64,000 nt of DNA from Acidiferrimicrobium sp. IK (lineage in GTDB: Bacteria > Actinomycetota > Acidimicrobiia > Acidimicrobiales > Palsa-688): positions 62,001-126,000 of the forward strand of contig NZ_JAIMCB010000008.1 of NCBI RefSeq assembly GCF_025499425.1, in the 5' to 3' direction. The notes below the pieces were generated by a model that was given only the letters and a program-made list of their open reading frames with translations, made no database searches and had not been told where the DNA came from. Below, one piece after another: positions 1 to 64,000 of this stretch (the stretch's first letter is position 1; every line of letters starts with the position of its first letter). A program made the position numbers and the translations under genes.

Positions 1-1
1 A

Positions 2-1168
2 CCGGCGGCCGGCTCGAGCGCGGCCGGTGCCGGTATGGCCGCGCAGGGCACGGCCGGGGCGACGACGCTGGGCGACACCTGGACCTGGAACGGCAGCGCG
101 TGGAGCCAGGCCAACCCGCCGGTCAGCCCCCCGGCGCGGACCGACGCCAGCGCGGCGTTCGACCCGGTCCACAACGTGTCGGTGCTCTTCGGGGGGACGA
201 CGACCCCCGACGGGTCGGGCGCCGCGACCCCGGCGCTGTCGGACACGTGGACATGGAACGGCGCCACCTGGGCCAAGGCTGATACCGCGGCGGGCCCTTC
301 TGGCCGCACCAGCGCGACCTTTGTCGGGGATCCCGACGTCGGCGGGGTGCTGCTCTCGGGCGGGTCGGCGGGGGGGTCCTCCCTGAACGACACCTGGGCC
401 TGGACTGGCACGGCGTGGAGCGAGCTGCACCCGAGCGGTTCGCCGCCCTCGACCGCCGCCGCGGGCGCCGCCTACGACGCTGCCACTGGGACGGTGGTGA
501 TCTACGGCGGCGACAGTACGGGCGGTCCTCCCTCCGCCATCACCTACCTCCTGGGCCGGACCTCAGCATCGCCGTCCGGTACGCCGCCGGCAGCCCCGGC
601 GACCACGGTCGCGCCGCCGGTCACCGTCCCTACAGTGCTCGGGCGAAGCGGCGGGGCGAGAGCGACGACGACCACGACCGCAGCCGCGACCTCCCCCACC
701 ATCCCCCCTCGGGCGGCCGGCGCGCCGGCGACAACCACCGCACCGTCGTCCGGCGGGAACGTCTCAGCGCCGCCGCAGACCCCCACCGTCGAGCGGGTCC
801 GCCCCGGCGCCCCGGTGCTGCTGATCGCCGCAGGGTTCCGCCCCGGCGCCACCATCTTGGTCACCTTCCACTCCACGCCCGAGGAGATCGGCACCTACAC
901 CGCCGACGCGGACGGGACCTTCTCCGCCACGGTCACGGTCCCTGACGGGGCGGCGGCCGGCAGCCACCACTTCGTTATGTCCGGGCCGGGCCCAGCAGGG
1001 TCGATCACCATCAGCACCCCGGTGCTTGTCGTCGCCTCCGCTCCCGCCCACCATGGCATAGGCCTGCAGACCCCGATCATGGTGACCATCGCGGTCCTGC
1101 TCCCCCTCGGCACGTGGTTGGGGCTGGGAGTCGCTAGCCGGCGCCGGGCCCGGGCCCACCCGGCCTGA
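2..1168 (+). CDS. Kelch-like repeat surface protein with C-terminal membrane anchor (5' truncated by window edge)
   Basis: The frame is open from the first bases of the window, so the true start lies upstream; the first ATG inside is at 35. The visible part has repeated blocks of the form D-T-W-x-W-x-G-x-x-W followed by a G-R-x-x-A-x-x-x-D stretch and a V-x-x-x-G-G strand, as in kelch/galactose-oxidase-type beta-propeller blades; about three are present. A low-complexity Pro/Ala/Thr linker follows, then an Ig-like beta domain (about 90 residues) and a C-terminal hydrophobic segment ending in basic residues. The layout fits a cell-surface protein anchored by its C-terminus. The ligand is unknown. 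The next gene starts 5 bases after the stop, so the two may be co-transcribed. Confidence 0.75.
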   Translation, partial: PAAGSSAAGAGMAAQGTAGATTLGDTWTWNGSAWSQANPPVSPPARTDASAAFDPVHNVSVLFGGTTTPDGSGAATPALSDTWTWNGATWAKADTAAGPSGRTSATFVGDPDVGGVLLSGGSAGGSSLNDTWAWTGTAWSELHPSGSPPSTAAAGAAYDAATGTVVIYGGDSTGGPPSAITYLLGRTSASPSGTPPAAPATTVAPPVTVPTVLGRSGGARATTTTTAAATSPTIPPRAAGAPATTTAPSSGGNVSAPPQTPTVERVRPGAPVLLIAAGFRPGATILVTFHSTPEEIGTYTADADGTFSATVTVPDGAAAGSHHFVMSGPGPAGSITISTPVLVVASAPAHHGIGLQTPIMVTIAVLLPLGTWLGLGVASRRRARAHPA

Positions 1169-1173
1169 CTCCC

Positions 1174-1941
1174 GTGCCCCGCCCCGTGCGGGTCGGGCCG
1201 CACCACGCCAACCGGGCGGAGCTGTGGCTGCCGGCGCAGCACCAAACGCCGGTCCCGACCGTCGTGGTGATCCACGGCGGATACTGGCGGGCGATGTACA
1301 CCAAACGTCTCATGCGCCCGATGGCCGACGCCATCACCGAGCTGGGATGGGCCGCTTGGAACATCGAATACCGCCGGACCGGACCGCTCGGCGGAGGCGG
1401 GGGATGGCCCGGGACCTTCGATGACGTCGCTCGGGCCATCGACCACCTCGCCGAGGTGGCCGAGGTCGACACCAGCCGGGTGGTGACCTGCGGGCACTCC
1501 GCCGGCGGCCACCTCGCCCTGTGGGCAGCAAGCCGGCCCGGCCTGCCGGCGGGGACGCCAGGGGCAGACCCGCGTGTGCGCGTCCGGGGTGCGGTGTCGC
1601 TGGCCGGCGTGGTCGACCTGGAGCGGGCCGCCGCCCTGTCACTCGGGAACGGAGCGGTAGAAACGCTCCTCGACGGTCCCCCGGAGCGCCGCGCCGAGCG
1701 CTACGCCCTGGCGTCGCCGGCAGCCCGGCTGCCGCTCGGGGTGCCCCAGGTGCTGCTCCACGGGCTGGCCGACGACACCGTGCCACCCGAATTGAGCGCG
1801 TCGTACCAGCGGCGAGCCGCGGCGCTCGGCGACGACGTCGGCTACGTGCCCCTCGAGGGGGTCGATCACATGGCGATCATCGACCCGGCCGCGGCGTCGT
1901 GGCCGGCGACGGTCGACGCGCTGCGGGCACTCCTAGGCTGA
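1174..1941 (+). CDS. Alpha/beta hydrolase, kynurenine-formamidase-like
   Basis: This 255-residue protein has the alpha/beta-hydrolase layout. HGGYW at residues 34-38 is the oxyanion-hole motif typical of kynurenine formamidase and related esterases. The nucleophile elbow GHSAGG carries Ser109, an Asp pair follows HGLA near residue 200, and a late His sits in VDHM near residue 232. It probably hydrolyses a small ester or amide in the cytoplasm. No tryptophan-degradation genes are nearby, so the formamidase assignment rests on the motif alone. The start is GTG, 5 bases after the preceding stop. It converges with the next gene, leaving no space between the stops. Confidence 0.75.
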   Translation: MPRPVRVGPHHANRAELWLPAQHQTPVPTVVVIHGGYWRAMYTKRLMRPMADAITELGWAAWNIEYRRTGPLGGGGGWPGTFDDVARAIDHLAEVAEVDTSRVVTCGHSAGGHLALWAASRPGLPAGTPGADPRVRVRGAVSLAGVVDLERAAALSLGNGAVETLLDGPPERRAERYALASPAARLPLGVPQVLLHGLADDTVPPELSASYQRRAAALGDDVGYVPLEGVDHMAIIDPAAASWPATVDALRALLG

Positions 1942-2712
1942 TCAGCCCTCCGGCAGCTGGTCGCGGGCTCGCTGGGCCAGCTCGCCGATGAGCTCGAGGG
2001 TGTGGTGTTTGCGCTCCACCGGGCCCCAGTACATCGAGGTCCGAGAACCGCGGCGGTAGCCGACGGCGTCGGTGACGACCCGCTGGAAGTGGCCCGGCAC
2101 GTCGTCGAGGGTCATCGAGCCGGAGCGCAGCTTGGACACTGCCTGGCCGCGGGTGGCCGCTATGTGGAGGCGGGTCACCTCGAGGAGGCTCTCGGCTAGC
2201 GCCCGCCGCCGCCACAGCTGGCCGGGGACCCGACCCGCCTTGGCCGCCCACGGGGCCCACCGGCGGGCGAGGCGGTCGGCCGCCCACGACCGAAGGTCGT
2301 CCTCGTCGTGGTGCACCGGGAAGTACTCCGGACCTCGCAGGCAGACGGCGTCCTCGGCCATGATCGTCCACGTCAGCGGGGTGGCGAACTCCGCCGGGTC
2401 GATGGTCGCGCCACCCTCGCGGCACTCCGGGCCGGGCTCCGAAGAACGCACCGCCAGGTGAGCGAATGTCACGAAGGCCACCCGGCATGGTCCGCCGCCG
2501 CTGAGCAGGCCCTGCGGCTTCATCGACGCGGCGATGGCCGCCTCGTCCCAGTGCTCGGCGACAGCCACGACATCGACGTTGCTCAGCTTCTCCTGCCAGT
2601 CACCCAGCGCGGCCGAGCCGACGAGGTAGAGGCCGGCAAGGCGGCCGGGGATGGCCAAGTCGAGCGCGTCGGCGTAGGCCTCACCCTTCCTGGTGACCGC
2701 GACGATGCTCAC
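1942..2712 (-). CDS. Nucleotidyltransferase-like protein (AadA/ANT-like fold)
   Basis: I place the start at GTG 2712 because it makes the known-looking fold begin at once and because a -10-like CAGACT sits 6 bases upstream; the longer open frame runs into the neighbouring TetR gene. The 256-residue product has a Pol-beta-type core, V-G-S-A-A-L-G-D-W followed by S-N-V-D-V-V, and a helical C-terminal half like aminoglycoside adenylyltransferases. In active family members the second motif is normally S-D-x-D; here the first Asp is Asn, so metal binding and catalysis are uncertain. It could be a divergent enzyme or a non-catalytic relative. The substrate is not predictable. Confidence 0.6.
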   Translation of the reverse strand: MSIVAVTRKGEAYADALDLAIPGRLAGLYLVGSAALGDWQEKLSNVDVVAVAEHWDEAAIAASMKPQGLLSGGGPCRVAFVTFAHLAVRSSEPGPECREGGATIDPAEFATPLTWTIMAEDAVCLRGPEYFPVHHDEDDLRSWAADRLARRWAPWAAKAGRVPGQLWRRRALAESLLEVTRLHIAATRGQAVSKLRSGSMTLDDVPGHFQRVVTDAVGYRRGSRTSMYWGPVERKHHTLELIGELAQRARDQLPEG

Positions 2713-2724
2713 GGGTCCAGTCTG
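2713..2724 (-). promoter_or_regulatory. Leaderless-type promoter of the nucleotidyltransferase-like gene
   Basis: The minus strand reads CAGACT (2724-2719), then 6 bases, then the GTG start. Transcription starting 6-7 bases after this hexamer would begin at or next to the start codon. No clear -35 element is seen. The element lies outside the TetR coding region, whose stop is at 2756. Confidence 0.4.
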
Positions 2725-2755
2725 GCCCACCGCGGCGGCGCGCCGCCCGAACGCC

Positions 2756-3370
2756 TCAGTGGGCTGCTGCGGCCGCCACAGGCGCAGCGAGAGGGTTCGC
2801 GACGATGTACAGCGCCACGTCGCGGCAGTAGGCGACCAGCTCGGCCCTCGACACCGGCGCACCGGTCACGATCCAGTGCAAGACCGCCTCCTCGACCAGC
2901 GCCAGCCAGCTGCGCAGGCAGAGCCGTTGAGCCGGGCTCGGGTCGGCGATGCCCATGCCCCGAGCCAGCGCGTCGACCACCCCGCTGCGGGCGTACTCGA
3001 AGACCTCCATCAGCTGCGGGCTGAACGCGGCCCCTCGGCTCAACGCCCGGTAGGCCTGCGGTTGGGCCTCGATGTAGGCGATCCCGGCGTCCAGCGCGGC
3101 AGCCAACCGGTCGGCGGCAGCCATCTGCGGGTCGGTGTCGATGGCTCGCAGCAGGCCGTCGGCCGCGGCCTGGACCACCGCGACCTGCAGGTCCCGGTGG
3201 GTCGGGAAGTAGTAGTACACGAGCGCCTTGGACACCCCGGCGCGCCGGGCGACGGCCAACGCGTCCACCTCCTCGAGCGCCACCTCCCCGATGAGGGACA
3301 GGCCGGCGGCGACCAGCGACTCCCTCCGCTCGTTGGGGCTCCCGGTGCGGGGCGCTCGAGGCCTGCTCAC
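2756..3370 (-). CDS. TetR/AcrR family transcriptional regulator
   Basis: The 204-residue protein has the TetR N-terminal DNA-binding domain. Residues about 15-60 contain the helix-turn-helix ending in R-A-G-V-S-K-A-L-V-Y-Y-Y-F, the family signature. The remaining helices form the ligand-binding and dimer domain. It starts with GTG at 3370, with TAGACT 6 bases upstream. The nucleotidyltransferase-like gene lies downstream on the same strand, 43 bases away and with its own putative promoter. BluB lies upstream on the same strand. TetR proteins usually repress their own or adjacent genes, but the target here is not evident. Confidence 0.9.
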   Translation of the reverse strand: MSRPRAPRTGSPNERRESLVAAGLSLIGEVALEEVDALAVARRAGVSKALVYYYFPTHRDLQVAVVQAAADGLLRAIDTDPQMAAADRLAAALDAGIAYIEAQPQAYRALSRGAAFSPQLMEVFEYARSGVVDALARGMGIADPSPAQRLCLRSWLALVEEAVLHWIVTGAPVSRAELVAYCRDVALYIVANPLAAPVAAAAAH

Positions 3371-3382
3371 CCGGCCAGTCTA
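3371..3382 (-). promoter_or_regulatory. Leaderless-type promoter of the TetR gene
   Basis: TAGACT on the minus strand (3382-3377) is followed by 6 bases and the GTG start at 3370. It lies in the 45-base gap after the bluB stop, so the regulator can be transcribed independently of bluB. Confidence 0.45.
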
Positions 3383-3415
3383 GGGAGGGGGCAGGAGGCG
3401 CTGGGACGGCGGAGG

Positions 3416-4081
3416 TCAGTCCGCCGACGGCCGATCCCATCCGTTGCGGTGGACGGCCTCGGCGAGGGGACGGCGCGCCCGCCAGCCGGCCCGCTCCAGA
3501 TCGGGTACCTCCTCCAGGTGGGTGACCGGCCCGACGCACAGCCAGGCCACCGGCCGCACGGCGGGCGGCAGCCCGACCAGACCGGAGAGGAACGGCTCCC
3601 GGTAGAAAGACACCCATCCGACGCCCCAGCCTTCGGCGGTCGCCGCCAACCAGAGGTTCTCGATGGCCAGGCACGTCGAGTACAACCCGGCGTCGGCGAT
3701 GGTGTAGCGGCCGAGCACGGCCGGCGCCCCCCGCGTCGGGTCATAGGTGACCACGACCGACAGCGACGACTCCCGTATCCCCTCGATCTTGATGTGGGAG
3801 AAGGTCTGCGCCCGGTCGGGGGACAAGCTTGCGGCGAATCGGTCTCGTTCGCCGGCCACGTGCTCGGCGAACCGCTCCTTGAGGCCGGGGTCGTCGATGA
3901 GCACGAAGTCCCACGGCTGGGTGAGGCCAACGCTCGGCGCAGCGTGGGCCGCTTCGAGGATCCGCTGCAGCACGGACGGATCGGCTGGTCCGCCGGTGAA
4001 CTCGCACCGGACGTCCCGGCGGCGACCTATGACCGAGTACAGGTCGATCGGGTCGGCGGTTGCTTGGGGGTGTCCATCCAT
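3416..4081 (-). CDS. bluB: 5,6-dimethylbenzimidazole synthase BluB
   Basis: BluB destroys reduced FMN with oxygen to make 5,6-dimethylbenzimidazole, the lower ligand of cobalamin. The 221-residue protein matches the flavin-destructase branch of the nitroreductase family: an early R-R-D-V-R-x-E-F motif (residues about 21-28), A-P-S-V-G-x-x-Q-P-W-D-F near residue 50, a central Y-D-P-T-R-G stretch and a late W-G-V-G-W-V-S-F. Length is normal for the family. No other cobalamin genes are in the window. The ATG begins directly at the 3' end of tRNA-Arg on the same strand, so the gene has almost no leader if the tRNA is processed out of a shared transcript. A slightly later start is possible. Confidence 0.88.
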   Translation of the reverse strand: MDGHPQATADPIDLYSVIGRRRDVRCEFTGGPADPSVLQRILEAAHAAPSVGLTQPWDFVLIDDPGLKERFAEHVAGERDRFAASLSPDRAQTFSHIKIEGIRESSLSVVVTYDPTRGAPAVLGRYTIADAGLYSTCLAIENLWLAATAEGWGVGWVSFYREPFLSGLVGLPPAVRPVAWLCVGPVTHLEEVPDLERAGWRARRPLAEAVHRNGWDRPSAD

Positions 4082-4082
4082 G

Positions 4083-4156
4083 CGCCCCCGGCAGGACTCG
4101 AACCTGCGACCCGCCGCTTAGAAGGCGGCCGCTCTATCCAACTGAGCTACGGGGGC
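4083..4156 (-). tRNA. tRNA-Arg (anticodon TCT)
   Basis: Read on the minus strand, a 7-bp acceptor stem (GCCCCCG with CGGGGGC), a D-arm (AGCTCAGTTGGATAGAGC), a 5-bp anticodon stem with loop CTTCTAA, and a TTCGAAT T-loop are all present. The anticodon is TCT, reading AGA. The discriminator is G and CCA is not encoded. The bluB start codon follows one base after the discriminator. Confidence 0.95.
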
Positions 4157-4191
4157 TGGGAAACTCTGCGCCGCGTGTCTACCCGTCTCGC

Positions 4192-4207
4192 CCACCGCCA
4201 AAGGTGG
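4192..4207. terminator. Small hairpin between the SDR gene and tRNA-Arg
   Basis: CCACC and GGTGG form a 5-bp stem around a 6-base loop about 85 bases after the SDR stop. It could end transcription from the SDR gene before the tRNA. It is weak and lacks a T-tract. The rest of 4157-4293 shows no gene. Confidence 0.25.
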
Positions 4208-4293
4208 AACCAACGATGGCCACGACCGGCACGGCGCTCAGCGTAGGTGAGACGCGCGTGCCGGTTCCGGCGACGGTTCGCCGCCCCGGGCTG

Positions 4294-4986
4294 TCACCAC
4301 GGCACGATGCCGTGACGATCGCTGAACGTGCCGGTGGGCCCGTCCCGGCCGATGACCGCCATCGCGACGATCGCGTCGGTGCCCTCGGTCACCGTCTGCG
4401 GGCCGCTGTGACCGTTGAAATCCGTCGCCGTGTAGCCCGGGTCGACCGCGTTGATCTTGATCCCTGGGTACGCCTTGGCGTACTGGGTGGTGACCATCAG
4501 CAGCGCCGCCTTGGAGGAGCAGTAGGCCAGGGCGTTGACGTGGAACTCGACCCGCTCAGGGTCGGCCACGACGGTCTGGGATCCCAACCCGCTGGCGACG
4601 TTGACGATGACCGGCGCCGAGGACTGCTCCAACAGCGGCAGGAACGCTCGAGTGACGCGCACCGGACCGAACACGTTGGTGTCGTAGACGCGGCCCATCA
4701 CCTCGGCGTCGACCTCGGACACAGGTATGCGCCCCTCCTGGATCCCGGCGTTGTTGACCAAAACGTCGAGGCCGGTGGCGGTCCTCACCGTCTCGGCGGC
4801 GGCGACGACGCTCTTGTCGTCGGTGACGTCCAGGACTACGAAGCGGGCTCCGAGCGTCTCGGCGGCAGCCCGGCCTTGGGACCCGTCGCGGGCCGCGATC
4901 CACACGTCGTGGCCGTCAGCCAGCAGCCGGCGGGCCGCCTCGTACCCCAATCCCCTGTTTGCTCCGGTGATCAACATCGTTGTCAT
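4294..4986 (-). CDS. Short-chain dehydrogenase/reductase (SDR)
   Basis: This NAD(P)-dependent oxidoreductase has the classical SDR plan in 230 residues. The nucleotide-binding motif T-G-A-N-R-G-L-G lies at about residues 7-14, D-V near residue 58, N-N-A-G near residue 84, a catalytic Ser in V-A-S-G, and Y-C-S-S-K (YxxxK) near residue 155, followed by P-G-Y-T-x-T. The start is set at ATG 4986; the longer open frame extends into the divergent regulator. The substrate is unknown. The divergent XRE-family gene, 102 bases away, is a common partner of such SDRs and probably controls it. Confidence 0.85.
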   Translation of the reverse strand: MTTMLITGANRGLGYEAARRLLADGHDVWIAARDGSQGRAAAETLGARFVVLDVTDDKSVVAAAETVRTATGLDVLVNNAGIQEGRIPVSEVDAEVMGRVYDTNVFGPVRVTRAFLPLLEQSSAPVIVNVASGLGSQTVVADPERVEFHVNALAYCSSKAALLMVTTQYAKAYPGIKINAVDPGYTATDFNGHSGPQTVTEGTDAIVAMAVIGRDGPTGTFSDRHGIVPW

Positions 4987-5088
4987 CAGCCCATCTTGCA
5001 GTGCCCCGGCCGCCGGCCCAAGAGGCCTGCGCTGCCTAGGACTGACAGGCCCACCTCGAAGCCGGCGCCGTGCGCGATCATCGATGGG

Positions 5089-5949
5089 ATGGCGACGACG
5101 GCGACCAGCGAGCTGGCCGCATGTTTGCGGTCGTGCCGCGAGCGGGTCGGTCCGAGCGACGTGGGCCTTGTGGCCGGCGGCCAGCGCCGGGTCCGCGGCC
5201 TGCGGCGCGAGGAGCTGGCGCATCTCGCAGGCGTGTCGATGGATTACCTCACCCGCCTAGAACAGGGACGGGCTCTGCACCCGTCGGCTTCGGTGTTGGG
5301 TGCTCTGGCCAGGGCGCTGCGCCTCTCAGACATCGAGCGCGACCACCTGTTTCGTCTGGCCGACCAGCCGCCGCCTGGCCCCGGTGCGATCGCCACCCAC
5401 ATCCCCGCCAGCGTGCAGCGCCTCATGGACCGCCTCACCGACGTGCCGGTGTTGATCACCACCGCCGCCCGGGAGATCATCGCCGCCAACTTGCTGGCCC
5501 AGGCGCTGTTCCCGGAGGCGTCCGCCCCCTCCCGTCGGGAGCGCACGCTCGCCTGGCGACGTTTCATGGGTCTGCATTCCAGCCGGGTGCTGACCGCAGA
5601 CGAGCTGGGCGACGACGAAGCGATCCTCGTCGCCGAGCTGCAGACCGCTTTGTCCCGCTACCCCGCCGACGACTACCTCGCCGCCTTGGTCTCGGACCTT
5701 CGGGGCGACAGCGTCCGCTTCGAGCAGCTGTGGACCAGCCACGAGCTGGCGGGCCGCCACGCCCACCAGAAGCGGTTCCGCCACCCTCAGGTCGGTCCGC
5801 TCACCCTCGACTGCGACGACCTGTCAGTCGACGGCAGCGACTTGCACATCGTCGTGTTCACCGCCGCCCCGCGCTCGCCTTCCGAGGAGGCGCTCGCGCT
5901 GCTCGGCGCCATCGGACTGCAACGCTTCGGGGTTGAGCACTGCAGCTGA
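5089..5949 (+). CDS. XRE-family regulator with MmyB-like C-terminal domain
   Basis: The 286-residue protein starts with a helix-turn-helix of the XRE type at about residues 25-80, including R-R-E-E-L-A-H-L-A-G-V-S and Y-L-T-R-L-E-Q-G-R. The C-terminal part resembles the MmyB-like ligand-binding domain, with a W-R-R-F stretch, D-D-Y-L-A-A-L-V and a final L-H-I-V-V-F-T-A motif. Such proteins bind a small hydrophobic ligand and regulate an adjacent oxidoreductase. The gene is divergent from the SDR with a 102-base shared intergenic region. I reject a longer reading from 4060 because it would run through the tRNA and the SDR. Confidence 0.85.
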   Translation: MATTATSELAACLRSCRERVGPSDVGLVAGGQRRVRGLRREELAHLAGVSMDYLTRLEQGRALHPSASVLGALARALRLSDIERDHLFRLADQPPPGPGAIATHIPASVQRLMDRLTDVPVLITTAAREIIAANLLAQALFPEASAPSRRERTLAWRRFMGLHSSRVLTADELGDDEAILVAELQTALSRYPADDYLAALVSDLRGDSVRFEQLWTSHELAGRHAHQKRFRHPQVGPLTLDCDDLSVDGSDLHIVVFTAAPRSPSEEALALLGAIGLQRFGVEHCS

Positions 5950-6017
5950 CCCTGGGCGCCCGAGCGGCCGGCACTTCGCCGAGGTCGGCGCCCCGGCGCT
6001 GAGCGCCACCCGGTTGA

Positions 6018-6049
6018 GGTGCCCTCGGCGAGGCCTCGCCGAGGGCACC
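6018..6049. terminator. Perfect 32-base palindrome, likely bidirectional terminator
   Basis: Two 16-base arms, GGTGCCCTCGGCGAGG and its exact complement, meet with no spacer. The site lies between two convergent genes (XRE stop at 5949, chemoreceptor stop at 6102) and could stop transcription from both sides. There is no T-tract, as is common in high-GC genomes. Confidence 0.6.
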
Positions 6050-6061
6050 GACCGGTGGGGT

Positions 6062-6090
6062 CGCGGCCGGTCAGCACGCAACCGGCCGCG
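6062..6090 (-). terminator. Hairpin terminator after the chemoreceptor gene
   Basis: CGCGGCCGGT and ACCGGCCGCG form a perfect 10-bp stem around a 9-base loop. The hairpin begins 12 bases after the minus-strand chemoreceptor stop and precedes the larger palindrome at 6018-6049. Confidence 0.55.
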
Positions 6091-6101
6091 GCGCCCGAGG
6101 G

Positions 6102-7688
6102 TCAGCGGCTGGTGCCGGTTTGGAATTGCGCCACGAGACCGGCCAGCTCGTCGGCCATCTTGGTCAACGTGACGCTGGCCGCCTCTTGCTCCGCGGCGGT
6201 CGCGGTCGTGTCGTTGGTGCTGGAGTTGAGGTGACCGAGGCTGGAGGCGACCTCCTGGCTCCTGAGGGCGACGTCTCGCAGCGTGTCCCCCATGGTGTTG
6301 GTGGTGGCGCTTTGCTCCTCGACCGCACTGGCGATCACCGTCTGGTAGGAGGAGATCTGCTCGATGATCGAGCTGATCCGGCCGACCGCAGCGACGGCGT
6401 CGGTGACATCAGCCTGGATCGTGCTGACCCGAGCCGAGATGTCGCTGGTGGCCTTCCCGGTCTCGCTGGCAAGCTCCTTGACCTCGTTGGCCACCACGGC
6501 GAACCCTCGACCGGCGTCGCCGGCGCGGGCCGCCTCGATGGTCGCGTTGAGGGCCAGAAGGTTTGTCTGGTCGGCGATGGTGGAGATCATCTTGACGACC
6601 TGTCCGATCTCCTCGGAGGACGTGCCGAGCCGGTGGATCGTGGAGACGGTGTCGCTGGCCACCGTCACCGCCGAGGCGGCGATCTCCGCTGCCTCCTGGG
6701 CGCTGGTGGCTATCTCCTTGATCGAGGCGCTCATCTCCTCCGAACCGGTGACCACGGTGTAGATGCCCTCGGCGACGGTGGAGACACCGCCGGCTGCGTG
6801 GTCGGTCTCGCTGGCCAGGTCGCGGGCGGAGAGCGCCGACCTCTCGCTGGTGGTGGAGAACTGCGACGAGGTCTGGCTGAGCTGGTGGGCCGCGCCGGAA
6901 ATCGCCGAGATGACCCCGCCCAGGTGGCTGAGGGTCTGGTTGAGCGCGGCCGCCATAACGCCGATCTCGTCGGCGGAGTTGTAGTCGAGGCGAGCTGACA
7001 GGTCGCCGTCGGCCACCCGCTTGAGCACGGTGACTGTCCGGCGGAGAGGCTTGACCACGCTACCGGCGACCAGCACCGCCAGGGCCAGCGACAGGAGCAC
7101 CGCGGCCACGAGCACCGCGATCACGATCTTCACGGCCGAGTCGTAGCTGCTGTTGGCGCCGGCGATGGTCGTGGCCGACGAGTCCTTGAGGGTCGACACG
7201 AGGGTGTCGAGCGAGGTGCTGAGGTTGTTGCTGGCCGCCACCGCCTGCTGCAGCCCGGCGGCGGTCGGGGCCGCCGTTGTCTTGGGATGGACGTACTGGT
7301 CGAAGGCGTCGAACGCAGTGCCAACTGCGGTCACCGCCGCCTCCACCTTCGGGGAGAGGCCCATGGCCTTGAGGGTGGCGAGGTCCTTGGGGACCTTGGC
7401 GTACAGCGCCGCCGACGCCGGGACCAGCTGGCCCTGTAGGGCCGGGTACACCTGGGCGGCCAGGCCGTCAGAGATGGCCTGGGCGTCGCTGATGCTGGCG
7501 TCGTGGGCTACCAGCAGCGGGGCAACGGCCTTGTCGGAGATGGCCCGGGCGGAGGATCGCAGCGACGCCAGCTGGGTGAAGGCCACTACACCCAGCACCA
7601 CAGTCAGCACGTTGACGGCGACGAAGGCCATCAGCAAGCGGGTCAGGATTCCCCTGTTGCGGAACCAGTTGGGGCTCAGGTCCTTCAT
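6102..7688 (-). CDS. Methyl-accepting chemotaxis protein
   Basis: This 528-residue transmembrane receptor has a first membrane segment at about 13-35, a four-helix-bundle type extracytoplasmic sensor (about 36-185), a second membrane segment near 187-211, a HAMP domain (about 212-265) and a long cytoplasmic signalling coiled coil. The hairpin tip is diagnostic: [18 protein letters not shown] with F-A-V-V-A-N-E-V. It would signal to a CheA/CheW complex, but no che genes lie in the window. GGAGAG precedes the ATG at good spacing. The 148 bases upstream contain a possible structured leader. Confidence 0.93.
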
Positions 7689-7740
7689 CTATCTCTCCAT
7701 GGTGGAAGGGTTAAGGGCCCCCTCATGGCGAGGCGGGGCT

Positions 7741-7766
7741 CCTACCGCTTCGGCGGGGGAGGTAGG
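7741..7766 (-). other. Possible structured leader upstream of the chemoreceptor gene
   Basis: The segment folds into an outer CCTA/TAGG stem enclosing CCGC-TTCG-GCGG, a 4-bp stem with a stable tetraloop. It lies in the gap 7689-7836, 53 bases before the chemoreceptor start. A TCGC-atc-GCGA palindrome lies just beyond it. I could not match it to a known riboswitch. Confidence 0.25.
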
Positions 7767-7836
7767 TGACCTGAGCTAGTTTCGCATCGCGACACCTGTG
7801 GGCGCGACGGGACGCTGACGCCTTCCGCGACCGGCT

Positions 7837-8772
7837 CTAGCTGGCCAGGAGGTCGTGGGCGCCGGTGTCGGCGGAGGGATGACGGAGCTTGGAGAGCGCG
7901 GTGCGTTCGATCTGGCGGATCCGTTCCCGGGTCAGCTGAAGTACGGCTCCCACCTCTTCGAGGGTCCGCGGGTCGCCGCGGTCCAGGCCGTAGCGGAGGC
8001 GAAGGATCTCCCGCTCCCGCTCGTCCAAGGGGGCGAGGAGCTTGTCGATCTCCCCGCCCAGCATGGCGTTGGCGACCACGTCGAAGGGTGAAGGGGCCGC
8101 CATGTCCGCGACGATGTCGGCCAGCTCGGTGTCCCCGTCGGTGCCGATCGGAGCCTCCAAACTGACCGGCTCGGCACCGTATTGCAGCAGCTCGGTGATC
8201 TGCTCCTCGGGCATCTGCATCGCCTCGGACAGCTCGGCGGGGGTGGGAGAACGGCCGAGCTCACCCTCCATCTGGCCTCGCATCCGCAGCAGACGCCGGA
8301 TCTGGTCGCCGGCGTGGACCGGCAGGCGGATGGTGCGAGACGTGTTGTCGATCCCCCGGCCGATCGCCTGACGGATCCACCACGTCGCGTAGGTCGAGAA
8401 CTTGAACCCTTTGCGCCAGTCGAACTTCTCGACGGCGTGGATCAACCCCAGGTTGCCCTCCTGGATGAGATCCAGGAGCGGCATGTCCGCCGACTGGTAC
8501 TTCTTGGCGATCGACACCACAAGGCGGAGGTTGGCGTTGACGAACTCCTCGGTCGCGGCCGCTCCCTCCCCTCGGACCCGGCGCAGCTCCCGCTTCTTGG
8601 CCGCGGTCAGCTTCTCGCCGCTGTCGAGCGCCGCGGCGGCCGCCCGCCCGGCCTCCATCAGCTGAGACAGACGGACCTCGTCGTCTTTGGTCAGGAGCGG
8701 GTACTGGCCGATGCCGTCGAGGTACAAACGAACCAGGTCCTGCTCACCAGCTTCAGATCGAGCCTTCCCCAT
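7837..8772 (-). CDS. RNA polymerase sigma-70 family factor (primary-like)
   Basis: The 311-residue protein contains sigma region 1.2 (D-L-V-R-L-Y-L-D-G-I-G), region 2 with N-L-R-L-V-V-S-I-A-K-K-Y and F-S-T-Y-A-T-W-W-I-R-Q-A-I, region 3, and region 4 with the helix-turn-helix T-L-E-E-V-G and R-E-R-I-R-Q-I-E. Lacking the long N-terminal extension of the vegetative factor, it resembles actinobacterial group 2 factors such as HrdA/SigB types. The start at 8772 is chosen over ATG 8811 because GAGGGGA sits just upstream of it. A small inverted repeat (about 8788-8806) lies in the leader. No anti-sigma gene adjoins it. Confidence 0.9.
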   Translation of the reverse strand: MGKARSEAGEQDLVRLYLDGIGQYPLLTKDDEVRLSQLMEAGRAAAAALDSGEKLTAAKKRELRRVRGEGAAATEEFVNANLRLVVSIAKKYQSADMPLLDLIQEGNLGLIHAVEKFDWRKGFKFSTYATWWIRQAIGRGIDNTSRTIRLPVHAGDQIRRLLRMRGQMEGELGRSPTPAELSEAMQMPEEQITELLQYGAEPVSLEAPIGTDGDTELADIVADMAAPSPFDVVANAMLGGEIDKLLAPLDEREREILRLRYGLDRGDPRTLEEVGAVLQLTRERIRQIERTALSKLRHPSADTGAHDLLAS

Positions 8773-8891
8773 GGGTTCCCCTCTGCGTAGGTAGCTGGGG
8801 TCTACCCCCACCCGGCCAAGACGACACCTCCGATCTCCCGACGGGCGCCGCCGGTGCGGGCGGTGCGGTTGTGGCAGACTGTCTGCTCCTT

Positions 8892-8969
8892 GGTGGCCGT
8901 AGCTCAGTTGGTTAGAGCGCCAGGTTGTGGCCCTGGAGGTCGGGGGTTCAAGTCCCCTCGGTCACCCCA
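8892..8969 (+). tRNA. tRNA-His (anticodon GTG)
   Basis: The acceptor GTGGCCG pairs with CGGTCAC. The extra 5' G at 8892 faces discriminator C at 8966, the histidine identity pair. The anticodon loop TTGTGGC gives GTG, the T-loop is TTCAAGT, and the CCA end is encoded (8967-8969). A 13-base palindrome, GCAGAC-T-GTCTGC (8874-8886), lies just before it. Confidence 0.96.
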
Positions 8970-9024
8970 CCGGGTCCACCCGCCGCGGAGGCGAGATGTC
9001 GCTCCGCTAGGGTGGTATCCCCAA

Positions 9025-9096
9025 GCGCCTCTAGCTCAACGGCAGAGCAACGGACTCTTAATCCGCAGGTTCTGGGTTCGAATCCCAGGGGGCGCA
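9025..9096 (+). tRNA. tRNA-Lys (anticodon CTT)
   Basis: The acceptor GCGCCTC pairs with GGGGCGC, with one G-T pair. The anticodon loop CTCTTAA gives CTT, and the T-arm CTGGG-TTCGAAT-CCCAG is perfect. The discriminator is A and CCA is not encoded. It lies 55 bases after tRNA-His and is probably co-transcribed. The decayed accessory patch begins just downstream. Confidence 0.95.
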
Positions 9097-9129
9097 CAAA
9101 GCGCAGGTCAGGTGGGCTGCGGAGCGTCC

Positions 9130-9549
9130 TCAGCGGTGGGTTGACCGCCGGTCGCCGGCGGGGAGGACCAGCTGCTGGATCCGCTGGTGTGACAGGCCGA
9201 GGACCTCTGCAGCGTCGCGAACCGACAACTGCCCGTCCCGCACCAGGGCTACGGCTGCGGCCTTGGTCGCCGCCGCCGCCTCCTCCTGCGCTGCGGTCGC
9301 CCGCAGACGCGCCTGGTGTGCCTTGGCAGTGCTGGTGCGCACCTTGGCCGGCAGGCGGACGTCGTCGACGAGCGGCAGCGCGTCGGGCTCGGTCTCGAAC
9401 CACAGAGCCGCAGCATCCCGGATGTTGTCCCGGGCCTTGGCCAGGGTCCGGCCGTAGGTGTGGACGCGAGGCTCCTCGAGGAGCTCCACGAGCCACATGC
9501 CGTGGGCGTCGCGCTGGTAGACGGCGGTGTAGGTCGTGGTCGCGGTCAT
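9130..9549 (-). CDS. hicB: HicB-family antitoxin
   Basis: HicB proteins neutralise the HicA RNase and repress their own promoter. The 139-residue product begins with the partially degraded RNase-H-like HicB fold (Y-T-A-V-Y-Q-R-D, then W-L-V-E-L-L-E-E-P and T-Y-G-R-T-L-A-K-A-R-D-N-I). A charged helix follows, then a C-terminal helix-turn-helix (R-D-A-A-E-V-L-G-L-S-H-Q-R-I-Q-Q-L). The start at 9549 is preferred over the ATG at 9558 because GGAAAGGG lies 9 bases upstream of 9549 but abuts 9558. The stop of the upstream hicA frame overlaps this ATG as ATGA, so the pair was built for translational coupling. Confidence 0.8.
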   Translation of the reverse strand: MTATTTYTAVYQRDAHGMWLVELLEEPRVHTYGRTLAKARDNIRDAAALWFETEPDALPLVDDVRLPAKVRTSTAKAHQARLRATAAQEEAAAATKAAAVALVRDGQLSVRDAAEVLGLSHQRIQQLVLPAGDRRSTHR

Positions 9550-9734
9550 CGCAGCCATCCCTTTCCGAGGCAGGGCTCCAGGTCTCGTTCGATGCTCCGT
9601 AGCGTCCCGGTCGGGATGACGCCCCCGTGGATGGGGACGACGGTCCTGCACGTGCCGCATTGAACCACCAGGTGCGAGCCGCTCTGGCGGAGTTCCTCGC
9701 AGCCGAGCTGGCGAAGCCGGCGGCGAAGTTCTCG
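9546..9734 (-). pseudogene. hicA: hicA toxin that has lost its start codon
   Basis: An open frame of 62 codons reads R-E-L-R-R-R-L-R-Q-L-G, then the double-stranded-RNA-binding-like core with R-Q-S-G-S-H-L-V-V (the catalytic His region), V-P-I-H-G-G, P-T-G-T-L-R-S-I-E-R-D-L and a final G-W-L-R. These are HicA features, and the frame sits directly upstream of hicB with an ATGA overlap. However, the codon before the first Arg is TAG, and no ATG, GTG or TTG start lies in frame before the core. Losing one T from an ATG in this position would produce exactly the present sequence. It is either a start-loss pseudogene or a single-base sequence error. Confidence 0.6.
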
Positions 9735-9761
9735 CTAGATCCCACCCACACCGTACCGTAG

Positions 9762-9789
9762 TAGACGATTGCTGTCTATCGCGATAGAC
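9762..9789. promoter_or_regulatory. Likely hic operator: 16-bp palindrome with a third half-site
   Basis: GTCTATCG-CGATAGAC (9774-9789) is a perfect palindrome, and a further TAGAC half-site lies at 9762-9766. Together these give three alternating half-sites directly upstream of the hicAB frames. On the minus strand TAGACA and TACGGT, spaced 17 bases apart, could be the -35 and -10, so a HicB dimer on the palindrome would block this promoter. Confidence 0.5.
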
Positions 9790-10290
9790 GGGGTCGGTAG
9801 GTCGGCGGGCGCGGAGGGACGAGTCGAGCCGAACCATGCCTCCACCTGGCGACGCCGGCCGGCGGTGCGTACGACCAGACGGTTGATCCGCCCGTGGGCC
9901 TCCAGGCGCTCGAGACACCGGTCCAGGTGCGGGCGGGTACATGCCCGCTGAACGCGTGCGAAGCTCGGCGCGAGACAGGGTCCCTACGGCGGCCCGCATG
10001 GCAGCGACGACGCGGGCGGCGTCTGGGTCATCTGTGTGGTCGGCGAAAATGTGAGCTGTGGATGCCCGGCAGTAGCGCCAGAAGGCGTGCGCGGCGTTCA
10101 GGTGCTCCGCGGTGATCCATTTGGAGCTGTCGGCTAGGGCGTAGAGGACAGAGAGGCGAAGTACTTGCGCCTCGGCGCGGGCGATCAGCGAGCCAAGCAT
10201 GGCGGCGGGCTCGTCCTCCGCGGGTTCGTGGTAGAGGCCCCGCCAGCGGTCGTCGGCGGCTGGGTTGCGCTGAAGTCTTTGCGGTTTCCG
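9790..10290 (-). pseudogene. Remnant of a DUF3987-type protein (plasmid/phage primase-associated)
   Basis: Between about 10260 and 9960 the minus strand encodes a block typical of the C-terminal half of DUF3987 proteins: W-x-x-L-Y, then L-I-A-R-A-E-A-Q-V-L-R-L-S-V-L-Y-A-L-A, then I-x-x-E-H-L-x-A-A-x-A-F-W-R-Y-C, then D-x-D-A-A-R-V-V-A-A-M-R and L-S-R-A-E-L-R. The expected winged-helix tail (L-D-R-C-L-E-R-L-E-A-H-G-R-I) continues only in another frame, so at least one frameshift separates the two. The N-terminal part of the family is absent. DUF3987 proteins occur on mobile elements, so this looks like the stump of an integrated element. Confidence 0.5.
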
Positions 10291-10595
10291 TGCCCGGTCG
10301 AGGCGAACTCCTTGACGAGTCCTCCGCCGGACGCCAAGCCGGTTGGATCCGTGGTTCGGGGCCCGGCGGCCCACGTGCGAAAAGGCACTCGCTCAGGCGG
10401 TAGCCGAGGGCCGGTTGCACTGGTAGACACGCATTCACTGGTCGACACGCGTCGAGGAGGTCGGGAACCGGGGCCGGGGGGTGGCGGCTCTTCACCCGCC
10501 TGAACCAGACGACCCTCGCCCTCGGCGCCTCGGCGTCAGCCAGCCGGCGGTCTGGCGCTGGTGCGATGCCGGGGGGCGCACCACAACTCCGCAGG
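10291..10595. other. Gene-poor stretch with a possible excisionase fragment
   Basis: No intact gene is visible. On the plus strand 10526-10620 encodes R-L-G-V-S-Q-P-A-V-W-R-W-C-D-A-G followed by T-P-Q-V-K-L-G-G, which resembles a MerR/excisionase-type helix-turn-helix, but it lacks a credible start and runs into the antisense response-regulator gene. A short direct repeat, TGGTAGACACGC and TGGTCGACACGC, occurs at about 10428-10457. The stretch is best read as decayed DNA continuous with the DUF3987 remnant. Confidence 0.35.
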
Positions 10596-11264
10596 TCAAG
10601 CTAGGCGGCGCTCCGCGGCCCACCTCGACAGCTGGTGGCGGGTCGAGAGCTGCAGTTTGCGCAGCACGGCGGAGACGTGGCTCTCGACGGTCTTGACCGA
10701 GATCGCCAGCTCCCGGGCCACTTCTTTGTAGGTGTAGCCCCGGGCGATGAGGCGCAGGACCTCACGTTCGCGCGGGGAGAGCGCGTCGAGGCCGGGCTGG
10801 TCGGGAGGCGGGGACGACGGCCCGGGGTCGGCGGCGTAGGCGTCGAGGACGAAACCGGCGAGGCGGGGCGAGAAGACCGCGTCGCCTCCCGCTACCCGGA
10901 CGACCGCGTCGTGCAGGTCGGGCCCGGAGATGGCTTTGGTGACGTAACCCCGGGCTCCGGCTCGGATCACCGCGATGACGTCCTCGGGGGCGTCGGACAC
11001 CGACAGGGCCAGGAAGCGGGTGCCGGGGCTGCGGTCGCCGACCAGGCGGACCACGTCGGCGCCGCTGCCGGACGGCAGGTGCACGTCGAGCAAGACCACG
11101 TCGGGGCGTCGCTCCACGACCAGCTCGACCGCCGGCCCGACGTCGTCGGCCTCCCCCACCAAGTCGACGTGCTCGCCCAGCCCGGCCCGGACACCGGCCC
11201 GCATCAACTCGTGGTCGTCGACCAGCAGAACGCGCAGCGCTCCCGCCGGGGTCTGCGGCGTCAC
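10596..11264 (-). CDS. LuxR/NarL-family response regulator
   Basis: The 222-residue protein has a receiver domain (about 10-125) with the acidic pair D16-D17, phosphoacceptor Asp60 in V-V-L-L-D-V-H-L-P, and Lys110 in G-Y-V-T-K. A LuxR-type helix-turn-helix follows (about 160-222) with L-S-P-R-E-R-E-V-L and K-T-V-E-S-H-V. The GTG start overlaps the upstream kinase stop as GTGA, so the two are translationally coupled and form a two-component system. The adjoining PspC genes suggest membrane or envelope stress as the signal. Confidence 0.92.
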   Translation of the reverse strand: MTPQTPAGALRVLLVDDHELMRAGVRAGLGEHVDLVGEADDVGPAVELVVERRPDVVLLDVHLPSGSGADVVRLVGDRSPGTRFLALSVSDAPEDVIAVIRAGARGYVTKAISGPDLHDAVVRVAGGDAVFSPRLAGFVLDAYAADPGPSSPPPDQPGLDALSPREREVLRLIARGYTYKEVARELAISVKTVESHVSAVLRKLQLSTRHQLSRWAAERRLA

Positions 11265-12673
11265 GGGGCGTCCCCGACCCGGCTGGCCGTCGCGACGGTG
11301 AGCTCGACCTCGGTGCCCTCCCCGGGCGCGGAGCGGATCGACGCCCGGCCGCCGCATCGGGCCATGCGGCCTTCGATGGACTCGCTGATACCCCGCCGGT
11401 CGGCGCCCACGGCGCGCCGGTCGAACCCGCAGCCGCGGTCGCGGACGAACGCCGAGACTCGCTGCGGTTCCACCTCGGCGAACAGCGACACGCTGGGCGC
11501 CCCCGACCAGCGCGCCGCGTTGACCGTCGCTTCGCGCGCTGCGGCCATCAGCGCCTCGAGCCCGGAGGTCAGGGGGGCGTCGCCGACAACCACGGTGTCG
11601 ACCACCACTCCATGCTCTCGTTCGACCTCGGCTTGTATCACCGCCACCGCCCCCGCCACCGTCGCCGACCTGGCCCGCACGTCGCCGGGGGAGCGCCCCT
11701 CGAACAGCCACGCCCGCAGCTCCCGCTCCTGGGCCCGGGCCAGCTGAGCCACCCGTGCGGGGTCCGCCGCCGACCGCTGGATCAGGGCCAGGGTCTGCAG
11801 CACCGAGTCGTGGACTCGCGCCGCGATCTCGGCGCGCTCCTCGGCCCGGATCCGGGCTTGGCGTTCGACCATCAGCTCCCTGGCCACCCGCAACCACCAC
11901 GGGCCGAGCAGCACCACCAGTGCGGCCAGGACCAAGGCGACGCCGACGAGGGGCACCGCAATCGGCCGGTGTCGACCCGACGCCAGGATCGCGACGCCGG
12001 CCACCGCGGCGACGACGCCGGCCGCGGTCCGCCACAGAAGGCTCCGTCTGGACCCGGCGCCGACGTTGGCGGCGGCGGCGATCGGCTGGACCACCCGGCG
12101 CAGCGCGTCCCGGTCGGCGCCGGTCCCGTTGCGCCAGATCATGACCAGGCAGCCCGACGTCACCGCCGCGGGCCACGCCGGGGCTCCGAGCCATCCGGCT
12201 CCGAGCGCGGAGGCGAGGAGGAGCAGCACCCCGAGGACGGGCAGCAGCCCGCCGGTGAGCGCCAGGCCGCGCTTGTCCATGAGGGCGCTGCGGCCGATCG
12301 GCTGGGCTTGCCCCTCGGCCGGTATCACCAGCCAGGCCACCGCGTAGGCGGCGACGCCGATCCCGCTGGCCAGGCTGGCGAGGGCGAAGGCGACGCGTAC
12401 GGAGGTCACGTCGAACCCGGTTTTGGCCGCCACCCCCGACGCCAACCCTCCGAGCAGGGCTTGTTCGGGTCGGCGCCGAAGCGGCCCCCCGTCGGAGCGC
12501 CCGCGTCGCCAGCGAGCCGCGGGACCCGCCCATCGGCGGCCGCGACCGTCATGCCAGTGCCGGTCGCGCCGCCCGCCGCCGGGTCCCGCCCAAGTCGGCA
12601 CGGCCGGCGTCGAGGTGTCGGAGGGGCGGCCCGGCGGGGCCGGCGGGGGCCAGCGCGGCGTGGAGATGAGCAC
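11261..12673 (-). CDS. Sensor histidine kinase with N-terminal PspC domain
   Basis: Counting from GTG 12673 the product is about 470 residues. A basic, Pro-rich N-terminus is followed by a PspC domain (about 73-121), several further membrane segments (roughly 135-265), and a NarL-type dimerisation domain with His288 in A-R-V-H-D-S-V-L-Q-T-L. The ATPase domain has an N-box at about 380 (E-A-T-V-N-A-A-R) and a G-box near D-R-G-C-G-F. It phosphorylates the coupled LuxR-type regulator. The start is uncertain: upstream in-frame GTGs exist, but a TAAGGGT box at 12719-12713 suggests transcription starts after those. The PspC domain probably senses membrane state, by analogy with phage-shock systems. 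Confidence 0.85.
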   Translation of the reverse strand: MLISTPRWPPPAPPGRPSDTSTPAVPTWAGPGGGRRDRHWHDGRGRRWAGPAARWRRGRSDGGPLRRRPEQALLGGLASGVAAKTGFDVTSVRVAFALASLASGIGVAAYAVAWLVIPAEGQAQPIGRSALMDKRGLALTGGLLPVLGVLLLLASALGAGWLGAPAWPAAVTSGCLVMIWRNGTGADRDALRRVVQPIAAAANVGAGSRRSLLWRTAAGVVAAVAGVAILASGRHRPIAVPLVGVALVLAALVVLLGPWWLRVARELMVERQARIRAEERAEIAARVHDSVLQTLALIQRSAADPARVAQLARAQERELRAWLFEGRSPGDVRARSATVAGAVAVIQAEVEREHGVVVDTVVVGDAPLTSGLEALMAAAREATVNAARWSGAPSVSLFAEVEPQRVSAFVRDRGCGFDRRAVGADRRGISESIEGRMARCGGRASIRSAPGEGTEVELTVATASRVGDAP

Positions 12674-12712
12674 AATCGTCGCGCCTGCCCCCGCGGGGGA
12701 CCAGTGGGGTTC

Positions 12713-12719
12713 ACCCTTA
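12713..12719 (-). promoter_or_regulatory. Candidate -10 element of the PspC-kinase operon
   Basis: TAAGGGT on the minus strand lies about 40 bases upstream of GTG 12673. A CCCCCGCGGGGG palindrome sits in the intervening leader. No convincing -35 is seen. Confidence 0.3.
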
Positions 12720-12809
12720 GCCACCCCCTTGCGCCGGTCAGGGTGGGGTCGGGGGCATCCCCGATTGCGGGCCGCTGCCGGCAGGCGCAGCGTGGACACC
12801 GTGACCGAC

Positions 12810-13091
12810 ATGACCAACGCCGCCGCCAGCCCCGCCCCCGAACCGGGACCGCCCCCCTCCCCCCGGCGCCTGCGCCGCTGCCCCCACCACCGCATGGTCG
12901 CGGGGGTGGCGGCCGGCGTCGCCGACTACCTGGACCTCGACGTCAGCGCGGTGCGCCTGGCGTTCGTGGTGTTGACCCTGGTAGCCGGCCTCGGCGTTCC
13001 GGCCTACCTCGCGGCGTGGGTGCTGCTGCCGGAGGAGGGCCGCGACGACTCGCTGGCCGACGACCTGGCCGCCAGGTGGAGCCGAGCATGA
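12810..13091 (+). CDS. PspC-domain membrane protein
   Basis: This 93-residue protein is almost entirely a PspC domain: a basic R-R-L-R-R-C-P-H-H-R segment, V-A-G-V-A-A-G-V-A-D-Y-L, then a membrane helix ending A-A-W-V-L-L-P-E-E-G. It closely resembles the N-terminal domain of the divergently encoded kinase. In-frame GTGs at 12792 and 12801 are alternative starts; none has a strong ribosome-binding site. Its stop overlaps the next start as ATGA. PspC proteins act at the membrane in envelope-stress responses; a role as input or target of the adjacent two-component system is inference. Confidence 0.8.
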   Translation: MTNAAASPAPEPGPPPSPRRLRRCPHHRMVAGVAAGVADYLDLDVSAVRLAFVVLTLVAGLGVPAYLAAWVLLPEEGRDDSLADDLAARWSRA

Positions 13092-13540
13092 GCCACCCTC
13101 ACGACTACCACTCCCCGCCTCGCCCCCCGTGGTGGGCGCCGCGTTCGGGACCGGACGCGGCCGCGCTGCGGGTGTCAACCGCGGAGCGCGAGGAGGTCAT
13201 CGCCACGCTGATCGCCCACTGGTCCGACGGGCGCCTCGACGAGCCGACCTTCGACCAGCGCGCCGCGCGGGCACGCGCCGCGGTCACCCGCGCCGACCTC
13301 GACGCTTTGCTCTACGACCTCCCGCCCCGCCACCCGGCCCCGGCGGAGCGCCCGCCGGGACCGCGCCGAGGGCGCCGAGGCTGGCGAGTAGCGGCGATCG
13401 TCGTGGCGCTGCTCATCCTGGCCTCGAGCGCGCTGCCGCACGTCGTCCACCCCCGGGTCCCTTGGCTGCTGGTCGGGCTCATCGCCTTGGCGGTGCTCGG
13501 CCGGCGCCGCCACCACCATCACCACGACCATCACGGGTAG
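13088..13540 (+). CDS. DUF1707 (SHOCT-like) membrane protein
   Basis: The 150-residue protein has a DUF1707 domain at about 26-80, with L-R-V-S-T-A-E-R-E-E-V-I-A-T-L and a D-G-R-L-D-E-x-T-F-D-x-R motif. A basic linker follows, then two hydrophobic segments near 98-135 and a His-rich basic tail. DUF1707 proteins are common beside PspC genes in Actinobacteria, and the function is not established. The ATGA overlap with the PspC gene indicates one operon. It converges on panD. Confidence 0.85.
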   Translation: MSHPHDYHSPPRPPWWAPRSGPDAAALRVSTAEREEVIATLIAHWSDGRLDEPTFDQRAARARAAVTRADLDALLYDLPPRHPAPAERPPGPRRGRRGWRVAAIVVALLILASSALPHVVHPRVPWLLVGLIALAVLGRRRHHHHHDHHG

Positions 13541-13554
13541 CCGGCCCCGCCGGC
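13540..13554. terminator. Weak hairpin between the DUF1707 gene and panD
   Basis: GCCGG-CCCCG-CCGGC forms a 5-bp stem starting at the last base of the DUF1707 stop and lying between convergent genes. The short stem and missing T-tract make it tentative. Confidence 0.25.
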
Positions 13555-13576
13555 GGCTCGGCTCAAAGTGCCGGTG

Positions 13577-13990
13577 TCACACCTTGAGGTCGCCTCTGAG
13601 GTCGGCCGAGCCGGGTACCGGCCGGGCCGGGTCGACGCCGAGGGCGACGACCCGGTTGGCCCCGTCGACGTGCACGACGGTCGGCCGGTGCCCGGCCAGC
13701 TCCTCGGGCGAGTACTCGCCGTAGCTGATGATGATGACGGTGTCGCCGGGCTGGACCAGGCGGGCGGCTGCGCCGTTGATCCCGATGGTGCCCTCACCGG
13801 CGGGGCCCTCGATCACGTAGGTGGTCAGCCGGCTGCCGTTGTCGACGTCGACGATGTCGACCTTCTCGCCGGGTAGGAGGTCCGCGGCCTCCATCAAGTC
13901 GGCGCTGACGGTCAGCGAGCCGACGTAGTGCAAGTCGGCGTGGGTGACCGTGGCGCGGTGGATCTTGGACTTCAGCATGCTGCGGTACAA
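13577..13990 (-). CDS. panD: Aspartate 1-decarboxylase PanD
   Basis: PanD makes beta-alanine from aspartate for pantothenate and CoA synthesis. It self-cleaves between Gly24 and Ser25 to form a pyruvoyl cofactor. The 137-residue product has the self-processing site in A-D-L-H-Y-V-G-S, and a Y-V-I-E-G[16 protein letters not shown] core. I choose TTG 13990 as start: GAGGAGG lies at proper spacing before it, whereas the next ATG (13978) is 16 bases away. TTG also places Gly-Ser exactly at 24-25, as in E. coli. The gene stands alone here, without panB or panC. Confidence 0.93.
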
Positions 13991-14134
13991 CGTTCCTCCT
14001 CGAGGCGTGGACGGTCGACCCAGGCTCGTCCTGTGGCCGCCGCGTGACCCCCGCCGGTTACGATCGCAAATCCGCGGCGGAGGGCACAAGCCTCCGGCGG
14101 AGCTTTTGGCGTCCACGTTGGGGGAGGAGCCGGC

Positions 14135-14773
14135 ATGCCCCGGTTGCATCAGGTGACACGCGACGAAGTCAACGACGACCGGGTCAGGGGGATGTACGAC
14201 TTCCTCTTCGGCGAGCGCGACCCGGTCCGGGAGCCGGGGACCGCCACGGGGACCAGCGGCGACTGGTGGCCGACGTTCGCCAACTCTGCGAGCGTGCTGG
14301 CCCACGCGGTGCAGGGATTCCGGTTGTACCAGAGCCCGGAGCGCCGACTGGACCCGGTGCTTCGGGAGTTGGGGCAGGCCCGGGCCGGGTGGGCCGCCCA
14401 GAGCCAGTTCGTCTTCTCCCAGCACTGCAAGTCGCTGAGAGGGCTCGGTGTCGACGAGGAGCGGATCGAGTCGGTCGGTTGCTGGCAGGCCGCCGACTGC
14501 TTCTCCCGGCCGGAGCGGCTGGTGCTGGCCTACGCCGACTGCATCGTGTACGACCACGGCCGGGTGCCCGACCGGCTCTTCGACGCCCTCCACGACCTCC
14601 TCGGCGACGAGGCGGTCCTCGAGCTGACCTACATCACCGCCATGTACCTGCAGCATGCTGTAATGTCCCGGGCGCTGCGCACCGAGTTCGACGATGTCGC
14701 GGAGCGGATCGTCGAGGTGCCCGCCCCCGGGGATGCGCCCGTCGCCGGTCTGGACATCGCCGGACCGGCCTGA
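14135..14773 (+). CDS. Carboxymuconolactone decarboxylase / AhpD-like protein
   Basis: The 212-residue all-helical protein resembles the CMD/AhpD superfamily: an N-terminal V-R-G-M-Y-D-F-L segment, then E-L-G-Q-A-R and [14 protein letters not shown], where a Cys-Lys replaces the peroxidase CxxC. With a single Cys in the motif, AhpD-type peroxidase activity is unlikely. Reactions in this superfamily vary. GGGGGAGGAG lies about 6 bases before the ATG. The gene is divergent from panD and convergent with the VOC gene. Confidence 0.65.
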
Positions 14774-14821
14774 GCCGCCCGGTCCTGACCGGACCAGCCG
14801 GAGCGGGTCAGCCGGCGGGGG

Positions 14822-15370
14822 TCAGCCGGCGCCGGCGACCGACACCGGGCGGTGCCGGACGTCGGAGGGACCGAGCGGGCGGGTCCACGCCGCGAGCTCG
14901 AGGAGGATCCCGTCGGGATCCTGGAAGTAGATCGAACGGACGAAGACACCCGGATGGTTGTCGACGCTGACGGTCGCCTCGCTGTCGTCGTGGTTGACCA
15001 CCTCGGAGCACTCCACGCCCCGTTCGACCAGCCGGGCCCGGTACTCCTCGATGCGCTCCGGAGCCACGCAGAAAGCCAGGTGGTTCATCGAGCCGATCGC
15101 GGACATGGACTCTCCGTTGTCGGGGCGGGCGACGGGGGCGGCCACTCCAGGAGCGGCGGCCGGCGCCCCGTTGAACCAGAAGAAGGCCACGGTGTCCCCG
15201 TTGCCGATGTCGAAGAAGAAGTGCTGGCCCATACCGCCGGGCAGCTCGACGGTCTTCACCAGCGGGAAGCCGAGCACCCCCGAGTAGAAGTCGACGGTGC
15301 GGGCCATGTCGCTGCACACCAAAGCGACGTGGCTGACGCCGCTGACGGCGAAAGGTCGGTTGTCGGTCAC
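14822..15370 (-). CDS. VOC-family (glyoxalase/dioxygenase-like) protein
   Basis: The 182-residue protein carries paired beta-alpha-beta-beta-beta modules of the vicinal-oxygen-chelate fold, with H-V-A-L-V-C-S-D near residue 15, M-N-H-L-A-F-C-V in the middle and Y-F-Q-D-P-D-G-I-L-L-E-L near the end, supplying typical His/Glu metal ligands. The reaction is unknown; dioxygenases, lyases and resistance proteins share the fold. I use GTG 15370, which is preceded by GGGGGA; the longer frame to 15526 would overlap the divergent reductase. Confidence 0.75.
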   Translation of the reverse strand: MTDNRPFAVSGVSHVALVCSDMARTVDFYSGVLGFPLVKTVELPGGMGQHFFFDIGNGDTVAFFWFNGAPAAAPGVAAPVARPDNGESMSAIGSMNHLAFCVAPERIEEYRARLVERGVECSEVVNHDDSEATVSVDNHPGVFVRSIYFQDPDGILLELAAWTRPLGPSDVRHRPVSVAGAG

Positions 15371-15512
15371 GTGTCCCCCAGGATCCGTGCACCCTCGGAC
15401 TGGCGCCGAGCGGCCCCCGCCGGCTGCGGAGGCTTCCTCATGGTCGCACATGGCGCCGGGCTGGCACATCCGAAGGAAGGCGTCCAAACCGTCGGTACCT
15501 GCCTCGACGGGG

Positions 15513-15524
15513 TAGAGACTCGAC
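15513..15524 (+). promoter_or_regulatory. Leaderless-type promoter of the aldo/keto reductase gene
   Basis: TAGAGA (15513-15518) is followed by 6 bases and the ATG at 15525. No Shine-Dalgarno sequence is present. Confidence 0.35.
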
Positions 15525-16550
15525 ATGTACGTGCCCGCCGCCGACCGCTACCAGTCCATGACCTACCGGCGCTGCGGCCGCAGCGGCCTCCGGCTGCCGG
15601 CGGTGTCGCTCGGCCTATGGCACAACTTCGGCGACGACCGCCCGATCGACGCGCAGCGGGCGATCCTGCGCCGGGCGTTCGACCTGGGGATCACCCATTT
15701 CGACCTGGCCAACAACTACGGACCGCCCTACGGGAGCGCGGAGATCAACTTCGGCCGGATCCTGCGGGAGGACTTCGCGGGGTTGCGCGACGAACTGGTG
15801 ATCTCCACCAAGGCCGGGTGGGACATGTGGCCCGGCCCGTACGGCGATCTGGGCTCACGCAAGTACCTGCTCGCCAGCTTGGACCAGAGCCTGGCGCGCA
15901 TGGGCGTCGACTACGTCGACATCTTCTACCACCACCACTTCGACCCCGACACCCCCCTCGAGGAGACGCTCGGCGCGCTCGACAGCGCGGTGCGCCAGGG
16001 CAAGGCGCTGTATGTGGGGATCTCGTCGTACTCCGCCGAGCGGACCTCAGAGGCAGTCGCGGTGCTCCGGCGGCTCGGCACCCCGCTGCTCATCCACCAG
16101 CCGTCCTATTCGATGCTCAACCGGTGGATCGAGGAGCGCCTCCTCGACGTCGTCGGCGACTCCGGTGTAGGCTGCATCGCTTTCTCGCCGCTGGCTCAGG
16201 GGCTGCTCACCGACCGCTACCTCGACGGCATCCCCGAGGGGTCGCGGGCGTCGAAGGGGTCGTCGCTGTCCACCGACATGCTGAGCGACGCCAACCTCGA
16301 GCGGGTCCGGGCCCTCGACGGCATCGCCCGCGGCCGGGGCCAGCGCCTCTCGCAGATGGCCGTCGCGTGGGCGCTTCGCGACCCGCGGGTGACGTCGGTG
16401 CTGCTCGGGGCGAGCAGCGTCGGGCAGCTCGAGCAGAACGTCGCGGCCCTCGACAACCTGGCCTTCAGCGCCGAGGAACTCGCCGAGATCGACCGTTGGG
16501 CGCTCGACCAGGGCGACATCGACTTGTGGCGGGCGCCGGCCAGCGCGTGA
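15525..16550 (+). CDS. Aldo/keto reductase, L-glyceraldehyde-3-phosphate reductase type
   Basis: This 341-residue NADPH-dependent reductase has the (beta/alpha)8 plan. The active-site Asp-Tyr region F-D-L-A-N-N-Y-G-P lies at about 61-69, the catalytic Lys in I-S-T-K-A-G-W-D-M-W near 105, and a His in F-Y-H-H-H-F-D near 145. The W-D-M-W-P-G-P-Y stretch and P-P-Y-G-S-A-E motif match the YghZ/Gpr group (AKR14), which reduces L-glyceraldehyde-3-phosphate and methylglyoxal-like aldehydes. A detoxification role is therefore likely. Confidence 0.85.
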   Translation: MYVPAADRYQSMTYRRCGRSGLRLPAVSLGLWHNFGDDRPIDAQRAILRRAFDLGITHFDLANNYGPPYGSAEINFGRILREDFAGLRDELVISTKAGWDMWPGPYGDLGSRKYLLASLDQSLARMGVDYVDIFYHHHFDPDTPLEETLGALDSAVRQGKALYVGISSYSAERTSEAVAVLRRLGTPLLIHQPSYSMLNRWIEERLLDVVGDSGVGCIAFSPLAQGLLTDRYLDGIPEGSRASKGSSLSTDMLSDANLERVRALDGIARGRGQRLSQMAVAWALRDPRVTSVLLGASSVGQLEQNVAALDNLAFSAEELAEIDRWALDQGDIDLWRAPASA

Positions 16551-16551
16551 G

Positions 16552-17394
16552 TCACTCGGTGACGAAGTCGATGAGGGACTCGACGGCCCCCACCAGCGCC
16601 GGCTCGAGATCGGCGTAGGTCCTCACCGACCCGAGCAGCTGCTTCCAGAGCCGGCCCGGCGACTCGACTCCGAACACCTCGCAGATCCCCTCCTTCCACG
16701 GGCGGCCCTTGGGGATCGCCGGCCACGACCCGAGGCCGACGACCGCGGGGCGGATGGCCTGCCACACGTCGACGTAGGGCGTGCCGGCGATGCGCACATG
16801 GGGACCCTCGCAGCTGGCCGCCAGGCGCTGCTCCTTGCTGCCCGGCACGAGGTGATCCACCAGGATCCCGAGGCGGGCGTCGGGGCCGGGAGCGAAGCCG
16901 GCGATCACCGACGCCAGGTCGTCGATCCCGTCCAGGCGTTCCACCACGACCCCTTCGATGCGCAGGTCGTCGCCCCACACCTTCTCGACCAGCTCGGCGT
17001 CGTGGACGCCCTCGACGAGGATCCGGCTGGCGCGCGCCACCCGGGCCGGGGCGGCTTTGACCGCGACCGATCCCGACGCGGTGCGGCCCGGGCGGGACGC
17101 TTTGGGAGGCAGCGGCCGGGTGAGGGTTACCGTCTCCTGGCCGAGCGCGAACGCGCCCGGCAGCAGCCGGAACAGGCGCTCCATGCCGGTGTTGGGCGAG
17201 CGCAGGACGATCCCGTCGGGCTCGAAGCGGGCGACCGCCCCCTTGAACCGGGAGGCCAGGTGGGTGACCAGCAACCCGGTCGTGGCCTCCACCGAGGGGA
17301 TCTGGCGCCTGGCTCTCCAGTCGCCGTCGATCGGGCCTGAGAGGATCCCGCCGTTCGGGCCGCTACCGGCCCCTGAGTCGTGGCGTCTCGCCAT
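16552..17394 (-). CDS. DUF3097 family protein
   Basis: The 280-residue protein matches the DUF3097 family, which is largely restricted to Actinobacteria. Features include V-E-A-T-x-G-L-L-V near residue 35, a long central segment with I-L-V-E-G-V-H-D-A-E-L-V-E-K-V-W-G-D-D-L-R, and L-G-I-L-V-D-H-L-V-P-G-S-K-E. The G-x-x-D-A-E and V-D-H motifs recall TOPRIM-like acidic centres, so a nucleic-acid role is possible but unproven. It converges on the reductase with one base between stops and is divergent from rmlC. Confidence 0.8.
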   Translation of the reverse strand: MARRHDSGAGSGPNGGILSGPIDGDWRARRQIPSVEATTGLLVTHLASRFKGAVARFEPDGIVLRSPNTGMERLFRLLPGAFALGQETVTLTRPLPPKASRPGRTASGSVAVKAAPARVARASRILVEGVHDAELVEKVWGDDLRIEGVVVERLDGIDDLASVIAGFAPGPDARLGILVDHLVPGSKEQRLAASCEGPHVRIAGTPYVDVWQAIRPAVVGLGSWPAIPKGRPWKEGICEVFGVESPGRLWKQLLGSVRTYADLEPALVGAVESLIDFVTE

Positions 17395-17450
17395 CCTCGA
17401 GAGGTTAGGGGGATCCCGCCGCCGGCCGGGGTTTCCTAGGCTGCCGGCCC
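17395..17450. promoter_or_regulatory. Divergent leaderless-type promoters of DUF3097 and rmlC
   Basis: In 56 bases, TAACCT on the minus strand (17407-17402) lies 7 bases before the DUF3097 ATG and TAGGCT on the plus strand (17437-17442) lies 8 bases before the rmlC ATG. Neither gene has a Shine-Dalgarno sequence. Confidence 0.5.
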
Positions 17451-18002
17451 ATGCCTGTCCTGACGCCCTCAGACGTGATCGCCGACGTGTGGACCGTTGA
17501 CCCGGAAGGTCACGGCGACGAGCGAGGACGGTTCTACGAGACCTACCGCCGGAGCTGGTTCCCGCTCGGCCGGGAGATGGTGCAGGGCAACCGGTCCGAC
17601 AAGGCGGCCGGGGCCGTGGTCGGCCTCCACTACCACCTGCACCAGGCCGACTACTGGCTGGTCCCCCGCGGGACCGCCCGAGTCGTCCTCCACGACCTGC
17701 GCCAGGGCTCCCCGACCGACCGGGCGACGGAGGTGCTCGAGCTGAGCGGCGACAACTGCCGGGGGGTGTTCATCCCGCCGGGAGTCGCCCACGGGTTCGC
17801 GTCGCTCACCGAGCTCACCGTCACCTACCTGGTGGACAGCTACTACAACCCCGAAGACGAGCTGGGGGTGGCCTGGGACGACCCGGCGATCGGAGCAGAC
17901 TGGGGGGTGAGCGACCCCATCCTCTCCGCCCGCGACCAGCACAACCCGGCCCGCGACGCCCTGGACCCGGGCCGCACTCCGTACTACAAGCTGCGGACCT
18001 GA
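17451..18002 (+). CDS. rmlC: dTDP-4-dehydrorhamnose 3,5-epimerase RmlC
   Basis: RmlC converts dTDP-4-keto-6-deoxyglucose to dTDP-4-keto-L-rhamnose, step three of dTDP-L-rhamnose synthesis. The 183-residue cupin has D-E-R-G-R-F-Y-E-T (about 24-32), the catalytic His region G-L-H-Y-H, the barrel motif I-P-P-G-V-A-H-G-F, and the C-terminal [15 protein letters not shown]. Length is typical. RmlA, RmlB and RmlD are not in this window. It precedes the decaprenylphosphoryl-arabinose genes, consistent with a cell-wall polysaccharide role, and a 4-epimerase-like gene for a rhamnose-derived sugar lies at 38.1 kb. Confidence 0.88.
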
Positions 18003-18043
18003 CCAGCCCGGAGGGTGTGCGCCCCTGCGGGGGTCACGGCCAC

Positions 18044-18058
18044 TAGCATCGACACGTT
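18044..18058 (+). promoter_or_regulatory. Leaderless-type promoter of the DPA operon
   Basis: TAGCAT (18044-18049) is followed by 9 bases and the GTG start at 18059. The operon it would drive continues through DprE1, DprE2 and the HAD gene. Confidence 0.4.
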
Positions 18059-18988
18059 GTGAGCAAGGTCCTTCCTACGCCCGACGTGGCTGCTTCCGGC
18101 TCCGGGACGTCACTCGCGATCGGGTTGGTCCGCCTGGCCCGCCCGAAACAGTGGACCAAGAACGTGCTGGTCCTGGCCGCGCCCGGTGCCGCTGGGGTCT
18201 TGACCCACGGCGGTCCGCTCGGCCGGTCCCTGGCTGCGCTGGCGCTGTTTTGCGTCGTCGCGTCGGGCACCTACTTCCTGAACGACGCGCTCGACGTGGC
18301 CGCCGACCGGGCCCATCCGACCAAGCGGCTGCGCCCCATCGCGTCGGGCGTGGTGAACGTGCGCCTGGCCTACGCGCTCGGGGTGGGGCTGCTGGCGACC
18401 GGCGTTGCGCTTTCGGCGCTGATCAACTGGCACCTGGCCGTGGTCCTGGCGATCTACGTCGCCGTGCAGTTCGCCTACAGCTACTACCTGAAACACCAGC
18501 CGATCTACGACATGGCCGCGGTGGCGTCGGGGTTCGTGCTGCGGGCCATCGCCGGCGGCGTCGCCGCGGAGGTGGTCATCTCCCAGTGGTTCCTCGTCGT
18601 CGCCACCTTCGGCAGCCTTCTCATGGTCGCCGGGAAGCGGGTGGCGGAGCACGCCGAGCTCGGCCACGACCGCGGCGCGCACCGGGCCACCCTCGACGCG
18701 TACAGCTCGACGTTCCTGCGCACCGTGCTCGGCATCGCCGCCACCGGCGCCATCTTCGGTTACTGCCTGTGGGCTTTCAGCCTGCAGACGGCCCTGCAGC
18801 ACCACGCCGACCCGATCTGGTACCAGCTGTCGATCGTCCCGATGATCGTGGCGCTGCTGCGCTACACGTTCCTCGTCGAAAGCGGTCAAGGCGCGAAACC
18901 CGAGGACCTGGTGCTCTCCGACCGGTCCTTGCAGGTGCTCGGCTTGGTGTGGGCCGTGCTGTTCGCCCTCGGCGTCTACGCCAGCTGA
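18059..18988 (+). CDS. ubiA: Decaprenyl-phosphate phosphoribosyltransferase (UbiA superfamily)
   Basis: This membrane enzyme transfers 5-phosphoribose from PRPP to decaprenyl phosphate, the first step toward decaprenylphosphoryl-arabinose, the arabinose donor for arabinan. The 309-residue protein has the UbiA signature [10 protein letters not shown] followed by [12 protein letters not shown] near residues 80-105, a second polar motif around [10 protein letters not shown], and about eight to nine membrane segments. The H-P-x-K-R-x-R-P-I tail and the immediate DprE1/DprE2 neighbours separate it from quinone or heme prenyltransferases. The mycobacterial equivalent is Rv3806c. DprE1 starts 5 bases after the stop. 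Confidence 0.9.
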
Positions 18989-18993
18989 CCGCG

Positions 18994-20409
18994 ATGACGT
19001 CGGACAGAGCCTTGCTGACCGGGTGGGGCCGGACCGCGCCGACCGCCGCGAGGATCATCGACGCGACGGACCCCGCCGCGGCCCGCCAGGCCGCGGCGGG
19101 CGCCGGACCGCGCGGCGTGATCGCCCGGGGCCTCGGCCGTTCCTACGGCGACGCCGCGCAAAACGCCGGCGGCGACGTGGTGGTCACCACCGGCATGGAC
19201 CGCATCCTCGACCTGGACCTGGAGACCGGCCGGGTCCGGGTCCAAGCCGGCGCCAGCCTGGACTGGCTGATGCGGACCCTGCTGCCCCTCGGCTTCTGGC
19301 CGCTGGTCACGCCCGGAACCCGCCAGGTCACGATCGGCGGCGCCATCGCGTCGGACATCCACGGCAAGAACCATCACCGCGACGGGACCTTCGGCGCCAA
19401 CGTCGAGTCGATGGTGATCGACACGCCCGGGGAGGGCGTGCTGACCGTGGCGCCCGACAAGGACCCGGACGCGTTTTGGGCCACCGCCGGCGGGATGGGC
19501 CTGACCGGGGTCATCCTCGAAGCCACGATGAGGCTCCTGCCGGTCGAGACCGCGATGATGCGAGTCGACAGCGAACGCCTCCGCGACCTCGACACGCTGA
19601 TGGCCCGGATGGTCGAATCCGACCGCGACCATCGCTACTCGGTGGCGTGGATCGACTGCCTGGCCCGGGGCGCCACGCTCGGTCGCTCGATCCTGGAGTT
19701 CGGTGAGCACGCCGCCCTCGACGACCTGCCGGCAGGCAAACGGTCCCCGGCCCGGGCGCTCGCGTTCGCGCCCTTCGACCGGGCGTCGGCCCCGCGGTGG
19801 GCGCCCAACGGCCTGCTCAACCGGTGGACCATCGCCGCGTTCAACGAGGTTTGGTACCGCAAGGCGCCGGCCAAGGCGGAGGGCCACCTGGTCCCGGCCA
19901 GCTTTTTCTTCCATCCCCTGGACATGGTGTCGGGATGGAACCGGATCTACGGCCGGCGGGGGTTCCTGCAGTACCAGATGGTGGTCCCCGACGGCGCCGA
20001 GTCGACCATGCGCCACGCCATCGAAGCGCTGAGCGACGCCCGCTGCGCGTCGTTCCTGGCCGTGTTGAAGCGCTTCGGGCCGTCCAACCCGGCGCCGCTG
20101 TCGTTCCCCTCCCCGGGCTGGACGCTGGCCCTCGACATCCCCGCGGCCGCCGCCGGCCTGGCTCCTTTGCTCGACCGCCTCGACGACATGGTCATCGAGG
20201 CCGGCGGACGGGTGTACCTCTCCAAGGACTCCCGCCTGCGCCCCGAGCTGCTGGAGGCGATGTACCCGAGGCTGCCGGAGTGGCGGGCCGTGCGGGACCG
20301 CCTCGACCCGGAGCGCCGCATGCAGTCGGACCTGGCCCGCCGCCTGCCGATCCTCGATCCCCTGCCGCGGGCCGGCTCGACACCCCCCAACGGAGCGTTC
20401 CCATCGTGA
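18994..20409 (+). CDS. dprE1: Decaprenylphosphoryl-beta-D-ribose oxidase DprE1
   Basis: DprE1 is the FAD enzyme that oxidises C2 of decaprenylphosphoryl-ribose. The 471-residue protein has the FAD-binding region [13 protein letters not shown] near 45-57, [16 protein letters not shown] near 113-128, and V-Y-L-S-K-D-S-R with the active-site Lys411. In mycobacterial DprE1 the benzothiazinone-reactive Cys387 lies in a P-G-W-x-x-C context; here the equivalent residue is Ala379 in P-G-W-T-L-A-L-D. Enzyme activity should be retained, because that Cys is not catalytic. The stop overlaps the dprE2 GTG as GTGA. Confidence 0.92.
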
Positions 20410-21163
20410 AAGACGCCCTCGGCGCCGTGCAGTCGGTCCTCGTCCTAGGCGGCGCGTCGGAGATCGGCGTGGCCATCGCAGCCGAGCTGGCCGGTCCCCG
20501 CCACGCGACTGTCGTCCTCGCCGGGCGCCATCCCGACGCGTTGGACGCGGCGGCCGCCCAGGTGCGCTCCGCCGGCGCCGGGCGGGTCGAGACCCTGCCG
20601 TTCGACGCGGCCGACACCGACAGCCACGAGGCGTTCGCCGAGAAGGCGTGGGCCCTCGCCGGTGACTTCGACGTGGTCGTGGTGGCGTTCGGGCTCCTCG
20701 GTGACCAGGCGGAAGCGGAGGCCGGCGGGGACAGCGCCGTGCGGGTCGCGCAGACCAACTACGTCGGGGCGGTGTCGATCTCGCTGGTGGTGTCGCGGCG
20801 GCTGCGGGCCCAAGGGCACGGCACGCTGGTCGTGCTGTCCTCGGTGGCCGGCGAGCGGGTCCGGCGGGCCAACTTCGTGTACGGCTCGACCAAGGCCGGC
20901 CTGGACGGCTTCGCCCAGGGTCTCGGGGACTCTCTGGCCGGTACCGGCGCCGGGGTCTTGATCGTCCGCCCCGGGTTCGTGACCGGCCGGATGACCGCCG
21001 GCATGGACACCGCCCCGATGGCCACCACCCCCGAAGCGGTGGCCAAGGCCACCGCATCAGCGATCGCGTCCGGCAAGGAGCTGATCTGGGTGCCAGGCAC
21101 CCTGCGTTTCGTGTTCGCCGCGTTCCGTCACCTGCCGCGCCCCCTCTGGCGGCGACTGCCCGT

Positions 21164-21167
<4 letters not shown>
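20406..21167 (+). CDS. dprE2: Decaprenylphosphoryl-2-keto-erythropentose reductase DprE2
   Basis: DprE2 is the SDR that reduces the DprE1 product with NADH to give decaprenylphosphoryl-D-arabinose. The 253-residue protein has the cofactor motif L-G-G-A-S-E-I-G near 14-21, a catalytic Ser in V-L-S-S-V-A-G-E-R and Y-G-S-T-K (YxxxK), and a C-terminal hydrophobic/basic stretch. The dinucleotide-binding variant and the two coupled overlaps, with dprE1 upstream and the HAD gene downstream (both GTGA), support the assignment over a generic SDR. Confidence 0.9.
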
Positions 21168-22811
<1,644 letters not shown>

Positions 22812-22848
22812 CCCTGGCCCGGGGCCTCAGCGCCCGGCGCCGACGGGG

Positions 22849-24846
22849 TCAGCCCTTGTGGCCGAAGATGTCGAGCGCCCGGCCCGGCCAGCCTGGGGCG
22901 CTGTTGCCGTTGCCGTAGCTCGGGGCGTCCCCGAACGGGTAGACGGTCCCGCCGGCGCCGAGGATCAGATAGCCGCCGCCGTCCGCGGTGGGCGCGACCG
23001 CTACGACGGTGTCGCTCACGCCGATACCCGGGAGCGACCCGTAGTACTTGGCGTCGCCGAACTGGAAGATCCCGCCGTCGCGGGCCACCAGCGTGTAGCC
23101 CTTGCCGTCCGCGGTCGGGACCATCCCGACGACCGGTTGGTTGAGGTGCACGTTGCCCGTCGACCCGTAGAACCCGGCGTCTCCGAAATCGAAGATCCCG
23201 CCGTCGGAGGCGACCAGCCAGTACCCCTTGCCGTCCGGGGTGGGAGCCATCCCCACGATCGGCTGGTTGAGATGCACGTTGCCGGTCGACCCGTAGAACC
23301 CGGCGTCACCGAACTGGAACACGCCGCCGTCACCGGCGAAGAGCCAGTAGCCGGCGCTGTCGGCGGTGGCGGTCATGCCGATCACCGGCCGGTTGAGGTG
23401 CACGTTGCCGGTCGACCCGTAGAAGCGGGCGTCGCCGAACTGGAAGATCCCCCCGTCGGCCGCCACCAGCCAGTAGCCGGCTTGGTCGGCGGTGGGGGCC
23501 ATGGCCAGGACCGGGGCGTTGAGGGCCGCTCCCTTCGTCGAGCCGTAGTTGACGGCCCCGCCGAAGGGGTAGACGCCGCCGTCGGAGCCGAGCAGCCAGT
23601 AACCGTCGAGCCCGCCGCTCGGGCGCCCGACGTTGGTCGGCGCGAACCAGTCGGAGCGCAGCCCCAGGTTGGCGGCGAAGCTGTCGCCGCTCACCGTCAC
23701 GGAGCCGGCGGTGCCGGACACGACCAGCGACTTGACCCGGCCGCCCAGGTCACCGAGACCGTTGCGGGCGGTGACGGTGATCGACTCGAAGGTCCCGATC
23801 GACGGCCACGCCGCCTCGATGCTCGACGCCGGGACCGTCTGGGACCAGTCGTGGTTGGGGTTGCCGGCCTGCGCCACGCCATCACCGTCGTCGACCGCGG
23901 CGGAGAACGCCCCGCCGGCCGTCCAGCCGCCGGTCGAAGATGAGAACTCGGTGAACGCCACCTGCCCAGGCGTGCCGCATGCGGCGGCGGTGCAGGTGCG
24001 CACCACACCGGCGGTCGCTTGTACCGCGGCGTCGCTGTAGGTGGTGTAGGCGCTGTTGGTCGGGTTGCCCGCAGCGTCCTGGTCGCCGTCGTAGACCTGA
24101 CAGTAAGTGGTGTCGCAGATCGGCCCACCGGCCGCTCGGACGTAGGAGAGGGCGTAGGAGCGGGCGGCGACCGCCTGGGCTTGGAGAGCGGCAGGGCCGT
24201 TGGTGCCCCACGACGCCGGCGACTCGGCCGGTACCACGCCGGCGACGTAGTCCTCGATACCCACGGTGTTCCAAACCTGGGCGTAACCGCCGATCGGCGC
24301 AGCCTTCACCACGATGTTGCCCTTGTAGGCCCGGGTACCCCCCGGGATGGCGAGCACGATCGGGCCGGCGCCGCTCGGCACGAGGGTGACGTCGCCGCTT
24401 TGGGCGGGGGCGCCGTTGACCGACAGCTGCGAGCCGTTGACCCGGGTGACGGTGACCGGGCCGGTCGCGACCTGGGCGCCCCCGACGTAGGCGGTGGCGC
24501 CCTGCGCGGTGATCGTCGACGCGTTGTCGAGCTCGTCGAGGCGGACATCGATGGTCTGGGCGGTGCTCACGGCGGAGGCCGCCGTGCCGCCGTAGTACTG
24601 GTTGAGGATCTGGTTGACGTTCCAGCCCGTGAGGGCGTAGCCGTACGCCCCGTACTGGCCCATCCCCCGGCCGTGGCCGTAGCCGTGGCCGACCAGCGCC
24701 AGCTCCGACGGCACGGAGGTCGCGGCGACTCCGGCGGAGGCGGCGGCAGGCGTCGCCGCGGAGGCCGGCCCGGCGGCGAGGGGGGCGGCGGCGACGAGCG
24801 CCGCGGTCAGCACAGCAGCACCAGTGACGAAACGAGGCACGCGCAA
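22849..24846 (-). CDS. SpoIID/LytB-domain secreted protein with six C-terminal 42-residue repeats
   Basis: The 665-residue protein begins with a signal peptide rich in Ala (about 1-30). The SpoIID/LytB domain follows: G-H-G-Y-G-H-G-R-G-M-G-Q-Y-G-A-Y-G near 53, a beta-rich segment, then V-P-A-E-S-P-A-S-W and A-L-Q-A-Q-A-V-A-A-R-S-Y-A-L near 200-225. SpoIID domains are lytic enzymes acting on stem-peptide-free peptidoglycan, so a cell-wall role is likely. Residues about 415-665 are six tandem repeats shared with three other proteins in this window. GGAG lies 7 bases before the ATG. The gene is downstream of the subtilisin-like gene on the same strand, with a hairpin between. Confidence 0.88.
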   Translation of the reverse strand: MRVPRFVTGAAVLTAALVAAAPLAAGPASAATPAAASAGVAATSVPSELALVGHGYGHGRGMGQYGAYGYALTGWNVNQILNQYYGGTAASAVSTAQTIDVRLDELDNASTITAQGATAYVGGAQVATGPVTVTRVNGSQLSVNGAPAQSGDVTLVPSGAGPIVLAIPGGTRAYKGNIVVKAAPIGGYAQVWNTVGIEDYVAGVVPAESPASWGTNGPAALQAQAVAARSYALSYVRAAGGPICDTTYCQVYDGDQDAAGNPTNSAYTTYSDAAVQATAGVVRTCTAAACGTPGQVAFTEFSSSTGGWTAGGAFSAAVDDGDGVAQAGNPNHDWSQTVPASSIEAAWPSIGTFESITVTARNGLGDLGGRVKSLVVSGTAGSVTVSGDSFAANLGLRSDWFAPTNVGRPSGGLDGYWLLGSDGGVYPFGGAVNYGSTKGAALNAPVLAMAPTADQAGYWLVAADGGIFQFGDARFYGSTGNVHLNRPVIGMTATADSAGYWLFAGDGGVFQFGDAGFYGSTGNVHLNQPIVGMAPTPDGKGYWLVASDGGIFDFGDAGFYGSTGNVHLNQPVVGMVPTADGKGYTLVARDGGIFQFGDAKYYGSLPGIGVSDTVVAVAPTADGGGYLILGAGGTVYPFGDAPSYGNGNSAPGWPGRALDIFGHKG
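22852..23604 (-). repeat. Six-copy 42-residue repeat module, copy set A (SpoIID-like protein)
   Basis: Six units of about 126 bases each encode G-Y-W-L-V-A[11 protein letters not shown], then [12 protein letters not shown] and V-G-M-x-x-T-x-D. Units 1, 5 and 6 are the most divergent and units 2-4 are close to consensus. The last unit ends the protein. Confidence 0.9.
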
Positions 24847-24927
24847 ACTCCAAAGGTCCGTACTCCGCCCGGGCCAGCCGGCCCAGGGTAGAACATCGGC
24901 AGAGGCCGGCTCCGGCTTGAGCCCCGG

Positions 24928-24942
24928 CGGGCGCTTCGCCCG
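24928..24942 (-). terminator. Hairpin between the subtilisin-like and SpoIID-like genes
   Basis: CGGGCG-CTT-CGCCCG is a perfect 6-bp stem with a 3-base loop, 18 bases past the subtilisin-like stop on the minus strand. A TACCCT box further on (near 24890) could start the SpoIID-like transcript. Confidence 0.45.
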
Positions 24943-24959
24943 ACTCGGCGCTCCCCGCG

Positions 24960-27026
24960 TCAGCTGATGCCGACCACCGGAGCCGGGATCGGGGAACCGC
25001 CGGCGGACCCCTGGAACTGGGCGTCACCGAAGTCGAAGATCCCGCCGTCGGACGCCGCCAACCAGTAACCGGCGCCGTCGGAGGTGCCCTCCATCGCGAC
25101 GATCGGCCGGTTCAGCGCGACGTTGCCGGTCGAGCCGTGGAAGGTGGCGTCACCGAACTGGAAGATCCCGCCGTCGGAGGCCACCAACCAGTAGCCGCCG
25201 CCGTCAGGCGTGGCGGACATCCCGACCACCGGCTTGTTTAGGTGGACGTTGCCGGTCGACCCGGAGAACCGGGCGTCGCCGAAATCGAAGATCCCGCCGT
25301 CGGACGCCACCAGCCAGTAGCCCTTGCCGTCGGGGGTCGCGGCCATACCGACGATCGGCTGGTTGAGGTGCACGTTGCCGGTCGACCCGTAGAACCGGGC
25401 GTCGCCGAACTGGAAGATCCCGCCGTCGGAGGCCACCAGCCAGTAGCCGCCGCCGTCAGGCGTGGCCGCCATCCCCACGATCGGCTGGTTGAGGTGGACG
25501 TTGCCCGTCGACCCGTAGTAGCCGGCGCTGCCGAACTGGAAGACGCCTCCGTCGGTGGCGGCCATCCAATAGCCGGTGTGGTCCCGCTTGTCGGCGATTG
25601 TTACGATCGGCTTGTTGAGGTGCTGGCCGGTCAGGGAACCGAAGTCGGGTGCCGCCCCGAAGATGTACACCGACCCGTCGGATCCGGCCAGATGGTAGCC
25701 CTCGTAGACCCCTCCGGACGCCGCGGCCTGCACCGCCTTGCCGACGTTGAGCACCCCGCCGTTGATCGGGTTGCCCAGCTCCGGGCTGGCGGTCTCGCGC
25801 AAGATCGACGTCACCTGCGCCGCGGACAGGCTGGGGTTGGCCGCGATGACCAGCGCTGCCGCGGCCGCCACGTGCGGTGTGGCCATCGACGTGCCGGTGA
25901 GCGTCGAGTACGAGGCGGTCCCGGTGTTCCAGGTGGAGACGATGCCCTCGCCGGGAGCCGAGATGTTGGCCGCGGCGCCGAACTCGGAGAACGACGAGGT
26001 CACGTCGTTCGCGTTGACCGACGCCACCGACAGCACGCCGGGGTAGCTGGCCGGGTAGGTGTCACCGGTGACGCCGTCGTTGCCGGCCGCGGCGACCACG
26101 ACGACGTTGTGGGCCTCCGCGTACTGCACCGCGGCCTGGGTGTCGGGATCGGGCCCGCAGTTGGTCGGGTCGGTGCTGCAGGCGCTGTTGCCGAGGGACA
26201 TGTTGATCACCCGGGCGCCGGCGTTGACCGCGTCGTAGATGCCGGTCACCAGGTCCGCGGTCGAGCCGGTGCCGGTGCCGTCGAGGACCTTGTAGGTCTC
26301 GACGTGGGTGTTGATCCCGAGGCCGGCGACCCCGGTGCCGTTGTTGGTCGTGGCGCCGATCGTCCCCGTCACGTGAGTCCCGTGACCGGATTCGTTGCTG
26401 CCGGTCACCGGCGGCAGGTCGGTGTCGGGCGAGGTGGCCCCTGCGCAGAGGGTGTCGTCGCCGGCGCACAGGTTCGGGCCGACGGTGACGTTGCCGAGGT
26501 CCTGGTTGAGCCCGTCCACCCCGGTGTCGAGCACCGCGACGGTGACCGCGCTGCTGCCGTTGGTCACCGCCCACGCGGCCGGCGCCCCGATCTGGCGGAG
26601 GTCAGACTGCGTGACCTGCACCGACCCGGGGCCGCCCCCGTCGAGCGCGGTGCAACCCGACGGCTGGTAGCAGGCGTCGTTGGGGCTGGTCACGTTGGTG
26701 GCGTGCACCGTGCGGACCTGGGTGGCGTACTCGACGCCCGGGGCGGCGCGGAGCTGCGCCAGGGTGGCGGCCACCTCCCCGTCTGGGACGTGGAGGGTCC
26801 AGCGCCCGCCCGGCAACCCTGCGGGGGTGGATCCGGGCAGCCCGCCCAGCACCGACGACGAGTGGACCGCAGAAGCGCCGGCCAGCTTGACGACGAGCTG
26901 CACATCGGGGACCTTCACCGGTGTCGCCCCGGCCGCGCTGGCCGTAGCGAAGGGGGCTAGCAGGGCCAGGCCCATCACCGCCGCGACGCCCACCCGCCTG
27001 GCAGTCACCAATGGCACTCGTTGCAC
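24960..27026 (-). CDS. Secreted subtilisin-like (S8) serine protease with six C-terminal 42-residue repeats
   Basis: Counted from GTG 27026 (GAGGGG 8 bases upstream) the protein has 688 residues. It has a signal peptide (about 1-33), an inhibitor-like propeptide (about 40-110) and a peptidase S8 domain with the full triad: Asp167 in V-A-V-L-D-T-G-V, His215 in S-G-H-G-T-H-V and Ser380 in G-T-S-M-A-T-P-H. The oxyanion Asn316 is present in A-A-A-G-N-D-G. Residues from about 442 to the end are six tandem repeats shared with three other proteins. It should be exported and self-processed; whether it matures the other repeat proteins is speculation. It is divergent from clpP across about 200 bases with no other gene. 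Confidence 0.9.
24963..25700 (-). repeat. Six-copy 42-residue repeat module, copy set B (S8 protease)
   Basis: The first unit ([10 protein letters not shown]) is divergent and the next four are near consensus. The last unit is cut to 36 residues at the C-terminus, ending P-V-V-G-I-S. The unit length is 126 bases throughout, visible as near-identical DNA lines 126 bases apart. Confidence 0.9.
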
Positions 27027-27215
27027 CCGCACATCCCCTCGTCGGAGCCGCTGCCGCCCGCAGGTGGGACGGGAGGCGCACCGGCGCGCCAGGGGAAGAG
27101 TATGGCGTGCGGGCCGGGAGGTCGTGGGCGCGCCGCCACTGATGGCGCAGGGGCGGAAGGCAGGCGGCGGCCGGCGATGGACGGTGGACGTCGACGGTGG
27201 CCGTGGGCTCGGAGG

Positions 27216-27227
27216 TATCCTCCGGCC
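27216..27227 (+). promoter_or_regulatory. Leaderless-type promoter of clpP
   Basis: TATCCT (27216-27221) is followed by 6 bases and ATG 27228. The overlapping GGAGG (27211-27215) is part of the promoter region and too far upstream to be a good ribosome-binding site. Confidence 0.4.
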
Positions 27228-27842
27228 ATGCCTGATCAGCCGACCTTCTCCCCCACCGCCCAGATGCAGGGCGGGGACCGGTCCCTCGATATCTACGGGC
27301 GCCTCCTGCGGGAGCGGATCGTCTTCCTCGGCACCCAGGTCGACGACACCAGCGCCAACCTGATCTGCGCCCAGCTGCTGCTGCTCGCGGCCGAGGACAA
27401 CAAGAAGGACATCAGCCTCTACATCAACTCCCCCGGCGGGTCGGTGACCGCCGGGCTGGCGATCTACGACACGATGCAGTTCGTCCCCTGCGACGTCTCG
27501 ACGGTGTGCATGGGTCTGGCGGCGTCGATGGGACAGTTCCTGCTCTGCGCCGGCGAGCCCGGCAAGCGCTTCGCCCTCCCCCACTCCCGGATCCTCATGC
27601 ACCAGCCGTCGGGCCAGGCCCAGGGCCAGGCCGCGGACATCGCCATCCAGGCGGAGCAGATCATCTACCTGAAGCGGATGATGGCCGAGCGCATCGCCTT
27701 CCACACCGGCCAGCCCATCGAGCGGATCGAAGCCGACTCCGACCGGGACCGCTGGTTCACTGCCGAGGAGGCGAAGGCCTACGGCTTCATCGACGCGGTG
27801 ATCGAGAAGGCCCCCGACGTCACCGAGCCGGCCAACGCCTGA
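27228..27842 (+). CDS. clpP: ATP-dependent Clp protease proteolytic subunit
   Basis: ClpP forms the tetradecameric serine-protease chamber used by Clp ATPases. The 204-residue product has the nucleophile Ser100 in G-L-A-A-S-M-G-Q, His125 in L-M-H-Q-P-S-G and a catalytic Asp near 174 in D-R-D-R-W-F, plus [11 protein letters not shown]. It lacks neighbouring tig, clpX or a second clpP, which Actinobacteria often have in tandem, so it is probably an additional paralogue. The next gene on the same strand starts 50 bases later with its own promoter-like box. Confidence 0.93.
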
Positions 27843-27880
27843 GTCTGACGGCTGACGGCTGGCGCCAGCGAGACCCCTGG

Positions 27881-27892
27881 TAGGGTCGCCCG
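27881..27892 (+). promoter_or_regulatory. Leaderless-type promoter at the start of the polysaccharide locus
   Basis: TAGGGT (27881-27886) is followed by 6 bases and GTG 27893. It lies 38 bases after the clpP stop. CTGGCGCCAG, a 10-base palindrome, occurs just upstream (27859-27868). Confidence 0.45.
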
Positions 27893-29068
27893 GTGGTTGG
27901 CAGGCTGGCGATCGTGCCCCCGCGCTTCGGGGACACCGTGGTGGGCGGGTCCGAAGCGGTTTCGAGAGAGACCGCCCTCGGGCTGGCCTCGAGGGGCTGG
28001 GACGTCGAGGTCCTGACCACGACGGCCCTCGACCACTACGCCTGGGGCAACGACCTGCCGGAGGGCGAAGAGGAGGTTGGCGGTCTGCGGGTCCGCCGTT
28101 TCCGGATGGTCCACCATGGGGGGCGGGCGGGCGAAGCCATCCAGCGCCGCCTGACGGCGGGGATCATGCCGAGCCTGGACGAGCAGATCACATGGCTGAG
28201 CTGGCGGTTCCAGGTGCCGGGCCTGTACCACCACCTGCTGCGCTACGCCGACAGCTACGACGCCGTGGTGTTCTCGCCGTACCTGTTCTGGACCACGACC
28301 GTCTGCATGCCGGCAGTGGCCGAGAAGGCGGTGGTGGTCCCGTGCTTGCACGACGAGGTCTACGCCCGTCTCGACGTCATCCGCCCGGTCGTCGCCGATG
28401 CCGCCTCTGTGTGGTTCCTCTCCGAGCCCGAGCACCTCTTGGCCCACCGGCTGGGCCCGGTGGCGCCCCGCCACACCGTGACCGGGTCGGGGGTGGCGGT
28501 CCCGCAAGGCTACGACCCCGACGGGTTCGTGGCCCGCCACCGGCTGCGCCGCCCGTTCCTGCTCTACGCCGGTCGACGCGAGCGCGACAAAGGCTGGGAC
28601 GCGCTGGTCGACATGTTCGCGGTAGCGGTACGGGAGGTGGGCGTGGACATGGACCTGGTGACCTTCGGCGTGGGCGAGGTGGACCCCCCGGCGTCGATCG
28701 CCGACCGGGTGATCGACCTGGGCTTCCTGCCCGACGAGGAGCGCGACAGCGCCTTCGCCGCCGCCACCGCCTACGCGCAGCCCAGCCGGATGGAAAGCTT
28801 CTCCCGGACGGTGATGGAGGCTTGGCTCGCCGGCTCCCCGGTGCTCTCGGTGGCCGGCAGCGAGGTCGTCAACTGGCACATCGAGCGCTCAGGTGGGGGC
28901 CTCACCTACTCCGACGGGTTCGAGCTGGGCGAGGCGTTGCACTGGGTGGCGGCAAACCCCAACGGCCGGGCCGAAATGGCCGCCGCCGGGCGGCGCTACG
29001 TGCTCGACAACTGCACCTGGCCGGTCGTGCTGGATCGGATGGAGGCCGACCTGCGTGCCTGGACATAA
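27893..29068 (+). CDS. Glycosyltransferase family 4 protein
   Basis: The 391-residue protein has the GT-B fold: an N-terminal G-G-S-E-A-V-S-R-E-T-A-L-G-L donor/acceptor domain, then in the second half L-Y-A-G-R-R-E-R-D-K-G-W-D, L-G-F-L-P-D-E-E-R and the retaining signature S-R-M-E-S-F-S-R-T-V-M-E-A-W near residues 300-315, where E-x-x-x-x-x-x-E spans the nucleotide-sugar site. It probably adds a sugar to a lipid-linked or surface glycan in the cytoplasm. Acceptor and donor cannot be read from sequence. Confidence 0.88.
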   Translation: MVGRLAIVPPRFGDTVVGGSEAVSRETALGLASRGWDVEVLTTTALDHYAWGNDLPEGEEEVGGLRVRRFRMVHHGGRAGEAIQRRLTAGIMPSLDEQITWLSWRFQVPGLYHHLLRYADSYDAVVFSPYLFWTTTVCMPAVAEKAVVVPCLHDEVYARLDVIRPVVADAASVWFLSEPEHLLAHRLGPVAPRHTVTGSGVAVPQGYDPDGFVARHRLRRPFLLYAGRRERDKGWDALVDMFAVAVREVGVDMDLVTFGVGEVDPPASIADRVIDLGFLPDEERDSAFAAATAYAQPSRMESFSRTVMEAWLAGSPVLSVAGSEVVNWHIERSGGGLTYSDGFELGEALHWVAANPNGRAEMAAAGRRYVLDNCTWPVVLDRMEADLRAWT

Positions 29069-29813
29069 CCCGGTGGCCGCCAGCCCCGGCGAGCCGCTCG
29101 GCCCCCAGGTGCCCGGCACCACCACGCTGGTCTACGGCAGCTACCACCCGGTGCCCGGTCCGGCTGCGTCGGCCACCCGGGCTGAGGTGCTGGCGGCGTG
29201 GACGGCGGGCGAGGTGGTCACGGTGGTGTCCCCCCGCCCGTCGGCCGCGCACCTGGCAGTGCGCATCGCCGGCCCGCTGGCCGCCCGGCGGCTCCACAAC
29301 GTTCGGCGCAAGACCGGCGCCGGCGGCCTGGTGTTCTGCGCGGAAGCTGGCGTTCCGCTGGTCGCCGGGCGCGGGCCACTGGGCTTGGCCAACGCCGTTC
29401 TCACCGCCGGGCTCCTAGCCCGGGCCTTCGGCGCCTTCGAGGAGGTGACGCTGGTGGTCACCGGCGATCTGGGCGTCCCCGCATGGGTGCTGGCCCCGCT
29501 TCGGCGGGCCGCCACCGAGGTGCGCGGCCCCCATTCCGCCGCCGGGCCGCCCCCCACCCCCCGCCCCAGGGCCACCGGGGAGGACGGGGCGGTGGCCGAG
29601 GGACGACGCGCAGTACACGACTACGCAGCCGGCGACCGCCTCCGGGCCGGCGTGGCACAGGTCTCGCCCCTAGGCCCGCCCGAGATCCCGTGGAAGTTGC
29701 GGGCGCGGGGGATCGCCGGGGTGGCCGCCCGGCGGCTGCTCGGCTCCCGGGCTCCGGCGGCCCGCTCGGCTTTGCGAGCGTTGCGCTCGGCCGCCGCCGC
29801 ACGCAGCCGCTGA
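29055..29813 (+). CDS. Hypothetical protein linked to glycosyltransferases
   Basis: I do not recognise a family. The start is GTG 29055, overlapping the previous gene by 14 bases, or GTG 29073 just after its stop. The protein of about 252 residues has T-L-V-Y-G-S-Y-H-P-V-P-G-P near its start, alternating hydrophobic strands and helices (V-V-T-V-V-S-P-R, L-V-F-C-A-E-A-G-V, V-T-L-V-V-T-G-D-L) that look like half of a Rossmann/GT-B fold, and a basic Ala/Arg-rich C-terminal helix. It may be a degenerate or partner subunit of the preceding glycosyltransferase. Confidence 0.6.
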   Translation: MPGHNPVAASPGEPLGPQVPGTTTLVYGSYHPVPGPAASATRAEVLAAWTAGEVVTVVSPRPSAAHLAVRIAGPLAARRLHNVRRKTGAGGLVFCAEAGVPLVAGRGPLGLANAVLTAGLLARAFGAFEEVTLVVTGDLGVPAWVLAPLRRAATEVRGPHSAAGPPPTPRPRATGEDGAVAEGRRAVHDYAAGDRLRAGVAQVSPLGPPEIPWKLRARGIAGVAARRLLGSRAPAARSALRALRSAAAARSR

Positions 29814-29836
29814 CCGCTCGGTCGGCGAAGGCCGGC

Positions 29837-31063
29837 TCAGCCCTCGGGCGGCCCCCCCTCCCAGGTTGTGTCCACCCCGGCCCAGCGGTCCCAAACTGCC
29901 CGAGGATCGACGGTTCGCTGCCGGCGCATCCTCCGGCGGGACCAAAGCGCCGCGGGCGCGGCGCTCAGAACTGCCCGACGGACCCCGTCGAGGGGGCCGG
30001 CGAGAGCGCGACGGCGCAGCTCCGCGGCGGCGACCGCGGCCGGGGCGTTGCGCAGCAGGCACAGGGTCCGGTTGCGCTCGGCCAGGTAGCGAACCCAGGA
30101 GGAGACCTGTCCGCCGCTGGTCGCCGACACCCGGTGCTCGACCGTTGCGCCGGCGTCATAGAGGACCCGCATCCCGAGGAGACGGGCCCGCCAGCACCAG
30201 TCACCGTCCTCGTAGTAGGCGAAGAACTCGTCGGCCAGCGGGCCGACCGCGGCCCAGGTAGCGCCCCGGGCCACCAGAGCCGTGCCGCTGGCGAAGAAGC
30301 ACTCCCGGCTGGTGTCGAAGCGGCCGTCGTCGGGGGTCTCGGCACCGAAGTCGCCGAGGACGCCGTCGCGGCGCAAGTACGAACCGGCCTTATTGACCAA
30401 CCGGGTCACGGGGCCGGAGGCGACGGGTCGGCCGTCGACCTCAACAGGCTCCGGGCTGGGACCGGGCACCGGGACGTAGAACGGCGCGGAGGGCACCGTC
30501 CAGCGCCACCGCTCCCCGGCTTCGCCCTCCATGGCGTGGAGGCCTCCGCCGGCGGCCTGCTCGAGCACCTCCCGGCCGCCGGCGCGCACCGAGCGCAGCC
30601 GGGTTCCCAGGACGCGGTGGTCGCCGGGCGCCGCGGTGCGGGCGTCGCCGAGGCGGACCTGCTGCCACCACCCGGCCATCAGCACCTTGGGCCCGACCGC
30701 GGCGACCCCGGGGTCCTCCAGCGCGGCAGCGGCGCTCGCCACCCAGTCCGGGCCCGCCACTGCGTCGTCGTTGAGCAGCGCCACCAGGGCGCCCCTGGCG
30801 TGGCGCAGCCCCACGTTGACGCCGCCCGCGAAGCCCAGGTTGGTCTCCGAGCGCAGGACCCGGGCGCCGATTGGCGCGGCGAGCGCCGCCGCAGCCCGCC
30901 CGGCGCTGCCGTTGTCGATGCAGAGCACCTCGACCCCGCCCGCCAGACGCTGACCCAAGGCCGACTCCAGGCACGGGGCCAGCCAGGCACCGGGCTGGTA
31001 GGACAGCACGATGACCGTGGCCGCGGGCCGGGCCGGGCCCGTCCCGGCGGCGACCTCGCGCAC
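29837..31063 (-). CDS. Glycosyltransferase family 2 protein
   Basis: The 408-residue inverting GT-A enzyme has V-I-V-L-S-Y-Q-P at about 17-24, C-I-D-N-G-S near 48, N-L-G-F-A-G-G-V-N near 75, the donor-binding L-L-N-D-D-A (DxD-like) near 97, and E-D-G-D-W-C-W-R-A-R near 265. These match rhamnosyl/mannosyl-type GT2 enzymes of O-antigen and wall polysaccharides. It starts with GTG 31063 and lies downstream of the small coiled-coil gene at 31123 with a 59-base gap, probably in the same transcript. It converges with the preceding hypothetical gene. Confidence 0.87.
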   Translation of the reverse strand: MREVAAGTGPARPAATVIVLSYQPGAWLAPCLESALGQRLAGGVEVLCIDNGSAGRAAAALAAPIGARVLRSETNLGFAGGVNVGLRHARGALVALLNDDAVAGPDWVASAAAALEDPGVAAVGPKVLMAGWWQQVRLGDARTAAPGDHRVLGTRLRSVRAGGREVLEQAAGGGLHAMEGEAGERWRWTVPSAPFYVPVPGPSPEPVEVDGRPVASGPVTRLVNKAGSYLRRDGVLGDFGAETPDDGRFDTSRECFFASGTALVARGATWAAVGPLADEFFAYYEDGDWCWRARLLGMRVLYDAGATVEHRVSATSGGQVSSWVRYLAERNRTLCLLRNAPAAVAAAELRRRALAGPLDGVRRAVLSAAPAALWSRRRMRRQRTVDPRAVWDRWAGVDTTWEGGPPEG

Positions 31064-31122
31064 CGCCGACTGCCTCCCGCTCGCCGTCGCCCTGGACCGG
31101 GGGAACGCTTCAGCGGGAGGCG

Positions 31123-31440
31123 TCAGCGGGGGGCATCCAGGGGCAGTGCGCCCTGCGCCGGCGGCCCCGCCGCGATCCCGCCGGCGGCCGCCAGACGGTC
31201 GAGGATCGAGCGCAGCCGGGCCAGCTCCTCGCTGAGGGCGCCGACCTCGGCGGAGAGCCGGGCGAGGGTGCGCCCGAACACCTCGGCGACGTCGTCGGCG
31301 GCGTCGCCGTGGTCCCCGACGATCCGTCGCAGCTCGGCGATCTCTTCCCTGGTCACCTGCTCCGCGGCCCCGACCCGCTCGTCAACGAGCTGACGGATGG
31401 GGTCCAGCAGGTAGCGGTCACGGGCCTGCCTGGCGTCCAC
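31123..31440 (-). CDS. Small coiled-coil protein in glycosyltransferase operon
   Basis: This 105-residue protein is mostly alpha-helical heptad sequence (V-D-E-R-V-G-A-A-E-Q-V, then L-A-R-L-S-A-E-V-G-A-L, then L-A-R-L-R-S-I-L-D-R-L) ending in a Pro/Ala tail. I recognise no enzyme domain. GTG 31440 is chosen because TAGTGT lies 8 bases upstream; longer readings extend into the divergent gene. It is one of several small coiled-coil proteins scattered among the glycosyltransferases here and may act as a scaffold or partner, which is inference. Confidence 0.6.
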   Translation of the reverse strand: MDARQARDRYLLDPIRQLVDERVGAAEQVTREEIAELRRIVGDHGDAADDVAEVFGRTLARLSAEVGALSEELARLRSILDRLAAAGGIAAGPPAQGALPLDAPR

Positions 31441-31481
31441 GGGGGCCAACACTACCCGGGGCGTCGCTAGGGTGATCCGCC
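31441..31481. promoter_or_regulatory. Compact divergent promoter pair
   Basis: Within 41 bases, TAGTGT on the minus strand (31454-31449) serves the gene starting at 31440 and TAGGGT on the plus strand (31468-31473) serves the gene starting at 31482, each 8 bases from its GTG. The two transcription units must compete for polymerase or share activation. Confidence 0.45.
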
Positions 31482-32192
31482 GTGCGCGACGCCAGCCGAC
31501 CAGACGACCGCTGGGCCGCCGGCCTGCAGGCCCTCGCCGGCGACCGCCCGGTGGTGATCGTGGAAGACCCCGACGCGACGAAGCCCGAGCCGGCGCCGGC
31601 GGGCAGCCTGGTAGTGCTGAGCGCCGCGCTCGAGCGGATGGCGGCCGAGCAGCGTCCGGCGGTGGCGCGAGCGCTCGGCGGCGCCGACGCGGTGCTGCTG
31701 TGCCCGCCGGCGGGTGCCGGAGTGCGGGCCGTCTCCCCTCAGTGCCTGCCGGAGTGGGTGGCCGCCTTCGCCGCGGAAGGCCTGTGGCGGGTGCCTGGCG
31801 CCGCCCTCGGGTGGCTGACGTCGTGGGGCGTGCTACTCGAGCGCGCCCCACTCGACCCCGCCGGCCTGGCCCTGCGCTACGAGCGGCTGCTCCTGGCCGC
31901 GACCGGCCAGCGACGGGCCGACGCCGACACCGCCCGGGTCCTGGCGCTGACCGACCGGGTCATCGGCTTGGAGGCCGAATTGGCTGAGGCCGCTTACCGG
32001 CGTGACCAGGCGCAGCTCGAACGGGATGCGACGGTGGAGGCCGAGCGGGCCACGGCGGCCGCGCTGCGCTCGGCCACGGCCGCCCTCGACGCGATGCGGG
32101 CCTCGGCGTCGTGGCGGATCGGCCAGGGCGTCGTCGGTCCGCTCCGGCGGGCCGCGGGCAGCGTGCGCCGGCGGGGCGCACCGGGAAGCTAA
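31482..32192 (+). CDS. Hypothetical protein with C-terminal coiled coil and basic helix
   Basis: The 236-residue product has an alpha/beta N-terminal half (V-V-I-V-E-D-P-D near 22, L-L-C-P-P-A-G-A-G near 72, F-A-A-E-G-L-W-R-V-P near 97) that could be a degenerate Rossmann domain, then a long coiled coil (about 150-205). It ends with M-R-A-S-A-S-W-R-I-G-Q-G-V and an amphipathic basic helix. That 'RAS-W' plus basic-helix ending is often seen in polysaccharide-cluster proteins and resembles the tail of the 41189 gene product. The function is unknown. Coordinates follow GTG 31482. Confidence 0.6.
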   Translation: MRDASRPDDRWAAGLQALAGDRPVVIVEDPDATKPEPAPAGSLVVLSAALERMAAEQRPAVARALGGADAVLLCPPAGAGVRAVSPQCLPEWVAAFAAEGLWRVPGAALGWLTSWGVLLERAPLDPAGLALRYERLLLAATGQRRADADTARVLALTDRVIGLEAELAEAAYRRDQAQLERDATVEAERATAAALRSATAALDAMRASASWRIGQGVVGPLRRAAGSVRRRGAPGS

Positions 32193-32227
32193 GGCGCCCC
32201 CGGCGCGGCCCGCGCCATCAGGCCGCC

Positions 32228-32243
32228 TACCATCGTCGCCCAC
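32228..32243 (+). promoter_or_regulatory. Candidate promoter of the tandem glycosyltransferase gene
   Basis: TACCAT (32228-32233) lies 10 bases before ATG 32244, slightly far for a leaderless start; the overlapping CATCGT at 7 bases is an alternative. Confidence 0.3.
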
Positions 32244-33833
32244 ATGCCGACGCCGACCGACGCTCCCGGCCGCACCCCCGAGGTGTCGATCCTGGTGCCG
32301 GTGTTCGACACGCCCGAGCCGTTCCTGAGGGCCATGGTCGCCTCGGTGCGGGCCCAGACCTTCGCCGACTGGGAGCTGGTACTGGTCGACGACGGCTCGA
32401 GCGCCCCGCACGTCGGCCCGGTTCTCGCGGAGCTGGCCGCCGCGGACGAGCGGATAGTCGTGGACCGCTTGGCGGCCAACGCCGGGATCGTCGCCGCGTC
32501 CGCTCGGGCTTTGGACCTGGCGTCGGGACGGTGGGTGGCACTGGTCGACCACGACGACGAGCTGGCCCCCGAAGCCCTGGCCCGCTGCATGGAGGTGATC
32601 AGCGCCGACCCTCTCGTCGACATGGTCTACACCGACGAGAATCGCCGCGGCCCGGGCGGGGACATCCCTATGCGCAAGCCGGACTGGTCCCCCGAGCGGC
32701 TACGGGCCCAGATGTACACCGGGCACCTGACGGCGTTGCGCCGCTCTCTGGTGTCGGAGGTGGGGGGGTTCCGCCCCGGGTTCGACGGATCCCAGGACTA
32801 CGACCTGGTGCTGCGAGCCGGGGAGCGAGCCCGGCGGGTGGCCCACATCCCCGAGGTGCTCTACCACTGGCGGTTGGTGCCGGGCTCGGTGGGCCAAGTG
32901 GGGAGGCCGGAGGTGTTCGCGGCCGCCCGGCAGGCGGTGGCCGACCACCTGGCGCGCACCGGTGCGCCCGGCACGGTAGAGCAGGTCGACCCGACCGGCG
33001 TGTACCGGATCCGCCGGCCGGTGCTGGGCCATCCGCTGGTCAGCCTGGTCATCCCGACCCGAGGCAGCAGCGGAACGGTCGGAGGACGCGAGAGGGTGTA
33101 TGTCGTGGAGCTGCTGCGGGGGCTTGTAGCCCGCTGCTCGTGGGCCCGCTGGGAGGCGGTGGTCGTCGCCGACACCGCCACCCCGCCCGCCACCGTGGAC
33201 GCCCTGCGGGCGGTGGCCGGCGACCGCCTCACCCTGGTGCCCTTCGACGAGCCGTTCCACTTCGCCCGCAAGATCAACCGGGGGGCCCTGGCTGCGGCCG
33301 GCGACTACCTGGTGGCGCTCAACGACGACATGGATCTCGTCACCCCGGACTGGCTCGAGACGATGCTGGGCCTCGCCCAGCAGCCCGACGTGGGCATGGT
33401 CGGCCCGCTGCTGACCTTCGAGGACGGCACGATCCAGCACGGAGGCCTGATGTTCCGGCGCCGCACGCCCGACAACATCGGGCACGGGATGGGCGGCGAC
33501 GAGCGAGGCCCGATGTTCGGTTTCGGCGTCGAGCGGGAGGTGTCGGGCTGCACGGGGGCCTGCGCGCTGCTGCCCACCGGCGTGTTCCACGAGGTCGGGG
33601 GCATGTCCGAGCGGTTCGCGGTCAACTACAACGACGTGGACCTTTCGTTCAAGGTCCGAGCCAGCGGGCGGCGGATCCTCTGGACGCCCTTTGCCCACCT
33701 CCGCCACTTCGAGTCGAAGTCCCGCACCGGCGGAGTCGGAGCATCTGAGGTGGCGGCCATCCTGGGCCGCTGGGGCCGCCGCTACGAGGGAGAGGACCCC
33801 TACTGGCCGGCGGCACCGGCCGGGCCGGACTGA
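32244..33833 (+). CDS. Two-domain family 2 glycosyltransferase
   Basis: The 529-residue protein contains two GT-A modules in tandem. The first (about 12-235) has S-I-L-V-P-V-F-D-T, L-V-D-D-G-S and V-D-H-D-D-E-L. The second (about 265-500) has S-L-V-I-P-T-R-G, L-N-D-D-M-D and N-Y-N-D-V-D-L-S-F-K. Such double enzymes can add two linkages or act as polymerising transferases in O-antigen and galactan-type synthesis. Either domain could be regulatory only. The gene is convergent with the pair at 33.9-36.3 kb. Confidence 0.88.
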   Translation: MPTPTDAPGRTPEVSILVPVFDTPEPFLRAMVASVRAQTFADWELVLVDDGSSAPHVGPVLAELAAADERIVVDRLAANAGIVAASARALDLASGRWVALVDHDDELAPEALARCMEVISADPLVDMVYTDENRRGPGGDIPMRKPDWSPERLRAQMYTGHLTALRRSLVSEVGGFRPGFDGSQDYDLVLRAGERARRVAHIPEVLYHWRLVPGSVGQVGRPEVFAAARQAVADHLARTGAPGTVEQVDPTGVYRIRRPVLGHPLVSLVIPTRGSSGTVGGRERVYVVELLRGLVARCSWARWEAVVVADTATPPATVDALRAVAGDRLTLVPFDEPFHFARKINRGALAAAGDYLVALNDDMDLVTPDWLETMLGLAQQPDVGMVGPLLTFEDGTIQHGGLMFRRRTPDNIGHGMGGDERGPMFGFGVEREVSGCTGACALLPTGVFHEVGGMSERFAVNYNDVDLSFKVRASGRRILWTPFAHLRHFESKSRTGGVGASEVAAILGRWGRRYEGEDPYWPAAPAGPD

Positions 33834-33867
33834 ACCTTCCCGACACCAGGGCCGCCGCGGCTCGCCC

Positions 33868-35181
33868 TCAGCTCCGCAGCCGCCGGAGCGCGCCCTGCAC
33901 CAGGCGGCGCGCCAGCACCGTGGCGTCGTGCGCCCACGGCGAGCCGGCAGGCGCCGGCGGCCGGGCCACCCGGTCAGGAGCGGGGCGGGGGTCGGCGCAG
34001 AACGCGGCCAGCGGGGCCGCCACCCGATCCCAGCGGAACCGTTCCGCCACCGCAGCGAAACGCTCCGCGTCGGGGCGGTCGGGGGAGGCGAGCACCGAGC
34101 GCAGCGCCGAGCGGATGCCGTCCACGTCCCCGGGGGCGACCGCCTGCCCGAGGCCCTCGCCGGCCACCAGGTCGGCCAGCACGTCGCCTCCGGTCAGCAC
34201 CATCGGCAGCCCGGCCCACAGGTAGTCGAGGACCCGGGTCCGGAACGAGAAGCGCGCCTCGATGTGGTCGAGGTGGGTGCTCACCCCCACGTCGGCGTCG
34301 AGCAGGTACGAGGCGCGCTGCTCGTAGGGCACCCAGCCCTCGTTGAAGAACACGTGCCGGTCGCGCAGCCCCAGGTCCAGGGCCAGCCGGCGGGTCTCGG
34401 CGGCCATCCGCATGGCCGGGACCGCCGGGTTGGGATGGCCCATACCCAGAAACACGAGGCGCACGTCGGGGACGTCGGAGCGCAGCAGGTCGACCGCCCG
34501 GACCAGGGAAAGCGGATCGAACCAGTTGTAGACCCCGCCGGCCCACAGCAGCACCGGGTCGCCGGCTCCGATGCCGGCGATCCGCTCCCGCAGCCTCGGC
34601 CCGGTACGCACCGCCGGAGCTGCCGACAGCCCGAAGGGCACCACTGCGATCAGGGCGTCCATCCCCGGCCCGGCGTCGTAGGTGTAGGGATTGACTCGGC
34701 CCGCAGACGCCAGCGACCCGAGCCAGAAGTCCCGCTGGCGTTCGGACGCGCAAAGAAAGAAGTCCCCGCGCCGCAGGTGGCGGTCGATGGCCGAGCGCAT
34801 CGCGTCGACCCGGCGGTCCCGGCCGGCCCGGGTGGCTTCCTCGCCGCTCGCAGCAGCCGGCTCGAGGTTCTCCAGGTGGTAGGGGTCGTACAGGTCGACC
34901 ACCACCGGGATCGGTGCAGCCTCGATCTCCGGCCACTCGTGGAGCACCCCGGCGGGGACGATCGCCACATCGGCCGAGGACAGAAGCCCCGCCCGACCCG
35001 GCCGGTCCGCGGCCACGACCCGCATGCCGGGGTGGCTGCGGGTGACACCGGCGGTCCCGGCAAGAGTCACGTCGTGGTCTGCGGCGAGGACCTCGGCCAG
35101 GTGCCACGCCCGGATGGCCGGCCCGGGCATCCGGTCCTGCAGCGGGTCGGTGGCGACCACCAGCACCCGCCGGCGGGTCAC
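33868..35181 (-). CDS. Glycosyltransferase family 4 protein
   Basis: The 437-residue GT-B protein has V-L-V-V-A-T-D-P-L at its start, Y-D-P-Y-H near 100, L-L-W-A-G-G-V-Y-N-W-F-D-P near 225, R-L-V-F-L-G-M-G, H-V-F-F-N-E-G-W-V-P and R-V-L-D-Y-L-W-A-G-L-P in the C-terminal domain. The GTG start at 35181 overlaps the upstream glycosyltransferase stop as GTGA, so it is translationally coupled to it. The canonical E-x7-E motif is replaced by a less common form, so the donor may be unusual. Confidence 0.85.
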   Translation of the reverse strand: MTRRRVLVVATDPLQDRMPGPAIRAWHLAEVLAADHDVTLAGTAGVTRSHPGMRVVAADRPGRAGLLSSADVAIVPAGVLHEWPEIEAAPIPVVVDLYDPYHLENLEPAAASGEEATRAGRDRRVDAMRSAIDRHLRRGDFFLCASERQRDFWLGSLASAGRVNPYTYDAGPGMDALIAVVPFGLSAAPAVRTGPRLRERIAGIGAGDPVLLWAGGVYNWFDPLSLVRAVDLLRSDVPDVRLVFLGMGHPNPAVPAMRMAAETRRLALDLGLRDRHVFFNEGWVPYEQRASYLLDADVGVSTHLDHIEARFSFRTRVLDYLWAGLPMVLTGGDVLADLVAGEGLGQAVAPGDVDGIRSALRSVLASPDRPDAERFAAVAERFRWDRVAAPLAAFCADPRPAPDRVARPPAPAGSPWAHDATVLARRLVQGALRRLRS

Positions 35182-36302
35182 GCCGGTAGCGGGCCGGGCC
35201 CGCCGCCTTCCAGCCACCCCTCAATGACCTCGATGGTGCGAGCCGACGTCACGGGCAGGGCGTAGGCGGACGCCCGGGCCCGGCCGGCCTTGACCAGGCC
35301 GGCGCGCCGGGCCTCGTCGGCCAGCAGTCCGGCCACTGCGTCGGCGACTTCCAGAGGGTCCTTCGAGTCGAGGAGCACCCCCGCGTCGGCGACGGTTTCG
35401 GGGAGCGCGGCGGCCCGGTAGGCCACCACCGGCACGCCCAGCTCGAAGGCCTCGAGCACCGGGACGCAGAAGCCCTCGTGCTCGGACATGCACACGAACA
35501 CGTCGGCGGTGGCAAAATGGGCCAGGAGGGCCGGGGTCGGCAAGCCGTCGAGGATCTCCACCGCGTCGGTCACGCCGAGCTGGGCGGACAGGCGGCGCAA
35601 GGAATGCAAGTAGCGCGGAGAGGTGACGCCGCCGACCAGCGTAAGGCGGGCTCGGGGGTCGTGAAACCGGCGGTACAGGGCCAGCGCCCCGATCAGGTGG
35701 TGCTGGCACTTGTTGGGCGCGATGCGCCCGACGAACAGCCACGTAGCCCCTCCACCGTCGCGCCGGCGCTGCAACCGGGCGAGCACCGCAGGGTCGGGAT
35801 CGTCGTGATATCGGTCCAGGTCGACCAGGAGCGGGGCGGTGGCCGTCGAGGGGTAGCCGGCCGCGATCAGCTCCGTCTCGTTGTAGCCCGACACGGCCAG
35901 CGCCCGGGCCGCCACCGGCGCCAGCGCCGCCATCTCCTGGCGGGCGGTGACCATGCTGGCGGCCGCCTCGGGCTCCCAGCGAGCGAAATACCGGGCCGGA
36001 GTGATGTTGTGATAATTCGCCCACACCGGCTGCCCGGCCGCGGCTGCCTCGGCCAGCCAGGCGGCCATTGGGCTGCCGGTGGACAGCTGGTAGAGCAGCA
36101 CCCGTCCCTCGCTGCGGGGCGGGCACTCCCGGTAGGGGCGGGCGTCGGCTCCGACGCGGGGGTCGATGTGCTCCCCCCAGATGTCAGAGGGAAAGCCCCG
36201 GGCCCGCAGCAGGCGGCGCAGCTCCAGAACGTGGGATCCGATGGCATCGAAGGGGGCGAATCCGGGGACGAACTGGTCGATGCGCTCGACAGGGACGCTC
36301 AC
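35178..36302 (-). CDS. Glycosyltransferase family 4 protein (WbdA/WcaK-like group)
   Basis: The 374-residue protein has a GT-B fold. Its N-terminal half includes G-S-H-V-L-E-L-R-R-L-L and Y-Q-L-S-T-G-S-P, the family feature for binding a lipid-linked acceptor. The second half has F-V-G-R-I-A-P-N-K near 195 and S-E-H-E-G-F-C-V-P-V-L-E-A-F near 275 (E-x7-E). It resembles mannosyl- and rhamnosyltransferases of ABC-transporter-dependent polysaccharides. GTG 36302 overlaps the preceding coiled-coil gene stop (GTGA), and the stop overlaps the next start, making a three-gene coupled set downstream of the Wzt ATPase. Confidence 0.88.
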   Translation of the reverse strand: MSVPVERIDQFVPGFAPFDAIGSHVLELRRLLRARGFPSDIWGEHIDPRVGADARPYRECPPRSEGRVLLYQLSTGSPMAAWLAEAAAAGQPVWANYHNITPARYFARWEPEAAASMVTARQEMAALAPVAARALAVSGYNETELIAAGYPSTATAPLLVDLDRYHDDPDPAVLARLQRRRDGGGATWLFVGRIAPNKCQHHLIGALALYRRFHDPRARLTLVGGVTSPRYLHSLRRLSAQLGVTDAVEILDGLPTPALLAHFATADVFVCMSEHEGFCVPVLEAFELGVPVVAYRAAALPETVADAGVLLDSKDPLEVADAVAGLLADEARRAGLVKAGRARASAYALPVTSARTIEVIEGWLEGGGPGPLPA

Positions 36303-36742
36303 CGGCGCTCGAGGTCCTCGACGCGGGCCCGCAGCGCCGCAAGCTCGGCGATGGTGGCGGCGCTGGTGCCCTCGAGGCGGTCGGTGCGCTCGATGAGCGC
36401 GACGCCCAGCTCGGCGGTTGCCTTGCCCAGGTCGGCCACCTGCTCGCCCAGGTACCGCAGGTACCAGCCGGCCAGACGCTTGACCCCAACCTTCAGGTAC
36501 CGGGCGGCGGGCGCGACGGAGGCCACCGGCGCGTCGACGTCGACCGCGGCGGCATGCTCCACCAGGGCCAGGGCGGCCTCGGCCTCCCCGCTGTCGGTCG
36601 TGCGCGCCGAGAGCCGGTCCATGGCGGCGCGCACCTCGGCCACGTAGCGGTCGTCCTCGGCGCGGCGCTGGTTCACCCGGGCCGCCGCCGGGTGGGTCGC
36701 CGACCCACGGTCAGGAGGCGGCCGGAGCGTCGCGCCGATCAT
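36299..36742 (-). CDS. Small coiled-coil protein between ABC ATPase and glycosyltransferases
   Basis: This protein of about 147 residues starts at ATG 36742, overlapping the ABC-ATPase 3' end by 32 bases. It has a charged helix (R-R-A-E-D-D-R-Y-V-A-E-V), a segment with a basic aromatic patch (Y-L-K-V-G-V-K-R-L-A-G-W-Y-L-R-Y-L) that could touch a membrane, and a C-terminal heptad region ending A-A-L-R-A-R-V-E-D-L-E-R-R. I recognise no enzymatic domain. Tight coupling to Wzt and two glycosyltransferases suggests a structural role in the synthesis-export complex. This is inference. Confidence 0.6.
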   Translation of the reverse strand: MIGATLRPPPDRGSATHPAAARVNQRRAEDDRYVAEVRAAMDRLSARTTDSGEAEAALALVEHAAAVDVDAPVASVAPAARYLKVGVKRLAGWYLRYLGEQVADLGKATAELGVALIERTDRLEGTSAATIAELAALRARVEDLERR

Positions 36743-37937
36743 GCGGCGTGATGGTCCAGCGCGGCGCCAGCGACACGTACCCGAACTGCTCGTAGATGGA
36801 TCCCCGCTCGACATCGAGGCGCTGGAGGTTCTGCCGGTGGTCGTAGGTGTGGAACTTGGTCCGGTCGCAGATCCCGACGCTCAGGTCATAGGTGCCGGGC
36901 AGGAGGAGGAGCCGGTCGAAGTCGACATCCACGTAGCCCCGGCCTTCGATGGCGTCGGGGATGCAGTCCACGTCGATGGAGTTGGGGCCGCTGATGGGCA
37001 TCCCCTCGATCGTGCGGAAGGCCAGACCGAAGCCGGGCTGCACGACGCGCTCCGCCGCCTCGTAGTGCATCCGGACCTTCGCGGGGGCTCCGGTGTGGAT
37101 GCCCTTGAGCGGGGCACCGTCGGGATCCAGCCACTCCACCTGGGTGATCCGGACCTCACCGCTCCCCCACCGGACCTGGCCGTCCTCGTCGATGCGGCGG
37201 TCGACCTGCACCTCGCCGGTGTAGGCCTCGATGACGTCGCGAGGAGCGCCGATCTCCTTCAGGTGGCCGTGCTCGAACCACGCCACCTCGTCGCAGAGGG
37301 TCTGGACCGAACCCATGGAGTGGGACACGACCACGATGGTCGTGCCGCGCTCCTTCAGCTCCGCAAACTTCTCCGAGCTCTTGCGCTGGAAAGCCTCGTC
37401 GCCCACCGCCAGCACCTCGTCGACGAGCAGCACGTCGGGATCCACGTTGATGGCCACGGAGAACCCGAGGCGGACATACATTCCCGACGAGTAGTTCTTC
37501 ACCGGCTCGTCGATGAACTGACCGACGCCGGCGAAGTCGACGATGTCGTCGAAGCGACGCTCGAGCTCCTTGCGTCGCAGGCCGAGGATCGCCCCGTTGA
37601 GGTAGACGTTCTCCCGGCCCGACAGCTCCGGGTGGAAGCCGGCGCCCAGCTCCAGGAGCGCCGACACCTTGCCCCGCACGTCTACGGTGCCGCCATCGGG
37701 GACGAGGATGCGGGCCAGACACTTGAGCATGGTGCTCTTACCCGAACCGTTCTCCCCGATCAGACCGAAGGTCTTGCCAGCCGGCACTTCGAACGAGACG
37801 TCCCGCAGCGCCCAGAACTCCTCCGCGATCGCCCGCCGGCCGCGCATGACGGCAGCCTTGAGCGACTGGTTGCGCTCGTGGTAAAGGCGGTACTTCTTCG
37901 AGACATCCGCCACGGCTACTGCAATGTCAGCGCCCAT
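36711..37937 (-). CDS. wzt: Polysaccharide ABC transporter ATP-binding protein (Wzt-type)
   Basis: This ATPase powers export of a lipid-linked polysaccharide through a Wzm-type permease. The 408-residue protein has Walker A G-E-N-G-S-G-K-S at about 61-68, signature Y-S-S-G-M near 150, Walker B L-L-V-D-E-V-L-A-V-G-D near 170-180, and H-loop V-S-H-S-M. A C-terminal beta-sandwich of about 150 residues (about 255-405) is typical of Wzt proteins that recognise the modified end of the chain. The permease is not adjacent; one of the right type begins at 63362. It is divergent from the epimerase gene. Confidence 0.9.
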   Translation of the reverse strand: MGADIAVAVADVSKKYRLYHERNQSLKAAVMRGRRAIAEEFWALRDVSFEVPAGKTFGLIGENGSGKSTMLKCLARILVPDGGTVDVRGKVSALLELGAGFHPELSGRENVYLNGAILGLRRKELERRFDDIVDFAGVGQFIDEPVKNYSSGMYVRLGFSVAINVDPDVLLVDEVLAVGDEAFQRKSSEKFAELKERGTTIVVVSHSMGSVQTLCDEVAWFEHGHLKEIGAPRDVIEAYTGEVQVDRRIDEDGQVRWGSGEVRITQVEWLDPDGAPLKGIHTGAPAKVRMHYEAAERVVQPGFGLAFRTIEGMPISGPNSIDVDCIPDAIEGRGYVDVDFDRLLLLPGTYDLSVGICDRTKFHTYDHRQNLQRLDVERGSIYEQFGYVSLAPRWTITPHDRRDAPAAS

Positions 37938-38120
37938 GGCTGCCGCCAGGCTCCCTTGTTGGCGCAGTCGGGTCGCTCGAAAGCATTCCCGCGAGGGTAC
38001 TACAGGCCCGGTGCGCGACCGGGGGCGAGGCCTTCTCCTAGGCTCGGTCGCTTCGCCGGAACCCTCCCCGCCCTGCGGGGGCCCATACGTTTGACACCGA
38101 CCAGGAGGAACCCGATCCAC
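37938..38120. promoter_or_regulatory. Divergent intergenic region of wzt and the epimerase gene
   Basis: No gene is visible in these 183 bases. TAGGCT at 38039-38044 is a good -10 for the plus strand and would give a leader of about 70 bases ending in AGGAGGA (38103-38109) before ATG 38121. On the minus strand no equally clear box precedes wzt. A CCCCGCCCTGCGGGGG hairpin lies in the leader (38068-38083). Confidence 0.4.
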
Positions 38121-39203
38121 ATGACCGCCGGTCCGAGGGTGGTGCTCATCACCGGGGGCGCCGGGTTCATCGGCAGCCGCCTGGCCCGGGATCTGCTGGC
38201 CCGCGGCGACCGGGTGATCGTCGCCGACTACCTCCACCCCCAGGTGCACCCGGGGCGGGGGTGGCCGGCGGACCTGCCCCGGGAAGTGGAGCTGGTCCCC
38301 TTGGACGTGACCGTCGAGCAGACCTGGGGGACCCTCCTGCGACTCCACGCGCCGTCGGTGGTCGTGCACCTGGCAGCGGAGACCGGCACCGGGCAGTCGC
38401 TCACCGAGGCCAGCCGTCACGGCATGGTGAATGTCGTCGGCACCACCCGGATGCTCGACGCTTTCAGCGCCCAGGGTTACACACCCGAGCACTTCATCCT
38501 GGCCTCCTCGCGGGCGGTCTACGGAGAGGGCGAATGGACCGCCGCCGCCGGCGGCGGCAGCTGCAACCCGCCGCCCAGGCGGCACGAGGATCTGGCCGCC
38601 GGCCGCTGGGACCCCGTCGGCGCCGAGGGGGAGGCGCTGGTGCACGTGCCGGCGCGGGCGGGGCGCACCGTCCCCAACCCGTCCAACATCTACGCCGCCA
38701 CCAAGCTGACCCAGGAGCTGGTCCTGCGGGCGTGGTGCGCGGCGATGAACTCGCGTCTGTCGGTGCTCCGACTGCAGAACGTCTACGGACCCGGCCAGTC
38801 GCCCACCAACTTCTACACAGGCATTCTCACCCTCTTCGCCAGGCTGGCGTCGGCCCACTCGTCCCTCGACGTGTACGAGGACGGCCTGATCCTGCGCGAC
38901 TTCGTGTTCGTCGGAGACGTGGTGACGGCACTGGCCGCGGCCATCGACCGACCACCGGAACAGTCGCGGGTGCTCGACGTCGGCTCGGGTGCGCCGACCA
39001 CCATCTTGGACGCCGCCGCCCGCATCGCCCGGATAGCTGGCGCCCCCGAACCCGTGGTCAGCGGCCGCTTCCGCGACGGCGACGTCAGAGCGGCGTCTTG
39101 CGACATCGAACCGACCATGCAAGAACTCGGGTGGCAGCCGAAGGTCGGGCTCGACGACGGCCTTGCACAGCTGGTCGGCTGGATGCGCGAGGTCGGGGAG
39201 TGA
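38121..39203 (+). CDS. NAD-dependent sugar epimerase, dTDP-L-rhamnose 4-epimerase-like
   Basis: The 360-residue extended SDR has T-G-G-A-G-F-I-G (about 11-18), an N-terminal Y-L-H-P-Q-V-H stretch, H-L-A-A-E-T-G-T-G-Q-S, A-S-S-R-A-V-Y-G-E-G and the catalytic Y-A-A-T-K. The L-H-P-Q-V-H, A-E-T-G-x-G-Q-S and S-S-R-A-V-Y-G-E-G combination is characteristic of dTDP-L-rhamnose 4-epimerases, which make dTDP-6-deoxy-L-talose. With RmlC in the same window this is plausible, but other 4-epimerases cannot be excluded. The stop overlaps the next GTG (GTGA). Confidence 0.82.
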   Translation: MTAGPRVVLITGGAGFIGSRLARDLLARGDRVIVADYLHPQVHPGRGWPADLPREVELVPLDVTVEQTWGTLLRLHAPSVVVHLAAETGTGQSLTEASRHGMVNVVGTTRMLDAFSAQGYTPEHFILASSRAVYGEGEWTAAAGGGSCNPPPRRHEDLAAGRWDPVGAEGEALVHVPARAGRTVPNPSNIYAATKLTQELVLRAWCAAMNSRLSVLRLQNVYGPGQSPTNFYTGILTLFARLASAHSSLDVYEDGLILRDFVFVGDVVTALAAAIDRPPEQSRVLDVGSGAPTTILDAAARIARIAGAPEPVVSGRFRDGDVRAASCDIEPTMQELGWQPKVGLDDGLAQLVGWMREVGE

Positions 39204-41137
39204 CCCTCTCGGAGCTCGCCGCAGACGCCCCCGCCGTGGCCCTGGTCTTCGTCCCCTCCACCGGCTACGGCGACGCCGCCGAGCGCTTCGTCGGTTCAAT
39301 CCGCTCGATTCAAGGAATGGGAATCCCGCTCGTGGTGGCCGCGGCCGCGGGAGAACCGGTGGACCTGCTCGCGCCCATGGCGCAAGTCACCCTCGAGGTG
39401 CCATCGCTCGCCGCCGCCGTCGACGCCCTGGCAGCGGCGGGGTTCCACGCCATCCTGGCCGTGGCGGACGGAGTGGAGTTCCCCGCCGGGCCCATCGAGT
39501 CTGCGCTCGAGGTGATGGAGTCGGACATCCGCGTGGCCAGCGTGTGCTTCTGGTCGAACGCCGCCGGCGTGCTCAGCCTCCCCAACCGCAACGTGCCCTG
39601 GCTGCAAGCGCCCCTCGGCTTCGACGCCACCACCCTGACCGCGGCGCTGCGTCGCACCAGCCCCGCACTTTCGCCGGTGCCGGTCCTCTACCCGGTCGGA
39701 GGGGCCGTGCTGCTCAGCGGCGCCGCTCTGTCCGCCGTCGGTCCCCTCGCAGAGGAGTGCAGCGTCGACGCCCGCTTCGCCGACTTCGGCCTGCGAGCAC
39801 GCAGCCGAGGCCTCCTGAACTTGCTCGACCCCTCGACCTTCTTGATGCGCCATCCCGACACGACGGGGATCGGCGCCGGCGATCTCACCCCGACCGACCG
39901 GGCGTGGCTGGCACACCGCCACCGGATCTTCGGCGCGATGCTCGAGCAGGAGATCGACGATCCGCGCAGCCCGCTGCGCATCGCCCACCAGCGGGCGCGA
40001 ATCCTGAGCGCGGGCCTGACCGTCACTGTCGACGGCGGCTCGGTCGGCCCGCTTGAGACCGGCACCCAGGTCCAGACCTTGGCTCTCGTCGCTGCGCTGG
40101 CCCGCCATCCGGCGGTGCGGCGGGTGGTCCTTCCCCTCCCGGGGCCGGTGCCGGGCTACGCCGCCCCGTACCTGATCGACCGCGCGATCGACGCCCGGCC
40201 CGCCACCCCTGTCACTGCATGCGCGGCGGGTAGCGACGTGGTGCACCGCCCCTTCCAGCCCGACTCCCCGATCGACCTCGACGCGCTCCGGGGAGAGGAG
40301 CGGAGGGTCCTCATCACCCTCCAGGATCTCATCGCCTACCGGACCGGCTCCTACTTCGTGAGCGAGCGGTCGTGGCTGGAGTACCGGTCCTCGGTCACCG
40401 CCGCCGTCGGCGGCGCGGACGGAGTGGTGGTCATCAGCGACGACGTCCGGCAGGCCTGCCGGGCCGAGGCGCTCCCGGTCAGCGAGGAGCGGCTATTCAC
40501 GGTTCCCAACGGCACCGACCACATGCCTGCCGACGCCGCCGAGCGCCCGCCCGAGGCGCTGCTCGACCCGGCCCTCGTCGGGCGGCCCTTCGTCGTGGTG
40601 CTGGGCACGACCTACGCCCACAAGCAGCGGGACCTGGCCGTCCGGGCCCTGCAGCTGCTGCGGGACGGGAGCTACTCGGTGACCGGCATCCTGGTCGGCG
40701 CCCAGGTGCCCGTGGGCTCGTCGCGGCGCGACGAGACGCTGGCGCGCCGGTTCGACGACGGCGTCATTGAACTTCCCGACGTGGCGAGCGAGGAGCGCAC
40801 CTGGCTCCTCCGCCACGCCGAGATGTTGCTCTACCCCACCGCCGCGGAAGGGTTCGGCCTGGTGCCGTTCGAGGCGGCGCGCCTGGGGACCCCCACCGTG
40901 GCGGTCAGCTTCGGGCCCCTGCGGGAGATGGGGGGTACGCCACCGGTTAGCGCCGAGTCGTGGGCCCCCGAGTACCTGGCCGCGGCGATGGCCCGGCTGC
41001 TGGCGGACCCCGCCCTGCGCACCCAGCAGACCGCGCACGTCCTGGCGGCGGGGACGCCGCTCACCTGGGATGCCACCGCTGCGGGCCTCGTCGCCGCCTA
41101 CCAGGCGGTCCTGGCGCTTCCCCCGGTGGGCCGGTGA
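39200..41137 (+). CDS. Large glycosyltransferase: GT2-like N-terminus, GT4 C-terminus
   Basis: The 645-residue protein starts with GTG overlapping the epimerase stop. Residues 1-250 look like a divergent GT-A domain: P-S-T-G-Y-G-D-A-A-E-R-F, I-L-A-V-A-D-G-V-E-F in the DxD position, and a conserved R-H-P-D near 220. Residues about 270-640 form a GT-B domain with V-G-P-L-E-T-G-T-Q-V-Q-T, V-V-L-G-T-T-Y-A-H-K-Q-R-D and the retaining motif P-T-A-A-E-G-F-G-L-V-P-F-E-A-A-R near 560. It may carry out two additions. Coupling to the epimerase suggests it uses that enzyme's product. Confidence 0.85.
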   Translation: MTLSELAADAPAVALVFVPSTGYGDAAERFVGSIRSIQGMGIPLVVAAAAGEPVDLLAPMAQVTLEVPSLAAAVDALAAAGFHAILAVADGVEFPAGPIESALEVMESDIRVASVCFWSNAAGVLSLPNRNVPWLQAPLGFDATTLTAALRRTSPALSPVPVLYPVGGAVLLSGAALSAVGPLAEECSVDARFADFGLRARSRGLLNLLDPSTFLMRHPDTTGIGAGDLTPTDRAWLAHRHRIFGAMLEQEIDDPRSPLRIAHQRARILSAGLTVTVDGGSVGPLETGTQVQTLALVAALARHPAVRRVVLPLPGPVPGYAAPYLIDRAIDARPATPVTACAAGSDVVHRPFQPDSPIDLDALRGEERRVLITLQDLIAYRTGSYFVSERSWLEYRSSVTAAVGGADGVVVISDDVRQACRAEALPVSEERLFTVPNGTDHMPADAAERPPEALLDPALVGRPFVVVLGTTYAHKQRDLAVRALQLLRDGSYSVTGILVGAQVPVGSSRRDETLARRFDDGVIELPDVASEERTWLLRHAEMLLYPTAAEGFGLVPFEAARLGTPTVAVSFGPLREMGGTPPVSAESWAPEYLAAAMARLLADPALRTQQTAHVLAAGTPLTWDATAAGLVAAYQAVLALPPVGR

Positions 41138-41175
41138 CGCCCGGGGGCGTCGCCCTTCCCGGGATCGGCGACCAC

Positions 41176-41188
41176 TAACGTTGCGCCG
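41176..41188 (+). promoter_or_regulatory. Leaderless-type promoter of the small coiled-coil gene at 41189
   Basis: TAACGT (41176-41181) is followed by 7 bases and ATG 41189. It separates this unit from the epimerase-glycosyltransferase operon. Confidence 0.4.
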
Positions 41189-41515
41189 ATGACCTCGAAG
41201 GAGCCCTCCCAGAGCGAAGCCCCATCCGGTCCGGGTGGGTCGATCGCTGACCAGCTGGACTCGGTGTCCCTCGAGCAGGCCCTTCGTGACTTCGAGATCG
41301 CCAACCGCCGGGTGATGGACCTGACCCAGCGGCTCATCGACGTGACCGAGGACCGGCGGGCGCTGAAGACGGAGCTTGAGCTGCTCCGCTTGGAGCACCG
41401 CGACCTGCTGGCCGCGAACCACCACAACGCCACCGAGCTCCAAGCGCTGCGGGCGTCGCGCGGTTACATGGTGATAAGGGCCGCCCGGGCGGCGCGGCGC
41501 CTGGCCAGCCGCTAG
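41189..41515 (+). CDS. Small coiled-coil protein upstream of glycosyltransferase
   Basis: The 108-residue product has a disordered Ser/Pro-rich start, a continuous coiled coil (about 25-85; L-E-Q-A-L-R-D-F-E-I-A-N, then L-K-T-E-L-E-L-L-R-L-E-H) and a C-terminal A-L-R-A-S-R-G-Y-M-V-I-R followed by a basic amphipathic helix. The ending resembles that of the 31482 gene product. No catalytic motif is seen. The stop (TAG) shares one base with the GTG of the next glycosyltransferase, so the two are coupled. Confidence 0.6.
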   Translation: MTSKEPSQSEAPSGPGGSIADQLDSVSLEQALRDFEIANRRVMDLTQRLIDVTEDRRALKTELELLRLEHRDLLAANHHNATELQALRASRGYMVIRAARAARRLASR

Positions 41516-42672
41516 TGGCCGCCGCCCCGAGGGTTCTGCTCGCCATCACCCTCTACAACGGCAAGGACGTCGTTTTCCAGTGCTTGGACTCGGCGGCCCG
41601 CCTCAGCGAGCAGCCCGGTGTGGATGCGCTCGTCCTCGACGACGCCAGCCCGGCGCCGGGTTGGAGCGAGCGGGTGGAGGCGGCGTGCGCCGAGCGCCGC
41701 ATCGGCTACTACCGCTCCCCCCGCAACCTCGGCATTCCCCGCAACGTCAACATGGGCATGCTCGCCGCCCAGCGCGGAGGTTACGACTACGTCGTGATCT
41801 GCAACTCCGACATCATCATGCCGGCCAACCTGATCGAGCAGCTCGTGGAGGTGGCCCGCACCGATCCGTCCATCGGGTCGGTCACTGCCTTCTCCAACAA
41901 CGTGTCGGTCTACTCGCTGCCCAACACGATGCCCGACCGGTACCTGGCCGAGCCGGGCGTCGCCGACTGGGTGTCGGCGTCCCTGGCCGGCGAGTTCGGC
42001 CACGCGGCGATCGACATCCCCGCGGGCATCTCGTTTTGCATGCTGGTGCCGACCAAGGTGATGGCGACCGTCGGGCTCATGGACCCGGTCTTCGGGCGGG
42101 GTTACTGCGAGGAAACGGACTGGACGCAGCGCAGCCGGGCGGCCGGGTACCGCATCACCCTGGCGCCGGGCGTGTTCGCGTATCACAGCGGGCAGGGGTC
42201 GACGACCGACGCCGGCCTGCTCAGCCACGGCCACACCACCGTGCCCGCCAACGAGCGGATCATCGACCTGCGCTACCCGATGTTCCGCCAGCAGGTGGAG
42301 GCGTTCGTGTACTCGGGGATCCTCCAGACGCTGCACCGCAATGCCGCGCTGCGAATCATCCGCGACGGCGCCCGAGCCTACGGCTACAGCCTGCACCTCA
42401 GCTGGCTCCACGACCTGCCGGGCGACAGCCTGGTGCCTCGCTGCATCCTCCGCCCGGAGGCCCACGGCAGCGACCTCCTGCTCGAGTTCCGGGGTTTCTC
42501 CGCCGTCGTGCCCCTCGCCGGCCGGAGCGCCCCTGAGGCAATCGTCGAGGAAATGGGCGGGCCGCCGGCCAACATCGACGTGTTCGACCGCGGGTCGGCC
42601 CTGGGCCCACTGCAGGCAGCCTTCGGCGCGGCGGCGGTCCGTGACCACTACTCCTACCCGGAGCGGGTGTGA
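41515..42672 (+). CDS. Glycosyltransferase family 2 protein
   Basis: The 385-residue GT-A enzyme has L-L-A-I-T-L-Y-N-G at about 8-16, V-L-D-D-A-S near 40, R-N-L-G-I-P-R-N-V-N near 65, the donor-binding I-C-N-S-D-I-I near 98 and F-G-R-G-Y-C-E-E-T-D-W near 195. The S-x-D form of the metal motif occurs in rhamnosyl- and galactosyltransferases. GTG start, coupled to the coiled-coil gene before it and the FkbM methyltransferase after it. An extra C-terminal domain of about 100 residues has no clear match. Confidence 0.86.
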   Translation: MAAAPRVLLAITLYNGKDVVFQCLDSAARLSEQPGVDALVLDDASPAPGWSERVEAACAERRIGYYRSPRNLGIPRNVNMGMLAAQRGGYDYVVICNSDIIMPANLIEQLVEVARTDPSIGSVTAFSNNVSVYSLPNTMPDRYLAEPGVADWVSASLAGEFGHAAIDIPAGISFCMLVPTKVMATVGLMDPVFGRGYCEETDWTQRSRAAGYRITLAPGVFAYHSGQGSTTDAGLLSHGHTTVPANERIIDLRYPMFRQQVEAFVYSGILQTLHRNAALRIIRDGARAYGYSLHLSWLHDLPGDSLVPRCILRPEAHGSDLLLEFRGFSAVVPLAGRSAPEAIVEEMGGPPANIDVFDRGSALGPLQAAFGAAAVRDHYSYPERV

Positions 42673-43505
42673 TGCGGGCCTTCGCCTCCCTGCGGGCGGC
42701 CGCTCCGACCCCCGAGCCCTCGGCGGCCACGCTGCCCCGCAGCCTCACCGCCGGCCCCTACGAGAAGCTGACCGTCGACGTGGGCACCCTCTGGGTGTCG
42801 GCCGCCGACGAGGTGATGCGCGACCACCTGCGCAACCGAGGCACCTGGGAGCCGGAGGAGGGTCGCCTCCTGCGCCGGCTGCTGCGCCCCGGCAGCCGGT
42901 TCCTGGACGTGGGCGCCAACATCGGGTACTTCAGCCTGCTGGCGGCCAAGGCCCATCCCGGGATCCGGGTGGACGCGGTGGAGCCCTTTCCCCCCACTTG
43001 CGAGCTGCTGCGCATGAACCTCTGGCTGAACGGGGTGGACGCCGCCGTGTGGCCCGTCGCCCTCGACCACCGGCGGACGACGCTCAGCATCCACGCAGCG
43101 GAGCACAATGTGGGGGACGCCAGGGTCGCGGACGTCACCGCCGGCGATTCGGAACTGGTCGACATCGTGGTACCCGCCGTGCCGGGGGACGAGATCTTCG
43201 CCGGGCGCACCTTCGACGTCATCAAACTCGATGTGCAGGGATGGGAGCTCGAGGTGCTCACCGGCTTGCGCCAGACCATCCGGGCTGCGGAGCGGCTCTG
43301 CGTGGTCGCGGAGTTTTGGCCCGCGGCCCTCCGTGAGCGCGACGTCGACCCGGGCGAGCGCCTGGTCCGTTACCGGGAGCTGTTCGGCTTCCGCGTCTTG
43401 GTCAGCCAGGGGGATGACCTCGAGGAGCTGACCGACTCGGAGATCCTGCTGCGCTGCGACGCCGCCGGGCCCGACGGTCAGGTCAACCTGCTGCTGGAAC
43501 GCTGA
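42672..43505 (+). CDS. FkbM-family methyltransferase
   Basis: The protein of about 277 residues is an S-adenosylmethionine-dependent methyltransferase. Motif I F-L-D-V-G-A-N-I-G-Y-F-S lies near 79, A-V-E-P-F near 104 and the FkbM-type F-D-V-I-K-L-D-V-Q-G-W-E near 180. FkbM proteins O-methylate sugars and polyketides, so methylation of a sugar in the surface glycan is likely. The start is ATG 42672 or the adjacent GTG 42669; both overlap the glycosyltransferase stop. Its 3' end overlaps the convergent acyltransferase gene by 23 bases. Confidence 0.87.
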   Translation: MRAFASLRAAAPTPEPSAATLPRSLTAGPYEKLTVDVGTLWVSAADEVMRDHLRNRGTWEPEEGRLLRRLLRPGSRFLDVGANIGYFSLLAAKAHPGIRVDAVEPFPPTCELLRMNLWLNGVDAAVWPVALDHRRTTLSIHAAEHNVGDARVADVTAGDSELVDIVVPAVPGDEIFAGRTFDVIKLDVQGWELEVLTGLRQTIRAAERLCVVAEFWPAALRERDVDPGERLVRYRELFGFRVLVSQGDDLEELTDSEILLRCDAAGPDGQVNLLLER

Positions 43506-44721
43506 CCGCAGCGCGAGGGGTGCGCTCGCTGCTGCCTAGCCGCCGGGCAATCCTCCTGCCGTAGGTCCGTGCCGGCCGCTCGATCGCTGCGTAGCTGATC
43601 GCCGCAGCAGCGACGGAGAGCACTGCCACCGCCACCACCTTCACCCAGAAGTAGCGCATGTTGGCAGGCTGGACCTCAGGGCCTCGACCGAACACCGCCA
43701 GAATGATCGGGAAGTGCCAGAGATAGAGGCTGTAGCTGCGCTCGCCCAGCCAGACCAGCGCACGCCCGCTCATCGACGGGGACGACGCAGACCACAGCGC
43801 TGCGTATACGAGCGCTGGGGCCATGACCGTGACCAGGCCAAGTTCGTAGAAGGTGAAGAAGAACGGGTGGTGGAAATCACTGGCGCGCTCAACGAAACGC
43901 AGAAGCGCCAGGCTGGGGATCAGCAATGCCACCAGTAGCAAGGGGCTCAGCCGCGCCGACGGCTGGTCATGTGCCGCCTGCCAGCGCAGGACAAGCCGGC
44001 GGAGGAGCATGCCGATCACGAACAGCGGCAGCACTCCGATGAACTGTCGTTGCATGAACAGGCGGGCGGTCGCCGAACCAACGGGAGAATGTTCGAAGTA
44101 TCGATGCTCAAGCCAGTTTCCGTCGAACGTTATCCACAATCGGTAACCGATGCCGATCGCCAGCATGCACCCAGCACCGAGCCACGGTCGCCGCCGCATC
44201 GACCATGCCATCAAGGGCATCATCAGGTACAGGCACATCTCAATACTGAGCGTCCACAAAGCTCCATTGACGTTGAGGGACGAGGCGGTGTTCGGGAAGA
44301 GCCAGTGGGTAAACGTAGCGCTGGCGGCGACCTGCTTGATTCCTTGCCCCGAGAAGACCTGTGAAGTGGACGCAAAGAAGAGAAACAAGATCGCCACGTT
44401 GACGTAGTAAGCGGGAGCAATCCGGAAGACCCGCCGGATCCAAAAAACCCTGGCTGACACGGGTGGCTCGTTCCAGAAGCTGTCGACCAGGATAAACCCG
44501 GAGATGAGGAAGAAGAGCGATACTCCCCACTCTCCGAGCCCCTCTACAAGCCAATAACCCTGAAAATGGGGGCTCGTGGTGAGCGCCCAGGTGTGATCGA
44601 CGACCACGGCGCTGGCAGCGACTGCCCGGAGCATCTCCAGCCCCCCGAGGAAACCGCGGGCGGGCGAGACACCGACCGGGGCGGCCGCTGGGTCCCGTGA
44701 CGTCGTGTCAGTCATGCCCAT
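43483..44721 (-). CDS. Acyltransferase 3 family membrane protein
   Basis: The 412-residue protein has about ten membrane segments and the acyltransferase-3 layout: L-E-M-L-R-A-V-A-A near 29, V-V-V-D-H-T-W carrying the catalytic-type His near 42, L-F-F-L-I-S-G-F-I-L, then F-W-I-R-R-V-F-R-I-A-P-A-Y-Y. Such enzymes O-acetylate sugars of surface polysaccharides using acyl donors from the cytoplasm. The ATG at 44721 has TAGGCT 6 bases upstream. The coding DNA is noticeably less GC-rich than the glycosyltransferase genes before it. Confidence 0.88.
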   Translation of the reverse strand: MGMTDTTSRDPAAAPVGVSPARGFLGGLEMLRAVAASAVVVDHTWALTTSPHFQGYWLVEGLGEWGVSLFFLISGFILVDSFWNEPPVSARVFWIRRVFRIAPAYYVNVAILFLFFASTSQVFSGQGIKQVAASATFTHWLFPNTASSLNVNGALWTLSIEMCLYLMMPLMAWSMRRRPWLGAGCMLAIGIGYRLWITFDGNWLEHRYFEHSPVGSATARLFMQRQFIGVLPLFVIGMLLRRLVLRWQAAHDQPSARLSPLLLVALLIPSLALLRFVERASDFHHPFFFTFYELGLVTVMAPALVYAALWSASSPSMSGRALVWLGERSYSLYLWHFPIILAVFGRGPEVQPANMRYFWVKVVAVAVLSVAAAAISYAAIERPARTYGRRIARRLGSSERTPRAAVSVPAAG

Positions 44722-44733
44722 CCCCCGAGCCTA
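44722..44733 (-). promoter_or_regulatory. Leaderless-type promoter of the acyltransferase overlapping an upstream stop codon
   Basis: The minus strand reads TAGGCT (44733-44728), 6 bases, ATG. The first three bases of the hexamer are the TAG stop codon of the upstream membrane-protein gene. Confidence 0.45.
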
Positions 44734-46671
44734 GACATTGGTCGCCAGCCCACCGACATCTGCCGCGTTGAGGCAGAATGGAGCCGTCGATGTGTTTGTA
44801 AAACGCAGCTCCTGAGTGGCTACCGGTGCTAACGGTGCAAGGTACTGGTGAGTTCCGGGGAGAGCCGAGAACGACCCCTCGGGTGTCGCTGAAATAACCC
44901 GTCCCTCGCTAACCACCTGGACGACGACGTTCGCAGGCGAGGAGGCACTGTATTCGAGCAACAGGAACCGGTAGCCCGGCGATAGGGGTCTGGCGATTTT
45001 CATCGTGATCGTCCTTTCGGCGCCCTCAGCGCACATGAGACCGCCGGAGACCGTGGCACCAGCAAGCTGAGCGCTTCCGTCAGTCGTCGTTGCTTGCGGC
45101 ACTATATGGGCGGCCACCACGTTGCCCTTCGGCAAGACCGCAGCATAGAGCGGAAGAGACGGGTCATCAAAACTCAGATGTTTGAATCCGATGGTCACTG
45201 TCGCAGACAGGAGATCCTCGGGAAAGTCGTAGTTCGTCGTAGCCGGGACGATCGTGTCGTATAGGCTGAACGGGCGCCCGGTCCGTTGGAGCGTGCGAAT
45301 TGCTGAAGTCACATTTGACCAGTACACGTCGGAGAGGTCAGCTTTCCACGTCGTCCGGTAGCTCAAGGTCGAAGCGAGACTCGAGACGAAATAGACAATC
45401 ATCACTGCTGCAGCTGCTACGACGACTCGTCTTTGCGAAACACTCGAGAGGCGCATGCCGGAAGATAACTGATGACTTCTCGACGCTGGCATAGCCTCTC
45501 GAAAGATAACCCACTCCCCGCCGTCACGGATTGGTGCAATAGCTGCGCCGATCCCCAAGAGCACAAAGGGGAGGGTGTCGGCACTGTACTTGTAGTCGAA
45601 CGCGCTCACGTGTCCATATATCCTGACTCGGTCTGCGATAGCCATGGAGATGCTGAGGGCGAAGCTCACAGCAACGTAGAGCCAACCCACCCAGGATCCC
45701 GCCCGGCATACAGCGGTTATGAGCACCAGGATTGAGAGTAACAACCCAGCCAAGACGACGGCCCACAAGCGCGGCTCCGCTGTGGCAAGGCCGCCGACGA
45801 AGTACCGCCAGTGGAACGGACCGCCAATCAGGCTAACTCCGAGAGCATGTGTCCAGGCGGCGGTGTCGGCCGCCACCACTGCGGCAACAGTCGGCTTAGT
45901 GCGATTTTCATAGTACCCGTGACTGAAGTAATACCAGAAATAGAGGACGGCGGGAGCTGCGAACAAGCCGATGATCCACCAAATACGAACCACGGCCTTA
46001 GCACTCTCCAACAAGCCCCTACGCGCGCCGTAAGTCTGCACCCCGAGGAGCAGGAGTGTCAGTGGGATCAACGGCAGGATCATAACCGTCTTTTCGTAGA
46101 ACCCGAAACCGAGGACGATTGCGAGCCATGCCGGAATAAGGCTCCTCTTGCGGCCAGTTCGCGCATATCGGACGAAGCCATTGAGGGCCCAGATCACACA
46201 TGCCAGCGAGGAGCAGAGATGTAGGATATTTGCGAACCATAGCCAGGTCTCCGTGAAAGCTGGGGAGAAAATGAACCAACCGAGAATCAAGAGGTTGGAA
46301 CGCCTGTTGCCGAACAACGCCGCGGTTAGCCGCCAGAATCCGGTTACTAGCGCGATCCCTTCAAGAATCGTAAGAACGTAGGCGGGCCAAAAAGAAAACC
46401 CCCCCCAACGCTGCAGAAAGAAGTAGACGAGTCGCCAGGCGGGGACAAAATGTCCGTAGACAGATCGCGACAGATAGGACCAGTCAAGCTTCGTCGTACT
46501 GGCTTCACTCAAACGGAAGAAGTCATCGACGAAGTAATAGTTCGACCAGCAGAACCAGCCCAGCCAGGCAATGGCAACTACCACGACGACGAGCAACTCG
46601 AGATTCTTGGGGAACCACCCGCCCGGGGTGTCGCCTGTCTCGGGCCGATCCAACGTGTTGTCTACCAGCAT
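44731..46671 (-). CDS. Multi-spanning membrane protein, possible glycosyltransferase (GT-C-like)
   Basis: The 646-residue protein has one N-terminal membrane segment, an extracytoplasmic loop with Y-F-V-D-D-F-F-R (D-D motif near 48), ten or so further hydrophobic segments to about 430, and a C-terminal beta-rich extracytoplasmic domain. An acidic pair in the first loop is typical of GT-C enzymes that use polyprenyl-linked sugars, so a periplasmic-side glycosyltransferase is likely, but no named family is certain. The gene is clearly richer in A+T than its neighbours, suggesting a different origin. It ends 9 bases before the acyltransferase start. Confidence 0.65.
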   Translation of the reverse strand: MLVDNTLDRPETGDTPGGWFPKNLELLVVVVVAIAWLGWFCWSNYYFVDDFFRLSEASTTKLDWSYLSRSVYGHFVPAWRLVYFFLQRWGGFSFWPAYVLTILEGIALVTGFWRLTAALFGNRRSNLLILGWFIFSPAFTETWLWFANILHLCSSLACVIWALNGFVRYARTGRKRSLIPAWLAIVLGFGFYEKTVMILPLIPLTLLLLGVQTYGARRGLLESAKAVVRIWWIIGLFAAPAVLYFWYYFSHGYYENRTKPTVAAVVAADTAAWTHALGVSLIGGPFHWRYFVGGLATAEPRLWAVVLAGLLLSILVLITAVCRAGSWVGWLYVAVSFALSISMAIADRVRIYGHVSAFDYKYSADTLPFVLLGIGAAIAPIRDGGEWVIFREAMPASRSHQLSSGMRLSSVSQRRVVVAAAAVMIVYFVSSLASTLSYRTTWKADLSDVYWSNVTSAIRTLQRTGRPFSLYDTIVPATTNYDFPEDLLSATVTIGFKHLSFDDPSLPLYAAVLPKGNVVAAHIVPQATTTDGSAQLAGATVSGGLMCAEGAERTITMKIARPLSPGYRFLLLEYSASSPANVVVQVVSEGRVISATPEGSFSALPGTHQYLAPLAPVATQELRFTNTSTAPFCLNAADVGGLATNV

Positions 46672-46704
46672 TTGCCCTCCGACTCTACAAGTGCACCGGT
46701 CCGC

Positions 46705-47526
46705 TCAGTGGCGTACCGCTAGCAGCCGCACCCCCGCCGTGGTCAACAGTGACACCGGGAGGTGCTGCAGCTCGGCGGGGATGTGCACGGGTGGGGCGTC
46801 AACCTCCACCTTGGCCAGGAAGAATCCGCTCTCGAGGATCTGGTGCCCAAGGTCATCGAGCGACACCCGGCTGCAGCTGTCGTAGAGGTCGAGCATCGCC
46901 TCCGCCAGCTCTGGTGGATGACACCTCGCTCTCACCTCCGAACGAAGCGCGACGTCGCTCAGGCGCAGGTGAGCGAAACCCTGATCGAACCATGGCCAAA
47001 GATGCGATCCGTGCTCCGAAAACCACATGGGCCAGATCTGGATGAACAGCAGGCCGTCCGGGCGGAGGACGCGGTGCAGCTCGGCCAGGACGGCGCCCGG
47101 CTCCGCCACGTGCTCGAACACGGACCAGGCGGTGACCAGATCCAGCGAGCTGTCCTCGACCGGCAGGTGTTGCGCCTCGCACTCCTCGAAGCGCAGCGTC
47201 GGAGCGTCGGCGGCGACGCCGTTGCGGCGGGCCTCGGCTGCCAACCACTCGGCATCCACCGGCTGAAGATCAAGGCCGAGCACCGATGCGGCCGCGGTCC
47301 GTTGAGCCAGGCCCAGCGTGATCGTGCCGTCCCCACAGCCCAAATCGACGAGACGCTTCCCCTCCAGCCCAATCCCGTCGCCAGCCAGGAAGTCGACGAT
47401 CGAATCGACGGCACCAAGGTAGTGACTCTCCCACCACCCGGTTTGCGAGCCAAACCAACGCGCTGCGGACCGGTCGTTGCCGCTGAACGCCAGGCTTGGG
47501 GTGCCGGGGCGTCCCTCAGATGCCAT
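46705..47526 (-). CDS. Class I SAM-dependent methyltransferase
   Basis: The 273-residue protein has motif I L-V-D-L-G-C-G-D-G-T-I-T near 58, L-G-L-D-L-Q near 82, L-D-L-V-T-A-W-S-V-F-E-H-V near 125 and L-H-R-V-L-R-P-D-G near 149. It is a UbiE/COQ5-like Rossmann methyltransferase of the kind found in glycan loci. The target is unknown. I use ATG 47526; an in-frame GTG at 47574 would add 16 residues. The membrane-protein gene follows 33 bases downstream on the same strand. Confidence 0.82.
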   Translation of the reverse strand: MASEGRPGTPSLAFSGNDRSAARWFGSQTGWWESHYLGAVDSIVDFLAGDGIGLEGKRLVDLGCGDGTITLGLAQRTAAASVLGLDLQPVDAEWLAAEARRNGVAADAPTLRFEECEAQHLPVEDSSLDLVTAWSVFEHVAEPGAVLAELHRVLRPDGLLFIQIWPMWFSEHGSHLWPWFDQGFAHLRLSDVALRSEVRARCHPPELAEAMLDLYDSCSRVSLDDLGHQILESGFFLAKVEVDAPPVHIPAELQHLPVSLLTTAGVRLLAVRH

Positions 47527-47645
47527 TTCGGACCCGGTGCGCTGCAGTCTCCACCCAGCCGAGCGTAGCTGCACATGCGCCCGGCTTCGGACTCCGCTGC
47601 CTCACTGTCGACCGCGCAGCTCGGCCGCGTACGGGGGCCTAACTC

Positions 47646-49157
47646 CTATCCCAGCGGCTCGGTCGGGCACCCGTAGAGGTCGACGGAGTCACGGGTCAGC
47701 TCGTGGTACCGGGGGCCCGACACCACCTGGCGTACGCCTCGGAGGAACTGCGGGTCGCTCCACGCCCAGAGCTTGGAGGGGTGGGCGTCGACGTCGGTCG
47801 GCTCGTTGTTCCAGCACCAAGCCGAGCGCAGGGTGGCGCCTTGCACCTCCACGAACAGCGACCAGACCAGCGCCAGCCCACACAGACCGATCAGGACAGG
47901 CCGGGTCCCGGGCCGGTGACCTTCGCCACCGAGGCGGCTCCGGGCCGCGCCGTGCGCCCCGAGGCGGCGCGCCCTCCGGACCCCAGCCAGCCAGTCGACC
48001 GCCGGCAGAGCGAGGACGACCAGCAGCGGAAGCATGTCGGTGAACAGCCTCGGGCCGTAGGTGTCGCCCGCCCACCAGTGCTTGAACGCGGAGATGACCA
48101 CCCAGTGGGCGACGGGGATGGCCGTCAACGCCACCCAGAACCCGTCGAGGCCGCCGCCGCGCCGGCGCAGCACCACCCCGGCCGCCGAGAGCAGCACGAG
48201 TGGGCAAAACAGCAGCAGGCCGCGGGCGGGACTGATCAGGTTGCCGGCGAGCGCGGTGGCCATCGTCCCCGACACGGCGAATCCCTGCCCCTCGGTGAAG
48301 TAAGGAGTCAGCACCTGGTGGTAGGCGACCAGATCGACGCCGACGAGGATGGCGGCGGGCACCGCCCCGCCGGCGATTACCCGCAGCGCCTGGCGGGGGT
48401 GGGCGAGCAGAACCCACAGTCCGAGGATGGCAACCACCAAGGCGTCGGTCGGCCTCATCATGTAGGCGAAGCCGAGGGCCAGTCCCATCCCGGTCCAGCC
48501 CCGCAGGCCATCGCGAGCTCGGAGGGCGCAGAGCAGAGCGATGCTCAAGCAGAGGATCGACGGGCCGTGCTGCCAGAGCGAACGGCTGGCCGTGGACCAT
48601 GCCGGCGTGGCAAACGCGAAGGCCAAGGCCACGCCTGCCGCCCAGCGGGACCGTCGGGCGGCCGGCCTGATGGTGAGGGCCCGCAGAGCGATGAAATACA
48701 CGACGACGGTGGTCACGGCCACAACCGCAGACATCGACACCACCTGGAGAGGCCAGTCGTGGGTGGAGTTGACCATCGCGACGCTGCCCTCGCCCACTCC
48801 CAGCTTGTGAGCGACGTCGTAGGCCACGACCCATGGCACCGCGAACAGCGAGTCGCCCCACGGAAACAGCGGATACACGTGGTGGCCGACGGTGCTCAGC
48901 CCGTAGAAGTGGGTTTTAGGAAACAGCAACCGGAAGTGGTCGAGTCCGATGGTGTGGAAATGAACGATTGCGACCGCGACCGCAACGGCGCGCATCGAGT
49001 CGGCGGTCATACCGAGGGGCGACGCCTCGTCGACCACGAAGACAACCACGAGCAGGATCGCGGCAGTAAACCAGCGCCGCCGGGCTCCCGCATCCTCGGG
49101 GGCGGCGCCAGGAAGATCCCGCCCGGCTTCCATCTGTCCTACCCCTGCATTCGTCAT
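47646..49157 (-). CDS. Multi-spanning membrane protein, GT-C/mannosyltransferase-like
   Basis: Counted from ATG 49157 the protein has 503 residues with roughly ten membrane segments. The first loop contains the acidic V-V-D-E-A-S-P-L-G-M-T-A-D-S-M-R, followed by periplasmic H-F-H-T-I-G-L-D-H and Y-P-L-F-P-W-G-D-S-L-F-A, then R-P-T-D-A-L near 245. These suggest a polyprenyl-phosphate-sugar-dependent glycosyltransferase. A large C-terminal extracytoplasmic part contains Cys and Trp residues. No paralogue or operon partner makes the substrate clear. An alternative start lies upstream (GTG 49229). Confidence 0.65.
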   Translation of the reverse strand: MTNAGVGQMEAGRDLPGAAPEDAGARRRWFTAAILLVVVFVVDEASPLGMTADSMRAVAVAVAIVHFHTIGLDHFRLLFPKTHFYGLSTVGHHVYPLFPWGDSLFAVPWVVAYDVAHKLGVGEGSVAMVNSTHDWPLQVVSMSAVVAVTTVVVYFIALRALTIRPAARRSRWAAGVALAFAFATPAWSTASRSLWQHGPSILCLSIALLCALRARDGLRGWTGMGLALGFAYMMRPTDALVVAILGLWVLLAHPRQALRVIAGGAVPAAILVGVDLVAYHQVLTPYFTEGQGFAVSGTMATALAGNLISPARGLLLFCPLVLLSAAGVVLRRRGGGLDGFWVALTAIPVAHWVVISAFKHWWAGDTYGPRLFTDMLPLLVVLALPAVDWLAGVRRARRLGAHGAARSRLGGEGHRPGTRPVLIGLCGLALVWSLFVEVQGATLRSAWCWNNEPTDVDAHPSKLWAWSDPQFLRGVRQVVSGPRYHELTRDSVDLYGCPTEPLG

Positions 49158-49290
49158 CTCGTGACCCCGCAGGTTAGCCGCCGGTGCTGGTGACCAACCC
49201 TGATCGGTGGACACAACACCCACGGTCACAGCGGCGGCCCGTTGGGGAGGCGCGGCCTCCGCACGCCTGACTAATCTCGCCGGGAATGCG

Positions 49291-50514
49291 GTGAGGGATC
49301 AGCCCAGAGGATCGCGGGGGGAAGGCAGCAAATTGTCCACCGAGGCCGCGGCGCCGACCACACGCAACCGTCCGTTGCACGCCCGGGCGACCCGACGCTC
49401 GTCGAAGGCATGGCTGATCTGGCCGGTCGCCACTCTCGCCGTCACCCGCCTGGCGGCCCTGGCCGTCATCGTCCTCGCCACGCATCGGAGGTCCGGGGTC
49501 GACCTCAAGGCTGCGATGTCGACCTGGGACGGGTCGTGGTACCTCCGGGCCGCCCAGCACGGATGGCCGTCCCACGTCCCGATGGTCGCCGGCCACGTCA
49601 CGCAGAGCACCATCGCTTTCTTCCCCGGCCTGCCGCTGGCCATCCGGGCCGTCGCATGGATCCCCGGGATCAGCTTCTTCGCAGCAGCCATGATCGTCGA
49701 GGTCGCGTTCCAGATCTCGACGGTGGTGCTCGTCTGGGTCCTGGCCGCCGACCTGTGGGGCGACGAAGCGGCACGACGGGCCGTCGTTGTCCTCTGTGTC
49801 TTCCCAGGCGCCTTCATCTTTTCGCTGATCTACTCCGAGCCGCTGCTATTCACCTGCGCCCTCGGCTGCCTGCTGGCCCTCCGGAAGCACCGCTGGCTGG
49901 TCGCCGGGATCGCGGCCGGGCTGGGGACCGCAGTGACCCCGACGGGTGTCGCCCTCGTCGCCTGCTGCGCCCTCGCCTCAGCGGTCGCCATCGGCCGGCG
50001 ACGGGAGTGGCGGTCAGTCATCGCCCCGGTCCTGGCGCCGGCGGGGATCGTCGGCTACCTCCTCTACCTGACCGCCTCGACCGGGGACCTCCACGCCTGG
50101 ACCGCCACCGAGCGCCAGGGCTGGGGAGAGCAGATCGTGCCGTCGACGTTCCTGCAGACCCTCAGGATCGCCGTGCACCACCACGGGCAGATCGATCTCC
50201 TCGTCACCATCGCCGGCACGGGCGTGGCGGTGGTCCTCGTCGGCTTGATGCTGCTGAGCCGTCCGTCGCACTTCGACGACCTGACCGAGTGGTGGGCCCA
50301 GATGCTCCTGTGGTCGCTGGTCGTGCTGGGGCTGGCGTTCGTATCCAACATCCTCGGGCTGAGGCCACGCTTCGTCCTGACCGCCTTCCCGCTCCTGATG
50401 GTGTTGGGTTGGCGGCTGAAGGGCGTGGCGTTCGCGTTGCTGAGCGCCGGCTCCTTCGCTGGCCTGGTGTGGCTGCTTTGGACCACGGTGACCTCGCTCC
50501 GACTCGTGCCGTAG
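49291..50514 (+). CDS. PIG-V-like mannosyltransferase family membrane protein
   Basis: From GTG 49291 the protein has 407 residues and about ten membrane helices. The first loop has S-T-W-D-G-S-W-Y-L-R-A-A-Q-H-G-W, followed by F-F-P-G-L-P-L and F-S-L-I-Y-S-E-P-L-L-F; this W-D-G-x-W-Y, F-F-P and Y-S-E-x-L-F series is the PIG-V/GT76 pattern of dolichyl-phosphate-mannose users. The start is uncertain: the frame is open to GTG 49207, but a TAATCT box at 49272-49277 suggests a later start, and TTG 49333 has GGGGGAAGG ahead of it. It is divergent from the preceding membrane-protein gene. Confidence 0.75.
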   Translation: MRDQPRGSRGEGSKLSTEAAAPTTRNRPLHARATRRSSKAWLIWPVATLAVTRLAALAVIVLATHRRSGVDLKAAMSTWDGSWYLRAAQHGWPSHVPMVAGHVTQSTIAFFPGLPLAIRAVAWIPGISFFAAAMIVEVAFQISTVVLVWVLAADLWGDEAARRAVVVLCVFPGAFIFSLIYSEPLLFTCALGCLLALRKHRWLVAGIAAGLGTAVTPTGVALVACCALASAVAIGRRREWRSVIAPVLAPAGIVGYLLYLTASTGDLHAWTATERQGWGEQIVPSTFLQTLRIAVHHHGQIDLLVTIAGTGVAVVLVGLMLLSRPSHFDDLTEWWAQMLLWSLVVLGLAFVSNILGLRPRFVLTAFPLLMVLGWRLKGVAFALLSAGSFAGLVWLLWTTVTSLRLVP

Positions 50515-50533
50515 AGGCTGCTCACCCTTCATC

Positions 50534-50546
50534 TAGGCTTTCGGGG
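50534..50546 (+). promoter_or_regulatory. Leaderless-type promoter of the DUF4214-methyltransferase gene
   Basis: TAGGCT (50534-50539) is followed by 7 bases and ATG 50547, 20 bases past the preceding stop. Confidence 0.45.
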
Positions 50547-51518
50547 ATGTTGCGGTCCACACTCCGTCGCTCGTCGACGGCTCGGGCGGTGTACCACCAG
50601 GTATCCGACCTCAAGCTGCGGGCCACGGACCGCGTCCTGTCGAACGTCACCTTCGCTTCCGTCCCCGCCCCGGTCGCCGTTCGCCTCCTATACGAGATCC
50701 TTCTCGGGCGCCAACCGGATGCCAGCGGTTTCGAGGACAACCTGGGGCAGCTCGTCTCGGGGGCGATGACCAGAGACGAGCTCTCCGATTTCGTGCGGGG
50801 CTCCGAGGAGTTCCAAAACCGGGGTTGGACGGCGCGCACGCTCGGCCCCTCGATCCACGCCGGGCGGTGCCAGTTCATCCGCAGCCTCCCCCCGGCCCGG
50901 CGGATCGTCGATCTCGGGGGGACCCACCTGGCGCGCGAGGACGGAGCGATGGTCGCGCTCGGCTACCCGTACGCGTTCGATGAGCTGACGATCGTTGACC
51001 TCCCGTCCAACGAGCGTCACGAGATCTACCGCTCGACCGACGGCCGCCACACCGTCGAAACGCCTCTCGGCCCGGTCCGCTACCGGTACCACTCCATGAC
51101 CGACCTGTCCGGATTCGCCGCCGACAGCATCGACCTGGTGTACTCCGGGCAGTCGATCGAGCACGTCAGCCCGGACGACGGGGCATCGGTGCTCGCCCAG
51201 GTGCATCGCATCCTTCGCCCCGGCGGCCACCTTGCGATCGACACTCCAAACGGCCGGGTGACGCGCATGCAGCAGGCCGAGTTCGTCGACCCAGACCACA
51301 AGGTCGAATACACCTGGCCTGAGCTCGAGAAGAAGCTCATCTCGGCCGGTTTCGAGATCGAGTCGGCCGCCGGCCTGGGATGGGCCGGCCCCCCAGCCCA
51401 GGAAGGTCGCTTTGACCCCGACCAGGTGGCCAAGCACGCCGGCATGCACGGCGCTGTCGAGGACTGCTACATCCTGGCCGTCGTGGCCCGCAAAAGCCCG
51501 GCCGTCAGCGCCGGGTAG
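50547..51518 (+). CDS. Methyltransferase with N-terminal DUF4214-like segment
   Basis: The 323-residue protein begins with a helical segment including R-L-L-Y-E-I-L-L-G-R-Q-P-D-A-S-G-F and F-V-R-G-S-E-E-F near 46-88, typical of DUF4214. A Rossmann methyltransferase follows, with R-I-V-D-L-G-G-T near 120, I-D-L-V-Y-S-G-Q-S-I-E-H-V near 192 and H-R-I-L-R-P-G-G-H-L near 217. DUF4214 regions occur in glycosyltransferase and surface-protein loci. The acceptor is probably a glycan, but this is not shown by sequence. Confidence 0.82.
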   Translation: MLRSTLRRSSTARAVYHQVSDLKLRATDRVLSNVTFASVPAPVAVRLLYEILLGRQPDASGFEDNLGQLVSGAMTRDELSDFVRGSEEFQNRGWTARTLGPSIHAGRCQFIRSLPPARRIVDLGGTHLAREDGAMVALGYPYAFDELTIVDLPSNERHEIYRSTDGRHTVETPLGPVRYRYHSMTDLSGFAADSIDLVYSGQSIEHVSPDDGASVLAQVHRILRPGGHLAIDTPNGRVTRMQQAEFVDPDHKVEYTWPELEKKLISAGFEIESAAGLGWAGPPAQEGRFDPDQVAKHAGMHGAVEDCYILAVVARKSPAVSAG

Positions 51519-51680
51519 GAGACCGGCGCACCAGCGGCACGCCCCCCTCCGGGGACTCCTGAGCGTCCGCTGCGTCCCGGCTTCGGGTGTTTGCGTGCTT
51601 TAACGCCCGCGCTGCAGCGAGTGGTGGTAAGAATGCGCTGAGAGTCCGTAGCGGCGGCCTCGGTCGAGAGGAGCACACAC

Positions 51681-53975
51681 GTGGCACATTCGGCGCCATC
51701 ATCGATAAGGCCGGTGAGAGCCCGGCAGCCAAGCCGGCGCCTCCCCCGGAGGGCCGGTGCGGGACTGCTGGCGTTGGGATTGGTCATTCCTGGGGCTGCT
51801 GTCTCGGCCGTCGCCGGGACCCCGACCGCCAGTGCGGCGCCGTCGTTCAACTTCCAGCTGGCGTGGAGCACCGGGGAGTTCAACGACACCGGCAGCCCGA
51901 TAGCGCTGTCGTCGCCGGTCGTCGCCAACCTCGACGGCACCCCGTCGGCGGTGGTCGGTGATCGCACCGGCAACCTGTACGCCTTCCACCTGCGCGACGG
52001 CAGCCCGGTAGCGGGTTGGCCATATCAGGACGGCGGCATTCCGATCGACTCGCCGCCTTCCACCTACGGCTCGACGGTCTACGTCGGCGAGGGCAACGCC
52101 GCAGTCAACAACGGCGGCTACCTGGCGGTCAACGGCAACGGCACCCGCCGGTGGCTGACCACCATCCCGCAGCTGCCCGCCCCGCTGCCCTCGTCCAACG
52201 CCGGGGTCATCTCGGGCATGAGCGTGGGGACCCTGCAAGGCGCCACCTCCGTCGTCTCCGGTTCGGAGGGCCAGCTCGAAGACGAGATGGACGCCAACAG
52301 CGGCGCGGTGCGCCCCGGGTTCCCGTGGCTGGCCACCGACAGCAATTTCACCACCCCCGCCATCGCCGACCTGTACGGCGACGGTCAAAACGAGATCATC
52401 GAGGGCGGCGACCAGACAGGCAACCCGTATACCGGGACACCAAACGGTGGCCATCTGCGGATCATGCACCAGACGGGCAACCAGGGCACCGGCTCACAGA
52501 TGGGTGGCCTCTACTGCGACTACCACGCCAACCAGACGGTGCAGTCCTCGCCGGCGGTCGGCATGTTCCTCGGGGGCAATCAGGTCGGCATCGCCTTCGG
52601 CACGGGGGGCTCGTTCCCTGGTGCGTCCCAAACCGACCAGCTGCTCGCGACCAACAACAAATGCCAGCTGGCGTGGGGCACGACCCTCGACGGGTTGACG
52701 ACCAGCAGCCCGGCGCTCGTCGACGCCCTCGGCAACGGAGGTTTGCAGGTGGCCGAGGGGACCGTCCGCTCCGACGGCCACGGCTCCGTCTACCTGCTAA
52801 ACGGCAGCGACGGGGCGGTCATCTGGCACGCCAGCACCGCGAATGCGGTGATCGGGAGTGTCACCTCCGCCGACTTTGGGGAGGGTTATCAAGACATCGT
52901 GGTCCCGACGACGGACGGGGTGGTGATCCTCGACGGCAGGACCGGTAACCAGGTCACCACCCTCTCGGTGACCGGTCCCGACACCCTCCTGCTGCAGAGC
53001 TCGGTCCTGATCACCGACGACCCCAATGGCGCGATCGGGCTCACCCTCGCCGGCTATACCGGCAACAACCGGGGGAAGGTCGAGCACTACACCTTGCCGG
53101 GGTCCAATGGCGCCTCGGTCAACGAGGCCGGCGCCTGGCCGGAATTCCACCACGACCCGCAGCTGACCGGTAACGCGGGCACGCCCGGGCCGCCGCACTG
53201 CACCATCCCGACGGTTGCGCCGGTCGGCTACGAGATGGCGGCCAGCGACGGCGGGGTGTTCAACTTCGGCAACACGCAGTTCTGCGGCTCGACCGGCAAC
53301 GTGGCCCTCAACCAGCCGGTCGTCGGCACCGCCGGCACCCCCGACGGGGGCGGCTACTGGCTGGTGGCCCGCGACGGCGGCATATTCGACTTCGGTGACG
53401 CCGGGTTCTACGGCTCGACGGGCAACATCCGACTCAACCAGCCCATCGTCGGGATGGCGCCCACGCAGAGCGGCCGGGGCTACTGGCTGGTCGCGTCCGA
53501 CGGCGGCGTGTTCACCTTCGGTGACGCCAAGTTCTACGGGTCGACCGGCAACATCCGACTCAACCAACCAGTCGTCGGTGTCGCTTCCACTCCCGACGGC
53601 GGCGGCTACTGGCTGGTCGCCCGCGACGGCGGCATATTCGGGTTCGGTGACGCCGGGTTCTACGGCTCGACGGGCAACGTCCGGCTCAACCAGCCCATCG
53701 TAGGGATGGCCGCGGTGCCAGGCGGTGGCGGGTACTGGCTGGCGGCAGCCGACGGCGGGATCTTCCAGTTCGGCTCCGCGAAGTTCTACGGGTCCACCGG
53801 AAACATCCACCTCAACAAGCCGGTCTTGGCCATTGCCCCGGTGCGCGAGGGCGGCGGCTACTGGCTGTTCGCCTCCGACGGCGGGGTGTTCACCTTCGGC
53901 GACGCCAAGTTCTACGGGTCCACCGGCAACGTCCACCTCAACCAGCCGATCGTGGGCGCGGCGGGATACAACTAG
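51681..53975 (+). CDS. Secreted FG-GAP/beta-propeller-like protein with six C-terminal 42-residue repeats
   Basis: GTG 51681 is preceded by GAGAGGAG at about 8 bases. The 764-residue protein has a twin-Arg-containing basic N-terminus and a hydrophobic signal segment ending A-S-A-A-P near 54. Residues about 55-500 contain repeated S-S-P-V-V-A-N-L-D-G-T, T-P-A-I-A-D-L-Y-G-D-G and T-S-S-P-A-L-V-D-A-L-G-N-G motifs, as in FG-GAP/VCBS-type propellers that bind Ca2+. Residues about 516-764 are the six-repeat module. No enzyme motif is visible; binding or adhesion at the surface is likely. The 162 bases upstream hold no gene; TAAGAAT near 51628 may be its promoter. Confidence 0.82.
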   Translation: MAHSAPSSIRPVRARQPSRRLPRRAGAGLLALGLVIPGAAVSAVAGTPTASAAPSFNFQLAWSTGEFNDTGSPIALSSPVVANLDGTPSAVVGDRTGNLYAFHLRDGSPVAGWPYQDGGIPIDSPPSTYGSTVYVGEGNAAVNNGGYLAVNGNGTRRWLTTIPQLPAPLPSSNAGVISGMSVGTLQGATSVVSGSEGQLEDEMDANSGAVRPGFPWLATDSNFTTPAIADLYGDGQNEIIEGGDQTGNPYTGTPNGGHLRIMHQTGNQGTGSQMGGLYCDYHANQTVQSSPAVGMFLGGNQVGIAFGTGGSFPGASQTDQLLATNNKCQLAWGTTLDGLTTSSPALVDALGNGGLQVAEGTVRSDGHGSVYLLNGSDGAVIWHASTANAVIGSVTSADFGEGYQDIVVPTTDGVVILDGRTGNQVTTLSVTGPDTLLLQSSVLITDDPNGAIGLTLAGYTGNNRGKVEHYTLPGSNGASVNEAGAWPEFHHDPQLTGNAGTPGPPHCTIPTVAPVGYEMAASDGGVFNFGNTQFCGSTGNVALNQPVVGTAGTPDGGGYWLVARDGGIFDFGDAGFYGSTGNIRLNQPIVGMAPTQSGRGYWLVASDGGVFTFGDAKFYGSTGNIRLNQPVVGVASTPDGGGYWLVARDGGIFGFGDAGFYGSTGNVRLNQPIVGMAAVPGGGGYWLAAADGGIFQFGSAKFYGSTGNIHLNKPVLAIAPVREGGGYWLFASDGGVFTFGDAKFYGSTGNVHLNQPIVGAAGYN
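53226..53972 (+). repeat. Six-copy 42-residue repeat module, copy set C (FG-GAP protein)
   Basis: Six units run to the C-terminus, the last of 39 residues. Here the third block is often G-N-I-R-L-N-Q-P rather than G-N-V-H-L-N-Q-P, showing local divergence from sets A and B. A Cys replaces Tyr in unit 1 (T-Q-F-C-G-S-T-G). Confidence 0.9.
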
Positions 53976-54009
53976 CAGCCGCTGCGAGCGGCCAGATGGC
54001 GGCAGGCGG

Positions 54010-54028
54010 GCCCGGCGAGCAGCCGGGC
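54010..54028 (+). terminator. Hairpin after the FG-GAP repeat gene
   Basis: GCCCGGC-GAGCA-GCCGGGC forms a 7-bp stem with a 5-base loop, 35 bases after the stop and before tRNA-Leu. It lacks a T-tract. Confidence 0.4.
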
Positions 54029-54099
54029 GCCGTCGCTGCGCTCCAAACGGCCGCCGGCGGGGTCCGCAGTGTAGAGTGCGAAGCTGCTCAGCAGGTCAA

Positions 54100-54184
54100 G
54101 CGGGCGTGGCGAAATAGGCATACGCGCCAGGTTTAGGTCCTGGTCCCGAGAGGGGTGGAGGTTCGAGTCCTCTCGCCCGCACCA
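54100..54184 (+). tRNA. tRNA-Leu (anticodon TAG)
   Basis: The acceptor GCGGGCG pairs with CGCCCGC. The anticodon stem CCAGG/CCTGG encloses loop TTTAGGT, giving anticodon TAG. A long variable arm (TCCCGAGAGGGG region) marks a class II tRNA, the T-loop is TTCGAGT, and the CCA end is encoded (54182-54184). Confidence 0.95.
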
Positions 54185-54193
54185 GCGCCCGGC

Positions 54194-55951
54194 TCAGACA
54201 GCGCAGGCGTAGTCGCCGTCGTAGGGGTCCGTCGGCGACCCCGACCCGCCGAGCCACTGCACCAGCCACGGCGAGCCCTGGGCGAAGCTGTACATCGGAT
54301 CGGTGCAGTAGCCGGGCCATGAGGCGACGCTTGAGGGCACCGTGGCGATCCAGATCGGCAGCCCCGGGAAGTTGACGTAGTCGGTGTAGCTGCCGTCGGC
54401 GTTCTGGTGTCCGCCGGTGATGTCGGCCCACTGCACGTAGGTCGAGTAGATGCCGGCGGTGAGCCCGTTGGCGTGCAGGTCGTCGACGGCGCCGCGGATC
54501 ACCGCCGCGTTGGATGCCTGGCCGGCCGTGCCGCACAACCACAGGACCGACGAGAACCCGCACGGCCCCTCGACGTCGAGCCACCACATCGTCGGCCGGT
54601 AACCGGTTGCGTAGGAGAAGGCGACGGACTGCTGGGCGCTGTTGAAGCCCCAGTTGTAGCCCTGGCAGTTGAGGTCCGACGCCGCGCAGTTGCCCGCCGG
54701 CCCGCTCATCGCGTGGGCGTCGCCCTGGGCGACCGCGTTGACGTTGATGTAGACGGTGAGGTTGGGTCCGGCGTTTGCTGCTTGGGAGGCATAGCACGGG
54801 TTGGAGCTGAACTCGCTCCCGTCGTTGACGCCCACGACCGATACCGGGTTGCCGGGAGCCGGGTAGGTCTTGTTGCACTGCGGCCAGGAGACGTCGGTGC
54901 CGATCGTGCCGGCGGGGTACTCGGCGCCGAACCCGGTGCCGGCGATCCCGATGATCGGTGCCGGCCCGGGGGCGCCGCCGGTCGACCCGAGGTACGGGGC
55001 GCCGCCGAAGTCGAATATCCCGCCGTCGGTAGCGACCAGCCAGTAGCCGCCGGTGGGCGACGCGGCCATACCGACGATCGGCTTGTTGAGGTGGACGTTG
55101 CCCGTCGAGCCGTAGAACCCGGCGTCACCGAACTCGAAGATCCCGCCGTCGGACGCCACCAGCCAGTAGCCCTTGCCGTCGGGCGTGGCGGCCATACCGA
55201 CGATCGGCTTGTTCAGAGCGACGTTGCCGGTCGACCCGTAGAACGCGGCGTCGCCGAACTCGAAGATCCCGCCGTCGGACGCCACCAGCCAGTAGCCCTT
55301 GCCGTCGGGGGTCGCGGCCATACCGACGATCGGCTTGTTCAGAGCGACGTTGCCGGTCGACCCGTAGAACGCGGCGTCGCCGAACTGGAAGATCCCGCCG
55401 TCGGAGGCCACCATCCAGTACCCGCCGCCGGTGGCGTCGCCGGCGATGCCGACGATCGGCTTGTTGAGCGCCACGTTGCCCGTCGAGCCGTGGAAGCCGG
55501 CGACGCCGTAGCTGAACACGCCGCCGTCGGAGGCGGCCATCCAGTAGCCGCCCCCGCTCGGGGTTGAGGCCACACCGACGATCGGCTTGTTGAGGGGGGT
55601 GGGTCGGACCTGGCCCAGGTTGCCGGTCCCGAAGGAGTAGACCCCGCCGTCAGCGGCGGCCAGGTAGTAGCCGGGGTGCGCGGCGGGCGTCGCCTGCGCG
55701 GAGACCGATCCGCCGGCGCCGGAGGTCGACGCCGGCTGCGACGAGGCCGCCCCCACCGTGCCCGGGTTGGCGGCGGCGCAGGTCATGAGACAGCCCGGGC
55801 TCCCCGCTGACGTCGAGGCAGCTGACGCGGTGCCGGCGGAGGTGCTGACAGGCGCGGCGGCCGCCGGAGCGGCCATCAGCGCGGTGGCCGCGAGCGCCGC
55901 GACCGCGGCGAGCGCCGCCCGCCGGGCGCGACAGTTTTTGGCTTGAAACAT
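54194..55951 (-). CDS. Secreted GH25-like protein with six N-terminal 42-residue repeats
   Basis: ATG 55951 is chosen because GGAGG lies just upstream; a GTG at 55966 is the alternative. The 585-residue protein has a signal peptide (about 1-33), a Ser/Thr/Ala linker, the six-repeat module (about 94-340), then a C-terminal domain of about 230 residues resembling GH25 lysozyme-like or DUF1906-type TIM barrels, with G-T-D-V-S-W-P-Q, W-W-L-D-V-E-G, G-I-Y-S-T-Y-V-Q-W and I-W-I-A. It may hydrolyse peptidoglycan, with the repeats as a binding module. This is the only one of the four with repeats N-terminal to the catalytic part. It converges on tRNA-Leu. Confidence 0.82.
   Translation of the reverse strand: MFQAKNCRARRAALAAVAALAATALMAAPAAAAPVSTSAGTASAASTSAGSPGCLMTCAAANPGTVGAASSQPASTSGAGGSVSAQATPAAHPGYYLAAADGGVYSFGTGNLGQVRPTPLNKPIVGVASTPSGGGYWMAASDGGVFSYGVAGFHGSTGNVALNKPIVGIAGDATGGGYWMVASDGGIFQFGDAAFYGSTGNVALNKPIVGMAATPDGKGYWLVASDGGIFEFGDAAFYGSTGNVALNKPIVGMAATPDGKGYWLVASDGGIFEFGDAGFYGSTGNVHLNKPIVGMAASPTGGYWLVATDGGIFDFGGAPYLGSTGGAPGPAPIIGIAGTGFGAEYPAGTIGTDVSWPQCNKTYPAPGNPVSVVGVNDGSEFSSNPCYASQAANAGPNLTVYINVNAVAQGDAHAMSGPAGNCAASDLNCQGYNWGFNSAQQSVAFSYATGYRPTMWWLDVEGPCGFSSVLWLCGTAGQASNAAVIRGAVDDLHANGLTAGIYSTYVQWADITGGHQNADGSYTDYVNFPGLPIWIATVPSSVASWPGYCTDPMYSFAQGSPWLVQWLGGSGSPTDPYDGDYACAV
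54932..55672 (-). repeat. Six-copy 42-residue repeat module, copy set D (GH25-like protein)
   Basis: Units 3 and 4 (about 55195-55450) share over 60 consecutive identical bases exactly 126 bases apart, so they were copied recently or are being homogenised. This set uses G-N-V-A-L-N-K-P in most units. The first and last units are divergent, as in the other three sets. Confidence 0.9.
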
Positions 55952-55986
55952 GCGGACCTCCGCCACGTCGGGTGCTGGCGTGAACG

Positions 55987-57351
55987 CTAGCCGCCGGGGA
56001 GCGTCGGGTCAGGCCGTTCCGCCGGTGACCGGCGCGCTCCCGGCCGTGCCGCTGGGGTCGCCGCTGCGGCGCCGTCGGAGGTGCCGGCCGCCGCGCCGGC
56101 GTCGGCGACGGCGACGGCGACGGCGACGGCGGTGGAGGTGGAGGTGGAGGTGGAGGCGGAGGTGGTGATGCCGCGCAGGCGGCCGGTGACCGGCTCGAGG
56201 TGGAGCGACAGGTAGGCCAGCCCGCCGGCGGGAATCGGGAGCCAGAAATTGACCAGCCGGTAGCTGACCACGCCGAGCAGGGCGATGGCCCGGGGGGTGT
56301 TGAACCCGACCAGGCTGGAGGTCAAGGTGGCCTCCACCACGCCGAGCCCGCCGGGGGTGAGGGGGATGGCGGCCAGGACGTTGGCCAGGGCGAAGGAGAC
56401 CAGCAGGCCGTCGGGGTTGACCCATTCCCCGAACGCCCCGACGAACACGAACAACGACGCCGCGTCGAGGAGCCAGTTGGCGGTGGCCCACACCAGCGAC
56501 TTGACCAGACGGCTCCGCTGCGCCAACAGGTCCTGCAGGCGCCCGGCGACCTGGGAGAACAGCCGCTGCAGGACCGCGCCGTCGACGAAGGGGATCCGCG
56601 CCGCCAGTCGCACGAGTAGCGCGGTCGCCCACTCCTCCCCCTTGGTGAGCAGCAACGCGAGAGCCAGGAACACCCCGAGGAGCAGCACCCCGACTATCGC
56701 CGCGGTCAGATACAGCGGGGAGAAACCGAAGAACGGAATGGACACGATCAGCGCCACCCACAAGATGACGTTGAGTACCACCGCCGAGCCGAGGGCTTGG
56801 GTGCCGAGCGCGAAGCCCACGTCGGGCCCCTCCACCCCGGCGTTGGTCATCAGCCGGTAGCCGAGGCTGGAGCCGGCCGCCGTGCCGCCAGGCACGCAGT
56901 GGCTCACCGACAGGGTGGTCAGCTGGATCCGCAGCACCGTCCAGAAGTCCGGGACCTTGTGGGCGGGCAGGACGCTGCGGGTCAGCTGCGCGTACGACAT
57001 GATCGCAGCGACCTCGAGGACCAGCCCGGCGAGCAGCCACAGCGGGTTGACCTGGCTCAGCTGATGCCAGGCCTTGTGGGCGCCGGCGATCTGGGGGACG
57101 ACGAAGATGTCGACGATCAGGGCGATCAGCAGCAGCTTGCCGACCCGCCACACCGGGGCGGGGAGCACCCGGCGGATACCCCGGCGGCTGGAGGGGAGAA
57201 CGGGAGCCAGCGGATCGGTTTCGGCGCCGTCAGCGGCGACGACCGCGCCCGCGCCGTCACTCCCGGCGGGCAGCGTCGATCGGTCGCTGCCCACCGCACC
57301 GCCGAGGGCCGTCTCGGACCCCAGGCCCGGAGTCGGTTGGGTCGGCTTCAT
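55987..57351 (-). CDS. YbhN/lysylphosphatidylglycerol-synthase-type integral membrane protein (flippase-like)
   Basis: The 454-residue protein has a soluble, low-complexity N-terminus (about 1-65), then about eight membrane segments of the LPG_synthase_TM/YbhN family, with V-S-H-C-V-P-G-G-T-A-A-G near 155 and the characteristic L-T-P-G-G-L-G-V-V-E-A near 345. It lacks the soluble LPG-synthase catalytic domain, so a lipid-flipping role is more likely than aminoacylation. The C-terminal tail is low-complexity, encoded by hexanucleotide repeats at 56101-56166. Start at ATG 57351; the gene is divergent from the aldolase-like gene. Confidence 0.8.
   Translation of the reverse strand: MKPTQPTPGLGSETALGGAVGSDRSTLPAGSDGAGAVVAADGAETDPLAPVLPSSRRGIRRVLPAPVWRVGKLLLIALIVDIFVVPQIAGAHKAWHQLSQVNPLWLLAGLVLEVAAIMSYAQLTRSVLPAHKVPDFWTVLRIQLTTLSVSHCVPGGTAAGSSLGYRLMTNAGVEGPDVGFALGTQALGSAVVLNVILWVALIVSIPFFGFSPLYLTAAIVGVLLLGVFLALALLLTKGEEWATALLVRLAARIPFVDGAVLQRLFSQVAGRLQDLLAQRSRLVKSLVWATANWLLDAASLFVFVGAFGEWVNPDGLLVSFALANVLAAIPLTPGGLGVVEATLTSSLVGFNTPRAIALLGVVSYRLVNFWLPIPAGGLAYLSLHLEPVTGRLRGITTSASTSTSTSTAVAVAVAVADAGAAAGTSDGAAAATPAARPGARRSPAERPDPTLPGG
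56101..56166 (-). repeat. Hexanucleotide repeats encoding a Thr-Ser and Ala-Val tail
   Basis: On the plus strand (GGCGAC)n at about 56104-56130 passes into (GGTGGA)n at about 56131-56160. Read in frame on the minus strand they encode alternating Thr-Ser then Ala-Val. Because the unit is 6 bases, slippage would change tail length without shifting the frame. Confidence 0.75.
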
Positions 57352-57418
57352 AATTTCGCACCCATGATCGCGCTCTTGGCCCCGGATGGGGCAGACCACC
57401 CGGCGGGACGCGGGCCGG

Positions 57419-57431
57419 TAGCCTCCGCGGG
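57419..57431 (+). promoter_or_regulatory. Leaderless-type promoter of the aldolase-like gene
   Basis: TAGCCT (57419-57424) is followed by 7 bases and ATG 57432. It lies in the 80-base gap to the divergent flippase-like gene. Confidence 0.45.
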
Positions 57432-58442
57432 ATGCTGACGCGCGACCTGACAACCCCGGCGCTGCTGGTCGACGCGGACGTGCTCGACGCCAACCTGGCC
57501 GCCATGGCCGCGGCCCTCCCCGGCGACCGGCTCCGCCCGCACGTGAAGGCCCACAAGTGCAGCGCGCTGGCGGCCCGGCAGGCCGCGGCGGGCCACCGGG
57601 GGTTCACCTGCGCCACGATCCGCGAGGCCGAAGGCATGGCCGCGGCCGGCCTGGGCGGCGACCTCCTCGTCGCCAACGAGGTGGTCGACGCCCGCCGGTT
57701 GGGCCGCCTGGTCGAAGCCGGTCACCGCGTCACCCTGGCCGTCGACTCCCCCGCGACGGTCGTCGCGGCAGCGGCCGGCGGGGTCCGGGAGGTGCTCGTC
57801 GACGTGAACATCGGCCTGCCCCGCTGCGGCGTCCCTGCGGAGGAGGCCGGGCGGTTGGCTGACGAGGCGCGCGCCGCGGGCCTCGACGTGCGGGGGGTGA
57901 TGGGCTACGAGGGCCACGCCGTGCTGCTCGAGGACCGCCGCCAGCGGATCGAGGAGGTGAAGAAATGCGTCGCCCTGCTGGCGGCCGCCGCCCGTGACGT
58001 CGGCGGCGAGGTCATCTCGGGAGGCGGCACCGGCACCTACGACCTCAACACCGTCGCCACCGAGATCCAAGCCGGCAGCTACGCGTTGATGGACACCGCC
58101 TACGCCAAGCTCGGGCTTCCCTTCGGGCAGGCCCTGACCGTCCTGGCCACGGTGATCTCGGTCAACCTGGGCGGCGGGTGGGCGGTGGCGGACTGCGGGC
58201 TCAAGGCGCTCGGCATGGACCACGGCAACCCGGCGCTGGCGGACGGGTCGAGCGTGTGGTTCTGCTCCGACGAGCACCTGGTGTTCTCCCCGCCGGAAGG
58301 AGCGGCTCTGCCCGCCGTGGGCGACGTGGTGCAGGTGGTGCCCGCGCACGTCGACCCGACCGTCGCCTACCACGAGCACCTCCACGTGGTGCGCGGCGAC
58401 GAGGTCGTGGACCGCTGGGATGTCGATCTCAGGGGCTGGTAG
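57432..58442 (+). CDS. Fold-type III PLP enzyme, D-threonine aldolase-like
   Basis: The 336-residue alanine-racemase-fold protein has the PLP-Lys in R-P-H-V-K-A-H-K near 36-43, N-I-G-L-P-R-C-G near 125, S-G-G-G-T-G-T-Y near 195 and the C-terminal metal site V-P-A-H-V-D-P-T-V near 308. In D-serine dehydratases of this family the metal pair is His-x-Cys; in D-threonine aldolases it is His-x-Asp. The His-Val-Asp here therefore favours D-threonine (low-specificity) aldolase, which splits beta-hydroxy-D-amino acids to glycine and an aldehyde with a divalent metal. Confidence 0.82.
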   Translation: MLTRDLTTPALLVDADVLDANLAAMAAALPGDRLRPHVKAHKCSALAARQAAAGHRGFTCATIREAEGMAAAGLGGDLLVANEVVDARRLGRLVEAGHRVTLAVDSPATVVAAAAGGVREVLVDVNIGLPRCGVPAEEAGRLADEARAAGLDVRGVMGYEGHAVLLEDRRQRIEEVKKCVALLAAAARDVGGEVISGGGTGTYDLNTVATEIQAGSYALMDTAYAKLGLPFGQALTVLATVISVNLGGGWAVADCGLKALGMDHGNPALADGSSVWFCSDEHLVFSPPEGAALPAVGDVVQVVPAHVDPTVAYHEHLHVVRGDEVVDRWDVDLRGW

Positions 58443-58472
58443 CGCTCGGGCTCGGCCGCGCCCCGAACGTGG

Positions 58473-58506
58473 ATGCATTCTGCATTGCAAAAGAGCGATA
58501 ATGCAT
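58473..58506 (+). promoter_or_regulatory. Likely VapB operator: inverted ATGCATT / AATGCAT
   Basis: ATGCATT (58473-58479) and its complement AATGCAT (58500-58506) form 7-bp arms 20 bases apart, and a second direct TGCATT copy follows the first arm (58481-58486). The site spans the vapB start codon at 58501. Confidence 0.4.
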
Positions 58507-58767
58507 GCCGTGGGATCGCCGCTGCAGATCAGGGATGTACCCGACGAGGCCCGTCGCCTCCTGAAGTCACGAGCTGCGGCGCAGGGACGGTCACTCAACT
58601 CTTACCTGCTCGAGGTGATCAGCCGGGAGGTGGCCCGTCCCACAGTGGCGGAGGTGCTGGAACGAGCAGCCCGGCGCTCCGAGCGGGGATCGGAGTCATC
58701 AGTAGACGTCCTGGAGGCTGCCCGCCGCGACCGCGAGGATCAGCTGACCGATCGAGTCGCTCGGTGA
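58501..58767 (+). CDS. vapB: VapB/FitA-type antitoxin
   Basis: The 88-residue protein begins with a ribbon-helix-helix segment (L-Q-I-R-D-V-P-D-E-A-R-R-L-L-K-S-R-A-A, then S-L-N-S-Y-L-L-E-V-I), typical of FitA-like antitoxins that pair with PIN toxins. A basic/acidic helix at the C-terminus would cover the toxin active site. The toxin GTG overlaps this stop as GTGA. The operator-like repeat around the start fits autorepression. Confidence 0.82.
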   Translation: MHAVGSPLQIRDVPDEARRLLKSRAAAQGRSLNSYLLEVISREVARPTVAEVLERAARRSERGSESSVDVLEAARRDREDQLTDRVAR

Positions 58768-59153
58768 TCGTCGTCGACGCGGCGGCAGTGGTGGACGTGC
58801 TGACGGTTGCTGCTTCCACCGGCGCCCTGCGCTCCCGCCTGGCCGGCGAAGAGCTGCACGCTCCGTCGTTGCTCGACTTTGAGCTCGTTTCTGCGCTTCG
58901 CGGGCTCACCCTGCGCAGCCGCTTGAGTAGCGCCCGGGCCCTGGACGCTCTGGCCGACTTCGAGGACCTACCGCTCTACCGGTGGCCGGCCAGCGAAGCC
59001 CTGCGGCGACGGGCTTTCGACCTGCGCCACGCCGTCAGCGCCTACGACGCTTCCTACGTCGCGCTGGCCGAGGCGCTGGAATGCCCGCTCGTGACGCGCG
59101 ACGCCCGCCTCGCTCGGTCCCGGGGTCACGACGCGCGGATCGAGGTCCACTGA
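58764..59153 (+). CDS. vapC: VapC-type PIN-domain toxin
   Basis: VapC toxins are Mg2+-dependent RNases of the PIN fold. The 129-residue protein retains the four acidic positions: Asp5 in I-V-V-D-A, Glu40 in L-D-F-E-L-V-S-A, Asp95 in S-A-Y-D-A-S-Y and Asp113 in T-R-D-A-R-L-A. The toxin is therefore probably active. GTG start coupled to vapB. The pair sits between a metabolic gene and the conserved rdgB-rph-murI block. Confidence 0.87.
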   Translation: MIVVDAAAVVDVLTVAASTGALRSRLAGEELHAPSLLDFELVSALRGLTLRSRLSSARALDALADFEDLPLYRWPASEALRRRAFDLRHAVSAYDASYVALAEALECPLVTRDARLARSRGHDARIEVH

Positions 59154-59176
59154 GGGACCTCGGCGGTCAGGCGGGC

Positions 59177-59755
59177 TCAGGCGTCGGAGGGGAGAAGCCC
59201 GGCTAGGGCGCGGAGCGCCCGGCCGCGATGCGACAGGGCGTGCTTGTCCTCGGGGGTCATCTCCGCGAAGGTCGCCGTCGTGCCCTCGGGGACGAACACC
59301 GGGTCGTAGCCGAACCCGCCGGCGCCGCTCGTCGCTGTCGCGATGGCGCCCTCCACCGCGCCCTCCGCGTGGATCTCCCGCCCGTCGGGCCACGCCGCGA
59401 CTGCCACGGTCCGAAAGCGCGCGGAGCGGACCTCGGAGCCCTCCAGGGCGGAGAGCAGCTTGGCCACGTTGTCGGCGTAGGTGGCGTTCTCGCCGGCGTA
59501 GCGGGCCGACCACACGCCCGGCGCGCCTCCGAGCGCGTCGACCTCCAGCCCGGTGTCGTCGGCGATGGCGGGAAGACCCGTCGCGGCAGCCAGCGCCCTG
59601 GCCTTCAGCCGGGCGTTGTCGAGCAGCGTCTGGCCCGTTTCTTCGACATCTTCGACGTCGAGGGGTCGGGGGCGCAGCGTCACCGTGTCACCCAGGATGG
59701 CTTGGATCTCCTTGGCCTTGTCCGGGTTGGCGGTGGCCAGGACGTACTCAGTCAC
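59177..59755 (-). CDS. rdgB: XTP/dITP diphosphatase (RdgB/HAM1)
   Basis: This house-cleaning pyrophosphatase removes XTP and dITP. The 192-residue protein has the N-terminal [11 protein letters not shown] (about 6-16), [11 protein letters not shown] near 65, [14 protein letters not shown] near 148 and S-H-R-G-R-A-L-R near 174. The GTG start overlaps the rph stop by 8 bases, so it is translated with rph. Confidence 0.92.
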
Positions 59756-60506
59756 GGCTGGGCGGCGGCGTCGCGAGCAGGCGGCCCTGGTGGCCGAGCA
59801 GCGTGGTGATGCCCGCGCCGGCCAGGTCCAGCAGCCCGTCGAGCTCGACCCGGCTGAACGTCTTGCCCTCGGCGGTGCCCTGCACCTCGACGAAATGCCC
59901 GGAGGCGGTCATGACCACGTTCATGTCGGTCTCGGCCCGGCTGTCCTCGCTGTAGGCCAGGTCCAGCATCGGGCGCCCCCCGACCACTCCCACCGAGATG
60001 GCCGCGCACGCCTCGCGCAGCGGGTTTTTGGCCAGCCGCTTGGCTTCGACCAGGCGGCTGCACGCGTCGTGGAGGGCCACGTAGGCGCCGCAGATGCTGG
60101 CGGTGCGGGTGCCGCCGTCGGCCTGCAACACGTCGCAGTCGAGGGTGATTTGCACCTCGCCCATCGCCTCGAGGTCGGTGACGGCGCGAAGTGAACGGCC
60201 GATGAGCCGCTGGATCTCCTGGGTCCGCCCGGACTGCTTGCCCTTGGCGGCCTCCCGGTCGATGCGCTCCGGGGACGCCCCGGGCAGCATCGAGTACTCC
60301 GCGGTGACCCACCCGCGGCCGGTGCCGCGCATCCACCGGGGGACGTCCTCGGCGACCGACGCGGTGCAAAGCACCCGGGTGCGGCCCATGCTGATCAGCA
60401 CCGACCCGGCGGCGAAGACGGTGTAGTCCCGGAGCAGCTCGACGGGGCGCAGCTCGTCGTCGGCGCGCCCGTCGAGGCGGCCGGTCGCGCCGCTCACGGC
60501 TGGCAC
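59748..60506 (-). CDS. rph: Ribonuclease PH
   Basis: RNase PH trims tRNA 3' ends by phosphorolysis. The 252-residue protein has [10 protein letters not shown] near 65, [15 protein letters not shown] near 90, the catalytic [12 protein letters not shown] near 122 and D-L-A-Y-S-E-D near 182. Two GTGs (60506 and 60497) can start it; GTG 60497 overlaps the stop of the truncated MBL copy as GTGA, which points to the ancestral operon junction. Confidence 0.93.
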
Positions 60507-60781
60507 CGGGCGGCGATGGTGGCGCCGAGGGCGATGGTGGTGATCACGTGGCGGCCGGCGCCGGCCTCGTGGGCGGTGGCGCCGGCCTGCCGGGCGCTCA
60601 GGTGCTGCACGGTACCCTCCCGATCGGACAGGAACGTCGCCTCGCAGGGCGCCAAGTCGAGACCGGGACCGAGCGAGGGCACGGCCCGAGGCGGGCCGGA
60701 GTCGGCAGAGTAGCCGAGTGACCGGCCGCCGGCGTCCACCTGCACCGCGTGGCGTGGGCCGGCCCCGGATGGCCGGTTCGC
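60494..60781 (-). pseudogene. Truncated duplicate of the 3' end of the MBL-fold gene
   Basis: This segment closely matches 61502-61842, the 3' end of the intact MBL gene, over nearly all its length: the same [33 protein letters not shown] and V-I-T. It lacks about 60-70 bases that encode the region just before the C-terminus. A small insertion near 60745-60760 also breaks the frame. No N-terminal metal-binding half is present. Its stop codon overlaps the rph start. It is directly followed by the antitoxin gene's stop, so the toxin-antitoxin pair abuts it. Confidence 0.85.
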
Positions 60782-61087
60782 TCAGGAGGCCAGGTACTGG
60801 CGGAGGGCCCTGCGGACGACCTCGCCCTGGGGTACTCCGTCATGTTCGGCTCGCTCGACGACCGACGCCCGCAGGTCGGGGTCCAACCGAACTGCCAGCG
60901 CGTCGGCGGCTGCCGAACCCATCGGGGGCCGGCCTCGCTCGCGGCGCTTCAGCAAATCGTCGACGTCGTAGCCGGCTTCGGCCTCGGCCTGGACCCTTTC
61001 GATGACCTCATCGGCCAGTACGGTGCCGTCGCTCGAGACGCCGTAGTCCTTCGGTTCGCTCACGGGTTGGTGTTCCTTTCCGCTCAC
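60782..61087 (-). CDS. CopG/ribbon-helix-helix antitoxin (BrnA-like)
   Basis: The 101-residue protein has an N-terminal acidic helix region ([13 protein letters not shown]) and a C-terminal ribbon-helix-helix: [18 protein letters not shown], then [11 protein letters not shown]. It is downstream of its toxin and coupled to it by a GTGA overlap, the toxin-first order seen in BrnTA systems. It would bind DNA and neutralise the toxin. The gene lies between the two copies of the MBL 3' end. Confidence 0.75.
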
Positions 61088-61452
61088 GGCAAGAGAGGGC
61101 GGTACTTGGAGCGCATACCCATGGCGTGCACGGCCAAGAGGCTGCGATCCCTTCGGACGATGACCACCACCTCGAGGAGGTTGCCGGCGGAGTCGGGACC
61201 GAGGAAAAGCCAGCGTTCCGGGTCCTCCCCGATCTCTTGTGACACCAGCGCGTGCTCCAAGACATGACGGATGGAGTCCTCGGGCACCCCGTGCTTACCC
61301 GCACCGGGAAGGAACTCCACGCCGATTATCGTATCACGAAAGTAGGCGCGCCTCCGGGGTGGTTGAGGAGCCGGTGTCCCCTCGCTGGGCGGCATTCCAG
61401 GCATGCTCCCCCCTGGAGCCGACCGAGGTGAATCGGTAGCGCGGGGACGCAT
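61084..61452 (-). CDS. BrnT-like toxin (RelE superfamily)
   Basis: The 122-residue protein has a disordered Pro/Ser-rich first 30 residues, then K-H-G-V-P-E-D-S-I-R-H-V-L, D-P-E-R-W-L-F-L-G, L-L-E-V-V-V-I-V-R-R-D-R and a C-terminal H-A-M-G-M-R-S-K-Y. The KHGV and late R-x-x-Y motifs recall BrnT ribonucleases, though the match is not strong and other RelE-like or DUF4258 proteins are possible. ATG 61452 has TAGATC 5 bases upstream. Together with the antitoxin it forms a two-gene operon inserted within an otherwise conserved operon. Confidence 0.65.
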   Translation of the reverse strand: MRPRATDSPRSAPGGSMPGMPPSEGTPAPQPPRRRAYFRDTIIGVEFLPGAGKHGVPEDSIRHVLEHALVSQEIGEDPERWLFLGPDSAGNLLEVVVIVRRDRSLLAVHAMGMRSKYRPLLP

Positions 61453-61501
61453 GGCTCGATCTACTCAAGGGGATGTGGACCGACGGCGGCCAGCGTCGCT
61501 G

Positions 61502-61842
61502 TCACAGCTGGTAGCGGGCGCCGATGGTGGCCACCTCGACGGGACCGCCGAACGCGGCTTCGGCCTCGGTCTCGGCCGCCACCCGGTCTATGCCGGGGGC
61601 GATATGGGTGATCACGAGGCGGGCGGCGCCGGCCTCGCGGGCGGTGGCGCCGGCCTGCCGGGCGCTCAGGTGCTGCACCGTGCCCTCCCGATCGGACAGG
61701 AACGTCGCCTCGCACAGCGCCAAGTCGAGACCGGGACCGAGCGATGACATGGCCCACGCCGGGCCGGAGTCGGCGGAGTAGCCGAGTGACCGGCCGCCGG
61801 CGTCCATCCGAACGGCGTGGGTCGGCACCGGATGGTCGGTGC
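61502..61842 (-). repeat. 3' end of the MBL gene present as a direct repeat
   Basis: This is the intact member of the repeat pair; the other is 60494-60781. Long runs are identical, for example from about 61640 to 61735 with only a few changes. Both copies keep the same stop-codon context, TCAC-(A/G)-GCTGG on the plus strand. Confidence 0.85.
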
Positions 61843-62266
61843 GCGAGAAGTGGAAGGTGAGCGGGCCGATGGTCACCGCGTCGGCGGGATCGGTGGCCTG
61901 CCAGTCGAGGACCTCTGCGCCGGACGCGGCGTCGTTGATCCGCGCCGCCGCGACCTGCCGCAGGCTGGGCGGGGCGTACACCGGGACCCCGGTCCGCCCG
62001 AGGAACCACCGGCAGGCCACCACGAAGTGCTCGAGGTCGCTCCAGTGATCGGGATGCTGGTGGCTGAGCACCACCGCGTCGAGCTGCTCGAGGGGGACGT
62101 GGCGCTGCAGGTTGGACAGGGTGCCCGGCCCGGCGTCGAGCCACACCGTCACCCCCTCGCAGGTCACCAGGTAGCCGCTGCCGGCACCTCCGGGCCCCGG
62201 GTAGCTGCCGTCGCAGCCGAGCACGGTGAGCGCCAGCGGACCGTCGTGGCTGGCGGCGGCGGTCAT
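61502..62266 (-). CDS. MBL-fold metal-dependent hydrolase
   Basis: The 254-residue metallo-beta-lactamase-fold protein has the metal motif S-H-Q-H-P-D-H-W near residues 68-75, a further His in H-F-V-V-A-C and F-S-R-T-D-H, D-S-G near 170, the [10 protein letters not shown] segment and a late I-T-H-I-A-P. It resembles RNase Z/cyclic-nucleotide-phosphodiesterase type MBL proteins found next to murI and rph in Actinobacteria. Substrate unknown. ATG 62266 overlaps the murI stop (ATGA). Its 3' end is the source of, or derived with, the duplicate at 60494-60781. Confidence 0.85.
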   Translation of the reverse strand: MTAAASHDGPLALTVLGCDGSYPGPGGAGSGYLVTCEGVTVWLDAGPGTLSNLQRHVPLEQLDAVVLSHQHPDHWSDLEHFVVACRWFLGRTGVPVYAPPSLRQVAAARINDAASGAEVLDWQATDPADAVTIGPLTFHFSRTDHPVPTHAVRMDAGGRSLGYSADSGPAWAMSSLGPGLDLALCEATFLSDREGTVQHLSARQAGATAREAGAARLVITHIAPGIDRVAAETEAEAAFGGPVEVATIGARYQL

Positions 62267-63072
62267 TTCGGCACCCAGCCCTGGACGTCGCGCAGTTCGG
62301 GCCCGAGCAGGCGCCGGCCCAGACGCTCGAAGGTGGCGGTGTCCCCCGACGAGATCCACGTGCGGGTGCCCTCCTTGGTTGCCCGGCGCCCCCCGCCGGT
62401 GTCAGCCAGGATGGAAGCCACCTCGAACGCGGTCTCATCCGCGGAGTCCACCAGCACCACGTCGCGCCCGACGACATCGCTGATCGTGCGGGCCAGGAAC
62501 GGGTAGTGGGTACATCCGAGCAGTAGGGTGTCCACCTCGGCGGCCCGGATCGGGGCGAGGAGCCGCTCGGCGAGGACATAGACCTGGTCGGAGCCGGTCT
62601 CGCCCCGCTCGACGAACTCGACGAAACCCGGGCACGCCGCGCAGGTCAGGTCGACGGGTCGGGCCCGCGACAGCTCAGCGGCGGCGCGCTGGTATGCGCC
62701 CGACCCGATGGTGCCGACGGTGCCGATAACGCCAACCCGGCGACTCGACGTGTTCTTCAGCGCGGCGCGCAGGCCCGGCTCGATGACCCCGACGAGAGGC
62801 ACGTCGAACTCGAAGCGCAGCAGTTCGAGGGCTGCGGCGGCCGCGGTGTTGCAGGCCACCACCACCATCTTGACGTCGTGCTCGGCGACGAGCTTGGCGG
62901 TGATCTGGCGGGCGAAGCGGGCTACCTCCTCGAGGGCCCGGGGCCCGTACGGGTACCGCCCGGTGTCGCCGATGTAGACCAGGTCCTCGCCCGGCAGGAG
63001 GTCGATCAGGGCCCGGGCCACGGTGAGGCCGCCGAACCCGCTGTCGAACATCCCGATCGGCCGGTCGTCCAT
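62263..63072 (-). CDS. murI: Glutamate racemase MurI
   Basis: MurI makes D-glutamate for peptidoglycan. The 269-residue protein has F-D-S-G-F-G-G-L-T (about 9-17), catalytic Cys74 in V-V-A-C-N-T-A-A and Cys187 in L-L-G-C-T-H-Y-P, and the D-T-G-R-Y-P-Y-G stretch. ATG 63072 is preferred over the longer GTG 63090 because TACTGT lies 7 bases upstream of it. It is the first gene of the operon leading through the MBL gene, the inserted toxin-antitoxin pair, rph and rdgB. Confidence 0.93.
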   Translation of the reverse strand: MDDRPIGMFDSGFGGLTVARALIDLLPGEDLVYIGDTGRYPYGPRALEEVARFARQITAKLVAEHDVKMVVVACNTAAAAALELLRFEFDVPLVGVIEPGLRAALKNTSSRRVGVIGTVGTIGSGAYQRAAAELSRARPVDLTCAACPGFVEFVERGETGSDQVYVLAERLLAPIRAAEVDTLLLGCTHYPFLARTISDVVGRDVVLVDSADETAFEVASILADTGGGRRATKEGTRTWISSGDTATFERLGRRLLGPELRDVQGWVPK

Positions 63073-63085
63073 GGTGCCCACAGTA
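63073..63085 (-). promoter_or_regulatory. Leaderless-type promoter of the murI operon
   Basis: TACTGT on the minus strand (63085-63080) is followed by 7 bases and ATG 63072. The remaining gap to 63361 contains no gene; it holds a GTGAC-GTGAC direct repeat at 63116-63125 and, before the permease, two TTATGG hexamers (63323-63328 and 63332-63337) and a TATAGC box. Confidence 0.45.
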
Positions 63086-63361
63086 GGCACGGGCGCCGGG
63101 ATCGGGCGTCGTCAGGTGACGTGACCTGCTGCTCACGCCGGTGGCGCCACAACCGTAGGGGTGCGCCCGCTGTGCCGCGCGGTGGGGATGCCCTCGCCAT
63201 GCTGCTCGTGACGCGCTGGCGTCGGGGGAGCTCGGCGGTGACGCGGTGCAGAGCGCGGGGGATGGTGTCCAGGTAACATCAACGGGATGTATCAGCTGGC
63301 GGCCTGCTCCTGGCGCGCACCTTATGGGTCTTATGGCGTATAGCGCTGGGTCAGGCGGTCG

Positions 63362-64000
63362 ATGACCACCGTCGCCGAATACAGGGGCTCCAGGGAGCTG
63401 CTAGTCAACCTGACGCTTCGGGAGTTGCGCTCGAAGTACAAGAGGTCGTTCCTCGGCTGGACTTGGTCGCTGGTCAACCCGCTGGTCAACACCCTCGTCT
63501 ACACCGTCGTCTTCCTCGACTTCTTTCACGCTCACGCTGTAAAGGGCAGCCCGAGCGGACTGACGATCTACTCGCTGTACCTGCTGTGCGCGATGCTGCC
63601 GTTCAACTACGTGCAGAACACGGTTATGGGCTCGATCGGCAGCCTGATCGGCAACGGCAACCTCATTAAGAAGACGTACTTTCCCCGCGCCCTGCTCCCA
63701 GCTGCGACGACCCTCTCCAACCTGGTATCCCACGGCATCGAGATGGCCCTGCTCATCGTCATCCTGCTCGCCTTCGGGCAGTGGCGGGTACTCCCGTTCC
63801 TCCCCATCGTGGTGCTGCTGATGGTCGTCAACGCAATCTTTGCCCTTGGCATGGCGCTGATGTTCAGCGTCCTCAATGTCTATTTTCGTGACATCGAGCA
63901 TTTCATGGGGATCTTCTTCCTTCTGTGGTTCTACGGCACGCCGATCATCTATCCCCTCACTCAGATCGGCCACCACCCTGCGATCATGACGATCCTCAAG
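63362..64000 (+). CDS. Polysaccharide ABC-2 type permease (Wzm/TagG/RfbA-like), cut by window edge
   Basis: The first 213 residues are visible. R-E-L-L-V-N-L-T-L-R-E-L-R-S-K-Y-K-R-S-F-L-G-W-x-W-S-L-x-N-P at about 10-40 is the conserved cytoplasmic start of Wzm/TagG permeases. Membrane segments follow near 41-60, 75-95, 125-150 and 155-175, with F-P-R-A-L-L-P and Y-F-R-D-I-E-H. It would export a lipid-linked polysaccharide together with a Wzt-type ATPase; one such ATPase is at 36711-37937, and another may lie beyond the edge. Confidence 0.88.
   Translation, partial: MTTVAEYRGSRELLVNLTLRELRSKYKRSFLGWTWSLVNPLVNTLVYTVVFLDFFHAHAVKGSPSGLTIYSLYLLCAMLPFNYVQNTVMGSIGSLIGNGNLIKKTYFPRALLPAATTLSNLVSHGIEMALLIVILLAFGQWRVLPFLPIVVLLMVVNAIFALGMALMFSVLNVYFRDIEHFMGIFFLLWFYGTPIIYPLTQIGHHPAIMTILK

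Follow-up and report, generated by a model that had tools for sequence, protein, structure and literature searches.

The nearest described relative of the enzyme treated here is mycobacterial DprE1 (Rv3790 of M. tuberculosis, and the M. smegmatis structures). According to the available text of PMC6128881, benzothiazinones inhibit this enzyme covalently through Cys387, to which their nitroso form becomes bound, and this cysteine is dispensable for DprE1 activity. Natural resistance has been attributed to Ala at this position in M. avium and to Ser in M. aurum, and the same source, in its available parts, describes the cysteine as highly conserved among orthologs of various Actinobacteria (PMC3206020). 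The benzothiazinone-resistance substitutions listed for M. tuberculosis are C387G, S, A, T and N (PMC8152995, excerpt). Inhibitors of the TCA1 series contact His132, Lys367, Phe369, Asn385, Ser228 and Trp230; Y314C is a resistance mutant and Y314A remains TCA1-sensitive (PMC5659129, excerpt). At the level of the pathway there are two systems to compare with, the mycobacterial synthesis of arabinogalactan and the three-component systems for extracytoplasmic pentofuranose addition of Kelly et al. 2024 (PMC11127046). In the available sections of that paper the systems come with HAD phosphatases, and DprE1/E2 homologs are found in candidate arabinofuranose systems. No published survey of residue 387 across the DprE1 family was found in a literature search that was thin on subscription journals.

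The window, by which is meant the whole stretch of 64,000 nucleotides that was analysed, comes from Acidiferrimicrobium sp. IK, a member of the Acidimicrobiales, an actinobacterial order other than the mycobacterial one; the nearest named DprE1 matches also point to this order. Genes for a UbiA-type synthase, DprE1, DprE2 and a HAD phosphatase, and then gmd, form one tight same-strand run adjoining a polysaccharide locus:

17451-18002, plus strand: dTDP-4-dehydrorhamnose 3,5-epimerase-like protein, RmlC family (PF00908 142.3 bits; TIGR01221 115.4 bits, below the cut-off of 155.75)
18059-18988, plus strand: UbiA-type decaprenyl-phosphate phosphoribosyltransferase (DPPR synthase), directly upstream of dprE1 (NF008978 372.8 bits, cut-off 207; PF01040), with an alternative start at 18125 from the gene caller
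18994-20409, plus strand: dprE1 (NF053785 580.4 bits, cut-off 500; phmmer 397 bits against M. tuberculosis DprE1; fold matches)
20128-20130, plus strand: codon GCC, which specifies Ala379, the counterpart of M. tuberculosis Cys387 (pairwise alignment)
20406-21167, plus strand: DprE2, the 2'-keto reductase partner; the first 4 bases of its gene are also the last 4 of dprE1 (NF053786 343.2 bits, cut-off 250)
21164-21799, plus strand: HAD-IB phosphatase, whose gene shares its first 4 bases with the end of dprE2 (TIGR01490 142.2 bits, cut-off 98.3)
21831-22811, plus strand: GDP-mannose 4,6-dehydratase, gmd (TIGR01472 448 bits, cut-off 415)

By family membership the 471 amino acid product of the plus-strand reading frame at 18994-20409 is a genuine DprE1 ortholog. 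NF053785 is the NCBIfam equivalog for decaprenylphosphoryl-beta-D-ribose oxidase, and the next best family gave 75 bits. The phmmer score was obtained against the M. tuberculosis chain of 4kw5/21gq, to which 206 of 446 aligned residues (46%) are identical in the pairwise alignment; the score against M. smegmatis DprE1 was 402 bits. An AlphaFold model made from 29 sequences (mean pLDDT 84.6) has M. tuberculosis DprE1 4p8t_A as its best fold match (TM 0.85/0.88, rmsd 4.0), which points to the VAO-type FAD fold of the solved DprE1 structures. Rows 1-49 of the best 50 PDB matches are DprE1 entries, counting 4pfa and 4pfd, whose titles give M. tuberculosis only. The Pfam domains of the product, FAD_binding_4 and ALO, occur in lactone and sugar oxidases generally and the same genome has three further, weaker paralog matches, both of which speak for a VAO-fold sugar oxidase with another specificity, and with it the drug question would be void. 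This reading is highly improbable and was rejected on the profile score above the curated equivalog cut-off, on the adjoining DprE2 and DPPR synthase genes, each over its own cut-off, and on the fold. The identification as DprE1 in the first-pass annotation is confirmed.

That annotation had also placed an alanine at the site of the benzothiazinone-reactive cysteine, and the alignment confirms it: P-G-W-T-L-A-L-D aligns without gaps to P-G-W-N-I-C-V-D of M. tuberculosis, so that Ala379 corresponds to Cys387. In the AlphaFold model Ala379 lies within strand 375-383. Twelve residues of the M. tuberculosis enzyme are kept in the pairwise alignment, i.e. Tyr60, Gly117, His132, Lys134, Trp230, Leu317, Gln334, Gln336, Lys367, Phe369, Tyr415 and Lys418. 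With Gly117 and Phe369 set aside, the equivalents of these carry the same letter in 241-247 of the 247 rows of the survey described below; Phe369 is kept in the window protein but in just 209 of the rows. Tyr60, His132, Lys134, Gln334, Gln336, Lys367 and Lys418 are conserved residues of the active site. Five pocket positions differ, from Ser228 in M. tuberculosis to Val217 in the window protein, Tyr314 to Phe306, Phe320 to Val312, Asn385 to Thr377 and Cys387 to Ala379.

For the survey of these positions the window gene was pooled with 80 named loci, which are the top 80 among 582 confirmed matches to the window DprE1, and with the DprE1 loci found in a sample of 396 genomes of the phylum, in 150 genomes of the order of G377 and in 148 from the order to which the window belongs. 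The survey's 270 loci were used except for the duplicate copies of the window gene (L001, L209), the weaker paralogs (L002-L004) and 19 loci that represent other families (L149-L167), and the DprE1-like fragments of G626 and G652:C149 stand outside it. The 247 rows gave 240 distinct proteins after removal of 7 duplicates, and the sampling is uneven, with 36 distinct named rows from the Streptomycetaceae. Named Streptomyces loci with full-length DprE1 are evident among the best 80 of the 582 matches, in contrast to PMC4608729, which in its available text gives Streptomyces and Actinomadura as genera without a DprE1 ortholog, on the basis of a single record for each (S. somaliensis and A. madurae). 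Family f38 of the survey is the mycobacterial one, by the match of its member L085 to M. tuberculosis DprE1 (911 bits), and f102 belongs to that order as well.

Alanine is the most common state at position 379, with 193 Ala, 22 Cys, 17 Thr, 7 Ser and 1 Asn among the 240 distinct proteins. Outside f38 and f102 the numbers are 183 Ala, 13 Thr, 4 Ser, 1 Asn and 1 Cys of 202, and all 36 distinct Streptomycetaceae rows have Ala. In the window's order (the window with the same-family and same-order rows) Ala is found in 74 of 86 distinct proteins, Thr in 8, Ser in 2 and Asn and Cys in one each. Cysteine is present in 12 of 20 rows of f38, in 9 of 18 rows of f102 and in L109, i.e. 21 of the 22 cysteines belong to two families of one order. 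L109 (genome G374, of the window's order and one of three f10 rows) has an independent natural cysteine with the codon TGC in the motif GWTLCVD, which is otherwise non-mycobacterial; this DprE1 may be an example of an enzyme from another order than the mycobacterial one that reacts with benzothiazinones.

At positions 217, 306, 312, 377 and 379, Val-Phe-x-Thr-Ala is found in at least 168 of the 209 rows outside f38 and f102, while all 20 f38 rows have Ser-Tyr-x-Asn followed by Cys (12) or Ala (8) and the nine f102 rows with cysteine have Ser-Tyr-x-Met-Cys. Since the first combination is common outside the two families, and f38 and the cysteine rows of f102 differ from it at several positions, Ala379 is to be seen, on these alignments, as part of a lineage-wide pocket type and not as a lone substitution. 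The window DprE1 is an ordinary family member, because alanine is the usual state of the family.

Parsimony on a FastTree phylogeny of the 240 rows, rooted on two divergent rows (L147 and L148), gave Ala at the root and five changes between Cys and the rest. Cysteine was gained on a 32-row branch that takes in the whole of f38 (20 rows) and 12 of the 18 rows of f102, in L109, and again in L170 after a loss. An IQ-TREE quick tree of 98 of 145 rows, with the residue column excluded, gave three changes. The eight f38 rows with Ala are derived from a Cys ancestor by parsimony, and this, with the alanine to which natural resistance is attributed in M. avium (PMC3206020, excerpt), illustrates that the same residue can arise by loss. 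Ala379 could in the same way have taken the place of an ancestral cysteine in recent times, as a change of the resistance type. This origin is extremely improbable and was rejected, as Ala dominates in the window's order and is the root state. Furthermore, Ala379 is accompanied by Val217, Phe306 and Thr377, whereas the eight mycobacterial Ala rows retain Ser-Tyr-x-Asn, and among the changes reconstructed on the 240-row tree the window lineage does not pass through Cys. What the window enzyme has in common with the naturally resistant enzymes, those with Ala in M. avium and Ser in M. aurum, is the missing cysteine at the trapped position, and there is no sign of drug exposure. Ala is the usual state at position 379/387 and probably the ancestral one, and Cys appears to have arisen later, in part of the mycobacterial order and independently in one other case.

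For the benzothiazinones, the known covalent adduct cannot form at residue 379, which has no thiol, and the window enzyme should lack the covalent mode at this residue. The covalent insensitivity predicted in the first-pass annotation stands as far as the missing thiol is concerned (PMC6128881, excerpt), and so does its parallel with cysteine-less, naturally resistant mycobacteria (PMC3206020, excerpt). The departure from a cysteine norm that it implied does not, with Ala in 193 of 240 proteins and at the root. It also overlooked the neighbouring drug contacts that differ, namely Val217 for Ser228, Phe306 for Tyr314 and Thr377 for Asn385. Because the drug-contact positions 228, 314 and 385 of M. 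tuberculosis are changed in the window protein, sensitivity to non-covalent inhibitors cannot be assumed, and these may also behave differently.

The window DprE1 has two other cysteines, Cys222 and Cys351, which correspond to Ala233 and His359 of M. tuberculosis. Cys222 is three residues past the pocket residue Trp219, and Cys351 precedes the strand 356-361 that bears Val357, Lys359 and Phe361 in the AlphaFold model; cysteine is also common at both positions in the family (74 and 82 of the 247 rows, respectively). If one of them were within reach, benzothiazinones would bind covalently after all, which is considered very unlikely, as neither Ala233 nor His359 is named as a contact in the available inhibitor-contact descriptions, including the available text of PMC6128881 and PMC5659129.

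Counting a match anywhere in the retrieved DNA, DprE2 was found in 129 of the 136 loci whose downstream flank is long enough. For UbiA the corresponding figure, among loci with a sufficient upstream flank, is 115 of 136, and both were found in 103 of 128. HAD matches were few, in about 15 of the 144 loci, of which many have short flanks. Among close relatives of the window genome the cassette is already patchy. Of five genomes of its own family (f1) in the sample of its order, G000 and G625 have DprE1 over the cut-off and G579, G657 and G686 have weak matches only.

The region of about 27.9-50.5 kb encodes glycosyltransferases, a Wzt-like ATPase, methyltransferases, an acyltransferase and GT-C-like membrane proteins:

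27893-43505, no strand assigned: surface polysaccharide locus with GT1/GT2 glycosyltransferases, Wzt-like ATPase, NAD-dependent sugar epimerase/dehydratase and FkbM methyltransferase; several reading frames in it have no Pfam match
36711-37913, minus strand: Wzt-like ABC ATPase with Wzt C-terminal domain, polysaccharide export (PF14524, PF00005; best NCBIfam matches TagH/Wzt-like, below cut-offs)
44731-46671, minus strand: hydrophobic reading frame of 646 amino acids, candidate GT-C glycosyltransferase (no Pfam or NCBIfam match)
47646-49049, minus strand: PMT_2-type GT-C-like membrane protein (PF13231 27.8 bits, cut-off 26.1)
49375-50514, plus strand: PIG-V/GT87-like GT-C membrane glycosyltransferase (PF04188 25.1 bits, cut-off 22.4; PF09594 22.2 bits, cut-off 25)

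No permease was found among the family matches of the called genes adjoining the Wzt-like ATPase at 36711-37913. A further long reading frame of 590 amino acids (54194-55966, minus strand) has no Pfam or NCBIfam match and lies, like 44731-46671, beside the polysaccharide locus. A SpoIID-domain protein (22849-24813, minus strand) and a subtilase (24960-26993, minus strand) share a C-terminal repeat region with 62-66% identity over 204-253 residues.

The window's own genome gave no match to Emb (PF04602), AftA (PF12250) or the N-domain of GlfT2 (PF17994), with a positive C. glutamicum control for each; as the completeness of the genome is 94.66%, the missing sequence could hold a family that gave no match. 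It does contain an AftD-like GT-C protein (PF11847, 290.2 bits, G000:C1:208866-210851) and four GT87 matches, three of them over the cut-off. Canonical arabinogalactan synthesis was rejected on the three missing matches, though AftD-like and GT87 proteins are present. Among the 396 phylum genomes, PF11847 is over the cut-off in 41 of the 56 with DprE1 over its own cut-off against 17 of the 340 others, a comparison uncorrected for shared ancestry. Emb is found in 14 of the 56 DprE1 genomes, all of f38, and in one of the 340 others (G340). The 42 genomes outside f38 with DprE1 over the cut-off have PF11847 in 27 cases and PF04602 in none. With no PF11847 match in 15 of the 56 DprE1 genomes and no DprE1 over the cut-off in 17 of the 58 PF11847 genomes, AftD-like enzymes are not obligatory users of the DprE1 product. 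G340, which is of the window's class, is the only genome outside f38 among the 396 with PF04602 over the cut-off (L149, 104 bits) and has no DprE1 match.

Taken together, with a probability of roughly 0.85, the window enzyme is a DprE1 ortholog outside the mycobacterial order, the cassette makes polyprenyl-phospho-arabinofuranose for a glycan not built by Emb and AftA, and Ala379 is the usual and probably ancestral residue, Cys387 being later. In the pathway that we infer from sequence, the UbiA protein would convert PRPP to polyprenyl-phospho-ribose-5-phosphate and the HAD phosphatase would take off the 5'-phosphate. DprE1 would then oxidize C2' with FAD and DprE2 would reduce the product with NAD(P)H, giving polyprenyl-phospho-beta-D-arabinofuranose. 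A membrane GT-C enzyme, for example the AftD-like protein whose gene lies elsewhere in the genome, would transfer the arabinofuranose outside the membrane. Most likely the polyprenyl-phospho-arabinose is destined for a glycan other than mycobacterial arabinogalactan, and the acceptor would be a surface glycan other than the arabinogalactan built by Emb and AftA. Ala379 would be the ancestral residue at a position unneeded for catalysis, and Cys387, which arose later in part of the mycobacterial order, would merely happen to be the benzothiazinone trap site.

Compared with mycobacterial DprE1, the window enzyme shares the equivalog family, the fold, the core pocket and the DprE2 partner, and differs at the five pocket positions given above. 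The genome differs from the mycobacterial arabinogalactan pathway in its missing Emb, AftA and GlfT2 N-domain matches and resembles it in the AftD-like protein. The likeness to the three-component systems (PMC11127046, excerpt) lies in the UbiA-type polyprenyl phosphoribose synthase, the HAD protein, DprE1/E2 and the ABC-type polysaccharide locus nearby; the difference is that HAD and UbiA are separate genes in the window. From this parallel the HAD-IB protein, which matches the broad subfamily TIGR01490 next to a UbiA synthase over its own cut-off, is a candidate 5'-phosphatase of polyprenyl-phospho-ribose-5-phosphate. The GT-C-like candidates, those in the window and the AftD-like protein elsewhere, are none of them tied to an arabinose donor.

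The survey corrects a view of DprE1 centred on the mycobacteria, as the cysteine called highly conserved in the available text of PMC3206020 is a minority state of limited lineages (22 of 240). The resistance substitutions in the excerpt of PMC8152995 are, Gly apart, the natural states found at the position, in keeping with weak functional constraint on the site. The cassette also points to a use of polyprenyl-phospho-arabinose independent of Emb outside the mycobacterial order. A wider reading, held tentatively and with somewhat less than even odds, is that most DprE1-bearing actinobacteria have the Val-Phe-x-Thr-Ala pocket in place of the mycobacterial Ser-Tyr-x-Asn-Cys. With it, and free of Emb and AftA, they would supply arabinofuranose to a surface glycan not yet described, AftD-like enzymes or other members of GT-C making the transfer. 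If this is true, Ala, Ser, Thr and Asn (not Gly) would be the natural repertoire of the DprE1 family and cysteine a late, lineage-specific weakness.
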